Of a stretch of DNA of 50,339 bases, positions 1 through 50,339 are shown one piece after another (the stretch's first letter is position 1; each line of letters opens with the position of its first letter). The notes beneath the pieces were generated by a model, which worked only from the letters and a program-made list of their open reading frames with translations, did not search any database and had not been told where the DNA came from. The position numbers and the translations under genes are program-made. Source of the stretch: a virus; the IMG/VR virus record IMGVR_UViG_3300030117_001589, positions 1 through 50,339 of that record. One strand, written 5' to 3'.

Positions 1-588
1 GGTGTACCTTCTGCAATGATGGGATTCTCTCAAGATCAAGCGGAAACATATAGAGGATTACTTGCAAATGATGAATTTGGAACAAGAAGATTAAAAGCAT
101 GGATGAATAGTATTGCTGAACCAGCTTTAGAGCATGTAGGTCGTGTGTTTAAAATGATGGCTCAAAAACATTATACAATAGAAAAAGTATTTAGGATTGT
201 TCAACCTGAAGGTGGAGATCAAAAAGAAAAAGAAGTAAGAATCAATGTAAATCTATACAATGATTATGGAAAAGCAATAGGTAAATATAAAGATTATGCA
301 ACTGCAAGATTTGATGTAAGAATTATTGCTGGTGCAACTTTACCATTAAATAGATGGGCATTACTAGAAGAATACTTTAGATGGTATCAAGCTGGATTAA
401 TTGACGATATTGCAATGTTATCTGAAACAGATATACGAAATAAAGAAAAAATCGTAGAAAGAAAATCTATGCTTTCACAAATGCAAGGTCAATTGCAATC
501 TGTACAAGAATTAGTAAAAGAAAGAGATGGTACAATAGAAACACTACAACGTCAATTAGTACAAGCAGGTATTAAAATGAAAGTAGGA
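1..588. repeat. terminal redundancy, left copy (imperfect)
   Basis: This stretch aligns base for base, without gaps, to 49752-50339. By hand I count about 34 mismatches in 588 positions (about 94% identity), mostly at third codon positions, with about nine amino-acid changes. Both copies are the same internal part of the portal gene. It is therefore not an exact terminal repeat. It is best read as an overlap between two closely related strains, or as a circularly permuted genome assembled from a mixed population. Confidence 0.9.
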
Positions 589-747
589 GATGCTAATAAC
601 GAAATACGAAAAGATGTTCTCCAAACTGAAGCGCAACAAAAACTTCTTAGAGGAATGTTAAAAGTTGAGTTTCAGAAAATGAGAGATCAAATGCAGTCTG
701 ATATGAAATCAACGAGAGAAGATGTGCGTGATAACGAGCAATCTTAG
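1..747 (+). CDS. portal protein, C-terminal part (5' truncated by window edge)
   Basis: This is the 3' end of the portal gene, whose 5' end is at 48243-50339. The frame is open from base 1. If 49751 is joined to base 1 the frame is kept and gives a protein of about 751 residues, the size expected of P22-type portals. The portal is the dodecameric ring at one capsid vertex through which terminase pumps DNA and to which the neck attaches. This part has a predicted long helix/coiled coil near its end with many Gln, Lys and Glu residues, consistent with the C-terminal barrel helix of P22-like portals. The scaffold gene follows after 59 bases. The apparent ATG at 16 is an internal Met, not a start. 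Confidence 0.85.
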   Translation, partial: GVPSAMMGFSQDQAETYRGLLANDEFGTRRLKAWMNSIAEPALEHVGRVFKMMAQKHYTIEKVFRIVQPEGGDQKEKEVRINVNLYNDYGKAIGKYKDYATARFDVRIIAGATLPLNRWALLEEYFRWYQAGLIDDIAMLSETDIRNKEKIVERKSMLSQMQGQLQSVQELVKERDGTIETLQRQLVQAGIKMKVGDANNEIRKDVLQTEAQQKLLRGMLKVEFQKMRDQMQSDMKSTREDVRDNEQS

Positions 748-806
748 CACTTGCATTTTAGATTTTATAACTGCTAAATTAAAACAACCTTAAAATAGGA
801 GAAAGT

Positions 807-1670
807 ATGTCAGAACAAGTAGGTAACGCCAATCAGGCCCCCGAAAGTAAAAGCGTACAAGATGCTGTCATGGGAATGTCGTCTAATGATTTCTTTGAAT
901 CTTTAGATAACCAAGTCAATGGTGGCATATTAGAACCTTCGCAACCAACCTCGGAACAAAGCGGTAACACGCAGACGAGCCCTAATGTAGAAGTTCAGAA
1001 TGAAGTACCAGATAATAATTTGGATACTTTACAAAAAAGGTATAGTGATTCTAGTAGAGAAGCAAAAAGACTTAATTCTAAGTTAAAAGAATTAGAACCT
1101 TATATGCCTATACTAGATGCTATGCGAGAAGACCCTAACTTAATTTCTCATGTTAGAAATTACTTTGAGGGTGGAGGCCAGACCCCTGAAACATTGAATC
1201 AACAATTAAATCTAGATGAAGATTTTGTTTTCGATGCTGAAGAGGCTTTCGGCAAACCCGATTCTGATTCTGCAAAAGTATTAGGAGCAACGATTGATGG
1301 AGTAGTCCAACGTCGTCTTTCTAATGTCTTACAAAGTCAAAAGCAAGAAAATGCAAAAATGGCTAAAGAGGCTCAATTCAAACAAAAGATGAATATGTCT
1401 GAGGATGAATGGAGGAATTTTACTGAATTTGCAAAATCTAAGTCTTTAGAACTTGAAGACATATATTACTTAATGAATCGTAAGAATAGGGATGAGCAGA
1501 TAGCTGATAACGCTAGACAAGAGATTCATAATAAGATGAGAGAAGTTCAACAACAACCTGCTACACTTGCAACGCAAGGAAGCACACCAGTTGAAAAGTC
1601 ATCTGATGATAGGGTTTTTGATACAATTTTAGGTTCTGGTAGTGAAATAGAAAAGGCTTTCAGTATCTAA
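807..1670 (+). CDS. probable capsid scaffolding protein
   Basis: This 287-residue acidic, Gln/Asn-rich protein has a low-complexity N-terminal third (residues ~1-70), a helical coiled-coil segment with LQKRYSDSSREAKRLNSKL at about 75-95, and a further charged helical region at ~190-250. I see no enzyme motif. Its place between the portal and the major capsid gene, its size and its helical, hydrophilic composition fit a scaffolding protein, which guides procapsid assembly and is then removed. The ATG follows an AGGAG site. The upstream gap 748-806 holds only AT-rich leader. The family is inferred from position and composition, not from a recognised motif. Confidence 0.7.
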   Translation: MSEQVGNANQAPESKSVQDAVMGMSSNDFFESLDNQVNGGILEPSQPTSEQSGNTQTSPNVEVQNEVPDNNLDTLQKRYSDSSREAKRLNSKLKELEPYMPILDAMREDPNLISHVRNYFEGGGQTPETLNQQLNLDEDFVFDAEEAFGKPDSDSAKVLGATIDGVVQRRLSNVLQSQKQENAKMAKEAQFKQKMNMSEDEWRNFTEFAKSKSLELEDIYYLMNRKNRDEQIADNARQEIHNKMREVQQQPATLATQGSTPVEKSSDDRVFDTILGSGSEIEKAFSI

Positions 1671-1710
1671 AATAATATACTGTCAGCCGTAAACCAAAAG
1701 TGAGGCAATT

Positions 1711-3273
1711 ATGGCTGATGTTTTCGGAATGGAAACATATGGAGCGTCTCCAGATGCTGGACACAGTGGAACATCTGTACCCGGCACAGGAGATCTCAGG
1801 CGGCGATATAACTTTGGGGATAGGATTTCTGAACTATCAATAGCGCAAGACCCTTTCTTCCGATTTGTATCACAAGTCGCAAAAAAACCTACGGATGATC
1901 CTCAGTTCAAATTTACTGAACAGAGACATTCGTATCACAAAAGATATGCATATGTTATGGGATTCGTTTCTAATGGATCTGATGAATTTGCAGATTCTGA
2001 ATTAGATCAATCAAACGCAGGAGCGGCTGTATCAGCAGCTGGTCAATCAGTTGAACTTTACATGGCTTCAGACTATAAATCTGCTGGTAATATTACTAGT
2101 ATTCATGGTCAATCAGCTACTAAAGTTGATGTTGGTGCAAGTGGAACAAGACCTACTTTTTTCCTACCCGGTCAAGTAGTTAAAATTCCAATAGCTTCAA
2201 CAACTGATGGTGTCGCAGACGGTTATCATTTAATGAAAGTTGATAGTGTTACTGATGGTCTTACTAAAGATGGTAAAGAATGCGTAAAACTTTCTGGTAA
2301 GATTGTTAAGTTTGATAGCGCAGGTAATGAACTTGCTTCTTTCTTAACTAATAATTTTACGCCTGGTGCTACTGATGCGACTGCAGATAGAGACGCTGGT
2401 GGTGAATTAGTATACAATCAAAATATAGCAACTGGACTTGAACCAATTAGATCTTACGTTGTGGGAACTGCTCATTCTCAAGGATCTGGATACCCAGAAT
2501 CTTGGAAAGATCAACCTTACTCAAGTGCTGTAGGATTAACTCAGATCTTCAAAACTGCAATGGCAATGGATAATACTACAAGAGCAACTGTTCTTAAGTA
2601 TGAACCTAACGAATTTGCAAGAATTTGGAGAACAAAGTTAATCGAGCATAAGTATGACATCGAAACAGCGTTATTATTTGGATCTCAAGCAGAAGTGGAT
2701 GGCGTTCAATATACAGAAGGTGCAATCAGTTTTGTTACTAATTATGGTAACATCTTTGATGGTTCTGGTATTGGTGGAACTGGTACAAAGTCTCAGGATG
2801 ACTTTCTTGATGATATGTCTCAATTCTTAGATCCTCGTTACAATAATGCAAATGCTACATTGTTCATGTGTTCAACTGATACTTACAATTGGATGCATAA
2901 ACTAAGTGGATACTTTTCAGCTAATGTTCAGAAAGTTGCTGGTGTAAGTGATGGAGCTGGAAGAGCTGATTTCCAAATTGCAGGTCGTAAGGGTGTCTAT
3001 GGATTAGATGTTACACAAGTTTATACTCCTTATGGTGTTATGAATCTTGTTCGTAATGTTCATCTTGATGGATCTCCAGTTAAAATACTTGCTATGAATA
3101 TGGCTCAATGTGCATACCGACCATTGGTAGGTAACGGATTGAATCGTGATACTGCAGTATATGTTGGAGTTCAAACTCTTGAGAATAGTGGTGTTGACCG
3201 TAGGGTTGATTTAATTCAAACTGAAGCCGGTATGGAGTTTCGGATGCCCGAAGCACATGCTGTCTGGAAATAG
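1711..3273 (+). CDS. major capsid protein
   Basis: This 520-residue protein follows the scaffold gene by 40 bases and is the best candidate for the shell subunit. The N-terminus (MADVFG, then ASPD, then LRRRYNFGDR) is followed by a charged segment, a long beta-rich middle with insertions, and a C-terminal half (~270-520) with alternating helices and strands ending in EFRMPEAHAVWK. The size suits an HK97-fold capsid protein with an insertion domain. Base composition is less AT-extreme here and codons with C or G are more frequent than in neighbours, as is common for highly expressed genes. The first ~30 residues recur in the small protein at 12400-12666. The start has a weak GAGG site. Confidence 0.8.
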   Translation: MADVFGMETYGASPDAGHSGTSVPGTGDLRRRYNFGDRISELSIAQDPFFRFVSQVAKKPTDDPQFKFTEQRHSYHKRYAYVMGFVSNGSDEFADSELDQSNAGAAVSAAGQSVELYMASDYKSAGNITSIHGQSATKVDVGASGTRPTFFLPGQVVKIPIASTTDGVADGYHLMKVDSVTDGLTKDGKECVKLSGKIVKFDSAGNELASFLTNNFTPGATDATADRDAGGELVYNQNIATGLEPIRSYVVGTAHSQGSGYPESWKDQPYSSAVGLTQIFKTAMAMDNTTRATVLKYEPNEFARIWRTKLIEHKYDIETALLFGSQAEVDGVQYTEGAISFVTNYGNIFDGSGIGGTGTKSQDDFLDDMSQFLDPRYNNANATLFMCSTDTYNWMHKLSGYFSANVQKVAGVSDGAGRADFQIAGRKGVYGLDVTQVYTPYGVMNLVRNVHLDGSPVKILAMNMAQCAYRPLVGNGLNRDTAVYVGVQTLENSGVDRRVDLIQTEAGMEFRMPEAHAVWK

Positions 3274-3283
3274 GGGGTAAATC

Positions 3284-3802
3284 ATGGCAAAAAATGTACC
3301 TTTATATGGTCAAAATAAAGATGGTGCTGGATTACTTAAAGCTGGTAATGGTGGTTATGGACAACATGCGGGGGCTGACCTTGCTGACTCTACAGCTGCT
3401 GTAGCTTTAGATTCTAGTGCATTTGGTAAAACTTTTTGGTGTCTTCTTGATGGAGCTGCTAAAACAGTTACCTTACCTGCTAGTGTTGGAAAAGATGATA
3501 TTGGTAAGCAGATTAAAATCTTGCAAAGAGTAGATTTAGTTGCAAGTGGTGTTCTTACAATATCAGCAGGTTCTAGCAATACATGGGCTGCTAATAGTTA
3601 TGCATTAGGAGTTGCAATTGATGAGTTCCGACCAGCGGAAGCAAATAATACAATCACAATAACTGGAGCTAATACAAATTCTGCATGGGGTGAAAATTCA
3701 TCTCTTACAGCAACTGTAGTAGGCGAAGGTGAATATATGGTTGAAATAGATGCTCGAGCTCTTGGTAGTGGAAATGATGGAATTGCTTTTTCAACTGTCT
3801 AA
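3284..3802 (+). CDS. small virion protein, possible capsid decoration protein
   Basis: This 172-residue protein is rich in Gly, Ala, Ser and Thr, with short beta-strand-like stretches (KTVTLPASVG at ~60-69, SGVLTISAG at ~88-96, NNTITITGA at ~121-129). It has no signal peptide or membrane segment. It starts 10 bases after the capsid gene behind a GGGGG run that probably serves as ribosome binding site, so the two are likely translated from one message at high level. Position and beta-rich composition suggest a capsid cement or decoration protein. This is inference, since I recognise no family motif. A strong hairpin follows the gene. Confidence 0.6.
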   Translation: MAKNVPLYGQNKDGAGLLKAGNGGYGQHAGADLADSTAAVALDSSAFGKTFWCLLDGAAKTVTLPASVGKDDIGKQIKILQRVDLVASGVLTISAGSSNTWAANSYALGVAIDEFRPAEANNTITITGANTNSAWGENSSLTATVVGEGEYMVEIDARALGSGNDGIAFSTV

Positions 3803-3813
3803 CAAATAAACAA

Positions 3814-3843
3814 TATATGGGGGAGTTTCGGCTCCCCTGTATA
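3814..3843 (+). terminator. strong hairpin after the capsid gene pair
   Basis: A 12-pair stem, TATATGGGGGAG with CTCCCCTGTATA (two G-U pairs), encloses the loop TTTCGG. It lies in the gap between the decoration-like gene and the next structural gene. There is no U-rich tail, so it may be a weak terminator, an RNA-processing site or a 3' stabiliser of the capsid message. Confidence 0.6.
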
Positions 3844-3855
3844 TAAAAGTAAAAT

Positions 3856-4815
3856 ATGGCAACAACAACAATAGCAAGTGAAATACAAGGAATAACTGGA
3901 GTTACTACAGCGGATGCTAATTTTATAGTATCCGCACAAAAATTCGTAGTAGCAAATATTCCAAAAAATTTATTAAAGTGGGCTTCTAAGTTTACAGATC
4001 CAAGTAGTGATGGTGGAAATGCAAGTGGAAATATTGTAGTTCCTATTGCTACCGATGGAATATTAAGTGTTTCTAGAAATGGATTTAGTGCTCAAGAAGT
4101 ATCAAGAGAGGATTCTGCATTTATAGAAGCTAATTCAGGTAGTTTAAAGGTAGCAACTTCAAAATTTCCTAAATATTATTTTGATAATGCAGTAACAGAT
4201 AAAGGTTCTGTTATAATAGTAAAACCTACTCCTACTAATAGTGAAACAGCAAAAGCATTATATATAGATCATACAAAAATAGATGATGATTCAGATTTAA
4301 GAAATGTAGTAATTAATTATGCTTGTTTTAAAGAATTTGCAAAGTTAATGATGAGAGAAGAGTTACAAGGTAAATATGAACAATACTCTACATTTTTTAA
4401 AGATTCTACTTGTGATTTAACTTTAAATAGTACAACTGTAGCTCACGATGCAAATGCAAGTATTGTAGTAGGGTTAGAAGTTTCTAATGATAATATCCCT
4501 GCAGGAACATATGTTCAAATAATAAATAGTAGTACATCTTTTGAATTATCTAATGCAGCTACTTCAGCAGCTACAAATACAACTTTATCATTTTCTACGG
4601 AAGGATTTGGTACAGAACATTGGATAGAAACAGAAGAAGATAGTGAAATGTTGATGGCAAGAATACAAACAATACAAGCACAAATAGGCGAAAGAACACA
4701 TTTTGGTCAATTGTCTCAACAACATTATAACTTAGCATTAGCTGAAATAAAGTCTTATATAGAAAATAACCCTAAAACATTAGCAACAGCTATGGCAATG
4801 CAAGGAGCTAGATAG
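3856..4815 (+). CDS. structural protein with inserted beta-domain (neck/adaptor candidate)
   Basis: This 319-residue protein lies directly after the capsid block and ends overlapping the next start (TAG/GTG at 4813-4817). Residues ~1-180 and ~250-319 look like one alpha/beta protein. Between them, residues ~183-247 form an extra beta-rich module (DSTCD, IPAGTYV, TSFELS, TTLSFS) that recurs in the fibre encoded at 16465-18231 (residues ~404-478). The order capsid, this gene, two short genes, fibre matches the neck/head-completion position in many podovirus and siphovirus maps. The exact role (adaptor, stopper or minor head protein) cannot be told from sequence. No catalytic motif is visible. 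Confidence 0.6.
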   Translation: MATTTIASEIQGITGVTTADANFIVSAQKFVVANIPKNLLKWASKFTDPSSDGGNASGNIVVPIATDGILSVSRNGFSAQEVSREDSAFIEANSGSLKVATSKFPKYYFDNAVTDKGSVIIVKPTPTNSETAKALYIDHTKIDDDSDLRNVVINYACFKEFAKLMMREELQGKYEQYSTFFKDSTCDLTLNSTTVAHDANASIVVGLEVSNDNIPAGTYVQIINSSTSFELSNAATSAATNTTLSFSTEGFGTEHWIETEEDSEMLMARIQTIQAQIGERTHFGQLSQQHYNLALAEIKSYIENNPKTLATAMAMQGAR

Positions 4816-5105
4816 TGACAGTATTAGAATTAATGGAAAGAACAGGAATGAGAGAAGAAACTCTTGCAATAGCATACATAAAAGATGCAATACATCTTAT
4901 CCAAAGTAATACAAAAGAAAAATTAGATGTAAATAAACAAGATATAATAGATGCACATGATTCAAATGATAATGTGTATATATTGCCTAGAGATCTAATA
5001 GCAATAGAAAGTGTTAGTGTATTAGATACTAGTGATAGTAAATATAAAAAAATTAAAAGACTATCAAACCAACCACATTACATAGTTGAGGATACATCTC
5101 CATGA
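4815..5105 (+). CDS. small structural protein, head-completion/adaptor candidate
   Basis: This 96-residue protein starts at GTG 4815, overlapping the previous stop by one base, with GGAG eight bases upstream. Its stop overlaps the next start as ATGA. The first half is helical (MTVLELMERTGMREETLAIA) and the second half beta-like (VYILPRDLIAIESVSVLD). Small helical proteins at this map position often fill the head-to-tail connector ring. I do not recognise a specific family, and the neck role is inferred from position and coupling with its neighbours. Confidence 0.6.
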   Translation: MTVLELMERTGMREETLAIAYIKDAIHLIQSNTKEKLDVNKQDIIDAHDSNDNVYILPRDLIAIESVSVLDTSDSKYKKIKRLSNQPHYIVEDTSP

Positions 5106-5794
5106 GTAGTTATGTAGATAAAGATTATTTTTATTATTTAAGAGGAAGAGAACTTCTTCTATATAAGTTATTAGGAAGTAGAAATTCAGATAGGATTACT
5201 CAAAGTGGAGTATTGCAATCTTATGATAATGAACTTGTATATCCAGATGAAGATATAGCAAATGGATTACGAGTAGAATATACTAGGGTAAATGAACCTT
5301 TTATTGCAGAATCATTAGAAACAACATTAGCATATGCTAGTAGTACATCTATTAGTTTTACTGCATCTAGTAAATTTATTACAACATCGGCGGATGTTTG
5401 GGTTTCTTCTGGATTTGAAGTAGGAGATAAAATAAGAGTAAGAGGATCTTCTAGTAATGATGGAGACTATACTATAGCAAGTTTTTCTGGTTCAGGTTCT
5501 CCTAATATAGTAACTAGTGAATCTTTAGTAGATGAATCAGCTGCTCAACGTATTACAATACAACAAATACCTAAAGAGGTAACAAGTCCAGATTCTACAT
5601 CTCATATAAATTTAAATAAGATGTTATCATTAGCAGTTGTAGATTATTGTAAAGCTATGATGGCAGAAAGAAATGGTGAAATAGATAAAAAAGAATATTT
5701 TATGAAAGAATTTTATGGTAAATTAGCAGACAACGAAAGCAATAAAAGGATAATTTCTGTTGCATCTCCTATATCTGCTTTTGCTGTAAAATAG
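5102..5794 (+). CDS. tail-tube/neck type protein with inserted beta-domain
   Basis: This 230-residue protein is translationally coupled to the gene before it (ATGA overlap). Residues 1-75 resemble the start of neck or tail-tubular proteins (many Tyr, LLLYKLLGSR). Residues ~76-165 form a small inserted beta-domain with GDKIRVRGSSSNDGDYTIAS and an ESLVDESA ending, a module I know from many environmental phage virion proteins. The C-terminal 65 residues are helical (SLAVVDYCKAMMAERNGEID). Together with the gene before it, it probably makes the connector between portal and tail. The role is inferred from context. Confidence 0.6.
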   Translation: MSSYVDKDYFYYLRGRELLLYKLLGSRNSDRITQSGVLQSYDNELVYPDEDIANGLRVEYTRVNEPFIAESLETTLAYASSTSISFTASSKFITTSADVWVSSGFEVGDKIRVRGSSSNDGDYTIASFSGSGSPNIVTSESLVDESAAQRITIQQIPKEVTSPDSTSHINLNKMLSLAVVDYCKAMMAERNGEIDKKEYFMKEFYGKLADNESNKRIISVASPISAFAVK

Positions 5795-5811
5795 TTTAGT
5801 AATGCCTTAGT

Positions 5812-5830
5812 GGCGGTGGGGGTGGATAAT
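5812..5830 (+). promoter_or_regulatory. G-rich element and promoter-like motif before the fibre gene
   Basis: GGCGGTGGGGGTGG (5812-5825) is followed directly by ATAAT, 15 bases before the fibre ATG. The part GGGGGT-N2-ATAAT (5818-5830) is matched with identical spacing at 43661-43673 at the head of the late arm. No good -35 box is present, so it could be a phage-type promoter, a two-layer G-quadruplex in the mRNA leader, or both. Confidence 0.4.
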
Positions 5831-5844
5831 ATATAGGTAAAGTT

Positions 5845-8712
5845 ATGGCAGATAACTTAAGAAAGTTTACAACACAAGAAGTGTTGAATAAAGTGTATAC
5901 CGATTCTTCAGGTGACACAATAGGACTCCAATCACAAACATCAAAAGAAACATTAAATGCAGTATTAAATAATTCTACTAATAGTTTAAATGTATCTTTA
6001 TCTGGTAGCAATACTATTTCAGGTGATGTTACGATTACAGGAGATTTAACTGTACAGGGTAGTGCTACTAATACATTCGATGAACAGATACAAGGAATAG
6101 TCCAAATATTAGGTTCTACTGGAACAGGTGCTACACCAGCAGGAACGTTACAATTAACAACTTCTGAAACAACTATAGTTGATAATGACCAACTTGGAAG
6201 GATAGAGTTTTTAGCCGCTAGTGAGGCAGATGGAAGCGACTCTCGGTTGGTAGGAGCTTCAATAGCCGGTGAAGCTGAGGCTACTTTTGCGGCTGACAAT
6301 AATTCTACTGCTTTAGTTTTTTCTACAAACACATCAGCGGCCGCTACTGAACGTATGAGGATAGATAGCTCTGGGAATGTTGGTATAAATGTTGCGGCGC
6401 CCACACAAAAGCTTGATGTAAGAAGCGCAGTAAATAGTGTCCATGCTATGTTTTCTGGTCAAGATGGTAGAGGTTTGTTAATAGAAACACAAGCCACTAC
6501 AAACAATGATGATACAGTTGTTTTAAATGCCCAAACAAGTACAGGAGAAATAGCATTTGAGGTTAATTCAAATGAAAAAATGAGGATAGATGACTCTGGT
6601 AATGTAGGTATTGGAACTAGCTCACCAGACTATCAGCTTGAGTTAGAACAAGCTGGAGGTGGATTTTTAAGTTTTAAAACTACAGATACAGAGTTACAAA
6701 ATAATGATGTATTGGGTACAATTCAATTTGGGGCTGATGATGCGACTGCTACTGGGATAGACATAGGTGCTAAAATTGTTGCTACAGTAACAGATAACTT
6801 TCAAACTGCTAGTAGTAACACAGATGCTCCAACAAGGCTAGACTTTTTTACACAAGATAATACTTCTACTGATGTAATGAGTACAGTAGGAGCTACTCTT
6901 ACATTAGGTGGAGATGATCAAAGTGCTATTTTTAGAGGTAATGTCGGTATTGGAGCTACAAGTCCTTCAGAGGCTTTGCACATTTCATCAAGTTCTGCAT
7001 CTGCTACACCTGTTCTTTTATTGGAAAATACGAATGCTAATAATTTACCGGGGCAGATAAATTTTTATAAAAACACTTCTGATGAAGCTGATAATGATTT
7101 TCTTGGTCAAATAGACTTTGAGGGTAATGATAGCGGTGCAAATAGAACTGTATTTGGAAGAATGAACTCAAAATCAACTGATGTGTCAGATGGTAGTGAA
7201 GATGGAAACATAGTTTTCTCAACAATGAAAGCTGGTACATTAACAGAAACTTTAAGGCTTGAATCTGGATTAGTCGGTATTGGAATATCGCCATCAAAAG
7301 AACTTCATATAGCAAAATCTGGTGAAGCTCAAATGATAATAGATTCTCATGTTGCTGGTGCAAGTGGTTCATCTATTCGATTAAGGCAAAGTAGAAATAC
7401 TACTATTGGAAACCATACTGCTATAAATGATAATGATGAAGTCGGAGATATAACATTTCAAGGTTCAGATGGAAATAGTTATGAATCTGTTGCAAGTATT
7501 AGAGGTAAGGTTGATGATGGTAGCGTAAGCGATGGAAGTATTGGTGGCTCATTAGTTTTTAAAACTGGTTCAGCTAATGGCACGAGAATGATACTTGATG
7601 ATAACTCCAGAGTCTCACTAAGTAATAATGATAGTGGTGGTACAGATAATACTATTTTTGGGAAGTTGGCAGGAAATTCATCAACAGGTTTGAGATATTC
7701 TGTAGCATTAGGACATAATGCACTTAATACAGAAGTTGGTACTGATGCCTGTGTAGCAGTTGGTTATAGTGCTTTGCAAGTGCAAAATAAAAATGCTTCA
7801 AGCCATACAGGAAATAGTGCTGTAGGCTACCAAGCTTCTATGAATCAAGGTACAGGAACAAAAAATACTGCTTTAGGGTATAGAGCGATGAAGGGTGTTG
7901 AAACTAATCACCATTCAGACAATACAGCAGTGGGAGCAGATGCATTGTTGGCTGTTACGACAGGAGGTCAAAATGTATGTCTGGGTTCAGAAGCAGGAGC
8001 ATCAATAACTTCAGGACAGAATAATGTCCTTGTTGGTTTTGAATCTGGTGAAACAGGATCTGGGGATATTGACACTGGTCAAGCTAATACAATTATAGGT
8101 AGTGAAGCATCCGCTGGGGCTTCAGGAGCAATTAATAGATCAGCTATTGGAAGAACAACTGTAGCAGTAGCAGATAATTCAGTAACTCTTGGTAATGCTT
8201 CTGTAACTGCTGTTTATATGGCGCAAGATAGTGGAGCTACAATCTATGCAAATGGAATAAATTTTCCAGATGATGCCGCTACCGACCATAGTGCAGATGT
8301 CAATACATTGGATAATTATGAGGAAGGTACATACACAGTAACAATGACACCAAGTACAAGTGGAACAATCACTGTTAATTCTAGTCAAAATACAGGCAAC
8401 TATACAAAAGTAGGAAACGTAGTTCATGTAAATTTTAAAGTAGACATTTCATCAGTTAGTAGCCCAGATGGTTTTTTTACTATTGGTTTACCTTTTACTA
8501 TTGGAGATGGAACACATGAATCTAAAAGGTTTACAGGTTCTGTTGCTGTTACTGGAAGTACTGCAAATGTAAGTGATTTTGTTGTAATTGGAATTGAAAG
8601 CGAGGGAGGTGCAAGAGTTTATTTGGGAGATGGAACTGCATTAGCAGATGATTCTGCTGATGCTTTGCAAAATGGAAACGATTTATACTTATCAGTAACA
8701 TATCAAGTTTAA
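5845..8712 (+). CDS. long tail fibre / receptor-binding protein
   Basis: This 955-residue protein is rich in Gly, Ser, Thr and Asn. Residues ~50-75 carry the fibre motif GDVTITGDLTVQGS. Residues ~165-490 hold at least four copies of a repeat built on MRIDSSGNVGIG (near 6355, 6580, 6940 and 7265), typical of trimeric fibres. Residues ~600-780 hold head-type repeats of the YadA/haemagglutinin kind (NTAVGADALL, NNVLVGFESG). The C-terminal ~130 residues form a beta-domain ending in SVTYQV, likely the receptor-binding tip. No S74 intramolecular chaperone motif is visible. It probably forms a trimer that recognises the host surface. It is followed by small genes on the same strand. Confidence 0.85.
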   Translation: MADNLRKFTTQEVLNKVYTDSSGDTIGLQSQTSKETLNAVLNNSTNSLNVSLSGSNTISGDVTITGDLTVQGSATNTFDEQIQGIVQILGSTGTGATPAGTLQLTTSETTIVDNDQLGRIEFLAASEADGSDSRLVGASIAGEAEATFAADNNSTALVFSTNTSAAATERMRIDSSGNVGINVAAPTQKLDVRSAVNSVHAMFSGQDGRGLLIETQATTNNDDTVVLNAQTSTGEIAFEVNSNEKMRIDDSGNVGIGTSSPDYQLELEQAGGGFLSFKTTDTELQNNDVLGTIQFGADDATATGIDIGAKIVATVTDNFQTASSNTDAPTRLDFFTQDNTSTDVMSTVGATLTLGGDDQSAIFRGNVGIGATSPSEALHISSSSASATPVLLLENTNANNLPGQINFYKNTSDEADNDFLGQIDFEGNDSGANRTVFGRMNSKSTDVSDGSEDGNIVFSTMKAGTLTETLRLESGLVGIGISPSKELHIAKSGEAQMIIDSHVAGASGSSIRLRQSRNTTIGNHTAINDNDEVGDITFQGSDGNSYESVASIRGKVDDGSVSDGSIGGSLVFKTGSANGTRMILDDNSRVSLSNNDSGGTDNTIFGKLAGNSSTGLRYSVALGHNALNTEVGTDACVAVGYSALQVQNKNASSHTGNSAVGYQASMNQGTGTKNTALGYRAMKGVETNHHSDNTAVGADALLAVTTGGQNVCLGSEAGASITSGQNNVLVGFESGETGSGDIDTGQANTIIGSEASAGASGAINRSAIGRTTVAVADNSVTLGNASVTAVYMAQDSGATIYANGINFPDDAATDHSADVNTLDNYEEGTYTVTMTPSTSGTITVNSSQNTGNYTKVGNVVHVNFKVDISSVSSPDGFFTIGLPFTIGDGTHESKRFTGSVAVTGSTANVSDFVVIGIESEGGARVYLGDGTALADDSADALQNGNDLYLSVTYQV

Positions 8713-8738
8713 TTGGATAATTAAAAAGGAAAAATAAT

Positions 8739-8981
8739 ATGGCTTTATCAAAAGTAAAAAAAGATGATTATGAAGTTCGTACAGAGTACAAACATATTCA
8801 AGTACGCACTAAAACATCCATCATGGAAGATGGTGCAGAAATCTCTTACAAGTATCATAGAAAGGTATTAACACCAGATATGGATGTAAGTGGTGAAAGC
8901 GATGAATTAAAAGCACTTGCTAGTGCTTTGTGGACAGATGAAATAAAGAAAGCGTGGGCAGATAGTAAGAAAGAAGATTAA
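8739..8981 (+). CDS. small hypothetical protein after the fibre gene
   Basis: This 80-residue charged protein (MALSKVKKDDYEVR to ADSKKED) starts behind an AAGGA site 26 bases after the fibre gene. The N-terminal part is beta-like (VRTEYKHIQVRTKTSI) and the C-terminal part helical. It has no Cys, signal or membrane segment. The place right behind a fibre gene suits a fibre chaperone or a small virion protein. I do not recognise the family. Confidence 0.6.
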   Translation: MALSKVKKDDYEVRTEYKHIQVRTKTSIMEDGAEISYKYHRKVLTPDMDVSGESDELKALASALWTDEIKKAWADSKKED

Positions 8982-9002
8982 TTAACAAACAAGGAGTCAA
9001 TA

Positions 9003-9233
9003 ATGGCTAAAAAACAAAAAGAACAGAAGCCAGTCTTGACCTTAGATGATAAAGAATATATCATTGAGGATATGACTGATGAGCAAAAACTAATGGTAAA
9101 TCATCTTAATGATATACAAAATAAGCAGAGAACAAATCAATTTGTTGCTGAACAGCTATCAGTTGGGCATAATGCATTTGTTAATATACTTAAAGAGTCT
9201 TTATCTAAAGAAGATGAATCAGAGGACAAGTAA
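9003..9233 (+). CDS. small hypothetical protein
   Basis: This 76-residue protein begins at ATG 9003 behind AAGGAG. Residues ~10-22 look like two strands (PVLTLDDKEYIIEDM) and residues ~23-65 a single long helix, then an acidic tail (SKEDESEDK). It has no membrane segment or Cys. It ends one base before the next start, so it belongs to the same operon. Its function is unknown. Small proteins of this shape are common behind fibre genes in environmental phages. Confidence 0.55.
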   Translation: MAKKQKEQKPVLTLDDKEYIIEDMTDEQKLMVNHLNDIQNKQRTNQFVAEQLSVGHNAFVNILKESLSKEDESEDK

Positions 9234-9524
9234 ATGCTGATAAGGAAAAGTTCTCAGGGTCACGATCTAAAGTTATATAGAAATACAACTCCTAGTTCTA
9301 CTCGTACAAAGAAATACCCAGATGGTACAATAGAGACCCTGACTTATCCTTCTAGATATAAATACTTTTTAACATTTAATGGTGAAATTATAAAAAGAAG
9401 TGATAGTTGGGATACAATTGAACAAGCTTATGTTGATAAATGTGATGATGAACATGGTGGTGGTACAGGAAGAATGTTAATAGGTAAGCACGAATTAGTT
9501 AATAACGTTATAAAAGAAATATGA
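9234..9524 (+). CDS. hypothetical protein
   Basis: This 96-residue soluble protein with mixed alpha/beta character (YKYFLTFNGEIIKRS at ~43-57, DTIEQAYVDKCDD at ~60-72) starts immediately after the preceding stop, and its end overlaps the next gene's ATG as ATGA. It has one Cys, no signal peptide and no membrane segment. I do not recognise it. Tight coupling suggests expression with the membrane protein downstream. Confidence 0.55.
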   Translation: MLIRKSSQGHDLKLYRNTTPSSTRTKKYPDGTIETLTYPSRYKYFLTFNGEIIKRSDSWDTIEQAYVDKCDDEHGGGTGRMLIGKHELVNNVIKEI

Positions 9525-9814
9525 AAAATCCTTTAGCAACATTAGTATCATGGCAATACAGAACTGGACAATTAGATGGATGGACTGCTTATCACTTAGC
9601 CGCTGGAGCTTTTTTATGTAAAATATTTCAATGGTTGAGTTGGACAGACTTTTGGTGTGTGATGGGTGTATTTATTATAGGCGTATTATGGGAAGTATTT
9701 GAATGGATTATAGAAGGTGATGAGGAAACATATGGAACCAAAAAAGCGTGGGCATATAACACTATGGCTGATATAGTAGTAGAAACTGGTATAGCTTGGT
9801 GGATGGTGTTATGA
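9521..9814 (+). CDS. inner-membrane protein, two or three helices (holin candidate)
   Basis: This 97-residue protein is rich in Trp. Hydrophobic segments are seen at ~22-40 (AYHLAAGAFLCKIFQWL), ~44-60 (FWCVMGVFIIGVLWEVF) and possibly ~84-96 (VETGIAWWMVL). It overlaps both neighbours by four bases (ATGA). It resembles small integral membrane proteins of phage lysis or host-envelope modules. With the lipoprotein and coiled-coil membrane proteins that follow it may form a lysis cassette, although the endolysin lies elsewhere (47861-48241). A holin role is inference from topology and neighbours. Confidence 0.6.
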   Translation: MKNPLATLVSWQYRTGQLDGWTAYHLAAGAFLCKIFQWLSWTDFWCVMGVFIIGVLWEVFEWIIEGDEETYGTKKAWAYNTMADIVVETGIAWWMVL

Positions 9815-9987
9815 ATAAAACAATTAAAATATTAAAGAACGGAGATTTTAAAGTTGTTAGTACGAGTTACGGCATTCCTGTTAATTATGTCAGGAATACC
9901 AAGTTGCAGTCAGGGATGGATAGTAGGAAACATTCCCCTGACACCACAAGATACACTTACAAACACAGTATTTACCGAAATAGTTGA
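9811..9987 (+). CDS. possible small ORF overlapped by the lipoprotein gene
   Basis: This frame encodes 58 residues (MNKTIKILKNGDFKVV...) from an ATG that overlaps the previous stop as ATGA. The N-terminal 30 residues look protein-like. The C-terminal half is low quality, basic and polar, and lies under the lipoprotein frame. It may be a genuine nested gene, or simply a leader that brings ribosomes to the GGAG and TTG start at 9841-9856. I give it low weight. Confidence 0.3.
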   Translation: MNKTIKILKNGDFKVVSTSYGIPVNYVRNTKLQSGMDSRKHSPDTTRYTYKHSIYRNS

Positions 9988-10084
9988 TGCTGATAGCATT
10001 ACACATTGGTATCATGGTCGTTTGTCTAGTTATTCTAATTGGTGTTATCTACACAATGATTGGGAAAAAGTCGAGGTAAAGTGA
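9854..10084 (+). CDS. small lipoprotein (TTG start), possible outer-membrane spanin
   Basis: This 76-residue protein begins at TTG 9854 with GGAG nine bases upstream. The N-terminus MLVRVTAFLLIMSGIPSC has a basic residue, a hydrophobic core and an IPSC lipobox-like site, so a lipoprotein signal peptide with the lipidated Cys at 18 is likely. The mature part is short, polar and aromatic. It overlaps the small frame at 9811-9987 in another register and its stop overlaps the next GTG start. Nested lipoprotein genes next to a single-membrane-helix coiled-coil protein recall the Rz/Rz1 spanin arrangement, but the order and overlap differ from the classic type. Confidence 0.55.
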   Translation: MLVRVTAFLLIMSGIPSCSQGWIVGNIPLTPQDTLTNTVFTEIVDADSITHWYHGRLSSYSNWCYLHNDWEKVEVK

Positions 10085-10401
10085 GTGCAAAGCCAGATAC
10101 CGCTAGAAGTTACAGGACTACTATTCTTGACGATAACGCCATTGTTAGCATTAACCTTAAATGGTTGGGTCAGATTGGAGTTCTTATCGCAATGTTGGTA
10201 TATGGTTATTGGCAAATTGAAACAAGGATTTCAAATCTTGAAAATAAAATGGGTGATGCAAATGAACAAATTGCAGACTTACTTAGTAAACATATTGTGG
10301 AAGAAAGAGCTCAAAGACAAGAACTAGCAGATAAAGTAGCTTTTTACGAAAAAGAATTTAATATAAACCCATTAAGTTGGGGTAAAAGAAAAAAGAAATA
10401 A
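10081..10401 (+). CDS. membrane protein with coiled coil (inner spanin-like candidate)
   Basis: This 106-residue protein starts at GTG 10081 (MSAKPDTAR), overlapping the lipoprotein stop as GTGA, with GAGG upstream. The membrane helix is at ~29-47 (WLGQIGVLIAMLVYGYW), followed by a coiled coil (~48-92, ISNLENKMGDANEQIADLL) and a very basic tail (WGKRKKK). A short N-terminal cytoplasmic part, one helix and a periplasmic coiled coil is the layout of inner-membrane spanins, and an upstream lipoprotein partner is present. Small membrane proteins of other roles have the same layout, so the call is tentative. Confidence 0.6.
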   Translation: MSAKPDTARSYRTTILDDNAIVSINLKWLGQIGVLIAMLVYGYWQIETRISNLENKMGDANEQIADLLSKHIVEERAQRQELADKVAFYEKEFNINPLSWGKRKKK

Positions 10402-10718
10402 TGGATTTTTTAGCAATATATGGCGAAGCAGGAATGATTGGAGTAGTGGGTGCTATGTTCGTATATTTAGTTGTATCTCTTAGCAATAAATCTGCAAGAC
10501 AACAAGAACAATTAGAAAATTTAAAAATTGAAAATAAAGGTCAATCAGAAACATTACAGAATATGGAAGGTATGATTATAAAACTTATTAACAGGTGGAA
10601 TCAATCAGATGATAAATTAGATCGTAAGTTTGATGCATTGACAAAAGAAATAAATGATTTAGATAATCAAGTATCTAGAATAGATGGATCTCTTAGCAGG
10701 ATAAATGGCAAGCACTAA
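10401..10718 (+). CDS. membrane-anchored coiled-coil protein
   Basis: This 105-residue protein overlaps the previous stop by one base. An N-terminal hydrophobic segment (~8-28, GMIGVVGAMFVYLVVSL) is followed by a long coiled coil (~33-100; ENLKIENKGQSETLQNMEG, LTKEINDLDNQVSRIDG). The layout matches its neighbour at 10081-10401, so the pair could be partners or distant duplicates. It is probably inner-membrane anchored with the helix bundle on one side. The function is unknown; lysis or superinfection roles are possible. Confidence 0.55.
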   Translation: MDFLAIYGEAGMIGVVGAMFVYLVVSLSNKSARQQEQLENLKIENKGQSETLQNMEGMIIKLINRWNQSDDKLDRKFDALTKEINDLDNQVSRIDGSLSRINGKH

Positions 10719-10936
10719 TGCACACATTAATGGATATATATAACAATCAATACGAAAAGAAAGATCCAAATTCTTTAGTTGTAGAAGTACCTCAAATAGA
10801 TTCTTTATTAAAACATCTAGATTTATTATATTCAATCGTATTGAAAAAACAAATGGAACAAGAACAGATGCAAAATACAATATCATATTTTAGTGCAGGT
10901 CAAGGATCTAAATCACAAGCAGATAGTGTAAATTAA
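10718..10936 (+). CDS. small helical hypothetical protein
   Basis: This 72-residue, mainly helical protein (ESLLKHLDLLYSIVL-like core, then KKQMEQEQMQNTI) has a Gln/Ser-rich end. It overlaps both neighbours by one base (TAATG), so it is coupled within the operon. It has no membrane segment. The role is unknown. It may interact with the preceding coiled-coil proteins. Confidence 0.5.
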   Translation: MHTLMDIYNNQYEKKDPNSLVVEVPQIDSLLKHLDLLYSIVLKKQMEQEQMQNTISYFSAGQGSKSQADSVN

Positions 10937-11082
10937 TGGATAGCTTAAAGGTAACAGGATTAAGTACAAGTTTAGGAATTGTTTATTGGACAGATTTATT
11001 ATCTGGTGTGCTTATGTGTATAATGTTTGCAGTACAAATTTACTATTTATATTTAAAAACAAAGAAAATAAAGGAGAGCTAA
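10936..11082 (+). CDS. 48-residue single-span membrane protein
   Basis: The ATG overlaps the previous stop (TAATG). The product has a hydrophobic segment at ~20-41 (LLSGVLMCIMFAVQIYYLYL) and a basic C-terminus (KTKKIKES), which places the C-terminus in the cytoplasm by the positive-inside rule. The AAGGAG site of the next gene is embedded in its last codons, a sign of a compact real operon. A small holin, antiholin or pinholin is possible. No specific family is recognised. Confidence 0.5.
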   Translation: MDSLKVTGLSTSLGIVYWTDLLSGVLMCIMFAVQIYYLYLKTKKIKES

Positions 11083-11083
11083 T

Positions 11084-11260
11084 ATGTTAGCAAAACTAAT
11101 AGCAGACGACTTATTGTCAGATGAAAATGGGGCAGAGATAATTGCTGAAATTAATAAAGCAGTTGATATACCTATCATTTCAGAGAATACAGAACAAAAA
11201 ATACTTGAGGCACTTTGGAAAGTTATCAAAAGTGTATTGCTTAAAAAAATTGGTGTATAA
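11084..11260 (+). CDS. 58-residue hypothetical protein
   Basis: This frame starts behind a perfect AAGGAG seven bases upstream. The product is amphipathic and acidic at first (MLAKLIADDLLSDENGAE), then helical and basic (LWKVIKSVLLKKIGV). It has no Cys or clear membrane helix. The position at the end of the membrane-protein cluster suggests an accessory role, but I do not recognise the family. Confidence 0.5.
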   Translation: MLAKLIADDLLSDENGAEIIAEINKAVDIPIISENTEQKILEALWKVIKSVLLKKIGV

Positions 11261-11271
11261 AGGTAAATAAA

Positions 11272-11487
11272 ATGGCACAAAAAAAAGGTAAAAAAGCTGG
11301 TTGTGGTGTTGGTCAAGTATATAATCAAAAATTAAAAAAATGCGTTAAGGCAAATACTTCTTATGAAAAAAAATTAAGAACAAGAAACCAAGATAATCCA
11401 AGTTCTGAAAATTATTCTGGCCCAAATTTAGATTCTAAAGGGAATTTTGTATCAAGAAAAAAACGTAGAATGAAGAAGTCGTTGTAA
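11272..11487 (+). CDS. small basic protein with Cys-pair motif, first of the mini-protein island
   Basis: This 71-residue protein is very Lys/Arg rich (MAQKKGKKAGCG..., ending RKKRRMKKSL). It contains C-x2-G-x2-Y-x4-LKKCV at ~11-25, also found in the protein at 12400-12666 (C-x2-G-x2-Y-x4-LKKCV). The two cysteines may form a disulfide or bind metal. A strongly basic charge and tiny size suggest nucleic-acid contact or packing into the virion. It is coupled to the next gene by TAATG. The family is not recognised. Confidence 0.55.
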   Translation: MAQKKGKKAGCGVGQVYNQKLKKCVKANTSYEKKLRTRNQDNPSSENYSGPNLDSKGNFVSRKKRRMKKSL

Positions 11488-11612
11488 TGCCAGCAGCTAA
11501 AAAACAATCTAAAAAGTCTTGTGAATGTGAAAAGCATATAGAATTTATATATGAAGAATTAGAAGCATTAAGAGATAAGTTAGAAAAAGTATTAATAAGG
11601 ATGGGATTATAA
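11487..11612 (+). CDS. 41-residue helical mini-protein
   Basis: The ATG overlaps the preceding stop. The product opens with a basic stretch and a CEC pair (KKQSKKSCECEK), then forms one amphipathic helix (IEFIYEELEALRDKLEKVL). The compact operon position and the helix pattern support a real gene. The function is unknown; dimerisation through the helix is likely. Confidence 0.45.
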   Translation: MPAAKKQSKKSCECEKHIEFIYEELEALRDKLEKVLIRMGL

Positions 11613-11613
11613 A

Positions 11614-11901
11614 ATGGCTCGTAAGCAAGGAAATATGCCAACAAAAAATAAAAAGAACTTTCGTTCTACTAAATCTGGAGCAGGAATGACCAGAGCTGGT
11701 GTAGCAGCTTATAGAAGAATGAATCCCGGTTCTAAACTAAAAACAGCAGTTACAGGAAAAGTAAAGCCTGGTAGTAAGTCTGCTAAAAGAAGAAAGTCGT
11801 ATTGTAGTAGATCTGCAGGTCAAATGAGGATGCATGGTATTAATTGCTCAAAGACTCCAGATAAAAGAATATGTGCGGCTAGAAGAAGATGGAGGTGTTA
11901 A
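11614..11901 (+). CDS. basic Arg/Lys-rich protein of a phage-wide small family
   Basis: This 95-residue protein has net positive charge above 25. A conserved-looking core (AGMTRAGVAAYRRMNPGSK, then LKTAVTGKVKPGSKSAKRR and KSYCSRSAGQ) matches a small domain I recall from many phages, often as a C-terminal or stand-alone unit near structural genes. Four Cys residues in the second half (YC, NC, IC, RC) could bind zinc. It probably binds nucleic acid or is packaged with DNA. The biochemical role is not established to my knowledge. Confidence 0.6.
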   Translation: MARKQGNMPTKNKKNFRSTKSGAGMTRAGVAAYRRMNPGSKLKTAVTGKVKPGSKSAKRRKSYCSRSAGQMRMHGINCSKTPDKRICAARRRWRC

Positions 11902-12048
11902 ATGGCTAAGAAAGATGCTTGTTATCATAAAGTAAAAGCAAGGTATAAGGTATGGCCTTCTGCTTATGCTTCAGGAGCTCTTGTTAAGTGTAGAAAAGTA
12001 GGAGCTGCTAATTGGGGTAATTCAAGTAAGAAAAGGAAAAAGTCATGA
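11902..12048 (+). CDS. 48-residue 'WPSAYASGALVKCRK' mini-protein
   Basis: This 48-residue basic protein contains DACYHKVKARYKVWPSAYAS followed by GALVKCRKVGAANWG. From memory this motif is common in T4-like cyanophages and also in large algal viruses, where it occurs alone or attached to other proteins. Two Cys residues flank the core. The role is unknown; a DNA-binding or virion-packaged role is plausible from its charge. It follows the previous stop directly and its own stop overlaps the next start (ATGA), so its expression is tied to neighbours. Confidence 0.65.
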   Translation: MAKKDACYHKVKARYKVWPSAYASGALVKCRKVGAANWGNSSKKRKKS

Positions 12049-12206
12049 ATAAAAGTGTAAGAGCGCCTAAAGGTTATCATTGGATGAAATCTGGTAAAGG
12101 TGTAAAACTTATGAAGAATCCTAGAGGTGGATATAAAGCACATAAAGGTGCTAGCCTAACTGCTTCTTTTAAAGTGCAGATGGCTCCACATTCTAAAAAG
12201 AAATAA
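12045..12206 (+). CDS. 53-residue basic mini-protein
   Basis: This protein contains RAPKGYHWMKSGKGVKLMKN and a later GGYKAHKGASLTASFKVQ segment, another recurrent small domain I recall from environmental phages. It is rich in Lys and Gly with no Cys. It overlaps both neighbours (ATGA at the start, TAATG at the end). It is likely co-translated with the rest of the island. The function is unknown. Confidence 0.6.
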   Translation: MNKSVRAPKGYHWMKSGKGVKLMKNPRGGYKAHKGASLTASFKVQMAPHSKKK

Positions 12207-12400
12207 TGGCAAAAGAAGGTCTAAAGAAATGGTTCTCAAGGAATCAAGGTAAAGGATGGGTAGATTGTAAAACTGGTAAACCTTGCGGTAGACGTAAAGG
12301 CGAGAAGAGAAAAGGATACCCTGCTTGTAGACCTACAATGGCTCAATGTACTTCTGCTATGAAAAAGAAAACTAGTAGCAAAAGGATAAGTTGGAAATAA
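12206..12400 (+). CDS. 64-residue Cys-rich basic mini-protein
   Basis: This protein contains GLKKWFSRNQGKGWVDCKTG, then PCGRRKGEKRKGYPACRP and TMAQCTS. The four Cys residues are spaced as in a small metal-binding or disulfide-bonded fold. The same motif string is one I recall from phages and from giant viruses of algae and protists. It overlaps the preceding and following genes by one base (TAATG). Its role is unknown. Position and charge link it to the other island proteins. Confidence 0.65.
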   Translation: MAKEGLKKWFSRNQGKGWVDCKTGKPCGRRKGEKRKGYPACRPTMAQCTSAMKKKTSSKRISWK

Positions 12401-12666
12401 TGGCTGACGTATTTGGATTATCTGATGTGGCATCTCCAGACACAGGCAGAGGAGGATCAACAAATCTTAAAACTGGAGGAATGAGAAGGAAATACAATAT
12501 GAAACATAAAGGTAAAATGAAAAAATGTCCTGCAGGAAAAATGTATGATATGAAACTTAAAAAATGTGTAACTAGAAAAGGTGATCTTAACAAAGATGGT
12601 AAAATGTCTAGTTATGAAAGCAAACGATCTGCAGCTATTCAAAAATCAATGAAAAGGGGTATGTAA
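12400..12666 (+). CDS. 88-residue basic protein with a copy of the capsid-protein N-terminus
   Basis: The start is ATG 12400, overlapping the preceding stop. Residues 1-~32 (MADVFG, ASPD, G, TGG, MRRKYN) match the first ~36 residues of the major capsid protein at 1711 (MADVFG, ASPD, G, TGD, LRRRYN), including order and spacing. Residues ~33-70 carry the C-x2-G-x2-Y-x4-LKKCV motif shared with the protein at 11272 and a calcium-loop-like DLNKDGKMSSYE. The rest is Lys-rich. I infer a module able to mimic or join the capsid N-arm fused to a basic tail. The function is not known. Confidence 0.65.
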   Translation: MADVFGLSDVASPDTGRGGSTNLKTGGMRRKYNMKHKGKMKKCPAGKMYDMKLKKCVTRKGDLNKDGKMSSYESKRSAAIQKSMKRGM

Positions 12667-12833
12667 TGCCAAGTAAAGCAAAATGCAAAAATTGGAAAAA
12701 ATTAGGATATAAAAGTGAGAAAGATTGCACTTCTTATGGAAAAAAGAAAAAGAAAACTGCAATTGAATATCAATTAGAAAAAACTATGGAAAAACAATCT
12801 GGAAAAAGTTTACAAAAAAAATATTCTACTTAG
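12666..12833 (+). CDS. 55-residue basic protein, paralogue A of the MPSKAKCK pair
   Basis: The ATG overlaps the preceding stop (TAATG). The product begins MPSKAKCK, then has G-Y-K-S-E-K-D-C and SYGKKKKK, followed by a helix (IEYQLEKTMEKQ). The next gene begins with the same eight residues and has the same C and SYG positions, so the two are tandem duplicates that have diverged. It is basic, with two Cys in its first half. The function is unknown. Confidence 0.55.
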   Translation: MPSKAKCKNWKKLGYKSEKDCTSYGKKKKKTAIEYQLEKTMEKQSGKSLQKKYST

Positions 12834-12863
12834 TTTTAATTATTAATAAAAAGGAAAAATAAA

Positions 12864-13085
12864 ATGCCAAGTAAAGCAAAGTGTAAAATGATGGTAGGGC
12901 CTGGTAAGAAATATAAAACTATGTCTGAGTGTATGAGTTATGGTGGTAAAAAAATGGGTAAAACTCAAAAACCTATGGCATCTGCAAAAGCAGAACAAGA
13001 CATGGTTGGAACTGCTATGGCTAAATCTAAAAATGTTAGAATGAAAAATCGTATTAAAAAGAATTTAAGTAGAAGTGGTTACTAG
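12864..13085 (+). CDS. 73-residue basic protein, paralogue B of the MPSKAKCK pair
   Basis: This gene starts behind AAGGA in the short gap after its paralogue. MPSKAKCK, then KKYKTMSECMSYGGKK, mirrors paralogue A. The rest is Lys/Met-rich and ends KNLSRSGY. The stop TAG overlaps the GTG start of the next gene. The strong positive charge and lack of acidic segments suggest interaction with nucleic acid. I recognise no characterised family. Confidence 0.55.
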   Translation: MPSKAKCKMMVGPGKKYKTMSECMSYGGKKMGKTQKPMASAKAEQDMVGTAMAKSKNVRMKNRIKKNLSRSGY

Positions 13086-13261
13086 TGGGTAAGAAAATAA
13101 GTGTAGACCTATTTAGTAATGACATTGGTTTTGGTGACACAGTTAGTCGTGCAATCAAAACAGTAACTAGAGGAAAAATAAAGGAGTGCGGAGGATGCAA
13201 GAAAAGACGAGATATATTGAACAGGATGATTCCGTACAGGAACGCTACGAATCGGGGGTAA
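13085..13261 (+). CDS. 58-residue Cys-pair protein (GTG start)
   Basis: The start is GTG 13085, overlapping the previous TAG. It ends at 13261 in a frame different from the next gene. Residues ~34-50 hold IKECGGCKKRRDILNRMIP, a CxxC-x-RR-x2-LN motif I recall from many small phage proteins, often next to structural genes. The single CxxC pair would need a partner or dimerisation to bind zinc. The N-terminal half is beta/polar. The presence of this motif makes the unusual start and overlap credible. Confidence 0.6.
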   Translation: MGKKISVDLFSNDIGFGDTVSRAIKTVTRGKIKECGGCKKRRDILNRMIPYRNATNRG

Positions 13262-13431
13262 GAAATGGTGGTGCTATATCTGGATCTGAGGGTGGACTTA
13301 GATTAGATATATTTGACCATGATGTAAACTCTGAAGTAGACTTTACGGAAGACGATTGTTCTTTATGTGAACTTCCAGAACACGCTCAAAATCTTATTAT
13401 AGAAGATATAGAGTACGAACAAAATGCCTAA
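13195..13431 (+). CDS. 78-residue acidic protein overlapping the Cys-pair gene
   Basis: The frame runs from ATG 13195 (AAAGGAG about ten bases upstream) and shares 67 bases with the Cys-pair gene. Unlike the island proteins it is acidic (LRLDIFDHDVNSEVDFTEDD) and has a second CxxC (DDCSLCELPEHAQ). Its stop overlaps the start of the 1013-residue tail gene (ATGCC at 13424). It may balance or chaperone the basic proteins or be a small virion part. No family is recognised. Confidence 0.55.
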   Translation: MQEKTRYIEQDDSVQERYESGVRNGGAISGSEGGLRLDIFDHDVNSEVDFTEDDCSLCELPEHAQNLIIEDIEYEQNA

Positions 13432-16400
13432 ACAAACTTACAAAATAGAAAGTTTTCATGGTGGTTTAAATAGTAATGCAGACCCTAGAGATATAAAAGA
13501 CGATGAGGCATCTAAATTACAAAATGTTAAAATATCTAAATTAGGAAGATTAAAAACATCTGGAATTTTTTCATCTATATCAACGGGAAGTGCTACAACT
13601 ATATTAAATAATCGTGGTTTATTTTCTTATAAGTCTGATAGAAAATTAGATGGAACTGCTTCTAATGAAACATTTTTAGCATTATATGATGACAATGATA
13701 GTGCAATAGACATATCGGATAGTGATGGATTTGATGATAGTACAATTACAACATTTGATAGCGATCTTCCTGTTTTTTATGTAGGCGATGGTAATTTAAG
13801 AATTGGAGATGGAGAGTTTGATAATACTGTTAATAATAAATTTTTTGGTTATATAGAAGAAAATAGGTTTGATAGTTTAAATGCCAGTTTAGAAAGATTT
13901 GAAAAAATAACTGTTGCTTGCGTAGCTGATAGTTCGGATAGTTTAGATGCAAGATATTTTGATATATATGGAGCTGATAATCATAAAACTCAAGTATGGA
14001 TAGATGTAGATAATAGTGGAACTTCTCAACCTACTGGAAGTGGAAGTTATATTCATAATATAGAAGTAACTGGTATTGCTACAAACGATAGCGCAAATAC
14101 AGTCGCAACTCAAGTAGCTGCATCTATTAATGCTAATTCAGAATTTAGCGCAAGTGCTGATACAAACATAGTTACTATAACATTAATTGATAGTGGTGAA
14201 AAAACCGATGCTCATGCTGGTAATTCTGGGTTTACAGTTTCGGTTGTAACCACTGGTAATCCTCTTGGATTTGCTCAATCTAATCAAGCAATATTAAAAC
14301 CAACGTTAGGACATTGTTTAATGTCTACACCAACTGCTGGATCTGATACTAATGGAGTTAATTCTAGCGCATCTGAATATATTGGTAATGTAGCTGAAGG
14401 ATTAGGTGGAGATGTTGTAGATGTTGCCTCAGTTAATTTAAGAGTAGGATTTCAATATAATAGTTATAGAGGTGGTAACGCAGCTTATTATAATATTACT
14501 AATGCTACAGGAGCTGATGTTGATGGAACTAGTAGCATGTCAGTATATCCTTTATTTGGAGATAATAATATATTTATAGATGGAGCTAGTTCTTCAGCTT
14601 CTATGGTTATAACTAAATCTACTGATATAACATTAACAGAAGAAAAAAGTATATTATTTGGAATATGGATAGATGAAACAAACCATGCAAAATTTGATTA
14701 TATAGATTTTAGAGTAACAGAAAGTGGTGTTTCTCCTCATACAACTTTAACTTGGCAATTTCAACCAGATGAAGTAAAAGCAAATTCTTGGAATGTGTTT
14801 GTTTGTAATTTAACAAATATTATAGAAGGAGATGCAACTGGTGTAGGTTTAGATTCTTGGGCATTAACAGTACCAAGAAAAGGAACTACAGAATTAGATT
14901 TTTATTTTTCTGGTATTGTAATAGGTACAAACCCTTCTGTATCTGGATTTCAACCTGGCGAATATACATTCCATCATACTTATTTATATGATGATGAAAA
15001 ACAAGAATCAACTCCTTTGCAATTTATAGATGTAGATTCAACTTATAATTTTAATAGTATAAATATAGTTGGAGGATCTGTTTTATTTAATTTTGATTCT
15101 TATATAAATCCTTACAATAGTGGAGGTGGTACATATACTTTATCAAAAAGAATAACGGGATCTAGATTATATTACAAGGTTCAAGAAAATGATAACTATT
15201 ATTTAATAGGTGAAATAGACTTTGTAAACAAAGGATTAAAATGGCTACCTGAAGGTCAAGAAATGGCTTACTCTATGGCAAATACATCAAATACAAGTGG
15301 TAACTTTTTAAATAAAGCAGCTATTATAAAAGGAGTTTCTCCTGCTACAGCAAATTTAATAGACACATTTAAAACAATTAATGGATATGGTGGATCAACA
15401 GGTCATATAGATGCAAAGTTTAAAACAGCAGTTGTTCATGGAAGAAGAACTTATATAGGTAATATAAGACAACCTTCTGGAAGTGATGGTAAAAACTTTC
15501 CAGATAGAATGTTAAAAAGTATGGTAAACAAGTTTGATGTATTTCCAGATACAATTGGTAGTGTAGATGTCGCAATAAACGATGGTGAAAGCATAATTAA
15601 ATTGGAAGGATTTGCTGATAGGATATTACAATATAAAGAAAAAACTTTATATATAATTAATGTATCTGAAAATGTAGATTTTTTAGAAGATACATTAGTA
15701 GGTAAAGGATGCGCATTTGATTATCATGTAACTAAAACAGATTTTGGTATTGCATGGTTTAATAAATTTGGTGTGTACTTTTTTGATGGTAGGCAAGTTT
15801 TAAACTTACTTGAAAAAGATGGAAGAAGATTAATTAGTGAAGATGATTGGGAAGCATTTATAACAGATGGTGAAGATGGATCTGCTGACGATACAGATAT
15901 GTCTTCTGCTCACATAGCATATATACCTAGATCTAGAGAAATATTTATTAAAAATGAAAATGGTGATTCTTATACATATGATTTTGTATTAAGAGCATGG
16001 ATAAAAGGTTTTGCACTTTTTTTAGATTTTGGAAGTAATACTAATTTTGTTTTAGATGAAGATCAAAACTTAATATATTTTGCTTCAAGTAATAAAAGAA
16101 AATTAAAATGGAATCCAGATTCTACAAGCGCTGGTTCTTTTCTTTACGCTACAAAAGATATTGACTTTGGGCAACCTCATGTAAAAAAGAAAATACATAA
16201 ACTATATGTATCTTATACATCAGACGGTGCTGGTGTTGTTCCTGTTTATTATTCTGTTAATGGAGATACATCTTTGAACACAGTTGCTGGAGCTGTTAGT
16301 GCAATGGCATTAAGTAAACCTCAATGGACAGTTGCAGAATATAAATTTAATAATGATGCTAAAAGTTGTTATTCTATTCGATTGCAATTTGGTAGTGGAT

Positions 16401-16465
16401 CTGCTGGAGCAGGTTTTGAAATAAACGACATTACAATTGTATACAGATTAAAGAATGTTAAGTAA
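13424..16465 (+). CDS. large tail protein (tail nozzle/tail-tube type)
   Basis: This 1013-residue protein has an N-terminus (FHGGLNSNADPRDIKDDEAS, then LQNVKISKLGRLK) of the kind I associate with podoviral tail-nozzle and other long tail structural proteins. Residues ~150-290 appear to be an inserted beta-module (VTGIATNDSANTVATQVAAS and NSGFTVSVVTTGNP) common in environmental phage proteins. The C-terminal half has repeated short strands typical of a beta-propeller or barrel (LYIINVSENVDFLEDT, GIAWFNKFGVYFFDGRQ). It is coupled to the following fibre gene (TAATG). Assignment to a named tail part rests on motif resemblance and position. Confidence 0.65.
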   Translation: MPKQTYKIESFHGGLNSNADPRDIKDDEASKLQNVKISKLGRLKTSGIFSSISTGSATTILNNRGLFSYKSDRKLDGTASNETFLALYDDNDSAIDISDSDGFDDSTITTFDSDLPVFYVGDGNLRIGDGEFDNTVNNKFFGYIEENRFDSLNASLERFEKITVACVADSSDSLDARYFDIYGADNHKTQVWIDVDNSGTSQPTGSGSYIHNIEVTGIATNDSANTVATQVAASINANSEFSASADTNIVTITLIDSGEKTDAHAGNSGFTVSVVTTGNPLGFAQSNQAILKPTLGHCLMSTPTAGSDTNGVNSSASEYIGNVAEGLGGDVVDVASVNLRVGFQYNSYRGGNAAYYNITNATGADVDGTSSMSVYPLFGDNNIFIDGASSSASMVITKSTDITLTEEKSILFGIWIDETNHAKFDYIDFRVTESGVSPHTTLTWQFQPDEVKANSWNVFVCNLTNIIEGDATGVGLDSWALTVPRKGTTELDFYFSGIVIGTNPSVSGFQPGEYTFHHTYLYDDEKQESTPLQFIDVDSTYNFNSINIVGGSVLFNFDSYINPYNSGGGTYTLSKRITGSRLYYKVQENDNYYLIGEIDFVNKGLKWLPEGQEMAYSMANTSNTSGNFLNKAAIIKGVSPATANLIDTFKTINGYGGSTGHIDAKFKTAVVHGRRTYIGNIRQPSGSDGKNFPDRMLKSMVNKFDVFPDTIGSVDVAINDGESIIKLEGFADRILQYKEKTLYIINVSENVDFLEDTLVGKGCAFDYHVTKTDFGIAWFNKFGVYFFDGRQVLNLLEKDGRRLISEDDWEAFITDGEDGSADDTDMSSAHIAYIPRSREIFIKNENGDSYTYDFVLRAWIKGFALFLDFGSNTNFVLDEDQNLIYFASSNKRKLKWNPDSTSAGSFLYATKDIDFGQPHVKKKIHKLYVSYTSDGAGVVPVYYSVNGDTSLNTVAGAVSAMALSKPQWTVAEYKFNNDAKSCYSIRLQFGSGSAGAGFEINDITIVYRLKNVK

Positions 16466-18231
16466 TGCCTTTAACAAGAGAAGAAAGAAAACTACTACAT
16501 CAGAAGTCTAAACAACCTACGTTTGGAGTAAATAAACCAGATGCTAGAGAAGGGCATGAGGGAGATATAGCATATAGAAGAGTAGAAGGTTCTGGTACAG
16601 TCCAATATGTAAAAGAAAATGGTGATTGGACTGCAATTGCTTCTTCTGGTAAAATGCCAAAGTCTAGAAATATAATCACCGCTCCTTCATCTTCAAGGAC
16701 TGCAATTATAGATCATGGTGACTTAGCAGGTTTAGGTAATGATAATCATACTCAGTATTTACTTATATCTGGAGACAGAGCTATGACTGGTAATCTAGAT
16801 ATGGGAAGTCAAAGTATAGTATCTGTTGTAAATGTAACAGCTTCAGGAATTGTACAAGCTGAACAACTTACATCTACTGACGATGCTTCTATAGGAGATG
16901 CTTTAGATGTAGATGGGCATACTACACTAGATAAAACTACAATAGATACTACAGATGGAGCATTTACTGTAAGTGGTTCAAATTCTATTTCTTTAATAAC
17001 TACTGGTAGCAATGATATTAATATAAACACTAATCAAACATTAGATGTAGATATTAATGAAGATTATGAAATGTATGTAAGAGATCTTTGCGACTGGAAT
17101 ACCTCAACAGTAGATTGGGATAATGCTTCTACATTTACTTTAACTTCTGTTGATAATTTAACTATTGAAACATCTGGAGCTACTACAGCTAAAACAATAT
17201 TGCTTTTTAATGATAATAATCATGCATCTGCATTTAGAGGAATACATTTAAAAGTAGATGCTCAAGGCGCAGTTTCTTCTCAAAATAGTATATTAATTGA
17301 ATGTGTTAATAGAAATTCTAAAGGCGGTGGAATTGGTGTAGATATTTCAAGTGCAGATGGTGTTTTAATAAGAGCTGAAGATGCTAATAATGGAGATGAA
17401 TCTGGTGTGCAAATAAGAGCAACTGAAAGTGTTGATCTAGCAGGTGGTTCTAATAATATTACACCTACAACTGGTACCCCTAAAAGAACAAAAATTCATG
17501 ATACGACAGAAATAGAAAAATTATATAGACCTAATGGTAGTAAAATTTTAACTAATTTAGACACAATAACTTCAGGTAATGAAACTGGTCATACTGAATT
17601 TGAATCAATAAATACACTTCACTTATTAAGAGCAACAACAATAATAGTAAAAAATTCAACTACTTTATTTACAGATGCTACTTGTGATACAACAAGTGGA
17701 GATGCTACAGTTACCTTTACAAGCACAGGAAATGCAAATGCTGGTCTTATTTCAGATGGAATGAAAGTAACTGGAACTGGTATTCCCTCTAATTCATTTG
17801 TAACAAGTAAAACTACATCTAGTTTTGAATTAAGAGACGTTAATAACAATCCAGTTAATGCAACTGCAAATGGAACAAATGTAACTCTTTCTTTTTTTAA
17901 TTATATTAACAAATTATATAATAATGATTTTATTTTAATAGCTTCTATTTTAAACGATCAACATGATGATGCTGTAGGAACTATGTGGAAAATATCAATT
18001 TCATATGATATTGGATCTACAGATCTTGCTCAAGTATGGTATTGTGCTAAACAAAATAATAAATTTGCATGGCTTGGAAATAGTAATGGGGAAACTTTAG
18101 CAGCTAATGACAAAGGGATTTTAACTTGGACAAGTTCAAATGGAATCAGATGGCAAAATGTAACTGGAGGAGCAGTAGAAAGTGTAAGATGTTCAGCTCT
18201 CAAAATTCATAGTGGTACTAACGATTTCTAA
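16465..18231 (+). CDS. tail fibre/appendage protein
   Basis: This 588-residue protein has a short basic N-terminus, then a GDIAYRRVEG-type strand region, and at ~90-115 the fibre signature DHGDLAGLGNDNHTQYL followed by GNLDMGSQSI. The middle is a long Asp/Thr/Asn-rich beta stretch (~120-330). Residues ~404-478 repeat the DxTCD...TSFEL...LSF beta-module seen in the protein at 3856-4815. The C-terminal ~110 residues form a globular domain (WKISISYDIGSTDLAQVWYC). It is likely a trimeric appendage attached to the preceding tail protein. The start overlaps that gene's stop. Confidence 0.7.
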   Translation: MPLTREERKLLHQKSKQPTFGVNKPDAREGHEGDIAYRRVEGSGTVQYVKENGDWTAIASSGKMPKSRNIITAPSSSRTAIIDHGDLAGLGNDNHTQYLLISGDRAMTGNLDMGSQSIVSVVNVTASGIVQAEQLTSTDDASIGDALDVDGHTTLDKTTIDTTDGAFTVSGSNSISLITTGSNDININTNQTLDVDINEDYEMYVRDLCDWNTSTVDWDNASTFTLTSVDNLTIETSGATTAKTILLFNDNNHASAFRGIHLKVDAQGAVSSQNSILIECVNRNSKGGGIGVDISSADGVLIRAEDANNGDESGVQIRATESVDLAGGSNNITPTTGTPKRTKIHDTTEIEKLYRPNGSKILTNLDTITSGNETGHTEFESINTLHLLRATTIIVKNSTTLFTDATCDTTSGDATVTFTSTGNANAGLISDGMKVTGTGIPSNSFVTSKTTSSFELRDVNNNPVNATANGTNVTLSFFNYINKLYNNDFILIASILNDQHDDAVGTMWKISISYDIGSTDLAQVWYCAKQNNKFAWLGNSNGETLAANDKGILTWTSSNGIRWQNVTGGAVESVRCSALKIHSGTNDF

Positions 18232-18239
18232 TAATACTG

Positions 18240-18268
18240 TTGGATAAAACAAATATGTTAATTAAATT
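18240..18268 (+). promoter_or_regulatory. possible sigma70-like promoter before the internal-protein block
   Basis: The 61-base gap before the gene at 18293 contains TTGGAT, a 17-base spacer and TAAATT. The match is moderate, and AT-rich DNA produces such matches by chance. The gene that follows has no clear Shine-Dalgarno sequence, so a separate message with a short leader is possible. Confidence 0.25.
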
Positions 18269-18292
18269 AAATAGTAAAAGTATATAGTCAAT

Positions 18293-19567
18293 ATGGCCAC
18301 AGCTTCAAAAATAAAATCTTCAATTCGGTCTAGAGGAGCATCACAAAGACAATTAACAGGGCAATTAGCTGGTGTCTCTGAACAATTAATGAAAGCGCAA
18401 GAGTCATCAATGATGGCTCAATTAGAAGAAAAAGAACAAGCTGCAATGTTTGGTACTTTATCTGCTGGTTTAGAAGCTGGAGCATCTTTTTTAGAAGGTG
18501 TAAAACAAAGACAAGAATTACAATCTAATATAGATTTTTTATCAGAATCTTTAGGTGAACAAGGCAAAGAATTGTCTATGGTAAGAGGAGATAAATCATC
18601 CTTAATGGATGTTTTTTCAGGTAAGGCTTCTGTAAGTAGTTATTTATTTGGTCAACAGCAATATCAATTAGATGGTAAAAACGTAGGTAGCAAATATGAT
18701 GTATCTGCTATGGGTGAAAGAGCAAGGGCATTACAACAAGATAATATGTTAGATACTTTCTTAGGTGCAGATCCTTTGTCTAAAAAACAAGATGTTGGAT
18801 TAGATACATTAGAATCTCCTAAAATGCCTTCTATAACTGGTAGACCTACTCCTTTGCAAGAAAGAGCTGAAGGAGATGGCCCTTCTGGTTTAGAGTCTCC
18901 TAAAGAAATAAAATTACCTACAAAGCAAGATACAATGATGGATAAAGTTGGAGAGAAGATTGAAAAAGGTACTCTTGTAAAAAGCGATGGTAATGTAATT
19001 CCTGAAAAAATTGTTAATAAAACAAAAATGTCAGCGGAACAATATTTAGAAACAGATCCTCCTAATGCTATAAAAGAAATGATACAACCTAGTTATCCTA
19101 AAGAAGATAAGATTAATGATTTCTTAAAACCCTCTGTAGATCAACCTATAGAAAACGAAAAACTATCTAGTTTCTTACCAGATTATTTACAAAGTAAAGA
19201 TGAACCATTATTAGGGCCAGTTATAGATAGACCTTTACAAGAAAGAGCATTACAATACAGTTTTGATAAACCTTCTACTAAGAGATTAAGAAGTCCTCAA
19301 GGTGGAGCTAAGTTATTAAAAGACAAAATAAAAGATTTAAAAGTTGCTCAAGATAATTTAAAAGGTGCAAGACCTTCTGATAAGTTTAATAAAGAAAGAT
19401 TTTCTAAAATAGTAAATGAAAGATCAAGTGAATTAGAATCTTTAATATCTGAAATATATAATCCACAATTAGATTTATTTTATGGGGATGATAGTTCTGG
19501 TATTACTTTAAGAAAACAATTAGGTTCTGATTCTATTAAATTTATAAAACAATTAGCGAGTAAATAA
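18293..19567 (+). CDS. probable internal virion protein
   Basis: This 424-residue protein has a helical N-terminal region (~1-130, with AGLEAGASFLEGVKQRQELQ) and a hydrophilic, proline-containing middle (~150-300), and ends in a helical segment. It heads a block of five same-strand genes at 18.3-32.6 kb. Its Ala/Gln/Ser-rich helices resemble small internal or ejection proteins of podoviruses. I see no enzyme motif. The lack of a Shine-Dalgarno sequence before ATG 18293 is unusual for this genome. Confidence 0.5.
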   Translation: MATASKIKSSIRSRGASQRQLTGQLAGVSEQLMKAQESSMMAQLEEKEQAAMFGTLSAGLEAGASFLEGVKQRQELQSNIDFLSESLGEQGKELSMVRGDKSSLMDVFSGKASVSSYLFGQQQYQLDGKNVGSKYDVSAMGERARALQQDNMLDTFLGADPLSKKQDVGLDTLESPKMPSITGRPTPLQERAEGDGPSGLESPKEIKLPTKQDTMMDKVGEKIEKGTLVKSDGNVIPEKIVNKTKMSAEQYLETDPPNAIKEMIQPSYPKEDKINDFLKPSVDQPIENEKLSSFLPDYLQSKDEPLLGPVIDRPLQERALQYSFDKPSTKRLRSPQGGAKLLKDKIKDLKVAQDNLKGARPSDKFNKERFSKIVNERSSELESLISEIYNPQLDLFYGDDSSGITLRKQLGSDSIKFIKQLASK

Positions 19568-19568
19568 T

Positions 19569-20069
19569 ATGTATATACAAGCAGCAATGTTAGGTTTAAC
19601 CGCTTTACAAGAAATTGGATCAACTCGAAGAACAAGAGAACAAGGTCGTGAACAAGTAGGTTTTTATTCAGAAGCATTATCTGATTTAGGTTTAGCACAA
19701 CAATCATTATCAGAATCATTAGGTGCTAGTTTAGCTTTACCTACATTAGAAGCGCAAAGAGCAGCTGATATAACTGCTGAAAGAGCTCAAGTAGGATTAG
19801 AAGGAATTAGACAGAGACAAGAATCAATATCAGAAGCAACTGGATTTGCTGGAGCAGGTGTAGACCAAGATGCTTTAAGAAGAGCTAGAAAAGATTATAC
19901 TAGACAAGTAGAAGATATTGATATATCTCTTACTAAAAGTTTAGGAGATGTTTTATCTCAATTTGAACAACAAAAATTTGAAATGCAATCTCAAAGACAA
20001 CAATTAGAAATGCAAAAAAGATTAGCAGAAAGACAAGCTGGAACTAAATACTTTGGATTATTTGGATAA
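19569..20069 (+). CDS. probable internal virion protein, helical
   Basis: This 166-residue protein starts one base after the preceding stop. It is Gln/Ala/Arg-rich and almost fully helical (LSESLGASLALPTLEAQRAA, QFEQQKFEMQSQRQQLEMQK). The hydrophobic start (MYIQAAMLGLTALQEIG) followed by long coiled coils matches the composition of podoviral internal-core or ejection proteins. No membrane helix is certain. The role is inferred from composition and its place before two very large virion genes. Confidence 0.5.
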   Translation: MYIQAAMLGLTALQEIGSTRRTREQGREQVGFYSEALSDLGLAQQSLSESLGASLALPTLEAQRAADITAERAQVGLEGIRQRQESISEATGFAGAGVDQDALRRARKDYTRQVEDIDISLTKSLGDVLSQFEQQKFEMQSQRQQLEMQKRLAERQAGTKYFGLFG

Positions 20070-20072
20070 ATT

Positions 20073-21071
20073 ATGTCTCAAACATTACAAGCATTAAACT
20101 CTATAATTAAATATAAAAACGAAAGAGAACGTCAGAAGATTGATAGGTCTTTAGCTATGATGGATATGGCAACAAGACTTAGACAGCAAAAGATTGATAA
20201 TGCTAGACAAGAAAGAATGATGCAATTAAGAGAGAGTCAAGAAACAAGACAAGCTGAAAAAGCAGACTTAGATGCTACTTATTTAAATAAACAAATAAAT
20301 GCTTTAGATAAAGCTGATGTTCAACAAACAAATGAACTTGAATTACAAAAATTACAAGCTGAGGTAGATAAAGCTAGAGCAATAGCTGATAGAGAACAAA
20401 ATAAAAATGTTGAAAAAATAGAAGACGACTTAAAAGTTGGTATAGATAATGAAATAAGATCTCAAAAAGAAATAGTATATCAATCATTTCAACGTTCATT
20501 ACCCGGTCTTATGGATGCTATTAGCAAAGGAACTATGGATAATGAATTTAGTTTAGCTGAAAGCACTCAAGTTATTAATAGTCTTTCTAAAGTAGGTGAA
20601 ACAAAACAAGAAAGAAAACTATATGAGTATATAGGTAATAAATATGGTCAATTTTTAATACCAGCAATAGCAGGATTTCAATTATCTGGAGGTAAAGATT
20701 ACGATACATTAACTAATGGTTTAAGTAGATTTTATCTTGATGTAATGGAAAATGATAAAATGCAAAATTTATATCAAAATGCATTTGGAAAAGAATCTGA
20801 TGTTGTATTTCAAAATGATTTAAATAAATTAAGCAATATTATTGAGAGAGAAAACACATTAGAATCATATAAAAATTCAGGCGATATTACCAAAGATGCT
20901 TTAAAATATGCAAAGTTACAAGGTAAAGATAGAAATGCATTTTTAGATCAATATATAGGAAATATACTGCAACCTTATCTTGGAGATTTTACACAAGAAG
21001 ATATAGATGAAATTAATAGAAGAAGAGCGGAAGCTGGAGACGAAGAAATACCAGCAAGTGAATTTAAGTAA
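20073..21071 (+). CDS. probable internal virion protein, coiled-coil rich
   Basis: This 332-residue protein has a coiled coil over ~10-130 (RQQKIDNARQERMMQLRESQ, ELEKLQAEVDKARAIADREQ-like pattern) followed by a more globular helical domain to ~300 and an acidic tail. It starts three bases after its neighbour and ends two bases before the giant gene, so the group is one operon. No catalytic residues are recognised. A structural or ejection role is likely from context. Confidence 0.5.
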   Translation: MSQTLQALNSIIKYKNERERQKIDRSLAMMDMATRLRQQKIDNARQERMMQLRESQETRQAEKADLDATYLNKQINALDKADVQQTNELELQKLQAEVDKARAIADREQNKNVEKIEDDLKVGIDNEIRSQKEIVYQSFQRSLPGLMDAISKGTMDNEFSLAESTQVINSLSKVGETKQERKLYEYIGNKYGQFLIPAIAGFQLSGGKDYDTLTNGLSRFYLDVMENDKMQNLYQNAFGKESDVVFQNDLNKLSNIIERENTLESYKNSGDITKDALKYAKLQGKDRNAFLDQYIGNILQPYLGDFTQEDIDEINRRRAEAGDEEIPASEFK

Positions 21072-21073
21072 AT

Positions 21074-24000
21074 ATGCCTAGTCAAAGAGCGATACAAGCT
21101 TTATTAGATTTACAGAGAGAAAAACTACAAAACTCTGAAGAACCATTTGCATTAGCAAGTGCCTATAATTTAAATGAACCTAATGAATCTCAAAGGTTTA
21201 AAATCCAAAGGCAGCAACCTGAACAAACAGATAAAGATAGCAATGTAAGTTTATTACAAGCAGTTGGAGCTGGTCTATATGAATTTGGAGAAAGTGCATC
21301 TTTTGGCGCTGTAGGTTTTGCTGAAATAGGTGCTGAGAGAGCATTAGGTAGAGAGATAGAATTTCAAGAATATTTTAGACAGGCTCAAGAAGAAAGTTCT
21401 TTAGCTAAAGTATTAGGTGGTGTTGGAACAGGAGCGGGTTATTTACTAGGTGCTCCTATGAAACTAACAGCTAGGGTACTACAAAAACCTGCTACATCTA
21501 TTGTATCTAAGTTAGTAGGTAAACAAACAATAGGTAAAGCATCAAAAGAGTTTAGTGAAGAAGCATTAAAAGCTGGTATAGAAAAAGGTGTTGTTAATAA
21601 ATATACAAATGTATTAAAAGGTAAAACTGCTTGGGCTTCTACTAAAGGGAAAGATGCAAATAAAAAGTTTGCAGAACAATTTAATAACGAAATAAATAAA
21701 AGAACAGCTAGGGCATCAGCTAGGAAAGAACTTACAGATAAACAAATTGAAGTTGTTCAAAACATGAAAGATCGTATCATTAATAATGGTATACCTTTAC
21801 AAAATCTTTCTCAATATGCTCGTACAACTTATGGTAATAGTAAGTTTGGTAGGTTTGCTACGGAAGCTTTACATGATGCATTTGTATTTAGTGTAGCAGA
21901 TGCAGTAATGGATGTTTCTTTTCAAGGGCAACAATTAGTAAAAGATGAAAATGCTAAATTTAATTTAGGGCAGACTGGATATGCAGTCGCAACTGGATTT
22001 CTTGCTGGTACAGCTATAAACGCAGCTACAGCACCATTTGGGCCATTAGGTAAGATGTTTCAATCTAGAAAAGATTTTGCTAGTGGATTAAGAGCATACT
22101 TAGGTACAAATACTTATAAAGGCAAAGACTTAGAATATTTATCTGGTAATATGGCTGAAATAGCTAATATGAATCGTAAAAACAATATTAGCACAAGTTA
22201 TACATTTACATCTGATGGTAAACAAAAATCTATTGATTTATTACAAGACTATAATAATAGCAAAACAGTAAATAGTCAGGAAATAGCAAAACAATTAAGA
22301 AAAGAATTTGGTGACAATGCTGAGAAAAAAGCACAACAATGGTTAATGTCTCAGAAAAGATTCTATGGTAAAGAGATTATAAAAGAAGCAACAAGAGAGG
22401 GATTAGAAAATTATAGATTATTATTTCCTAGAATGATGGTTGCTGGTGCGGCTATGTCTGGAGTTCAAGGTATACAGATGTATGTTCAAGGTCAGGACTT
22501 ACAAGCAGAAGATTTTATATCTAGTATGTTGATAGGTGCATGGACACAAAGAAGAGGTAACTTTGCTAGAAGCGCAGATTTAAATGGTGAAATAAATAAT
22601 TTAAGAAAAACACTAGATCATTTAGGTATAGATAATTCTCAAACATTTTTTGCATCTACATTTTCTAAACCAAACAATGTATTTGGAGTAGGTTTATCAC
22701 GAGACAATGAAACATTAAAAAATTATTTGATAGAACAAAGAATAGTTAGTGATACGGATGAAACTATTACATCTGATAAATTACCAGAAGGAGAAAAAAC
22801 GTTTTTAGATTTAGAATCTGGAAGACCATTTGATCCTTATGATGGCAAACTAAATAAACTATATCAGATTATGAGTGAAGACTATAATCATGTAAAAAGT
22901 TTAGATCAAATATCTGAAAGACAAGCAAGAAGAATTAATGAAATTATAGAAACACAAGGTTTTAAGACAACAGAAGACATAGATAAGGCATTTACTCAAA
23001 GAGTTGAAGATGCTACGCAGAACATGGAAGAAAACTTAGTAAATGTATTAAATAGATTAAGATCTGCTGACTTAGATGGATTTAGTGTAGATGCAAATAA
23101 TAATAAATTAGTTATACCTAATTCATTTGAAATAGATTCTAAGTTACTTAAAAAAGCAAAGGATGGAGAGTTTGAATCTTGGTTGGGTAAAAGTGGAGAG
23201 CAAGCAGCTGAAGAGTTATTAAATGCAAAAAGAAGTTTCCATACAGTTGAAAAAATATTAATAGGTATAGATAGAGCAGAACCTAACAATACTAAAGATA
23301 ATAAAATATTAACAGAAGATGCATTAAAAGATTTTTATAATATAATAAGGGATTCTGAAAAATCAATTAATAGAATGACGAATCCTAAAGATGGTAGAAG
23401 AGAATTTAGATATACAGATTCAGATTCTTATATTATTCCTTTAATACAAAATAAAGGTAAGTTGTTTACTCAAAGAATATCTGATGTATTGTCTAAAGAT
23501 ACAATGCCTCAAAACTTACAATCATACTTAATAAATTCTGGATTACTTAAAAAAACTAAAGATGGCGAAGTAATGTTAATAGATGATATTTCTAGAATTG
23601 AAACAGATTATGAAAATAAAGCAAATGATTTAGGTAGATTGCATGGAATACTAATGGCTTTAGGTGATTATAAAATAACAAGTGAAAAACCAAATGAACC
23701 AAAGACTACTCAAATAGAAGCTTTAAAATTTATACTTCAAGATAATAAAATAGACATAGATACATTCAATAAACCTTCTATGAAGTTTTTATATCAAATG
23801 ACATTGAATGATATAAATAGAAGAAGAATGAATAATAAAGTTACTAATTCTAATGATATTAATTTTTTATTAAAACAATCTGGAAGTGCAATGTATAGTG
23901 ACACTGGTTTATTATCTGAAGGTGGTGTATCTGGATTTAGTTTATATAGAGTAAATATACCTCATACTGTTAGAGGGAGAAATTCAGATAATACATTAGA

Positions 24001-27000
24001 ATATGAATATAATAAAATACTAGAACGTTTAAATGAAGAAACAGATGGATTGGTAAAAATATCAGAAAGAAAAGTTGTTACAATTAATGAAACTCAAGGT
24101 AATCAATTAAAATTAAGAATGTTAGAAATATATGATGCTGATACAAAAATGGATAATCAAGTATTGCATGAGTTATTTGATACAATGAGCAACTCAAGAT
24201 TAGATAGTGTTAAGACTAGGATGCTTGAGTATATGAAAACATTAGGTGATCCTGCTAGAATAGACATACTAACTATGTTAAGAAGGCAGGGAATTATTAA
24301 AAGAAATGTAGATAATAATTTAGAAATAAATGAAAAATTTACATTAGAAAAAATAACAGAAGAAGCTGATGTTATAAAACGTAGACAAGAATTAAAAGAT
24401 GCATTAGAACCTATTAATAAAAAATTAATGAAGAGGGGATATACTGAAGAGTTTATTCAAAAAGAAATAGCAGATAGGCAAAAGATTGATAGGAGATACT
24501 TTAAAGAAGCTAGAGATGAAGTTAAAAATCCTTCAATTGGAATAGATGAATTTTATAGAAAATACCAATTTAAAATAATAAAAGGTGAAGTTGATGGTAT
24601 TCCAAATGTTGTTGAAATTAAAAGTTACGCAGATGAAAGCAATGCAGATAAAGTAAATAGATTTTTAAGTAAAGAATATATGTTAGGTGATGATGGTAAT
24701 TTAAATAAAGAATCAATAACTAAATTGCAAAATGATTTAGTATATAGAGGAGAATCTTTTAAAGATCTTAGTCCTAGAAAAAAACAAACTGCTATACAAG
24801 ATGTAACTCAAATTGTTTTTGGATTAAAAGATAGAATGGATCTTCCAACTATGTCTATTAGAAATGGAACTATTATATATGATCCTGTAAAAGAAAGAGA
24901 ATTTTTTCAGAAAAATCCTGTATTTAATTATTTAAATGATTTAAACATAGACTATGCAATATTCAATAATAACGTTACATATACTGAGTTTAATGATTAT
25001 ATAGTAGATAGAACATATAATATACTTAGCACAGAATCTTTAGGTGATAAAGAAAAAGCAAATATAGATAGAATAAGAAGTAGAGTTGCTGAGCAATTAA
25101 AAGATAAATCTTTAGGGTTAGATCTTAGCACTCAATTAAATGAAAAACAATTAGCTGATGGTGAATATGGTATTGTTAAGTTAGATATTTATGATGGTAT
25201 GGATAGTATTGTTATAAATAGAAGTGCTATGAAAAATATAGTAGATGACTTCTCAAGATTTTATAATCAGTATAAAGATAAATTAACAGGCAATTCTAAA
25301 AAATCAATAGAAATGCTTAATGAAACATTTAAAGAAACAAAGAATATACATAGATATGATGAAGCTAGTATAGAATTAGCAACAAGATATTTAATATTAG
25401 AAACATCATTAAAGAGTGAAACAGACCATGAATTATTAAAAGTATTAAACTCAAATGATGCTCAAGAAATTGGTAAATATATTAAAAGAATTAAACTTGT
25501 AACTACTAAAAATTTTATAAGACCTAATGAAGAATATTTAGAGTCTATTATACAATCTAGAACTGCTTTAGGAGATGATAAAGCATCTAAGTTAATTAAA
25601 AAAAGATTAAAAATAGAAAGTCACAGAGTAGCAATATGGGATGATGGTACTGAAAATATGGCAACTTTAATTAACGAAGATTTAGTTAATGAGTTTGGAG
25701 ATCAAATACCTGCCTTAAAAAATTATTCTCTTAAAAATATTATAGGCAATGCACATGAAAAAGTTTCAGGTTTTGATAGTATAAGTTTTATTTCTAAAGA
25801 TGCTATGATGGAATACCATACATATATGGGGCATAGTTCTGAATCTAAAAATCCAATTAAACCTATTATATCATCTCAAGGTGAAGGTAAAACATTATTA
25901 TATGGTAAAACTTTATTTGTATATAGTCCTTCTTTAGATGGATTTTTTAAAAGAAATAATGTAGATATACTATTAACTGGTTCAGGTGCAAAAATATATG
26001 ACCCTAAGATAGTAGGGGGTAAAGAACAAGATAGTGTAATTAAAGATGTAAGATGGGATGAATTAGTTGATAGTTACACAATAACAAAACCAGATAATCT
26101 TATAAGGGATGTAGATATAGATGCAATAGGATTTAGACCAGAAAAAGATGCAGATTTATTATCTGCTAGTGAATCAGATGCAGACTATAACTATATGAAT
26201 AGAAAAGAACATGAAGATGCTTTTAAAGGTTTGTTAGATGAATTAACTGCTAATCTTAATTCAATGGATAAGATATTAAAAGATCCATATAAGATGAATG
26301 CTTTTATGAAAGAGCAACTTATGAACAATAATATACCTAGTTCACCAGAACAAGGAGCTTTGGGTAATCTTAGCAATATGATGTATTATTTACAATTAAG
26401 TGATGCAGCTAATCCATATGATTATAGTTCAAACCAAGTTCAAAAATATTTAGCACAACAATATATAGATACATTATTTAGTACAAGAAGATCTATTACT
26501 AACAGAGTATACTCTGATAAAGATAAAAAACTAGCATTACCATCTAATAGATATGGAGGGCAAGCTCCACTAATTCAATCAGCTAAAGGGTATCTTGGCA
26601 AAGGATTGAAGACCAGATTGTTTCCAACTTTGTTTAACGATAATAATGAAATGATCTTAAGAGGTCAAATAGTTCTTCCATTTGCAGAAAGAAATACAAG
26701 TTTATCAGAATTATCAGATGATAAAAATGTAAGGATTGTACAGAACGAAAGAATATTATCTTTAGAAGAATTTAAAAATGAAATAAAAGACACAGTTAAA
26801 GATATAGATGAAATACCTAATTTAACTACATTAAGAGATGGTGATAATAAAACAATTGAAAGCATTGATGATATATTAAATAATGCAACTGTTGGTAGTG
26901 TCCATGACTTTTTAGAATCATATTCTAAACTTGTAAATAGAAGATATGAATTAGGTATAGTATCTAGAAGAAATCCAAGAACAAGACCTAATGATATAAC

Positions 27001-29725
27001 TATGTTAGGATTAAAAGGTTTTCTTGATAAAGAGCAAGGTTTAGGTGTAGAGATAAATAGTTTTGATATTGTTAATACATATGAAGGTGATTACGATGCT
27101 GATAAAGTAGATTACTTTTTTGCACATAGTGATTATATGTTTGATTATATAAAAAGAAATCAAGCATACTATGTTCAAGGAATAGACCCTGAACAATTAC
27201 AACAGAAACCAACATTTACTTTTCAAATGAACGCAGATGATTCAAGGGTAGCAACATTATCTAAAATGGGTCAAAGTATTGCATTTAAAAAAGCAATAGG
27301 AATAGCACAAAAAACTCCTAGAAAGTTAAATTATTTACAAAACTTAGCTAACGTAAATCATTTATCTGGCAAAACAGTATCTCCAGAATGGGAAGATGTA
27401 GCAAGAGGAGAAGAGGGTAACTTTGTAGGGCCAGGAATATTATACAACAGTAAAGTAAATGCTGAAGGAAAAGCAACAGAAGTAGTTACAATAGATACAG
27501 AGTCTCTTGCTTTTTATCAAAGGGCTGCTTTAGAGGTTCAATATATTATTGACGGAGCAAACAACTTAAATAAAAATATAGCAGGTAATATTTATGAATG
27601 GGCAGAAGGTTTCTTATTTCCAAAATATGAAAACTCAATATCTCCTACCGATGCTAAGTCTGAAGATTTAAAATCTATATTAAGAAATGGAAGAACTGAA
27701 AATGGTAAGAGAGTAAGAATATTTTCTAAATATGAATTAGTAGATGGTAAGTATAGAGAAGTAAGAGAGGATTTAAATAGCGCAGATAAACTAATTATAA
27801 ATGAGTTTCTTAATCAACAGAATAAATTGCTTAATGTATTTGGAGATACTAAATATGTTGCTGGTGAAAAAAGAAAAACAAGTTTTTATGATTTAAATAT
27901 GGGTAGTATGGCTTTTAGAAACTTTCATAAAGATATTTATCAAGGTATGCAAAGACAATTATTTTATAAAAAGAAAGGTATACAAGATAAAAAATATTTA
28001 AAAGAAATATTAGATCCAGAAAACGAAAGATTTAAACCTATATCTTCAACAGTAAGAAATGTTTATGATGGTGAATCTGGTAATTATTTAGATAGGATAG
28101 CTATTCAAATAGCACAAAAAGAAATATTAGAAGATAGAAAACAATATAATTTAGATATAGAAACTTATCAAGATGTAGAAAATTGGTATCAAGCAATGAT
28201 AAGTAGTCCTTCTAGGTTTGAAGAATCAAGTAGATTGTTAAATGTATTTGAACAAGAAAAACCAACAGGAGCAACAATAGAAGAACAAAGAGAATTTGTA
28301 TCTCAGGTAGATCAAAGAGCAAAAGGAATTAAAGACGATACCCAAGCATTTAATAGACAGATTGCTATAATTAAAAAATTAGATAATAAAAAGAAATCTA
28401 TTGCAAGAACAAACTATTCTTGGAAATGGAAAAAGAAAAAAACAGATAATATAAATTGGGTTATAAAAAAGTTAAGAGCTGATGTAAAAACTAAATTTGG
28501 TAAAAATATAGATAAGATACATTCAAAAGATTTAACATATAAAAATTATATAAGTGTAGAAGATAGTAATCTTAAATCAAGTATTATTCATGCAAATACA
28601 ATGAACGCTATGCTCAGAAACTTTTTTGGAACTAAGTATGATAATTGGTTTGAAACATTAAATGATGATGCTAGAAAAGATCTAAAGTCTATTAAAGATT
28701 TTAATAGGCAAACATATGGATCAAATACTTTGTTAGATGAAATATTTCCTTATGGTAAAAAATCTTTAATAACAAATGAAAATATTATAAAGTATGTTGA
28801 AGATTATAGAGGAGATATGGGTTCTGTATATGAACTAAGACAAAACTATCTTACTAGAATGATAGAAAAACATGGTGTAAACTTTTTATATGCATACATG
28901 GAACCTACTAGAAATAGAGATGATATAGGTATATTTAATAACAGACCAATAGCAATTCCATACAAAGAAAGTGCTAGGTATAGACATGGATTGCAGACAA
29001 TAGTTGGAATAGCAAATGGAACTTTAAAGTTAGGTGAGGATTCTACTTCTCAAGAACGAGCAAGAAATTGGGGAGAGTGGATATTAAATAGCACAATACA
29101 ATCTAATGAACATTATAGAAGATTTTTTGATAAAGACATTGCAATGATGAATTTAACAGATTCTAATATGGAAAGGTTTGGATTAATGCCGTTTGATAGA
29201 GGTACAGAAAATAGATTAAGAGAAGATGGTTCTGATTTTCAATGGTTATCTGAAATGCTACCATCAAATCCATTATCAACTATAAACAAATCTGTTACAC
29301 AATTTTATTCTAGTTATGCAAAGATGATACCAGATAAAACAAAAGATGATTATAAAGAGTTTTTAAAAGGTATGAACGATCTTGAAGAGTTTAGTTCTAG
29401 GAAAGATTATATTAATCCTATGAAGTATTTAAAATTAAAGTTAGAAATGGATGAATCATTTTTAGAGATACTTAAGAAAGATATATTTACAATGGGTAAT
29501 GAACAAGGGATACCTACTCACTTAAAAAATAATCCTATGTATACACATTTAAAATATTTAAAATTTAATCCTAAACAAGTTAAGTCAACTGATAAGTTAG
29601 TGGGTATGTTAAGAGGCGTAAATCAAGTGCATGAAGATTTAATGACTGGTGCAAGACAAAATCCAATGAGAGATTCTGGTTACGAAGCATTTAGAATGAT
29701 GAAGGACTATGCAAAGTGCAAGTAG
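21074..29725 (+). CDS. giant 2883-residue virion protein with RNA-polymerase-like active site
   Basis: The largest gene. The N-terminal ~500 residues contain hydrophobic, Gly/Ala-rich segments (~304-324, ~453-466) like ejected proteins. Residues 1964-2011 read SRRNPR...TMLGLKGF... then YEGDYDADKVDYFF. R1966-x-P1968 lies 38 residues before DYDAD (2006-2010). In bacterial RNA polymerase beta', NRAP is followed 33 residues later by DFDGD, the Mg-binding aspartates. A Lys/Gly segment at ~1600-1641 (GEGKTLLYGKTL, DILLTGSGAKI) could be the partner beta-type barrel, and RGQIVLP at 1863 a barrel strand. I infer a packaged two-barrel RNA polymerase fused to ejection domains, as in crAss-like phages. 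The Gly-to-Ala change in DxDGD is unusual. Confidence 0.6.
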   Translation: MPSQRAIQALLDLQREKLQNSEEPFALASAYNLNEPNESQRFKIQRQQPEQTDKDSNVSLLQAVGAGLYEFGESASFGAVGFAEIGAERALGREIEFQEYFRQAQEESSLAKVLGGVGTGAGYLLGAPMKLTARVLQKPATSIVSKLVGKQTIGKASKEFSEEALKAGIEKGVVNKYTNVLKGKTAWASTKGKDANKKFAEQFNNEINKRTARASARKELTDKQIEVVQNMKDRIINNGIPLQNLSQYARTTYGNSKFGRFATEALHDAFVFSVADAVMDVSFQGQQLVKDENAKFNLGQTGYAVATGFLAGTAINAATAPFGPLGKMFQSRKDFASGLRAYLGTNTYKGKDLEYLSGNMAEIANMNRKNNISTSYTFTSDGKQKSIDLLQDYNNSKTVNSQEIAKQLRKEFGDNAEKKAQQWLMSQKRFYGKEIIKEATREGLENYRLLFPRMMVAGAAMSGVQGIQMYVQGQDLQAEDFISSMLIGAWTQRRGNFARSADLNGEINNLRKTLDHLGIDNSQTFFASTFSKPNNVFGVGLSRDNETLKNYLIEQRIVSDTDETITSDKLPEGEKTFLDLESGRPFDPYDGKLNKLYQIMSEDYNHVKSLDQISERQARRINEIIETQGFKTTEDIDKAFTQRVEDATQNMEENLVNVLNRLRSADLDGFSVDANNNKLVIPNSFEIDSKLLKKAKDGEFESWLGKSGEQAAEELLNAKRSFHTVEKILIGIDRAEPNNTKDNKILTEDALKDFYNIIRDSEKSINRMTNPKDGRREFRYTDSDSYIIPLIQNKGKLFTQRISDVLSKDTMPQNLQSYLINSGLLKKTKDGEVMLIDDISRIETDYENKANDLGRLHGILMALGDYKITSEKPNEPKTTQIEALKFILQDNKIDIDTFNKPSMKFLYQMTLNDINRRRMNNKVTNSNDINFLLKQSGSAMYSDTGLLSEGGVSGFSLYRVNIPHTVRGRNSDNTLEYEYNKILERLNEETDGLVKISERKVVTINETQGNQLKLRMLEIYDADTKMDNQVLHELFDTMSNSRLDSVKTRMLEYMKTLGDPARIDILTMLRRQGIIKRNVDNNLEINEKFTLEKITEEADVIKRRQELKDALEPINKKLMKRGYTEEFIQKEIADRQKIDRRYFKEARDEVKNPSIGIDEFYRKYQFKIIKGEVDGIPNVVEIKSYADESNADKVNRFLSKEYMLGDDGNLNKESITKLQNDLVYRGESFKDLSPRKKQTAIQDVTQIVFGLKDRMDLPTMSIRNGTIIYDPVKEREFFQKNPVFNYLNDLNIDYAIFNNNVTYTEFNDYIVDRTYNILSTESLGDKEKANIDRIRSRVAEQLKDKSLGLDLSTQLNEKQLADGEYGIVKLDIYDGMDSIVINRSAMKNIVDDFSRFYNQYKDKLTGNSKKSIEMLNETFKETKNIHRYDEASIELATRYLILETSLKSETDHELLKVLNSNDAQEIGKYIKRIKLVTTKNFIRPNEEYLESIIQSRTALGDDKASKLIKKRLKIESHRVAIWDDGTENMATLINEDLVNEFGDQIPALKNYSLKNIIGNAHEKVSGFDSISFISKDAMMEYHTYMGHSSESKNPIKPIISSQGEGKTLLYGKTLFVYSPSLDGFFKRNNVDILLTGSGAKIYDPKIVGGKEQDSVIKDVRWDELVDSYTITKPDNLIRDVDIDAIGFRPEKDADLLSASESDADYNYMNRKEHEDAFKGLLDELTANLNSMDKILKDPYKMNAFMKEQLMNNNIPSSPEQGALGNLSNMMYYLQLSDAANPYDYSSNQVQKYLAQQYIDTLFSTRRSITNRVYSDKDKKLALPSNRYGGQAPLIQSAKGYLGKGLKTRLFPTLFNDNNEMILRGQIVLPFAERNTSLSELSDDKNVRIVQNERILSLEEFKNEIKDTVKDIDEIPNLTTLRDGDNKTIESIDDILNNATVGSVHDFLESYSKLVNRRYELGIVSRRNPRTRPNDITMLGLKGFLDKEQGLGVEINSFDIVNTYEGDYDADKVDYFFAHSDYMFDYIKRNQAYYVQGIDPEQLQQKPTFTFQMNADDSRVATLSKMGQSIAFKKAIGIAQKTPRKLNYLQNLANVNHLSGKTVSPEWEDVARGEEGNFVGPGILYNSKVNAEGKATEVVTIDTESLAFYQRAALEVQYIIDGANNLNKNIAGNIYEWAEGFLFPKYENSISPTDAKSEDLKSILRNGRTENGKRVRIFSKYELVDGKYREVREDLNSADKLIINEFLNQQNKLLNVFGDTKYVAGEKRKTSFYDLNMGSMAFRNFHKDIYQGMQRQLFYKKKGIQDKKYLKEILDPENERFKPISSTVRNVYDGESGNYLDRIAIQIAQKEILEDRKQYNLDIETYQDVENWYQAMISSPSRFEESSRLLNVFEQEKPTGATIEEQREFVSQVDQRAKGIKDDTQAFNRQIAIIKKLDNKKKSIARTNYSWKWKKKKTDNINWVIKKLRADVKTKFGKNIDKIHSKDLTYKNYISVEDSNLKSSIIHANTMNAMLRNFFGTKYDNWFETLNDDARKDLKSIKDFNRQTYGSNTLLDEIFPYGKKSLITNENIIKYVEDYRGDMGSVYELRQNYLTRMIEKHGVNFLYAYMEPTRNRDDIGIFNNRPIAIPYKESARYRHGLQTIVGIANGTLKLGEDSTSQERARNWGEWILNSTIQSNEHYRRFFDKDIAMMNLTDSNMERFGLMPFDRGTENRLREDGSDFQWLSEMLPSNPLSTINKSVTQFYSSYAKMIPDKTKDDYKEFLKGMNDLEEFSSRKDYINPMKYLKLKLEMDESFLEILKKDIFTMGNEQGIPTHLKNNPMYTHLKYLKFNPKQVKSTDKLVGMLRGVNQVHEDLMTGARQNPMRDSGYEAFRMMKDYAKCK

Positions 29726-32568
29726 ATTGCAATAAAACATTTAATAAAAAAGCAATAAAGTTATTAGAAGGTGTTGAAAAATGGGCTAATACTGATATGG
29801 TTGCTAGAAACATTCAGTCTCCATATCAAGCTGCTTTATCTATGTTTGAGTCTAGGTTTAATATAGAGATGGAATATGCTATGTTGTTAAGTCCAGAAAA
29901 AGGTGGAGCATTTCTTACTTCAGGTAATATAAATTCTTTTATAAGAGACTTAAATAAATATGCTCAACGAGTAGATAGTGGAAAGTTTACAGAATTTCAA
30001 GCAACTGAGGGATTTATGGTTGGAACAGTTCTTGGTAAAAGAGATCCTGTTTTAGCTGAAAGTATTAAAAGTTTACGAAGAGTTGTAGATAATAGTAAGA
30101 AAAGATCAAACAATTTAAATGAAAAGTTTACTAAAATAGTAGAAGGGTTAAGAGCATCTGGTGGAATCGTTGGCCCATTTAGTAATATAAAATTTAATAA
30201 GGCTTTAGATCAACATAGAAAATTAGAATTAGATTATATAAAAGCATTAGACACAGGAACGATAGAACAGCAAAATGAAGCAAGAGATATACTAAGAGAT
30301 TTTGAAAGCAAAGGTTCTATAAAAACATTTGTTGATTTTATTAAAGTAGTAGAAGATAAAATGCCAAAAGCTATATTAGCTAAATACGAAGCAGAAAAAA
30401 AGTTAGCTGAAGATGGAGATAAAGATGCTATAAGTAGAGTAAAAAAATATGATGATGGTAGTAAACTTGTAAAACTTACTGATTCTGAATTTATGAAATA
30501 CTCTGATGAAGTTGGAATACCAGAAGATTTAAAACAATCTTTAAAAGATTATAATTCATTAATGGAGGAATCTTATTCTATTTTAAGAAATGGCATTGAT
30601 GAAAAAATAAATATAATTATAAAACAAATTGAAAATAGAAAAGGTTTTGCATTAACAGTTGATAATTTAAATACTTTAAAAGAAAATTTAAGATCTAGAT
30701 TAATGCCTAGATATACAGAAGGATACTTTCCACATTTTACAAAACAACTTAATGCTAAAATGATGGATGGAATGATGAAACACTTTGATGATTTAGATGA
30801 ATCATTAATAGACATGAAAAAAGATGTTAAAACTATAGATCAAATTATTCAAGAAATAAATGTATCTATACCTGAGTATGGAAAGTCTAGAGCAAGAGAT
30901 GGATATAATGAATATAGTATGAATTTTATAGATGTTATTAATACATATATAAATGACGTAAACAAATTTAATACACAAGCATTTATTAAAAGTGGTTTGT
31001 TAGATTCATTATCAAAAGCAAGAAATATGTACAACAAAGAATCTGAGTACGCAGGTAGAGTTGTTGATATTATTAATAGCTTGTATGGATCTACAAATGG
31101 AAGTATTAAAAATACAGGAACTACGCATGAAATTAAAAAAGCCTTACTCTCATACCAATTTACAAATAAACTAGGTTTTAGTGTACGTTCTGCAGCTAGA
31201 AACGCTACTCAGTATTTAATGAACTATGCAACATTTGGATATACAGCAGTTAAAGAATCCAGAAAATACTTAAGAGAAAATCAAGCAACTGATGTATTTG
31301 GTGGAGACTTAGATGATTTCTTAAGAAGGGAAAACTTGTTTATGGATTCATCAGAAGCATTAATAGAATCTGGAGTAAGAAGTGAATCAGCATCTTTTAA
31401 TAGAATAAGAAGGATGGATGAAAATGGAAAAATAATATATGCTGATGAAGAAGATTTTTTATATAAGGGTGTTAAGATATTCTCTACTAAGATGGGTCAA
31501 TTAGCAAACTTTAGTGCTGGTTTACATAGAAAAGTTGAAAATGCTAATAGAAAAATTACTGCTGAAATTGCATTTGCTCAGATACAAAAAACAATGGAAG
31601 GCAATTCAAAATTTCAAGCATATTTAGAAGCGCAGGTAAAAGATCATAATGAAAAAAATCCTAATAAAAAAATTAGTGAAACATCTTTAAGAAGAAAGAT
31701 AGCAAGAAACTATGCAAAGAATATGGTGATATTAAATCATTTTGATTATGAAGGGTATGCCAAAGCTAAGAATATGAGAGAAGGCATAGGTCAATTTTTA
31801 TTTCAGTTTCAACATTATGGTATGGAATTTTTAGAAAGAAACTATTCTATATATAAAGAGGCAAAAGGTGATCTTAGTGCATTAGGAGATGATAATTTTT
31901 CTAATTGGTTAAAAGATGCTAGAGGTGTTCATAAAGCAATGAATGTAACTACTGCATATTTTATGGCTCCAATACTTATTAGTTATATATCTGGGTATAA
32001 TCAAACTCTTATAGAACACACAGGTGAAGAATTAATGAAAGATTTATGGTTATTGTTTACATCAGATTACGATGATCCAGATACTATAGAAAAAATAAAT
32101 AGAGAGTTTTATGGTAAAGGTATTGTTGGTTCTAAGTTAGGCCCTACATTTAGTACAATGCTAGATATAGGTGTAATGACAGAACTTATAAATGCTGATA
32201 ATGAATACTTAGACAACATATTATTTAGTTTAGGTGATTATGCAAATGATGATACTATGGAAACCTATGGTAAGTATGCTAGATTAATTAATCAAATGGG
32301 TGGTAGAACTTACGATAGATATATACCTATGACTGCTAAAACACCATATGGATTAGGTGCAGCTGCTATGCAAGAGTTTACTTTATATCCAAAGAAAAAA
32401 GATGAAAAAACTTTTTATAAACAATTTGTAGAACCTACTACAAAAGAACAATTTCCTACATATTATTTTGAAAGACTAGAAAGAAAAGCTGGTAGAAACA
32501 AAAAGTATTCTGGTTTACCAATAGAAATACAAAACTCATTAAAAGAATTAGAACGGAAGGGTAAATAA
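29716..32568 (+). CDS. 950-residue internal/ejected virion protein
   Basis: The start is GTG 29716, overlapping the giant gene's stop by ten bases, with AAGGA ten bases upstream. The protein is mainly helical and charged, with coiled coils at ~110-330 and a C-terminal part containing IGQFLFQFQHYGMEFLERNY and a hydrophobic segment AYFMAPILISYISGY (~750-765). It is likely packaged and ejected with the giant protein. The tight overlap suggests fixed stoichiometry or a former fusion. The C-terminus lies inside the bidirectional terminator at 32540-32587. No enzyme motif is recognised. Confidence 0.55.
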   Translation: MQVDCNKTFNKKAIKLLEGVEKWANTDMVARNIQSPYQAALSMFESRFNIEMEYAMLLSPEKGGAFLTSGNINSFIRDLNKYAQRVDSGKFTEFQATEGFMVGTVLGKRDPVLAESIKSLRRVVDNSKKRSNNLNEKFTKIVEGLRASGGIVGPFSNIKFNKALDQHRKLELDYIKALDTGTIEQQNEARDILRDFESKGSIKTFVDFIKVVEDKMPKAILAKYEAEKKLAEDGDKDAISRVKKYDDGSKLVKLTDSEFMKYSDEVGIPEDLKQSLKDYNSLMEESYSILRNGIDEKINIIIKQIENRKGFALTVDNLNTLKENLRSRLMPRYTEGYFPHFTKQLNAKMMDGMMKHFDDLDESLIDMKKDVKTIDQIIQEINVSIPEYGKSRARDGYNEYSMNFIDVINTYINDVNKFNTQAFIKSGLLDSLSKARNMYNKESEYAGRVVDIINSLYGSTNGSIKNTGTTHEIKKALLSYQFTNKLGFSVRSAARNATQYLMNYATFGYTAVKESRKYLRENQATDVFGGDLDDFLRRENLFMDSSEALIESGVRSESASFNRIRRMDENGKIIYADEEDFLYKGVKIFSTKMGQLANFSAGLHRKVENANRKITAEIAFAQIQKTMEGNSKFQAYLEAQVKDHNEKNPNKKISETSLRRKIARNYAKNMVILNHFDYEGYAKAKNMREGIGQFLFQFQHYGMEFLERNYSIYKEAKGDLSALGDDNFSNWLKDARGVHKAMNVTTAYFMAPILISYISGYNQTLIEHTGEELMKDLWLLFTSDYDDPDTIEKINREFYGKGIVGSKLGPTFSTMLDIGVMTELINADNEYLDNILFSLGDYANDDTMETYGKYARLINQMGGRTYDRYIPMTAKTPYGLGAAAMQEFTLYPKKKDEKTFYKQFVEPTTKEQFPTYYFERLERKAGRNKKYSGLPIEIQNSLKELERKGK

Positions 32569-32587
32569 ATACCCTCCCATTCTTTTA
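32540..32587. terminator. bidirectional terminator between converging arms
   Basis: An inner stem, AGGGTA/TACCCT plus two outer G-C pairs with one mismatch, has loop AATAAA. The outer arms TAAAAGAAT/ATTCTTTTA add nine pairs. T-rich stretches follow on both strands. The late plus-strand arm ends here and the early minus-strand arm ends just beyond, so it can stop transcription from both sides. The stop codon of the 950-residue gene lies in the inner loop. Confidence 0.75.
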
Positions 32588-32602
32588 GCCAGCAAAAGGA
32601 GA

Positions 32603-32788
32603 TTATGCTGTAAATTTAGTCTCTTCACTCATTTGAATTAACTTTTCTAATTGTTTCGTTGCGTTTATAAATAATTCTAACATTTTAATAATAGATTTAT
32701 CGTCATGTCTTTCCATTGCTGATTCAATTGATTTGCATACATTCTTAGATGTTTTTATCCATAGTTCTATACTATCTTTATTCTCCAT
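32603..32788 (-). CDS. 61-residue helical hypothetical protein
   Basis: The last gene of the minus-strand arm. The ATG has AAGGAG upstream and overlaps the end of the resolvase gene. The product is helical (SIELWIKTSKNVCKSIESAM, IIKMLELFINATKQLEKLI) with no membrane segment. It is coupled to the resolvase and just upstream of the bidirectional terminator. The family is unknown. Confidence 0.55.
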   Translation of the reverse strand: MENKDSIELWIKTSKNVCKSIESAMERHDDKSIIKMLELFINATKQLEKLIQMSEETKFTA

Positions 32789-33272
32789 TTTGTCTCTCCT
32801 TTTCTGTGTACATTCCGTACATTGTTATTAATACAGCATCAGCATTCCATAGAGTTGCTGGTTTGTCTGTGTAGACAGATGCTATTTCTTTAAGTTTATT
32901 TTTTCTATCTTTTTTTACTTTAGGAAACTTCTCTCCTATTTTACTTTCCCAAAACTTCATCCATTTTTGTGGTGATACTTCTACTATTTGATTTATAGTA
33001 TTTAAAGAATGTAGTATACCTAACCATGCTCCATAGTTTACTCCAAACTTAAACAAAGAACTACGACCATCGTGAGGCATTGCATGGACTTTTTCTATAT
33101 ATGCTATTGTTTCATATGATCTATAAGCATTAGCAGCCATAGAAGCAGTTACCCTTCTACCAGCAATTGATGGATGGCATTTATGTGTATACATATCTTT
33201 TTTTTCTGAACTAGCAAAGCATAATGCCCCACTAGCGCCAGGGTCTATTCCTATTACTGTTATAGGTCTCAT
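32778..33272 (-). CDS. RuvC-like Holliday junction resolvase
   Basis: This 164-residue protein has a RuvC-type RNase H fold: strand 1 with the first catalytic Asp in VIGIDPGASGAL (D10), the Glu strand with YIEKVHAMP (E60) and the C-terminal LWNADAVLI (D145). The length fits bacterial RuvC and phage resolvases. It would cut branched DNA from recombination or replication before packaging. It overlaps the upstream zinc-motif gene as ATGA and the downstream small gene, so it is part of the replication operon. The annealing protein, nuclease and SSB upstream give it a clear context. Confidence 0.85.
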   Translation of the reverse strand: MRPITVIGIDPGASGALCFASSEKKDMYTHKCHPSIAGRRVTASMAANAYRSYETIAYIEKVHAMPHDGRSSLFKFGVNYGAWLGILHSLNTINQIVEVSPQKWMKFWESKIGEKFPKVKKDRKNKLKEIASVYTDKPATLWNADAVLITMYGMYTEKERQNGE

Positions 33273-33568
33273 TGTGCATCCTTTCTATATGAATAGTTAT
33301 GTGCGCTTTTCACATACTTTTTCTTATATGTTTTGTATTGTCGTTTATATATTTTATACTTATCACTAAGTATCTCTCCATCAAACTTATTAAGTATAAG
33401 TTGTTGTTGTTCCGATACCGACATTACCATATTAGTATTTTTGTATTTAGTACAACCTTTATCGTAAACTTCTTTAGGTATGACTTTAGGGGGAGTGCCA
33501 TCAATATCTTTAAACCAATAACATTTATCCTCGATGCCGTAGTAGCATCCCCCACAAGTCTTACGCAA
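33269..33568 (-). CDS. 99-residue zinc-motif protein (TTG start)
   Basis: The best start is TTG at 33568-33566, inside the helicase stop region, with GGAGAAAG upstream. This gives MRKTCGGCYYGIEDKCYWF. Longer upstream versions lie under the helicase frame and look unlike protein. CxxC at ~5-8, one more Cys at ~16 and a fourth in KGCTKYK (~37) form a likely zinc site. A basic, Tyr/Lys-rich C-terminal helix follows (YKRQYKTYKKKYVK). It is coupled to helicase and resolvase, so a DNA-related role is likely. The family is not recognised. Confidence 0.6.
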   Translation of the reverse strand: MRKTCGGCYYGIEDKCYWFKDIDGTPPKVIPKEVYDKGCTKYKNTNMVMSVSEQQQLILNKFDGEILSDKYKIYKRQYKTYKKKYVKSAHNYSYRKDAQ

Positions 33569-34883
33569 CTGTATCTTTCTCCGCTTCTTTGTAATCGTTG
33601 TAGAACTTACATTTGTTACCATTGAATCCCATAGGATAAGTACCAATCTGTCCGTATCTGCTCTTAGCAACAATTACTTCACTCTTATATCTGTTGTACT
33701 TTTCACTATCAAAGTTGTATCCATAGAATACAAACATTGCTGATTCAGCAGTTTGTTCTATCACACCTGACTCTGCATAGTCACTCATTCTAGGTCTAGG
33801 ATCAAATCGTTTTTCAATATCACGATTCAATTGCGATACAAGTATTGCAGAACAATTGTTTTGTTTTACTGCCCATTTGTAGTCTTGTACAATCTTTTCA
33901 ATCTCGAATCTTCTGTCTTTGTAACCTTGTCCTACATCAATCAATTGAATGTAATCATCAATAACAACATCGGGTTTACCTTTGTTAATCTCACGAATAC
34001 AATCATCTAGACTTCGTATATCATCAAATGCTGTGAGTTTCTCATACTTCTCCTTAACATATTCAGATACACTATTGAGTGCAATCTTCTTATCTTCGGA
34101 TATTCCAGAACGAATCATAGAATAACTAATGTCATTAGATTCCATTACATACAACTTTTTCATAGTTTCTATGTTGCTCATCTCACGATTGAATAGCATA
34201 ACACTATATCCTTGCTCAATCAATCCTCGAACTACATTCAGCATAAGAGTAGTCTTACCATGGCCAGGTCTGCCACCAAGAACTGTAATCTCTTTGCGAG
34301 TCATTCCACCTGCGAAGTTATCTAATCTACCAAGACCAAATTGTATTGTATTAGAATCTTCTTGTAATGATTGGTTTGTTTCATCAACAATATCACTAAT
34401 GTCTCTTGCTCTTGTAGGTTGTATGTGTCTTAGCTCATCAATCAATCTGCTATGCTTTTCGATAATATTACCTACTTCATTGTAGTTTTCATAACTAGCA
34501 TTAAGTAAGTCTTGAGCTGATTTAGCAGTCTCTCTTTGTATGTATCTTTCCCATACAATTTTAGAGTAGTGTTCAACTTTGCTTTTTGTAACTACATTAT
34601 CTTGCAAATCCATAATGTATAAACTATCTTGCATACCAAATGTTTCTTGCACTTTGTTTGATAAAGTAATTACATCAATAGGTATCTTATTATTGTATAG
34701 TTCTTTCATACATATGAATATGTTTCTGCATTTTTCTGAATAAAAGGCATCGTCTTCTCGTATCCATCCCATTGCTATTTGCATTTCTACATCTCCACCA
34801 ATCAATACAGAACCAAGAACTGCTTCTTCAGCTTCTACATTTTGAGGCATTACTTTCACTAATACATCCTCTATTTTCTTCAT
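33561..34883 (-). CDS. replicative DNA helicase, DnaB type
   Basis: This 440-residue protein starts at ATG 34883, set by the AAAGGAG just upstream. The N-terminal DnaB domain (~14-115, PQNVEAEEAVLGSVLIGG) is followed by a linker and a RecA-like core with Walker A GRPGHGKT (204-211), Walker B VVIDDY (307-311) and the later SQLNRDIEKRFDPRPRMSD motif. It would form a hexamer that unwinds DNA at the fork. The phage has no visible polymerase or primase, so the helicase probably recruits host enzymes. It follows the Dam gene by ten bases. Confidence 0.9.
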   Translation of the reverse strand: MKKIEDVLVKVMPQNVEAEEAVLGSVLIGGDVEMQIAMGWIREDDAFYSEKCRNIFICMKELYNNKIPIDVITLSNKVQETFGMQDSLYIMDLQDNVVTKSKVEHYSKIVWERYIQRETAKSAQDLLNASYENYNEVGNIIEKHSRLIDELRHIQPTRARDISDIVDETNQSLQEDSNTIQFGLGRLDNFAGGMTRKEITVLGGRPGHGKTTLMLNVVRGLIEQGYSVMLFNREMSNIETMKKLYVMESNDISYSMIRSGISEDKKIALNSVSEYVKEKYEKLTAFDDIRSLDDCIREINKGKPDVVIDDYIQLIDVGQGYKDRRFEIEKIVQDYKWAVKQNNCSAILVSQLNRDIEKRFDPRPRMSDYAESGVIEQTAESAMFVFYGYNFDSEKYNRYKSEVIVAKSRYGQIGTYPMGFNGNKCKFYNDYKEAEKDTVA

Positions 34884-34893
34884 ATAATCTCCT

Positions 34894-35724
34894 TTAAAAT
34901 AAACTTGTCTGATTGACAGGTTCATAGTTTAATATTAAATACTCCTTTCTTTTCTTTAATCTGTTTTCGTCTGTAGCACCTTGATACTTTAAATCAATAG
35001 TGATTACATTATAGTCTTTGTATAGATCATACACCTCGTCTCTATAGTCGTATGATACCATAAATTTACCACCATTTTTATTTATATCATCTACTTTTTC
35101 CTTTAATCTAATGTGATCTTCAGCAGTAAAGTTATGTTGATAGTAATCACCTTTATCTGTTGCTATGAAATAAGGTGGATCTAAGTACCAGAAATCTCCA
35201 TTACGAGGTTTGTATCTATCTATAAAATCACCAAAGTCTAAGTTTTCTATTGTAGCACCTGCTATCTTTTCTCTAGAATACTTTAGTTCTGCTCCCCAAT
35301 CTTTCTTCCAATCTTTTACCATTGACATTGGAGTGTGTATAAGTTTGTTAAAGCTGTGTCTTATACAATAAAAGTATTTAGCAGCTTGATAAGGATCTGG
35401 TATTTCAATAGGTTTCTTTTCTCTAACATCTGCACGAAAGTCCTCAAATATCTTCCTTGATTTTGGCAACCAATTTAAATTATAAACAAGTTCATCTAGT
35501 TTATGTATGACACACATATATAGATTTACTATATTATTATCTTTATCGTTTACTGTATTCCATGTTGCTTTTTCTTTACGAAAGAACATAGACAAACCAC
35601 CAGAAAATACTTCAAAATACCTTTCATGGGGGGGTATGTAAGGAACAAGTTTCTTGCTCAATTCATACTTCCCACCATAATAAGGTATAACTATAGGACA
35701 ATCGTACCAATCAAGCGATGGCAA
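34894..35724 (-). CDS. Dam-type adenine-N6 DNA methyltransferase
   Basis: This 276-residue class D12 enzyme has PYYGGK (14-19), the SAM-binding FEVFSGG (37-43) and the catalytic WYLDPPYF (DPPY 182-185). The most upstream in-frame start is TTG 35724, with GAGG six bases upstream and a 14-base overlap with the DUF932 gene. No restriction enzyme is visible nearby, so it is an orphan methylase. It may protect phage DNA from host restriction or mark it for replication or packaging. GATC is the usual target of this family, but specificity cannot be read from the sequence. Confidence 0.85.
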   Translation of the reverse strand: MPSLDWYDCPIVIPYYGGKYELSKKLVPYIPPHERYFEVFSGGLSMFFRKEKATWNTVNDKDNNIVNLYMCVIHKLDELVYNLNWLPKSRKIFEDFRADVREKKPIEIPDPYQAAKYFYCIRHSFNKLIHTPMSMVKDWKKDWGAELKYSREKIAGATIENLDFGDFIDRYKPRNGDFWYLDPPYFIATDKGDYYQHNFTAEDHIRLKEKVDDINKNGGKFMVSYDYRDEVYDLYKDYNVITIDLKYQGATDENRLKKRKEYLILNYEPVNQTSLF

Positions 35725-36502
35725 CTTTAGCCTCTTTGTATGCTAGTTTCTTTATCTTAGGATAAAGTCTTTGCTCAATAGAATGTGTAGAGTTTAGTCC
35801 TCTGTTCATGTGATGTGTTAGTACATTAGTTCCAACATTAAATAGATCCCAAAATGTCTTAGGATTATTTGCAATAATCTTATCAGTAATCAATGTATTT
35901 GTATGTTCTGGAAACATCTTCATAAAGTCAAGCATATGCTTTTCTTTAAAGTTTGTTTCTGCAAGAACAGGAAACTCATCTTTGAATACTAATTTAGTTT
36001 TATCAACAGTTGCTTCTACTATATCACTAATATCATCTAATGACATATTACTAGATATGTGTTTGTTTCTGTATTTAGAAACAACAATACCTATGACTGA
36101 TCCATTCAAACATATCAATCTAAATGCACCTGCCATAATATTTAAACCAACAGTTCCATCATAACTATTAGTAATGTTAATCTCAGGAATCATTTCATCT
36201 ATCTTAGAAAACTTTACTTTTTCTTTTGGGAATTTCCAAGATAGCATAGTCTTAGCACCATGATTAAGTACATTAACTTCTTTTAATTCACCACCTAGTT
36301 TCTTAATAAGTGGATTTGCTTTCTTGATTATTGTTTCATTCTTTACAAGTTTGTAACTGTCTGTCATGCAACTTAATATTTTACCTGTGTCTTCTCTAAT
36401 AATGAATTTATAACCAGTACTACCTATATGATCTAATTCACCTTTTTTGTTTACTATTGTAGCTGGAACTTCCTTAACAGGAAATTTAGCATTTTGTAAC
36501 AT
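35711..36502 (-). CDS. DUF932-like protein
   Basis: This 263-residue protein starts behind AAAGGAGAGA. It has the general layout of the DUF932 phage/plasmid family: an N-terminal beta region (YKFIIREDTGKILSCMTDSY), a middle with AKTMLSWKFP and SYDGTVGLNIMAGAFRLICL, and a helical end (NRGLNSTHSIEQRLYP). Proteins of this family are widespread in phages and plasmids near replication genes, with no settled activity. It overlaps the Dam gene by 14 bases and is likely translated with it. Confidence 0.7.
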   Translation of the reverse strand: MLQNAKFPVKEVPATIVNKKGELDHIGSTGYKFIIREDTGKILSCMTDSYKLVKNETIIKKANPLIKKLGGELKEVNVLNHGAKTMLSWKFPKEKVKFSKIDEMIPEINITNSYDGTVGLNIMAGAFRLICLNGSVIGIVVSKYRNKHISSNMSLDDISDIVEATVDKTKLVFKDEFPVLAETNFKEKHMLDFMKMFPEHTNTLITDKIIANNPKTFWDLFNVGTNVLTHHMNRGLNSTHSIEQRLYPKIKKLAYKEAKVAIA

Positions 36503-36522
36503 AGTCTCTCTCCTTTGTTTTG

Positions 36523-36696
36523 TTATAATAAATCGTCGTACATATCGTTAAGATTTCTATCTAATATGTCTATTTTTTTTTCTATTCTATGAACTCTATA
36601 TAGCATAGAAAGATTTAGTAAAAGTACCATTAGCATAGTGAACTCCCAATATGGAAAATATTCTACACTAAACAGTGCTTCCCAATAATATCTCAT
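36523..36696 (-). CDS. 57-residue single-span membrane protein
   Basis: The start ATG 36696 overlaps the stop of the upstream micro-gene as ATGA, with AAAAGGAG upstream. The sequence is aromatic at first (MRYYWEALFSVEYFPYW), then has a hydrophobic helix (~19-33, TMLMVLLLNLSMLY) and a polar helix with VHRIEKKIDILDRNLN. It probably sits in the inner membrane with a cytoplasmic coiled tail. It belongs to the minus-strand operon. Its function is unknown; superinfection exclusion or host-membrane takeover are possible. Confidence 0.6.
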   Translation of the reverse strand: MRYYWEALFSVEYFPYWEFTMLMVLLLNLSMLYRVHRIEKKIDILDRNLNDMYDDLL

Positions 36697-36803
36697 ATTT
36701 TACTCCTTTTCCAATATTTATGAATTAAATACATAATATAATGTATTACTCCTAATAAAAGTAATCCATTAAGTAAGTATTCACTTATATCTAATATAAA
36801 CAT
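36693..36803 (-). CDS. 36-residue membrane micro-protein
   Basis: ATG 36803 follows an AAGGAGAGA site. The product (MFILDISEYLLNGLLLLGVI, then HYIMYLIHKYWKRSKI) is one hydrophobic helix with a basic end. It is coupled by a four-base overlap to the next small membrane gene. The tight coupling and strong ribosome site support a real gene despite its length. The function is unknown; the two may form a hetero-oligomer. Confidence 0.55.
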   Translation of the reverse strand: MFILDISEYLLNGLLLLGVIHYIMYLIHKYWKRSKI

Positions 36804-36819
36804 TATCTCTCCTTTTTTT

Positions 36820-36930
36820 ATAAGCCTCTCTAGTTAAATAATACGCCAACACCATTTACCTCAATTACATTATCATTCATATTTTTTTTTTTTACAAATA
36901 TCAATAACATATATATTGCGAGAGGCTTAT
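36820..36930. repeat. long-range inverted repeat around a short gap
   Basis: ATAAGCCTCTC (36820-36830) and GAGAGGCTTAT (36920-36930) are exact 11-base reverse complements 89 bases apart. Between them is an AT-rich stretch with a run of twelve or more T. Only very short peptides (e.g. 24 codons from ATG 36860 region) are encoded inside. It could form a stem in the minus-strand transcript between the zinc-finger gene and the micro-genes. Confidence 0.5.
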
Positions 36931-36932
36931 AT

Positions 36933-37322
36933 TTATTTTATAGGTGGAACTGATCCTAGTCTACGTCTCTCGTTTTCTAGAATCTCTTTATTGTTCTTAC
37001 CTTGATTCCTAATGATTGCTTTTAAGTAAGCAAATCCTTTGTTTCTTTCAAAAACCCGACTCTCATAATAATCATTTATACAATAATTTACAACATTATC
37101 TTCAAACTCTTTAATTCCAAACAAAAACTTTTCAAATTGATACCTATCATCTTGAGGTACATTTGTAATAATTTGTTTTGCTATTTTATTAATGTTCATT
37201 ATTGTTTTCTTTCCCCTAACAGCAAGAAGTTTTCTTATACTTTGGCTCACATTTTTTCTTCTGTTGGAAGTATCATATCCACAAGCAGGGCATTTCTTCA
37301 TTGTGTAATACTTTCTTTGCAT
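36933..37322 (-). CDS. 129-residue zinc-finger hypothetical protein
   Basis: A start at ATG 37322 gives MQRKYYTMKKCPACGYD. A TTG three codons upstream and an ATG seven codons downstream are alternatives, with GGAG 11 bases before 37322. CPACGY is half a zinc ribbon; the second pair is not clear, with only one more Cys (NYC, ~85). The rest is helical and basic (SIRKLLAVRGKKTIM, NKIAKQIITNV). It is likely DNA-binding or regulatory. It overlaps the preceding gene by 25 bases. Confidence 0.6.
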   Translation of the reverse strand: MQRKYYTMKKCPACGYDTSNRRKNVSQSIRKLLAVRGKKTIMNINKIAKQIITNVPQDDRYQFEKFLFGIKEFEDNVVNYCINDYYESRVFERNKGFAYLKAIIRNQGKNNKEILENERRRLGSVPPIK

Positions 37323-37504
37323 TTTGGACAAGTCTCCTTTGGTTTTCCATATGAAGGAAAGTTCTCGTAATAATTAGTTCTCATTACTTGTCTTTTCTTT
37401 TTACTGTTTGGGGCTTCCCAACATACAGAACATACTAAACAATGTTTTACTCGTTGATCTGCTAATCTAGCATCAAACTCAAATCTAGCTTTTTCACTTT
37501 TCAT
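37298..37504 (-). CDS. 68-residue zinc-ribbon protein
   Basis: The likely start is ATG 37504, overlapping the upstream gene's last codons; a start up to 11 codons earlier is possible, and neither has a good Shine-Dalgarno sequence. HCLVCSVCWEAP (~23-34) with several Cys and the C-terminal ETCPKCKESITQ form a four-Cys zinc ribbon, separated by a basic KKKRQVMR stretch. Both ends overlap neighbours. It is probably a small nucleic-acid-binding or transcription-modulating protein. The exact target is unknown. Confidence 0.6.
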   Translation of the reverse strand: MKSEKARFEFDARLADQRVKHCLVCSVCWEAPNSKKKRQVMRTNYYENFPSYGKPKETCPKCKESITQ

Positions 37505-37799
37505 TATAAGGGTCAGCAGTTGTTGGTTCACTATCAAGAATTGATGTAATTTGATTTTCTATTTCAGAAAAATGATTATGCGCTCTCGAATTAATGTATG
37601 GAAGTTTTTTATTATGATTACAATACCTAGATATTCTATCCATTCCTTTTTCTAACCAAACGATTCTCATTGTTAGTTCTTGTTCTCTTGATGTTACTAT
37701 TTCATCTTCATCGTATTCAGAAAATCTATACTTTATGTATTCTTCTTTATCTTTTCCAGTTAGTTCTACATTTCTAGAACCATCTTTTATTATTGCCAT
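37494..37799 (-). CDS. 101-residue hypothetical protein
   Basis: ATG 37799 is preceded by AAAGGAGAG, which lies inside the last codons of the upstream gene. The product is acidic in the middle (YDEDEIVTSREQELTMRIVW) and helical, with a His/Asn-rich stretch (NHNKKLPYINSRAHNHFSE). No motif is recognised. It is coupled on both sides. Confidence 0.55.
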   Translation of the reverse strand: MAIIKDGSRNVELTGKDKEEYIKYRFSEYDEDEIVTSREQELTMRIVWLEKGMDRISRYCNHNKKLPYINSRAHNHFSEIENQITSILDSEPTTADPYNEK

Positions 37800-37800
37800 A

Positions 37801-38079
37801 TTACTCTCCTTTTACTTTTACTTCAGTTTGTCCAGCCCACCTTGTTTTTTTAAATGCTGAATCATTTGAATTGTTAGCATATACAACAGTAGCTGCTTCT
37901 GTATGTTCTAAAACAATTGCTCTATCATTTGATTCAGTTTCTACAAGTTGGCCAGGTTCAACATCTTTAATATATACAAAACCTTTCTGTGGTTTCCACT
38001 CAGGTTTATCAATCATCGCAAACTTCGCAAGGTTTTGGATTTCCTTGAGTTTCTTTTTCCATTTGGTTTCTGGTTTCAT
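37801..38079 (-). CDS. 92-residue hypothetical protein
   Basis: ATG 38079 is preceded by GGAGAG. A helical basic N-terminus (KPETKWKKKLKEIQNLAKFA) is followed by a beta-rich part (~38-88, KGFVYIKDVEPGQLVETESN, TVVYANNS). The latter resembles a small barrel, but I recognise no family. The first 71 bases overlap the end of the gene upstream in another frame. Confidence 0.55.
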   Translation of the reverse strand: MKPETKWKKKLKEIQNLAKFAMIDKPEWKPQKGFVYIKDVEPGQLVETESNDRAIVLEHTEAATVVYANNSNDSAFKKTRWAGQTEVKVKGE

Positions 38080-38257
38080 TGTCTTTCTCTCCTTCTATTA
38101 TATCTGTTCTTATCTGAATAAAATCTTGCTTTATTTTATGTGTAAACATACTATCTGCATCAAAATGTTCAGCTGCTTCTTCGGTAAATTGCAAAGCATT
38201 AATTACCATTTCTATTTCAGATTTAGTTAATTTAATTACTGCACTTGATTCTTTCAT
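38009..38257 (-). CDS. 82-residue helical hypothetical protein
   Basis: The start ATG 38257 is fixed by the AGGAG site that follows the structured leader at 38275-38336. The N-terminal half is helical (VIKLTKSEIEMVINALQFTE, EAAEHFDADSMFTHKIKQDF) and the end carries a CEVC pair. An open frame extends further upstream but runs through the hairpin leader and lacks a ribosome site. The function is unknown. It is the first gene after the SSB-like gene. Confidence 0.6.
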   Translation of the reverse strand: MKESSAVIKLTKSEIEMVINALQFTEEAAEHFDADSMFTHKIKQDFIQIRTDIIEGEKDNETRNQMEKETQGNPKPCEVCDD

Positions 38258-38274
38258 TTCGTCTCCTATAAAAT

Positions 38275-38336
38275 GAGGGTGATGCCGAGAGAGAGAGACG
38301 AGTTCGGAGAGTATGGGTTGAATACACACCACCCTC
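38275..38336 (-). promoter_or_regulatory. structured leader hairpin between SSB-like gene and next gene
   Basis: In the minus-strand transcript GAGGGTGGTG pairs with CATCACCCTC (ten pairs, one G-U), enclosing about 42 bases. The segment is clearly richer in G+C than the flanks, contains GA-repeats, and ends about 17 bases before the next start. It may act as an attenuator, RNA-stability element or protein-binding leader. No U-run follows, so a simple terminator is unlikely. Confidence 0.5.
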
Positions 38337-38398
38337 GCCTCAAAATTACTTAGAATACATAAATTCTTTCAAGTAAAATCTCTCAACGTTTTTATTTT

Positions 38399-39031
38399 TT
38401 AGAAAGGTACATCATCATCCATCTCATCTTGAGATAGTCTTTCTCCACCTTTCCATAATGTAACTTCTTTTGCTTTTAATACAAACTTACGTTCTTGTTG
38501 ATCTGCAGGTAGATCTCTTGTGTCTTTCGTCACATAAGAATGTGTTTCTAGTTTAATATTAACAGGAAGTCCTAAAACATCTTCTTCTTCTACAAGAACA
38601 AGTTTCTTTTTACCATCGTCTTCTTCAAGTTCTATATTAAGACCTTCAAGCAGTTTAAAGTATCTACTATTTTTGTTAGCAGATTCTGATGTAGTAAACA
38701 CAAAGAAACCATTGTCGTAGTATTTCCTACCCGGCAGATGTGTGCAATTAGTATGCATTTCATTGCCATCTTTATCAACAAGAGGTATTTTATTACCATT
38801 CACATCTTTTCTATGCTTGTACCCATCCATTTCATACAGAGCTTGAGTAAGATCAGCAGCTTCATCTGCAATTGTATAGGACATATTAACAATAATAGCT
38901 TCTCCAGCTCTAGTCATCACTTCTTTAGTATCAAGACTTGATATGTGAGCAGGATATGTACCTTCTTCAACAGGTACAAATGCATCTTGTTTTTTACTGT
39001 CAAACAATACACCTTTTAGTTCTCTTGCCAT
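38399..39031 (-). CDS. single-stranded DNA-binding protein-like
   Basis: This 210-residue protein ends in DEMDDDVPF. The DDDVPF tip is nearly identical to the DDDIPF tail by which bacterial SSB binds partner enzymes. The body has beta-strand stretches as in an OB fold (GTYPAHISSLDTKEV, EAIIVNMSYTI, LGLPVNIKLETHSYV). It would coat phage single strands and recruit host or phage repair and replication proteins. It lies in the same operon as the annealing protein and nuclease. The start has AAGGAG. The assignment rests on the tail, the beta pattern and the neighbours. Confidence 0.75.
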   Translation of the reverse strand: MARELKGVLFDSKKQDAFVPVEEGTYPAHISSLDTKEVMTRAGEAIIVNMSYTIADEAADLTQALYEMDGYKHRKDVNGNKIPLVDKDGNEMHTNCTHLPGRKYYDNGFFVFTTSESANKNSRYFKLLEGLNIELEEDDGKKKLVLVEEEDVLGLPVNIKLETHSYVTKDTRDLPADQQERKFVLKAKEVTLWKGGERLSQDEMDDDVPF

Positions 39032-39041
39032 TTTATTCTCC

Positions 39042-39311
39042 TTATTTGTTAGTTGTAGTTGTGTATTTAGTTAATAGTTTATCGTATTCAGTTTGGAATT
39101 TTATCATTTCTTTTGATGGTTCTAGTCCTTTGCCTCCACGAAAGTAGAGGCTTGGGATTACATAAGTACCATTAGCAGTTTTGATATATCTTTTTACTGA
39201 TGTTCTTTTAGTTGATATAGAATTACTATTTTTCAACTCTTTTACAGCAGAAGCTGATAGCTTACCACTTTCTTTTAGTCTGTCAATATCAGACTGTTTT
39301 ACCTTTCCCAT
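39042..39311 (-). CDS. 89-residue hypothetical protein
   Basis: This frame starts at ATG 39311 with AAGGAG and overlaps the upstream gene. The product is basic: a helical N-terminus (VKQSDIDRLKESGKLSASAV) is followed by a SISTKRTSVKRYIK stretch, then a TYVIPSLYFRGGKG segment and a helical end. No motif is recognised. The location between annealing and SSB genes suggests a role in recombination or replication, such as a small DNA-binding helper. Confidence 0.5.
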   Translation of the reverse strand: MGKVKQSDIDRLKESGKLSASAVKELKNSNSISTKRTSVKRYIKTANGTYVIPSLYFRGGKGLEPSKEMIKFQTEYDKLLTKYTTTTNK

Positions 39312-39595
39312 TGATGGTCTCCTTTTATTTTGTTTTGTATATGTACATCCACTTTAGATTCTAATTCTTCTGGTAATGGATGTGGATCTTCTTGCATACT
39401 GAATGTATGAAACGAAGGGTTTACCACAAGTGTCTTACCAGTTTGTAGTGTTTTGAATGTCATCATTGGTTTCCCGTTGAATTGTTTTTTACCAGTGAAT
39501 ATCATCTGATTAAACTCACGCCCATCAGAAGTACCCACAGCATACACTTCGCCTTCTACCAATAAATAATCATTATTTTGATGTATCCTTTTCAT
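39299..39595 (-). CDS. 98-residue hypothetical protein
   Basis: ATG 39595 lies inside the end of the annealing-protein gene (23-base overlap). The product is beta-rich (DYLLVEGEVYAVGTSDGREF, PMMTFKTLQTGKTLVVNPS) with a helical C-terminal end. A small SH3- or OB-like barrel is possible. No Cys, signal or enzyme motif. It is translationally coupled to the annealing protein and may assist it. Confidence 0.5.
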   Translation of the reverse strand: MKRIHQNNDYLLVEGEVYAVGTSDGREFNQMIFTGKKQFNGKPMMTFKTLQTGKTLVVNPSFHTFSMQEDPHPLPEELESKVDVHIQNKIKGDHQWER

Positions 39596-40211
39596 TTAGT
39601 TTATCTCTCTCTCTTTTTAGTTTAGACAACGAACCATTGTAGTTCGATGTATTTAGTTTCTGGTCTTTAATTAGTTTATGTATCTGTTCCATTTTTGATT
39701 CACTTATCTCAGATGCTACTACAAGAATCTCGTTTTTCATTTCATCTGATAATTCAAGATCTTCAATCTGATTTCTGTATACGTCATCTGCAATATTCAA
39801 ATACATATTCATTGCTTTTTTCATACAATCTGTATTAGCAGCTTTGATGTCATTACCTATATCTACAAAATCTCCAGTGCCTCTCTTAGTCTGTATTCTA
39901 TGAGCTGCTACCATATCTCCAGTTCGCCATATACCTTCATCATACCACTTCAATCTACCATGCACTACATAGGCAGCACTACCTAAGTTTTCTGTCTTTA
40001 CAATTTCCCAAGACCAACCTGCATATTCTTTATCTGCAATTTCTCTCATGTATCCAATCTCTACATAATCCTGTCCTTGTCTTTGTTTTACAAAAGGAGC
40101 AGGAGTAGGAGTAAAAGATACTTTCTTGTGTTTTTGTGTAATTGCTTTTCTTATTTCGTTTGTTGTTGATAACGTAGATTCATCTACTATTATCTGTGTG
40201 TTATTACTCAT
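39573..40211 (-). CDS. Rad52-like single-strand annealing protein
   Basis: This 212-residue protein has a core (~35-150) of the Rad52/Rad22 type: a beta region (GYMREIADKEYAGWSWEIVK, AYVVHGRLKWYDEG), a MVAAHRIQT strand, then DIGNDIKAANTDCMKKAMNM (120-139), which resembles the 'K-x2-TDA-KRAL' helix of Rad52. The C-terminus is a charged helix. Such proteins anneal complementary strands with an exonuclease partner and SSB, both encoded nearby. Recombination-dependent replication or repair of phage DNA is expected. The family match is by pattern, not by search. Confidence 0.7.
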   Translation of the reverse strand: MSNNTQIIVDESTLSTTNEIRKAITQKHKKVSFTPTPAPFVKQRQGQDYVEIGYMREIADKEYAGWSWEIVKTENLGSAAYVVHGRLKWYDEGIWRTGDMVAAHRIQTKRGTGDFVDIGNDIKAANTDCMKKAMNMYLNIADDVYRNQIEDLELSDEMKNEILVVASEISESKMEQIHKLIKDQKLNTSNYNGSLSKLKRERDKLNEKDTSK

Positions 40212-40224
40212 TGTTATCCTTTAT

Positions 40225-40956
40225 TTATTTTATTGGTGTTGGACAGACGTCACTATAACTACAATATCTACATTCCCAATCTTCAAAAGGTGTTCCATAT
40301 CCTACGCTTGGTTCTAATTCATCAGCAAGATGAAACTCTTCTCCAAACTCATCAAGTATGTCATTCGTATCTTCCCAATATTCTTTTGCTTCTTCAATGT
40401 AAGAACGATTAACAAGTTGTTCTCTCATCATAGAAGTATTCTTATTGTACCAGATAAGAAAAAGATTTACTTTTTCTATTTTTGGATTTTGTGATATTGC
40501 AAGACCATAAGTACCCAACTGTAACTTATAGTTTCTGTCTGTTGTTTTGACTCGGTTGTCTTTCCGACCAAACTTTGTTGTCCATTTGTAAGCTGCAACA
40601 GTTTTGTAATCATATATATCAAATACATTATGTCTTCTTTCACCTAGATCAAATGTTCCTACAACATTAAATTCAGGTATAGATACTTTTTCTTCAATAT
40701 ATATATCTCTCTGAGGATTGTCATCTTGTATTTTAGACATTGCTTTTTCTAAGTCTTCATGTACAATTGTACCAAGACGTAAGAGCCTTAACGATTTACC
40801 ATCAAGGCCCTTTGTCTCATATCCAAAGAAAGAGTACATTTGTTTTCTGTAACAACTACCAGCAGAAGATGCATGAAACTCTTCATTTTCTCTTTCTGCT
40901 TGTCTATCATCATTAACATCTGATAGGTATTTATTGTATGATTGTATTATATCCAT
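40225..40956 (-). CDS. Cas4/RecB-type iron-sulfur nuclease
   Basis: This 243-residue PD-(D/E)XK nuclease has C35 in GSCYRKQMYS, H66 in GTIVHEDLE, GTFD (100-103), DYK (116-118), QLGTY (146-150) and a C-terminal C229-x2-C232-x5-C238. The four Cys fit a 4Fe-4S cluster as in Cas4 and AddB. No cas genes or CRISPR array are present. It is the exonuclease partner of the annealing protein encoded just downstream, producing single-stranded ends for recombination. It starts behind GGAGAG. Confidence 0.85.
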   Translation of the reverse strand: MDIIQSYNKYLSDVNDDRQAERENEEFHASSAGSCYRKQMYSFFGYETKGLDGKSLRLLRLGTIVHEDLEKAMSKIQDDNPQRDIYIEEKVSIPEFNVVGTFDLGERRHNVFDIYDYKTVAAYKWTTKFGRKDNRVKTTDRNYKLQLGTYGLAISQNPKIEKVNLFLIWYNKNTSMMREQLVNRSYIEEAKEYWEDTNDILDEFGEEFHLADELEPSVGYGTPFEDWECRYCSYSDVCPTPIK

Positions 40957-40989
40957 AGTCTCTCCTTATGTACTCTAAATTTAACAATA

Positions 40990-41334
40990 TTAACATTTAC
41001 TATCAACAGTTGAATTAAGATATAGTTTAAATTTGCTCAAATGTTCTGCACTTCTTTTATTTCCACCAATGTTAAATCTTAATGGTTTATCTAACATCCA
41101 CAAACCTTTTGGTGTAAAAGGATTGCTTTCATCATACAATGTAGTCCATTTCCAATCATACAATGTAAAAACTTTATTGCCATTAACAAATGCATATTCT
41201 CCAGATACTTTGTATTCGTCTCCTATATTTGGTTTACCAAATGTTTTAACAACATTCTTAGGTATCAGATCTATTTCACCTTGATAAAAAGTTCCACATG
41301 CTATATTTTTATTATCTGATAGAAAAAATTCCAT
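40990..41334 (-). CDS. 114-residue hypothetical protein
   Basis: The start ATG 41334 (MEFFLSD) is fixed by AAAAGGAG and overlaps the previous stop (TAATG). The product is beta-rich (KNIACGTFYQGEIDLIPKNV, FVNGNKVFTLYDWKWTTLYD) with a more helical end. No motif is recognised. It is coupled to the winged-helix gene upstream and precedes the nuclease gene, so a replication or regulation role is possible. Confidence 0.55.
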   Translation of the reverse strand: MEFFLSDNKNIACGTFYQGEIDLIPKNVVKTFGKPNIGDEYKVSGEYAFVNGNKVFTLYDWKWTTLYDESNPFTPKGLWMLDKPLRFNIGGNKRSAEHLSKFKLYLNSTVDSKC

Positions 41335-41861
41335 TATAACTCCTTTTCTTTTATTACATACCAATACTTTCTGCCAGCATCATCATCCCATACTGACATT
41401 TCTTCTAATACGTTAAATGTATTGTTTGATATTCTTGCTATATCTCCTTCTTGTATAGGTTCAAAGTAACCTACGACTAGAGATCTTTTAAATTCGTGTG
41501 TTCTAAATTCTATATCTTTATATCCATACATTGTAAGTAATAATTTTATCTTACCTTCCGCATCTTTCTGCATACCATCTACTTCATTAACAGGAACAAT
41601 AGCATTAACTGTTCTTTTTGAATAAGGACATTTCTTTTTGTCAAATGTAGTTAGTTTACCATCTTTCTTGAGATCATTCACTCTACCACTTACTGCATTA
41701 ATTTCATATTCTGTTATAGCACATATCTCACGAAGAGACATACCTTTGCTATGTATATTATAATGTTCTGTTACAACTCTCATAATATTGTGTTTTTGTG
41801 TATAAGATACACCTTCTTCATTTATCTCTTTGTATGCTTTCTTACTTGTTTCTACTACCAT
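41334..41861 (-). CDS. winged-helix-like DNA-binding protein
   Basis: This 175-residue protein has, at residues ~20-75, the pattern of a winged helix: helix MRVVTEHYNI, then MSLREICAITEYEINAVSGR (recognition-type helix-turn-helix) and a wing DLKKDGKLTTFDKKKCP. The C-terminal part (~95-170) is alpha/beta and of unknown role. It is likely a regulator or replication-initiation protein of the early operon. The start has AGGAG and the end is coupled to the next gene. Confidence 0.65.
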   Translation of the reverse strand: MVVETSKKAYKEINEEGVSYTQKHNIMRVVTEHYNIHSKGMSLREICAITEYEINAVSGRVNDLKKDGKLTTFDKKKCPYSKRTVNAIVPVNEVDGMQKDAEGKIKLLLTMYGYKDIEFRTHEFKRSLVVGYFEPIQEGDIARISNNTFNVLEEMSVWDDDAGRKYWYVIKEKEL

Positions 41862-41862
41862 A

Positions 41863-42039
41863 TTACTCCTCCTCTTTTTCTAGTTCATTGTATCCAAGAG
41901 AAAATTCAAGAGATTTTATTCTACCTGAAATTTCATCTATAAGTGTTTTGTTTTGTTCATCTTTTATAAGAAGAACTTTCATTTTGTATTCATTTATTAA
42001 TGCAATCATTAATTCATCTTTTGTTTTTACTTTTAGCAT
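41863..42039 (-). CDS. 58-residue helical protein
   Basis: ATG 42039 is preceded by AAGGAT. The stop is two bases before the next start, and the GAGGAGGAG of its last codons supplies the next ribosome site. The product is one long amphipathic helix (DELMIALINEYKMKVLLIKD) followed by a second (IDEISGRIKSLEFSLGYNEL). A coiled-coil dimer is likely. No function is recognised. Confidence 0.5.
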   Translation of the reverse strand: MLKVKTKDELMIALINEYKMKVLLIKDEQNKTLIDEISGRIKSLEFSLGYNELEKEEE

Positions 42040-42054
42040 TTTTTATCCTTTTTT

Positions 42055-42279
42055 TTAATTATCATATATTTTATGAATGTCTTTCTTTCTTGCTATTCTT
42101 ATTTCTCGCCATTCTTCATTAGCATTATTTATAACATCACAAATATCAATTTGTACTTTTTCTTCCATATCCCAATTAAGTTCTTTAAAAATTTTAAATG
42201 GTATATGACTTACATTGGTATCTGAAGGTGTTGTTTTTATAATAGAACTAATAGAATTAATATTATTTTTTTCTTTCAT
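42055..42279 (-). CDS. 74-residue hypothetical protein
   Basis: This frame begins at ATG 42279 behind AGGAT. The product is Asn/Ile/Lys-rich with a polar N-terminus and a helical C-terminal half (VQIDICDVINNANEEWREI). No Cys pair, membrane helix or enzyme motif. It belongs to the early operon. The family is unknown. Confidence 0.45.
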   Translation of the reverse strand: MKEKNNINSISSIIKTTPSDTNVSHIPFKIFKELNWDMEEKVQIDICDVINNANEEWREIRIARKKDIHKIYDN

Positions 42280-42290
42280 TATTTATCCTC

Positions 42291-42584
42291 TTAGTTAAGT
42301 TTTTCTTTTTTATTATATCCATTCATCATATGTTTTTTTAATAACATACCATTTGCTCGTTCAATACACCACAAATTAAATCCATCTTTAACCATCTGAT
42401 GCAATCTTTCTTTTAATAACTCATCATCATCTGTATTTGAAAAAGAATCTGCTAATCCTACTATTAAATCTGGCAATATTTCTTCCATTGATGATTCTAT
42501 ATGTTTCATAACTCTATTCATTAAATCTTCAAATTGTTTATAACCTTCTTTGTATTCTTTTGTATTCTTATTTATTTCTTTCAT
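42291..42584 (-). CDS. 97-residue helical hypothetical protein
   Basis: This is the first gene downstream of the noncoding block. ATG 42584 has AAAGGAT. The product is helical and charged (KQFEDLMNRVMKHIESSMEE, LKERLHQMVKDGFNLWCIER). It is probably expressed from a promoter in or near the noncoding block. No family is recognised. Confidence 0.5.
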   Translation of the reverse strand: MKEINKNTKEYKEGYKQFEDLMNRVMKHIESSMEEILPDLIVGLADSFSNTDDDELLKERLHQMVKDGFNLWCIERANGMLLKKHMMNGYNKKEKLN

Positions 42585-42645
42585 TATTTTATCCTTTTAT
42601 TTAGTTTGATTATTTAGTTTAAAATTTTTGCCTACATCCGACTCC

Positions 42646-42658
42646 AACGGATTGTAAC
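42646..42658 (+). repeat. 13-base repeat AACGGATTGTAAC, copy 1
   Basis: Identical to 43089-43101 within the noncoding block. Here it is the entire loop closed by the CTCC/GGAG stem. The second copy overlaps the CCGTT-CGT-AACGG hairpin. The repeated loop suggests a binding site or dimer contact. Confidence 0.6.
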
Positions 42659-43088
42659 GGAGCCACAGTTGAATGGAGCAAATAAACAACTGTTGCGTTA
42701 GATAGGCAATGGTATAGTCTACATCCATCACTCTATACTTAGCTGAACTCGTACACTAGACGACGTTACTAAGAAATAGGTGTCAACTATTAGTATCACT
42801 ATACACTTCACACTAATAGAGGTTACTAGTAATAATTTAGGCACTGCTGTAGACGATGCGGAGTCTATATAGTGTGCAGTTAGGGGATACAGTAACACCC
42901 ATCTCTACTTTTATTGTATGTATGCTACACACTATCCAAATCCTACACATATTGTAGTTGTGAGTAGAAAGGAACAGTGCCTATTAAGTTTATTAAGACG
43001 AGGGCTGACTAAGATAAAGCCTGATTCCATATTAGTAACATACGTAGGTCTACGCTTATAATATGTGTACCAAATGGTGTCCGTTCGT

Positions 43089-43101
43089 AACGGATTGTAA
43101 C
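43089..43101 (+). repeat. 13-base repeat AACGGATTGTAAC, copy 2
   Basis: Second exact copy, 443 bases after the first. Its first five bases are the 3' arm of a five-pair hairpin with a CGT loop (43081-43093). Confidence 0.6.
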
Positions 43102-43267
43102 TAGTATATCTTTATACATACCAGCCCTTTGATTCTTCGACTTGCCGAGTCTAGTCTTAATAATAATTGTTTATACCCAAGTTATCGTAGAATGTAGTAT
43201 ATATAGAGGAAATATATTCTTGCTACACATACCACACTCTATCGACAGTTAATAATAGCAATTAGCT

Positions 43268-43293
43268 AAGAAAAAGTAGGCATAAAGCCTACT
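43268..43293 (-). terminator. rho-independent terminator of the 91-residue gene
   Basis: On the minus strand the stop codon region forms AGTAGGC-TTTAT-GCCTACT (seven pairs), followed directly by TTTTTCTT. The stop codon TAG is inside the 5' arm. It ends the gene at 43289-43564 and separates it from the structured block. Confidence 0.85.
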
Positions 43294-43564
43294 CTTCCCA
43301 AGCTAAAGCTGGTATAACTACTTCTTCTTCCTCTGCTAACAACGAAGGATGACCATCAGACATACACAATGTATTTAGAAATTCTAGATCCATTTGTAGT
43401 TCTCTCTTAATATCATTCTTACTCTTAGACTGTTGCTTAGTAAAAGAATCCCAGCCTCTGCGCACATCAGCAGTTCTGAACTTATGAAATGCAATAGTCT
43501 TAAGACTCTTAGCTTGATTCTTGTAGTCTTCGTATGTTGTAAGCGCTTCTATTTCTCTAGCCAT
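43289..43564 (-). CDS. 91-residue hypothetical protein, first gene of the early arm
   Basis: ATG 43564 follows AAAAGGAG. The product is helical and mixed-charge (EALTTYEDYKNQAKSLKTIA, KNDIKRELQMDLEFLNTLCM), ending with a run of Glu and PALAWEE. It has its own terminator immediately behind it, so it is transcribed alone from the divergent control region, as expected for an immediate-early host-takeover or regulatory protein. No family is recognised. Confidence 0.6.
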   Translation of the reverse strand: MAREIEALTTYEDYKNQAKSLKTIAFHKFRTADVRRGWDSFTKQQSKSKNDIKRELQMDLEFLNTLCMSDGHPSLLAEEEEVVIPALAWEE

Positions 43565-43623
43565 AATATCTCTCCTTTTTATTGACTAATTAAATAAATT
43601 ATTAAAATAATAATTAAAATAGA

Positions 43624-43646
43624 AAATAACGTAAAAGTTATTTACG
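43624..43646. promoter_or_regulatory. overlapping palindromes in the divergent control region
   Basis: AAATAAC-GTAAAA-GTTATTT (43624-43643) and CGTAAA-AGTTA-TTTACG (43630-43646) are two inverted repeats that share bases and cannot form at once. They lie between the early minus-strand gene and the late plus-strand genes, a typical operator position. Confidence 0.45.
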
Positions 43647-43649
43647 AAA

Positions 43650-43673
43650 ACCCCCATATAGGGGGTATATAAT
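43650..43673 (+). promoter_or_regulatory. GC hairpin with adjoining TATAAT box, late-arm promoter candidate
   Basis: ACCCCC-ATATA-GGGGGT makes a six-pair GC-rich stem in an otherwise AT-rich gap. It is followed by TATAAT (43668-43673). No good -35 box is found at 16-18 bases. GGGGGT-N2-ATAAT (43661-43673) recurs at 5818-5830. The gap 43565-43804 is otherwise without a gene. Confidence 0.5.
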
Positions 43674-43765
43674 GGGAAAAAGGTTACATATCAAAATCAT
43701 ACAATTTTTCTACTAAATAACTGGGGTAACTACTTGTATTAGTTTGCATAATAGTTTAAATTAAT

Positions 43766-43781
43766 GGGTGGTTGGGTCGGG
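43766..43781 (+). promoter_or_regulatory. G-tract element in the late leader
   Basis: GGGTGGTTGGGTCGGG lies 24 bases before the first late gene and is followed by ATAAATAAAAGG. Four G-tracts with short loops could form a two-layer G-quadruplex in the transcript or coding-strand DNA. It resembles the G-rich element at 5812-5825. Confidence 0.4.
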
Positions 43782-43804
43782 ATAAATAAAAGGTGTAATT
43801 AAAA

Positions 43805-44023
43805 ATGTCTGAAGTAATAGAAGGTTTATCAAACTTAACAATCTCAGAACAAGAGAAAATACTGAGTAAATTATCACAGGATTTAGTTCCTGTAGAAATA
43901 GACGACAAAGTATACCTTGTACCTAGAGAAGTAGACGAACTAATAGATAGTTTATCTGCTCAAGTTATGTTATTAACTGAATATCAATTTAAATGGCAGA
44001 AAAAAGAAAAATCAAAAATGTAG
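43805..44023 (+). CDS. 72-residue hypothetical protein, first gene of the late arm
   Basis: ATG 43805 has a weak AAGG site further upstream. The product is acidic then basic: SEVIEGLSNLTISEQEKILS, a VEIDDKVYLVPREVDELIDS segment and a C-terminal helix ending KKEKSKM. Its last 31 bases overlap the small terminase start. The position directly before TerS suggests a packaging or regulatory helper. The family is not recognised. Confidence 0.55.
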   Translation: MSEVIEGLSNLTISEQEKILSKLSQDLVPVEIDDKVYLVPREVDELIDSLSAQVMLLTEYQFKWQKKEKSKM

Positions 44024-44781
44024 AACATTATGTCTATGAAGACATAGACGAGTTTAGAGAGACGTATCCAAATACAATAGTTCATCCAGATTGGCGAAAA
44101 GCGGAAGAAGGTGATTGGGTTATAAGTGATGATGATAGGATTGTACAATTGTTAAAAGTCAAAACAAACGTTAATCATCATTCAGATACAAAAAATTATA
44201 ACTATGCAAACGGATGGGTACGAACTGTAGTAGGTAGTTTTATTAATAAACCTAGTACAAAAATGGATACAGATTTTAGTAATCATCCTAATAGATATAC
44301 ATTTTCTACAAAAATAAAAAATACTGCGGATAATTTTCGTAATAGAAAAAAAGTTACAAATAAAGAAAAACAATTTGCTACAAATGTAGTAATAGGAATG
44401 GGAGCTGTGGAAGCATATAAAAATGCTTACAAAGAAGTCTCAGAACAAAAAGCAAGAAAAAAAGCAACCGTACTTTTAAAACAGGAAAGAGTTATGGAAG
44501 AAATACAAAAGTCTGTATTAGATGTCGCAAAAGGATTAGGGATAGACCATGAGTATATTCTTAGTAAATTAAAACATCTTGCAGATTACAGTGAAGACGA
44601 TAATATTATATTACAATCAACAAAAGAATTAGGTAAAGTCATAGGTACATCTAATAATACTATTAAACAAAAAGAGGTAGGATTAATAGGTATGTTTGAG
44701 GGTTTTTCTCCTGAACAATTAGAAGGCGCTAAAAGAAATCAATTACCTATTGAAACAAAACAAATAAAATCCGAGGAATAA
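43993..44781 (+). CDS. terminase small subunit
   Basis: This 262-residue protein has, at residues ~121-175, the helix-turn-helix pattern of small terminases (NKEKQFATNVVIGMGAVEAY, KNAYKEVSEQKARKKATVLL). The N-terminal ~115 residues are an added alpha/beta part with WRKAEEGDWVISDDD. The C-terminal third includes a helical oligomerisation-like stretch. It recognises phage DNA and loads it on the motor. The start ATG 43993 lacks a clear ribosome site and may be reached by coupling. TerL lies 1.4 kb downstream. Confidence 0.75.
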   Translation: MAEKRKIKNVEHYVYEDIDEFRETYPNTIVHPDWRKAEEGDWVISDDDRIVQLLKVKTNVNHHSDTKNYNYANGWVRTVVGSFINKPSTKMDTDFSNHPNRYTFSTKIKNTADNFRNRKKVTNKEKQFATNVVIGMGAVEAYKNAYKEVSEQKARKKATVLLKQERVMEEIQKSVLDVAKGLGIDHEYILSKLKHLADYSEDDNIILQSTKELGKVIGTSNNTIKQKEVGLIGMFEGFSPEQLEGAKRNQLPIETKQIKSEE

Positions 44782-44782
44782 A

Positions 44783-45850
44783 ATGGGAGTAACTCAAGGA
44801 ATTGTAAAAGATAGCGATGGAAATGTTATATGTTGTTATCATTGCGGTTCTAGAAATATACATAAAAGTGGATTCTTATATAGAGCTAACTCTAAAAAAC
44901 AACAATGGAAATGTATGGCATGCGGTAAAAAAACAGTTAGACCTACTATATTAGAAAAAAGTCCATTTAAAGTAGAAGAGAGAGATCCAGAATCTATACC
45001 AATAGAAGAACTTATTGAGTTTAGAAAAAAACAATACAAACAAAAAAAGACATCTAAGGAAAATAGAAAACTTGTAAGAATTGACATAAACATAGATGGG
45101 CCAATAGGAATTGCACATTTTGGTGATCCTCATGTAGATGATGATGGTACAGACTTATCTCAAATTATTCACTACATGACTTTAATTAATAACACAAAAG
45201 GAATGTTTGCTGGTAATCTTGGTGATATACAAAACAATTGGATAGGAAGATTATCTGCATTGTATGGGCAACAATCTACAAGTGCTAAAGAATCATGGAG
45301 ACTTACTGAATATTTTGTAAATAAATTAAATTGGTTATACTTAGTAGCAGGTAATCACGATGTTTGGTCAGGTGATGGCGATCCATTAGATTTTATTATG
45401 AGAGATCATCAAGGTCTATATGAAAAATGGGGAGCAAGGATGAGACTTGTATTCCCTAGCGGTAAAGAAATACGAGTTAATGCTAGGCACACATTTAAAG
45501 GAAATAGTATTTGGAATACTGCTCATGGTGTAGCAAAAGCAGCTCAAATGGGATGGAGCGATCATGTGCTTACTTGTGGGCATACTCATGTATCTGGATA
45601 CCAAGTTGTTAAAAGTCCTTCTAGTGGATTGATTAGCCATGCATTGCAAGTAGCATCATTTAAAATAATGGATAGTTATGCAGATAAATTAGGATTAGAT
45701 GATAAAAATATATTTAATTGTCCTGTTACAATTATAGATCCTAGATACGAAGATGATGACAATAGATTAATTACAACAATATTTAATCCAGAAACAGCAT
45801 GTAAATACTTAACATACTTGAGAGAAGACTATGTTCAAAAGAGACAATAA
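44783..45850 (+). CDS. zinc-ribbon plus metallophosphoesterase fusion
   Basis: This 355-residue protein has an N-terminal zinc ribbon (C18-x2-C21, C44-x2-C47) and then a calcineurin-like phosphoesterase: FGDPH (D115, H117), GNLGD (D148), AGNHD (191-193), AHGVAK (H248) and GHTH (266-269), all canonical metal ligands. The substrate is unknown; nucleic acid is favoured because of the ribbon and the location between the two terminase genes. It may be a nuclease acting in DNA packaging or host DNA breakdown. It starts one base after TerS and ends overlapping the next gene. Confidence 0.85.
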   Translation: MGVTQGIVKDSDGNVICCYHCGSRNIHKSGFLYRANSKKQQWKCMACGKKTVRPTILEKSPFKVEERDPESIPIEELIEFRKKQYKQKKTSKENRKLVRIDINIDGPIGIAHFGDPHVDDDGTDLSQIIHYMTLINNTKGMFAGNLGDIQNNWIGRLSALYGQQSTSAKESWRLTEYFVNKLNWLYLVAGNHDVWSGDGDPLDFIMRDHQGLYEKWGARMRLVFPSGKEIRVNARHTFKGNSIWNTAHGVAKAAQMGWSDHVLTCGHTHVSGYQVVKSPSSGLISHALQVASFKIMDSYADKLGLDDKNIFNCPVTIIDPRYEDDDNRLITTIFNPETACKYLTYLREDYVQKRQ

Positions 45851-46040
45851 ACATTTTTTAGATAATGTTCCGGATGAAATGGAATTAGACGAAGCTATTA
45901 TAATGCTTAAAGATTTAAATAGTAAAGTAAGAAAAGAATTTAATCTTTATAGTATGTCTTCAAAAACATATTGCAATATATTAAGAATGAGAAAAATAAT
46001 AGAAATGTTACCTGTGCCTGAAAAAATGGAGACAACATGA
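45831..46040 (+). CDS. 69-residue hypothetical protein
   Basis: ATG 45831 has GAGAG upstream and overlaps the phosphoesterase end by 20 bases. The product is helical (DEAIIMLKDLNSKVRKEFNL, KTYCNILRMRKIIEMLP). Its stop overlaps the next ATG. It sits between TerS and TerL and may assist packaging. The family is unknown. Confidence 0.5.
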   Translation: MFKRDNKHFLDNVPDEMELDEAIIMLKDLNSKVRKEFNLYSMSSKTYCNILRMRKIIEMLPVPEKMETT

Positions 46041-46237
46041 AATCTAAAAAACCTTTAACAAAACATGATTTAAAAAGAAAAATAAACGATTTACAAAAAA
46101 CAATTTTTTTTATAGCAGATAGACTACAAAGATTTGAAGTTGTATTTAATGATTTTGTAGATATGACAAAACAAGCTAAAAAGTTAGAAAAGTATTTAGA
46201 TGACAAATATAAACAAACGGAACGTAAACAAAGCTGA
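46037..46237 (+). CDS. 66-residue coiled-coil protein
   Basis: ATG 46037 has GGAG seven bases upstream. Almost the whole chain is a basic coiled coil (KRKINDLQKTIFFIADRLQR, DMTKQAKKLEKYLDDKYKQT). It overlaps TerL by 38 bases. The location suggests an interaction with the terminase, but no family is recognised. Confidence 0.5.
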   Translation: MKSKKPLTKHDLKRKINDLQKTIFFIADRLQRFEVVFNDFVDMTKQAKKLEKYLDDKYKQTERKQS

Positions 46238-47768
46238 AGAAGCATTACAATTAGCGTATAAAGATCTTATATCATTTGGCAAATTATTTTTACCAGATGA
46301 CTTTATGCGTAGCGAAACTCCATTCTTTCATTACGAAATAGCAGATGCAATAGATGATAGAAATGTAAAACAAACTGCAATTATTGTACCTAGAGGACAT
46401 GGTAAAACAGTTTTAACAAAAGCATCTATTATTAAAGACTTTGTTTTTGCTAAAAAAGAAAACTTTTTATTTTATGCATGGGTATCTGCTACCCAAAAAT
46501 TAAGTGTAGGTAATATGGATTATATTAAATATCACTTAGAAAATAACGATTCAATTAAATATTATTTTGGACAAATGAAAGGAAGAAAATGGACAGAAGA
46601 AGATATAGAACTTTCTAATGGATGTAAACTTATTAGTAAAAGCAATGTTGCAGGAATTAGAGGAGGTGCAAAACTACACAAAAGATACGACCTCATTGTA
46701 CTCGATGATTTTGAACACGAAGCAAATACAATCACCAAAGAAGCCAGAGACAAAAATGCTAACCTTGTTACTGCTGTTGTATACCCTGCTATTGAACCTC
46801 ACACTGGTCGCCTTAGGGTTAATGGTACTCCTGTTCATTATGATTCTTTTATAAATAATTTATTAAATAAATATGCTAAAGCTAAAAAAGATAAAAAAGA
46901 ATTTGCTTGGAGAGTAATTACATACAAAGCATTAATAGACGAAAAAACTCCACTATGGGAAGGATGGTTTCCATATTCTAAAATACAAGAAAAGAAAAAG
47001 TTTTATTCTGATTCAGGGCAACCTCAAAAATTTTATCAAGAATATATGATGGAAGTACAATCTGAAGAAGATGCAATATGGAGAAGAGAACATATAAGAT
47101 ATTGGGAAGGGTATTTTAAACATGAAGATGGCGTTAATTACATTGTTAAAAATGGGTCTGATATTCCTGTTAATACATTCATTGGTTGCGACCCAGCAAC
47201 AGATATTGATACAAAACATAGTGACTTTTCTGTAATAACAGTTATAGGCATAGATGCGAATAATGAACTATATGTATTAGAATATGAAAGACATAGAAGC
47301 ATTCCTACGATTGGATCTAAAAATCCTGAGACTGGTGAATTATTTGGAAAGAAAGGAGTTGTGGATATAATCCTAGAACTTCATCAAAAATATAATTGTG
47401 TATCATCCACTGTAGAAGATGTTGCAATGAATAGAAGTATTTTTCAAGCATTAAACGATGAAAGAAGACGTTTAAATAAGTTTGATATATCTGTTATTCC
47501 ACAAAAACCTGGCGGAACACAAAAAAGAAATCGCATATATTCTGGACTTTCGGCTCGTTTTAGTACAGGAACAGTACATTTGCGAAGAAATATGTTTGAT
47601 TTAATTAACGAAATACTTACTTTCGGCCCTAAAATGGCTCACGATGATACAATTGAGAGCCTTTATTACGCACAAATACATTCTTTTCCTCCAAATATGA
47701 AAAAGGATAAAGAAAAAAAAACTTGGTTTAAACCAAAAAGAAAAGCAAAAAGTTGGTTAGTATCATAA
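46200..47768 (+). CDS. terminase large subunit
   Basis: This 522-residue packaging motor has Walker A VPRGHGKT (63-70), Walker B LIVLDD (165-170) with the following FEHE, and the RNase H-like nuclease with IGCDPATD (D331) and later VEDVAMN and DDTIES segments. The ATPase drives DNA into the procapsid through the portal, and the nuclease cuts the concatemer. A P22-like portal and near-repeated ends fit headful packaging. A short stretch (about 46670-46835) around Walker B uses C-ending codons (CTC, ACC, GCC, CAC) rare elsewhere in this gene. Confidence 0.9.
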   Translation: MTNINKRNVNKAEEALQLAYKDLISFGKLFLPDDFMRSETPFFHYEIADAIDDRNVKQTAIIVPRGHGKTVLTKASIIKDFVFAKKENFLFYAWVSATQKLSVGNMDYIKYHLENNDSIKYYFGQMKGRKWTEEDIELSNGCKLISKSNVAGIRGGAKLHKRYDLIVLDDFEHEANTITKEARDKNANLVTAVVYPAIEPHTGRLRVNGTPVHYDSFINNLLNKYAKAKKDKKEFAWRVITYKALIDEKTPLWEGWFPYSKIQEKKKFYSDSGQPQKFYQEYMMEVQSEEDAIWRREHIRYWEGYFKHEDGVNYIVKNGSDIPVNTFIGCDPATDIDTKHSDFSVITVIGIDANNELYVLEYERHRSIPTIGSKNPETGELFGKKGVVDIILELHQKYNCVSSTVEDVAMNRSIFQALNDERRRLNKFDISVIPQKPGGTQKRNRIYSGLSARFSTGTVHLRRNMFDLINEILTFGPKMAHDDTIESLYYAQIHSFPPNMKKDKEKKTWFKPKRKAKSWLVS

Positions 47769-47780
47769 AAGGAGTACAAA

Positions 47781-47861
47781 ATGAAACATGGTAAAAAGTC
47801 AATGACCAAAAAAAAGAAAGCATCAAAAAAATCCAAACCTAAATCCAAAAAGAGATATTAA
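47781..47861 (+). CDS. 26-residue basic micro-protein
   Basis: ATG 47781 has AAAGGAG upstream. The product MKHGKKSMTKKKKASKKSKP ends KSKKRY; more than half is Lys or Arg. It overlaps the endolysin start (TAATG). Either a DNA-condensing peptide of the same kind as the island at 11-13 kb, or a leader that couples endolysin translation to TerL. Confidence 0.5.
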   Translation: MKHGKKSMTKKKKASKKSKPKSKKRY

Positions 47862-48241
47862 TGTATAAATTTGGTAAGAGAAGTAGGCAAAGGTTAAAAG
47901 GTGTAGACCCTAGACTTGTTAATGTTTTAAATGAACTTATTAAAATTATGGATGTTACTATTATTGAAGGATTGAGGAGTAAGGAGCGGCAACAGGAATT
48001 ATTAGCACAAGGGAAAACTAAAACTAAGTATTCCAAACACATACAAGGAAAAGCTGTTGATCTCGCTCCTTACCCGATTAATTGGGATGATAGAGAAATG
48101 TTTCACTATATGGGTGGAATGTTAAGAGGTCTTGGTAAAGCAATGAGATTAAAAATTCGTTGGGGCGGCGACTGGGATAGTGATGGGGATATACACGATA
48201 ATAATTTTGATGATTTAGTTCATGTGGAGATAAGAGACTAA
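47861..48241 (+). CDS. endolysin, M15-type L-alanyl-D-glutamate peptidase
   Basis: This 126-residue protein is of the M15/VanY type: RSKERQQELLAQG at ~39-51, SKHIQGKAVDLAP (zinc ligands H60 and D67) and LVHVEI (H121). The length fits single-domain phage peptidases such as that of T5. It cuts peptide cross-bridges in peptidoglycan at lysis. It has no signal peptide, so a holin is needed; small membrane proteins at 9.5-11.1 kb are candidates. It lies between TerL and the portal, an unusual place for lysis genes. Confidence 0.85.
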   Translation: MYKFGKRSRQRLKGVDPRLVNVLNELIKIMDVTIIEGLRSKERQQELLAQGKTKTKYSKHIQGKAVDLAPYPINWDDREMFHYMGGMLRGLGKAMRLKIRWGGDWDSDGDIHDNNFDDLVHVEIRD

Positions 48242-48242
48242 A

Positions 48243-50339
48243 ATGGCAAGAGTAACAAAAAAATCTAAAGCGCAAGTAAATAAACAAATATGGGATAAAG
48301 CAAACAATTCCCATAGACAAAGATGGCAAACAGTTAGTCAAAAAGGATATGATTTTTATCTTAATGAGCAATTAACCAAAGACGAACAAACTATGTTAGA
48401 AGAATCTGGTATGCCAACATTTACTATAAATAGAATAACTCCTATTATAGAAATAATGAAATACTTTGTTACTGCTAATAATCCTAAATGGAAAGCTGTA
48501 GGAGCAACTGGTGATGATGCTGATGTAGCTCAAGTTCATTCAGACATAGCAGATTATTGTTGGTATTTATCTTGTGGTAAATCATTGTATAGTCAAGTTG
48601 TTTTAGATTCTCTTACAAAAGGATTAGGTTTTTTTCTTATAGATATTGATAAAGATGCAGATCGTGGAATGGGTGAAGTTAGATTTAATAGACTTGATCC
48701 ATATGATGTATTTGTAGATCCTGCTAGTAGAGACTTTTTATTTAGAGATGCAACATTTATTCAGGTACGAAAAAATATATCTAGAGCAAGATTAATTAAT
48801 ATGTTACCTCAATTTGAAACTAAAATAAAAAAAGTAACTAAAGGAAGCGATGTTGTTTCTTATTCTCAAAGAGATGCAGAGTTTACAGATAGTATACAAC
48901 CTGAAGATTTAACATATGGTGTAAATATGGATGCTGAAGATGAGGATATACTTCCATATTACGAAACATATAGTAAGAAAAAATTTAAATATAGAAATGT
49001 GTATATAAAAGTTGAACCTACAGAAGCAGAACTTTTAATGTTAAAAGAACAAGTTCAAGATCAATTAGAAGCATTTAAACAAGAAATAGAAGTTCAATTA
49101 ATAGAAAAACAATTACAAGTAGAACAACAAGTCCAATCTGGAGAAGTTATTCCAGAGAGAGGCAAATTAATGATAGAAAACTCTCAAAGAATGGCTGCTC
49201 AAGGTATACAAGAAAAAGAAATGGAACTTATATCTCAAGCAAGAGAAGAAGCTACTATTGTTAAAGAACAAGTAATGTCTGAAGCACAATTTTTGCAATT
49301 TGAAAAAGATAAAAACTTTAAAAAAAATATAGTTGATTCTGTAGAATTTTATGAAAATAGGATAATTAAAACTTGTAGTGTAGGAGACGATACATTTTTA
49401 TTTGAACAAACAATACCTATTAGTGAATATCCAATAATTCCTATGCCTTATATGTACACAGGAACACCTTATGCTATGAGTGCTGTAACTCCATTAATAG
49501 GTAAACAACAAGAAATAAATAAAGCACATCAAATAATGTTACATAATGCAAATCTTTCTTCTAATCTTAGATGGATGTATGAAGAAGGATCTGTACCTGA
49601 AGATGAATGGGAAAAGTATTCTTCAGCGCCAGGCGCATTATTAAAATATAGACAAGGATTTTCCCCTCCCACACCAATACAACCAGCACCTATTAACAAT
49701 GCTTTTTTTACAGTTGTTCAACAAGGCAAAACAGATGCAGAGTACATTAGTGGTGTACCTTCTGCAATGATGGGATTCTCTCAAGATCAAGCGGAAACAT
49801 ATAGAGGATTACTTGCAAATGATGAATTTGGAACAAGAAGATTAAAAGCGTGGATGAATAGTATTGCCGAACCAGCTTTAGAGCATGTAGGTCGTATATT
49901 TAAAATGATGGCTCAAAATCATTATACAATAGAAAAAGTTTTTAGAATTGTACAACCAGAAGCAAACAATCAAGAAGAAAAAGAAGTAAGAATTAATGTA
50001 AATCTATATAATGATTATGGAAAAGCAGTAGGTAAATACAAAGATTATGCATCTGCAAGGTTTGATGTAAGAATTATCGCTGGTGCAACTTTACCATTAA
50101 ATAGATGGGCATTGTTAGAAGAATACTTTAGATGGTATCAAGCAGGATTAATTGATGATATTGCAATGTTATCTGAAACAGATATAAGAAATAAAGAAAA
50201 AATTGTAGAAAGAAAGTCTATGCTTTCTCAAATGCAAGGTCAATTACAATCTGTACAAGAATTAGTAAAAGAAAAAGATGGTACAATAGAAACACTACAA
50301 CGTCAATTAGTACAAGCAGGTATTAAGATGAAAGTAGGA
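48243..50339 (+). CDS. portal protein, N-terminal and central part (truncated by window edge)
   Basis: Residues 1-699 of a P22-like portal start one base after the endolysin stop. The N-terminal arm, the stretch RFNRLDPYDVFVDPASRDF and a central insertion of long charged helices (EVQLIEKQLQVEQQVQSGEV) are followed by the conserved IPMPYMYTGTPYAMS and QQEINKAHQIMLHNANLSS segments. The final 196 codons (from 49752) match 1-588, so the gene continues across the join. The full length would be about 751 residues, giving a ring for DNA passage and neck attachment. Confidence 0.85.
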   Translation, partial: MARVTKKSKAQVNKQIWDKANNSHRQRWQTVSQKGYDFYLNEQLTKDEQTMLEESGMPTFTINRITPIIEIMKYFVTANNPKWKAVGATGDDADVAQVHSDIADYCWYLSCGKSLYSQVVLDSLTKGLGFFLIDIDKDADRGMGEVRFNRLDPYDVFVDPASRDFLFRDATFIQVRKNISRARLINMLPQFETKIKKVTKGSDVVSYSQRDAEFTDSIQPEDLTYGVNMDAEDEDILPYYETYSKKKFKYRNVYIKVEPTEAELLMLKEQVQDQLEAFKQEIEVQLIEKQLQVEQQVQSGEVIPERGKLMIENSQRMAAQGIQEKEMELISQAREEATIVKEQVMSEAQFLQFEKDKNFKKNIVDSVEFYENRIIKTCSVGDDTFLFEQTIPISEYPIIPMPYMYTGTPYAMSAVTPLIGKQQEINKAHQIMLHNANLSSNLRWMYEEGSVPEDEWEKYSSAPGALLKYRQGFSPPTPIQPAPINNAFFTVVQQGKTDAEYISGVPSAMMGFSQDQAETYRGLLANDEFGTRRLKAWMNSIAEPALEHVGRIFKMMAQNHYTIEKVFRIVQPEANNQEEKEVRINVNLYNDYGKAVGKYKDYASARFDVRIIAGATLPLNRWALLEEYFRWYQAGLIDDIAMLSETDIRNKEKIVERKSMLSQMQGQLQSVQELVKEKDGTIETLQRQLVQAGIKMKVG
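49752..50339. repeat. terminal redundancy, right copy (imperfect)
   Basis: Collinear with 1-588, with about 34 mismatches and no gaps. The amino-acid changes cluster at a GGD-to-ANN block (left copy 211-219). See the left copy. Confidence 0.9.

Follow-up and report, generated by a model that had tools for sequence, protein, structure and literature searches.

A short arm resembling the coat protein N-terminus, joined to exchangeable basic tails, in a group of uncultured marine phages

A small basic protein of an uncultured virus begins with an arm of 33 residues resembling the N-terminal arm of the major capsid protein (MCP) encoded by the same DNA. The resemblance, the modularity of the arm, its in-frame fusion to a tail, the exchange of tails among relatives, a Shine-Dalgarno (SD) stretch embedded in the arm codons and purifying selection are read from the sequence; from these features we infer a binding partner for the arm, entry into particles, a role for the tail and the expression of two forms of the protein. 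The interpretation we prefer, held tentatively and given nearly an even chance, is that the arm may be a capsid-address tag, either a copy or a mimic of the coat N-arm, set on exchangeable cargo.

The window, i.e. the whole stretch of DNA analyzed, has 50,339 bases and comes from IMG/VR, where it is the record of an uncultured virus. The two ends (1-588 and 49752-50339), both within the portal gene, match over about 588 bases without gaps at 94.2% identity; the record is therefore probably near a full genome, and the genome is probably circular or circularly permuted, and assembled from two strains. The MCP (1711-3273, plus strand, 520 aa) belongs to the SU10_MCP family (Pfam PF17236, PHROG 1328). 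Residues 35-518 match PF17236 with an E-value of 3.2e-20 and 73.3 bits, above the gathering cut-off of 24.1, and the protein matches the PHROG 1328 major head protein at 6.5e-6. An HK97 fold is expected from membership in this family (PMC9509320); the AlphaFold model (pLDDT 49.3) is too poor for use. The MCP N-arm, residues 1-34 (MADVFG..ASPD..TGDLRRRYN), is encoded at 1711-1812, and its TG-x-LRR-x-Y residues do not vary among 61 MCPs. The plus-strand gene at 807-1670 (287 aa) encodes a probable scaffolding protein, so called from its position between portal and MCP, and the candidate partner of the arm; the protein has no PHROG matches, and no Pfam matches above cut-off. No cultured relative was found by MCP search among 50,697 phage records at 1e-5. 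In bacterial genomes MCP relatives reside in two metagenome-assembled contigs only, L269 (NHFY01000002.1) and L270 (PCCY01000017.1), too short for a pairing test. They are binned as Flavobacteriales TMED123 and Roseobacter NP10, respectively, which are weak host hints; the contigs may be free virus. Elsewhere the window contains an ORF of 2,883 residues (21074-29725), followed by one of 950 residues.

The small basic protein was accurately located in the preliminary description, its plus-strand gene starting with an ATG at 12400, encoding 88 aa (pI 10.3, charge about +16) and stopping at 12666. The likeness to the MCP N-terminus claimed there is also real. Identities include MADVFG, ASPD, TG, RR and YN, and the Smith-Waterman alignment of MCP residues 1-34 to residues 1-33 of the small protein (12400-12498) has a score of 84 with one gap of a single residue, a score reached by none of 20,000 shuffles, in which the maximum was 58. 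Among the N-termini of the ORFs in the window only those of the MCP and the 88-aa protein score 50 or more against the MCP arm, and a six-frame search of the whole record finds arm-like sequence at these two genes only. The FG-[DE]R-[VI]SEL continuation of the MCP after the arm is absent in the small protein, which goes on with MK..; the likeness is confined to the first ~33 residues, and the small protein is therefore not an MCP.

Judged by sequence profiles, the likeness is one between protein families, beyond the single pair found in the window. MADLF-type MCPs are a clade apart from the window's MCP. An HMM made from their arms alone, run in six frames over all the loci collected, picks nothing but MCPs and small proteins below E = 1 (small proteins: best 1.3e-6, median 3e-4), two apparent exceptions with low E proving to be MCPs. 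When RRxYN is left out of an HMM of MADVF-type MCP arms, only small proteins are matched (best 1.6e-4, median 1.8e-3), the next unrelated sequence having an E-value of 4.6. The reverse search, with a profile of small proteins lacking RRxYN, is weak, the best MCP being at 0.07. In a profile of the small proteins which have the SD elsewhere (the shifted group described below), MCP arms rank first, with E-values of 1e-3 to 1e-2. The comparison of the profiles of the two arm families gives a probability of 98.3, to be read with care because alignments are shallow. Residues 1-33 of the small protein match the MCP-arm profile from the first Met, more weakly without RRxYN. As measured by these searches, the similarity of the arms without RRxYN is modest. 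The pair singled out in the preliminary description is a favorable one, scoring 84 vs. 28-77 for the other pairs residing in one genome. The charge of the arm is -1.4 in the MCP and +1.5 in the small protein; DTG[RK]G and LKTG(G), the most conserved features of small arms, are only partly common to the MCP, and the resemblance to the MCP of the same phage is lower in distant small arms (MADVIGLSDVSSKDTG).

The tail of the 88-aa protein is encoded at 12499-12666 and begins with an internal ATG (Met34), from which a second product of 55 aa (pI 10.3) is predicted. It includes a Cys-flanked motif, CPAGKMYDMKLKKC (residues 43-56, 12526-12567), found by direct reading, and an EF-hand-like loop, DLNKDGKMSSYE (residues 62-73, 12583-12618), recognized by eye from the DxNxDGxxxxxE pattern only and matching no Pfam EF-hand at E 0.1. 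The AlphaFold model of the protein is poor (pLDDT 55) and unusable, and a search of solved structures gave a single weak match, 9in6_M, outside the arm. Pooled pairwise dN/dS (Nei-Gojobori, 13 relatives with the tail type of the window) is 0.26 in the arm and 0.21 in the tail; both parts are real protein. The Cys motif CPAGKMYDMKLKKC is also found in a free gene at 11272 and at the C-terminus of an HNH-like ORF in relatives. In the MADLF-type phages this HNH-like ORF lies between portal and scaffold (L195:8707-8997, L198:6600-6899, L066:8736-9026, L227:4769-5050), and ends in CKSGYVWSSKIKSC or a close variant, that is the Cys motif of the tail. The EF-hand-like module is present in other small proteins too; in the form GDLNKDGKMSSYE it occurs as a mobile unit, either C-terminal or free, among many otherwise unrelated marine phage proteins, as in L130-L161 and in Pelagibacter phage HTVC041P (17294-17371).

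The arm gene is part of an array of small basic Cys/Lys-rich genes (11272-13261, plus strand), eight to ten in number, which includes DUF6321 at 11614-11901 and is well kept in order among relatives. A conserved 64-aa gene (12206-12400, plus strand) overlaps the start of the arm gene by one base. Its protein is nearly invariant; in the relatives inspected the gene immediately precedes the arm, and it is absent in G052 and G081. Farther down, the genes at 13085-13261 and 13195-13431 overlap out of frame for ~66 bases around ECGGCKKR/MQEK, an overlap of a kind seen again in L112, L116, L122, L123 and L125.

Viral contigs yielded 79 loci for the MCP and 80, in part identical, for a more distant MCP, as well as 80 loci with a match to at least a portion of the small protein, and additional small-protein loci. 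The preliminary description had made its proposal depend on similar pairings in relatives, and MCP and small gene are found together in the window as well as in no fewer than 10 further records (G004, G008, G009, G010, G020, G021, G022, G025, G072, G079). None of the MADVF-type records checked covers the locus and misses the small gene, and those having one of the two genes only end, as far as checked, before the place of the other. Co-occurrence of the two genes thus holds in all the MADVF-type records found to cover the locus, and fails in G051, a 54-kb genome with a MADLF-type MCP and no small gene. No partner with a MADLF-type arm was found in MADLF phages; weak matches to short proteins, considered as partners, turned out to be HNH-like ORFs with the Cys motif. 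Since records are fragments, absence is seldom informative. In G081 a gene of 2,083 residues lies upstream, and the contig ends before the expected place of the MCP. G052 (L224/L229/L234; 111,116 bases) has the small gene and a MADLF-type MCP, and two different SU10-type MCPs, at 6701 and 66795, both on the minus strand; it may be chimeric, made up of two phages, or else an unusual double genome.

Co-variation of the two N-termini, also proposed as a check in the preliminary description, was not observed. The mean similarity of arms is 64.33 in pairs within genomes vs. 64.29 between genomes (permutation p = 0.46), and a lock-and-key relation between MCP arm and small arm was not found, own pairs being no better than mixed ones. 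The Mantel correlation between MCP arms and small arms is 0.60, a value not corrected for shared descent. In distant clades the small-protein arms do not follow the arm of their own MCP.

At least 56 distinct arm ORFs, 72-110 aa long, were collected. In all of them the arm is in frame with a basic tail, and none (0/56) stops before the tail. On one type of arm at least seven different types of small basic tail were counted by eye from the alignments, BLAST clustering having merged most of them through common Lys/Cys motifs. Tails distinguished are that of the window (Cys motif and EF-hand-like loop), KCK..W..MGYKS..DC with or without the EF-hand-like loop, GSAS..RLI.CM, C..WK.LG[FY].S.AGC, CKVGQVYDQKLKKC..NRQQS, EKCKKGFKKVGGKCV, ACV.K.I..G....AH..CYP, and, in G052, ECHVNEVYSKKLKRCV. 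A constant N-terminal tag with diverse payloads, as in T4-type internal proteins, is thus found here. In other contigs, four of the tail types stand free, as genes immediately following the arm gene (L019:21393, L112:3338, L122:3286, G052:107858-108082), and free tail genes in relatives start at the junction Met. L112 and L123 have the same DNA throughout the arm, as far as ATGAAAAA, and then different tails, the tail of L123 being the free gene next door in L112; in this pair, the tail was swapped exactly at its ATG. The idea of a module bringing a basic tail to the capsid stands as far as the arm is separable, always N-terminal and joined to at least seven basic tails, and finds no backing in co-variation with the MCP arm.

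In the window, the RR(K)YN codons (AGA AGG AAA TAC AAT) contain an SD-like stretch, AGAAGGA (12484-12490), with a pairing energy to the anti-SD of -5.7 kcal/mol, a value reached at 32% of gene starts and at only 2.8% of the 253 ATGs that lie in frame inside the genes of the window. At the same place the MCP encodes RRRYN by AGG CGG CGA TAT AAC, with no ATG behind. In all the arm ORFs (56/56) the junction Met is preceded by an SD-like stretch of -5.3 kcal/mol or better. Because RR(K)YN overlaps the SD, it is a confounder for the likeness to the MCP. In the shifted group, made up by 17 ORFs, the ATG is 5-6 codons further downstream, and it is these additional codons that hold the SD; a CGN codon encodes the first Arg in 16 of these ORFs, and RR[TK][YH]N is kept in all 17. 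Its persistence in codons which make no SD argues for constraint at the protein level, and the notion that the RRxYN likeness is wholly due to the SD is in part rejected by these 17 cases. In a few members of the unshifted group the SD is kept while residues drift (NRSNN in G052, KRGHN in L264, RKKYN). Read at the codon level, RRxYN is held as protein, the same codons being in most members also the likely ribosome-binding site. A conserved in-frame internal ATG has thus its own SD, which moves with it; as the SD of the tail lies within the arm codons, one gene probably gives both an arm-tail protein and a free tail. The embedded SD with its internal start, as the exchange of tails, goes beyond what the preliminary description saw. 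Relatives share descent, so that 56/56 are not 56 independent events; independent evidence comes from the variety of tails, from the four pairs of free and fused genes and from the displaced SD.

The coat N-arm is the scaffold-binding site in P22 (PMC9965877); in 80alpha, it is the helix of the N-arm that the scaffold contacts with its C-terminus, and the motif involved is also used by SaPI1 CpmB (PMC5644958). Scaffold or lattice could therefore draw a free arm into procapsids, with its basic tail carried inside. According to the capsid-address reading, the tag would be recognized during procapsid assembly by whatever recognizes the MCP N-arm, the likeliest candidates being the scaffold and the inner surface of an adjacent coat subunit, and the basic tail would be built into the procapsid as internal cargo, either a DNA-neutralizing or an ejected protein. 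The tag would have a fixed place among the small basic genes of the array, its fusion partner would change through deletion or recombination at start codons, and the tail would keep its own ribosome-binding site in the tag codons, tagged and free forms being both made. The full picture, in which a coat N-arm is reused as a portable packaging tag on rotating small basic proteins, the tag codons hold a ribosome-binding site, the tagged form is particle-bound and the untagged one cytoplasmic, and the tag is reloadable by start-codon recombination, is possible and, taken as a whole, doubtful.

The resemblance to the MCP arm would also fit a regulator of assembly, the arm filling empty or special MCP N-arm sites (portal vertex, pentons) or competing for the scaffold, and controlling assembly or capsid size, with tails serving as interchangeable DNA-binding or stabilizing parts. 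There are precedents, since a terminal motif common to two proteins, as in the 80alpha scaffold and SaPI1 CpmB, can lead to competition for coat protein and to an altered capsid size (PMC5644958), and Ccm of SaPIbov5, a homologue of the coat protein, redirects assembly (PMC8569155). The exchange among at least seven types of tail, however, suggests that the tail is payload, and one sister-clade genome does without the small protein; a regulatory role is rated unlikely. That the arm binds a partner outside the capsid, of host or phage origin, its likeness to the MCP being convergence on a short pattern uninformative on the place of action, is decidedly improbable. It would account for the lack of co-variation, for the modest similarity without RRxYN and for the conserved DTGRG and LKTGG proper to small arms, but searches in both directions, made in six frames of all loci, reach E below 0.1 with a single non-self family, the MCP arms, matched at the exact N-terminus.

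The arm might otherwise be a translated leader, its reading opening the ribosome-binding site of the basic gene behind by translational coupling; the peptide would bind nothing in the capsid, and its MCP likeness would be partly SD-encoded and otherwise convergent. A strong SD lies within the arm codons in 56/56 ORFs, the start of the arm gene overlaps the preceding stop, and residues have changed at some sites where the SD persists, as NRSNN in G052 and KRGHN in L264. Yet no arm ORF stops before the tail, the frame is kept across tail swaps, the shifted ORFs retain RR[TK][YH]N in codons that make no SD, and the dN/dS of the arm is 0.26; the leader is an improbable explanation. In favor of chance, the stretch is short, and the pair first picked was the most MCP-like one (84 vs. 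28-77); against chance stand the 20,000 shuffles, none reaching the score, and the MADLF-type HMM, by which it is rejected, while conservation and purifying selection in many relatives refute a non-coding artefact. Chance or artefact has a negligible probability.

If the capsid-address reading is true, the N-arm of a coat protein alone can act as a loading signal, and would provide a short transferable tag for cargo, a route to the internal proteins of other SU10-like phages via copies of the coat N-arm, and a clear case of payload swapping behind a fixed tag by start-codon recombination. The phages involved are common in marine metagenomes, with no cultured member in the collections searched. 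The results are also a warning that short likenesses at gene junctions can be partly written by ribosome-binding sites, and need checks at the codon level.

In lambda C/Nu3, an in-frame internal start gives a second, shorter product. The gene described here is similar in having an in-frame internal ATG with its own SD, and differs in that a short tag forms the upstream part, relatives exchange the downstream part, and the second product is predicted. The internal proteins of T-even phages have only a capsid targeting sequence (CTS) in common, small payloads being diverse and changing while the tag stays, as observed here (PMC3012670). In T4, however, the CTS has the scaffolding core as its target, and the mature protein is a product of proteolysis (76-residue IPI*; PMC3012670), whereas the present tag resembles the coat N-arm, and packaging is predicted. 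The 80alpha scaffolding protein and SaPI1 CpmB are likewise two otherwise different assembly proteins with a common short terminal motif (RIIK); that motif is C-terminal, belongs to two scaffolds, and was seen by cryo-EM to bind the coat protein (PMC5644958), while here the motif is N-terminal, common to the coat protein itself, and read from sequence. With SaPIbov5 Ccm, a second coat-related protein is made beside the normal one; Ccm is a full coat homologue encoded by a satellite (PMC8569155), whereas only the N-arm is involved here, in the phage's own genome.

Follow-up and report, generated by a model that had tools for sequence, protein, structure and literature searches.

A predicted two-barrel RNA polymerase within a giant putative virion protein of a phage with a genome of about 50 kb

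The window, that is the whole stretch of 50,339 nucleotides analysed here (IMG/VR record IMGVR_UViG_3300030117_001589), contains an open reading frame (ORF) at 21074-29725 on the plus strand, encoding a giant protein of 2883 amino acids. Its gene is surrounded by other large genes of the late-strand block, an arrangement comparable to that of the crAss RNA polymerases (RNAPs), whose genes lie among those of large virion proteins. The phage genes recognised in the window encode a P22-like portal, an SU10-type capsid protein, terminase subunits and tail fibres; given the P22-like portal, the phage is likely to be short-tailed and podovirus-like. The ends of the window (1-588 and 49752-50339) overlap by 588 bp inside the portal gene; the genome is therefore about 49.75 kb long and close to complete. 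The two ends are 94.2% identical, and the record, though classed as linear, joins variant genomes. The features considered below are the following.

13424..21071, plus strand: upstream genes (ORFs) for proteins of 1013, 588, 424, 166 and 332 aa, a predicted internal or ejection block
21074..29725, plus strand: giant protein, predicted virion (ejection) protein with RNA polymerase (ORF; similar size in relatives)
25271..28333, plus strand: modelled RNA polymerase module, aa 1400-2420 (AlphaFold2; Foldseek top match 6VR4)
25766..26038, plus strand: predicted beta-like barrel DPBB-B, aa ~1565-1655, with D1568, K1596, K1612, D1631 and K1640 (conservation, model strands, weak hmmsearch match; limits approximate)
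26546..27124, plus strand: predicted beta'-like barrel DPBB-A, aa ~1825-2017, with R1966-x-P1968 and DYDAD (model strands; hhalign)
26969..26977, plus strand: RxP motif R1966-N-P1968
27089..27103, plus strand: D2006-Y-D2008-A-D2010, predicted catalytic metal-binding aspartates
27233..27349, plus strand: candidate bridge helix, aa ~2054-2092, with invariant G2076 (39-residue helix in the model; assigned by position only, not superposed)
29716..32568, plus strand: 950-aa protein, probable co-ejected partner (10-base overlap with the end of the polymerase gene)
32778..43564, minus strand: module encoding a Holliday junction resolvase, DnaB helicase, D12 methylase, DUF932 protein and PD-(D/E)XK nuclease

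Positions 26900-27200 translate to ...SRRNPRTRPNDITMLGLKGFLDKEQGLGVEINSFDIVNTYEGDYDADKVDYF..., in which R1966-N-P1968 is followed 38 residues on by D2006-Y-D-A-D2010. The heptapeptide G-D-Y-D-A-D-K comprises residues 2005-2011, and the DNA pattern for it occurs only once in the genome, at 27086-27106. An initial annotation, made from sequence alone, had proposed that R1966-x-P1968 and GDYDADK, separated by 38 residues, resemble the active site of RNA polymerases, and both motifs were confirmed at these positions. The motif alone is weak evidence. DxDxD occurs near chance level, with 6 matches in the 12,942 residues of this genome's larger proteins, two of them inside the giant protein, and plain sequence searches of Pfam, PHROGs and PDB sequences with the giant protein gave no significant match. 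Both observations would fit a chance resemblance, in which DYDAD and RxP have nothing to do with RNA polymerases. We regard this explanation as very unlikely, since two structure predictions both retrieved RNA polymerases from the whole PDB, a second catalytic block is conserved, and a profile match was obtained with reversed controls.

For conservation analysis, peptide patterns from outside the motif (MMEYHTYM, YKMNAFMK and others) were used to retrieve 26 relatives. All 26 kept DYDAD and RNPRTRP, and the longer stretches RNPRTRPND and EGDYDADK were likewise retained in 26/26; because these motif-independent relatives keep DYDAD, the conservation goes beyond chance. Wider scans, which reach members about 24-30% identical over the core, were baited with the motif itself, so that the retention of DYD.D in 100% of their members follows in part from the search design. 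In a set of 48 diverse sequences, less than 75% identical to each other, D2006, D2008, D2010 and P1968 were invariant, and position 1966 was R in 47 members and K in one. Outside the bait, K1596, P1597, G1611, K1612, T1613, D1631, K1640, G1864 and G2076 were invariant in all 48, while D1568 was found in 47, with one gap. The second conserved block (K1596, K1612, K1640) lies 400 residues upstream of the motif block, and conservation along the giant protein peaks at residues ~1561-1620 and ~1981-2040, a pattern that two barrels forming a single active site would produce. Among the lysines suggested in the initial annotation, K1612 proved invariant and K1606 variable, the actual set being K1596, K1612 and K1640. 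The giant protein has the same size in relatives (~2750-3000 aa where complete). In the branch of L092 and L093, Ala replaces Lys after DYDAD (EGDYDADAVHY); the lysine of the crAss-like DxDxDK is therefore not essential.

A polymerase-like fold that has lost its enzyme activity, with barrels serving as a DNA-binding or ejection scaffold, could be considered as well, since there are virion proteins that retain a fold but have no activity, and activity is here only inferred. This is very unlikely, however: members with as little as 24% identity to the core of the window's protein still have all three Asp, all three Lys and P1968, and such strict retention would be difficult to account for in a protein that does not catalyse.

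The family profile was compared with RNAPs of crAss-like phages, among them phi14:2 gp66 (KC821624 gp077 in the phage collection used). The motif region reads YRIPNQGQSSNDPLQIVGILPEAMGDTIVAYTEIPTKTGSDFDIDKM in phi14:2 gp66 vs RRNPRTRPNDITMLGLKGFLDKEQGLGVEINSFDIVNTYEGDYDADKV in the giant protein, and the distance from P to the first D is 37 and 38 residues, respectively. Using hhalign, the motif block (DPBB-A) matched crAss RNAPs with an E-value of 5.7e-5, compared to 0.39 for the reversed control. The hhalign probability was modest, at 66% when the motif block was aligned by itself and 7% with the entire core. Alignments were informative only when run with -norealign or block by block; whole cores aligned with default realignment gave a meaningless result. 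The Lys block alone gave no significant hhalign match to crAss RNAPs (E 0.084). In hmmsearch with block profiles, several crAss sequences outranked all reversed sequences for both barrels, the match of the Lys block being weak, and by eye D1568, K1596, K1612, D1631 and K1640 align with the crAss RNAP pattern D(A/S)...K...K...D...K. As the Lys block is not supported by hhalign alone, its assignment rests on fold and conservation. P23-45 gp96 and gp64 gave no signal against the family profile, and no relatives of the giant protein were found in 50,697 phage records or in 84,980 species genomes.

AlphaFold2 models were computed for residues 1400-2420 (29 sequences; mean pLDDT 79.6, pTM 0.78) and for the core, residues 1540-2115 (48 sequences; pLDDT 79.8, pTM 0.79), and searched with Foldseek against 350,542 PDB chains, the best 50 rows being listed per search. 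For residues 1400-2420, 6VR4 (the phi14:2 virion RNAP) ranked first (E 1.6e-7, prob 1.00), followed by QDE-1, maize RDR2 and large subunits of multisubunit RNAPs, and all 50 listed matches were two-barrel RNA polymerases (RNAPs or QDE-1/RDR enzymes). The core model retrieved S. pombe Pol I first (1.1e-4), 6VR4 second (1.8e-4) and then QDE-1; its 50 listed rows contained only RNAPs and QDE-1, with the non-virion RNAPs of phages AR9 and phiKZ lower down. The alignments covered 1096 columns for 6VR4 and up to 1017 for QDE-1 with the larger model, and 484-644 for QDE-1 with the core. Global TM-scores to solved RNAPs were low (0.31-0.36 by query length) and rmsd was high, so that domain packing either differs or is poorly modelled; we therefore claim the fold class and not the exact architecture. 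Within this limit, the matches to 6VR4 and QDE-1 predict two double-psi beta-barrel (DPBB) folds in one chain, the Lys barrel first, although the TM-scores are low and the individual barrels were not inspected. The conserved lysines looked for in the second barrel are present as invariant K1596, K1612 and K1640, their position in a pocket being inferred. According to the initial annotation, the idea would fail if DYDAD were not conserved in homologues or if the predicted fold lacked double-psi barrels. DYDAD is kept and the predicted structures match two-barrel RNA polymerases, so the claim held on both points, the latter at the level of fold class, and the proposed likeness to an RNA polymerase active site is supported by conservation and predicted fold.

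A T7-like giant virion polymerase of the N4 type, instead of a two-barrel enzyme, was suggested by the similar size of the N4 virion RNAP and its similar place in the ejection block (PMC12633501). It is all but excluded, as no T7-like or N4 polymerase was among the 50 listed Foldseek matches of either model and no Pfam T7 RNAP match was obtained.

In BFVD, a library of viral structures, the best matches, with TM 0.73 and 0.68, were to unnamed proteins; further unnamed proteins ranked next, along with proteins of crAss-like phages. Two proteins of the unclassified Virus NIOZ-UU157, A0A7S9XE14 and A0A7S9STY9, matched the polymerase model in this library (E 3.4e-8 and 6.8e-3), and this virus is perhaps another lineage with such an enzyme.

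The genes at 13424..21071 gave no family match and are partly conserved in relatives. The 950-aa protein is encoded directly downstream of the giant gene in 18/18 related loci tested, down to 25% identity and including the most distant branch; it showed no family match and no relation to the proteins encoded downstream of crAss RNAPs. It contains conserved HFDY and QFQHY motifs. The reverse-strand module likely represents the early genes and a possible template of the virion polymerase, its timing being inferred. Among the larger proteins scanned, none was recognised as a DNA polymerase, a primase or a further RNA polymerase; within that scope, the earlier statement that no other phage polymerase is seen held for RNA polymerase.

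The two-barrel RNAP might also be a non-virion enzyme comparable to P23-45 gp64 or the phiKZ nvRNAP, one that is made in the infected cell and transcribes middle or late genes. Phages with non-virion two-barrel RNAPs do exist (PMC10770324), and no proteomics is available for this phage. We consider this unlikely, however, since the RNAP sits in a 2883-aa protein within a late-strand run of large genes, with size and neighbours conserved, whereas enzymes such as gp64 (616 aa) are small and free.

Although the polymerase is of the crAss kind, the phage probably does not belong to Crassvirales, judging by portal, major capsid protein (MCP) and genome size. A genome of ~49.75 kb fails the size criterion of this order (about 90-105 kb). 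In tblastn searches of the phage collection, the MCP had no match and the portal had three, none of them crAss; the phi14:2 RNAP used as query found 139 records in the same collection, most of them crAss-like by name. The large terminase does not decide the matter: it gave 373 weak matches, and none of the 12 listed was crAss-like (the remaining rows were not covered).

No promoter motif was found: sigma-70-like sites occurred at shuffled frequency (83 vs 89.1), and no shared repeat stood out. A strong terminator-like stem lies at 32550-32583 between the convergent late and early blocks, with 14 pairs on the minus strand and a shorter stem on the plus strand. Ahead of the early operon, 704 nt without long ORFs (42585-43288, minus strand) fold far better than shuffled sequences (z -4.30; plus strand -1.38). 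This region had no Rfam match; several related genomes share conserved blocks of it in an unchanged order, separated by inserts that vary, and it possibly encodes a large structured phage RNA. Shine-Dalgarno-like sites precede 11/11 sampled reverse-strand genes (32778-43564) and none of the genes starting at 13424-21074, the random background being 15%. Such sites are common on the early strand here, whereas in phi14:2 they are near background (6/30). This pattern might point to a host that uses Shine-Dalgarno sites, unlike that of phi14:2, and to an ejection block that is translated in another way.

Sequence, conservation, fold match and gene order were computed directly. On this basis, the C-terminal half of the giant protein is very likely a single-chain two-barrel DNA-dependent RNA polymerase of the crAss gp66/QDE-1 type, which is likely packaged, ejected and active in early transcription; activity, packaging, ejection, promoter choice and early transcription are all inferred. 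In the proposed mechanism, D2006, D2008 and D2010 would bind the catalytic Mg2+, K1596 and K1612 (perhaps also K1640) from the other barrel would line the same pocket, a geometry that is inferred, and R1966 and P1968 would take the place of the beta' RxP loop. The giant protein would be packed in the capsid head together with its neighbour proteins, leave through the tail, either preceding the DNA or together with it, and refold on entering the host; the polymerase would then transcribe the replication genes on the reverse strand before the host polymerase comes into play. The ejection steps are modelled by analogy on a review (PMC7886860), the virion cargo of phiCrAss001 (PMC10172136) and P23-45 gp96 (PMC10770324). 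The virion location and the start of early transcription, both already suggested in the initial annotation, thus remain inferences from gene order and analogy.

A bolder reading, which seems unlikely, would be that a widespread, entirely uncultured lineage of ~50-kb short-tailed phages outside Crassvirales relies on a packaged two-barrel enzyme and has no polymerase besides it. If true, this enzyme would carry out early transcription, bring in the DNA by transcribing it and perhaps also make primers, the last because no protein was recognised as a DNA polymerase or a primase.

Returning to the two-barrel virion RNAP as such, the giant protein family is likely a new, deeply diverged family of a known kind of enzyme, with no cultured member found; its listing in the supplementary survey of PMC10770324 is not excluded. 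Its polymerase would allow the virus to begin transcription of its genome immediately. So far, packaged two-barrel RNA polymerases are known only from a few groups, the crAss-like, phiKZ-like and P23-45-like phages. The present family adds a diverged one in small phages that standard sequence libraries missed, and suggests that the polymerase gene moved between unrelated phage lineages or predates Crassvirales. Invariant K1596, K1612, K1640, P1968 and D2006/2008/2010, together with nearly invariant R1966, are targets for testing which residues are minimally needed for catalysis in this class of enzymes.

Several known systems resemble the giant protein in part. N4 gp50 (Schitoviridae) is a giant ejected protein with a built-in polymerase, located among ejection proteins (PMC12633501); its polymerase domain belongs to the T7-like class and is not a two-barrel enzyme. 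QDE-1 and RDR2, the second-best group of fold matches, carry the Lys barrel before the DxDxD barrel in one chain (QDE-1 lysines K743/K767, PMC1750930), but are cellular eukaryotic enzymes of RNA interference and not phage proteins. In P23-45 gp96, a two-barrel virion RNAP is fused to the tail tape measure protein, and this giant component of the virion passes into the host, as proposed here (PMC10770324). However, P23-45 has an extremely long tail and its RNAP is at the N-terminus of gp96, whereas the present phage looks short-tailed and its RNAP is in the C-terminal half; gp96 was not among the 50 listed Foldseek matches, its presence in that library not having been checked. Phi14:2 gp66 (6VR4) differs in its larger genome (100,418 bp vs ~50 kb here) and is only ~22-24% identical over 37-50 profile-aligned positions. 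Nevertheless, it shares with the giant protein the single chain, the giant size, the location in a block of large genes, the spacing of RxP, G and DxDxDK, and the D, K, K, D, K pattern in the other barrel.
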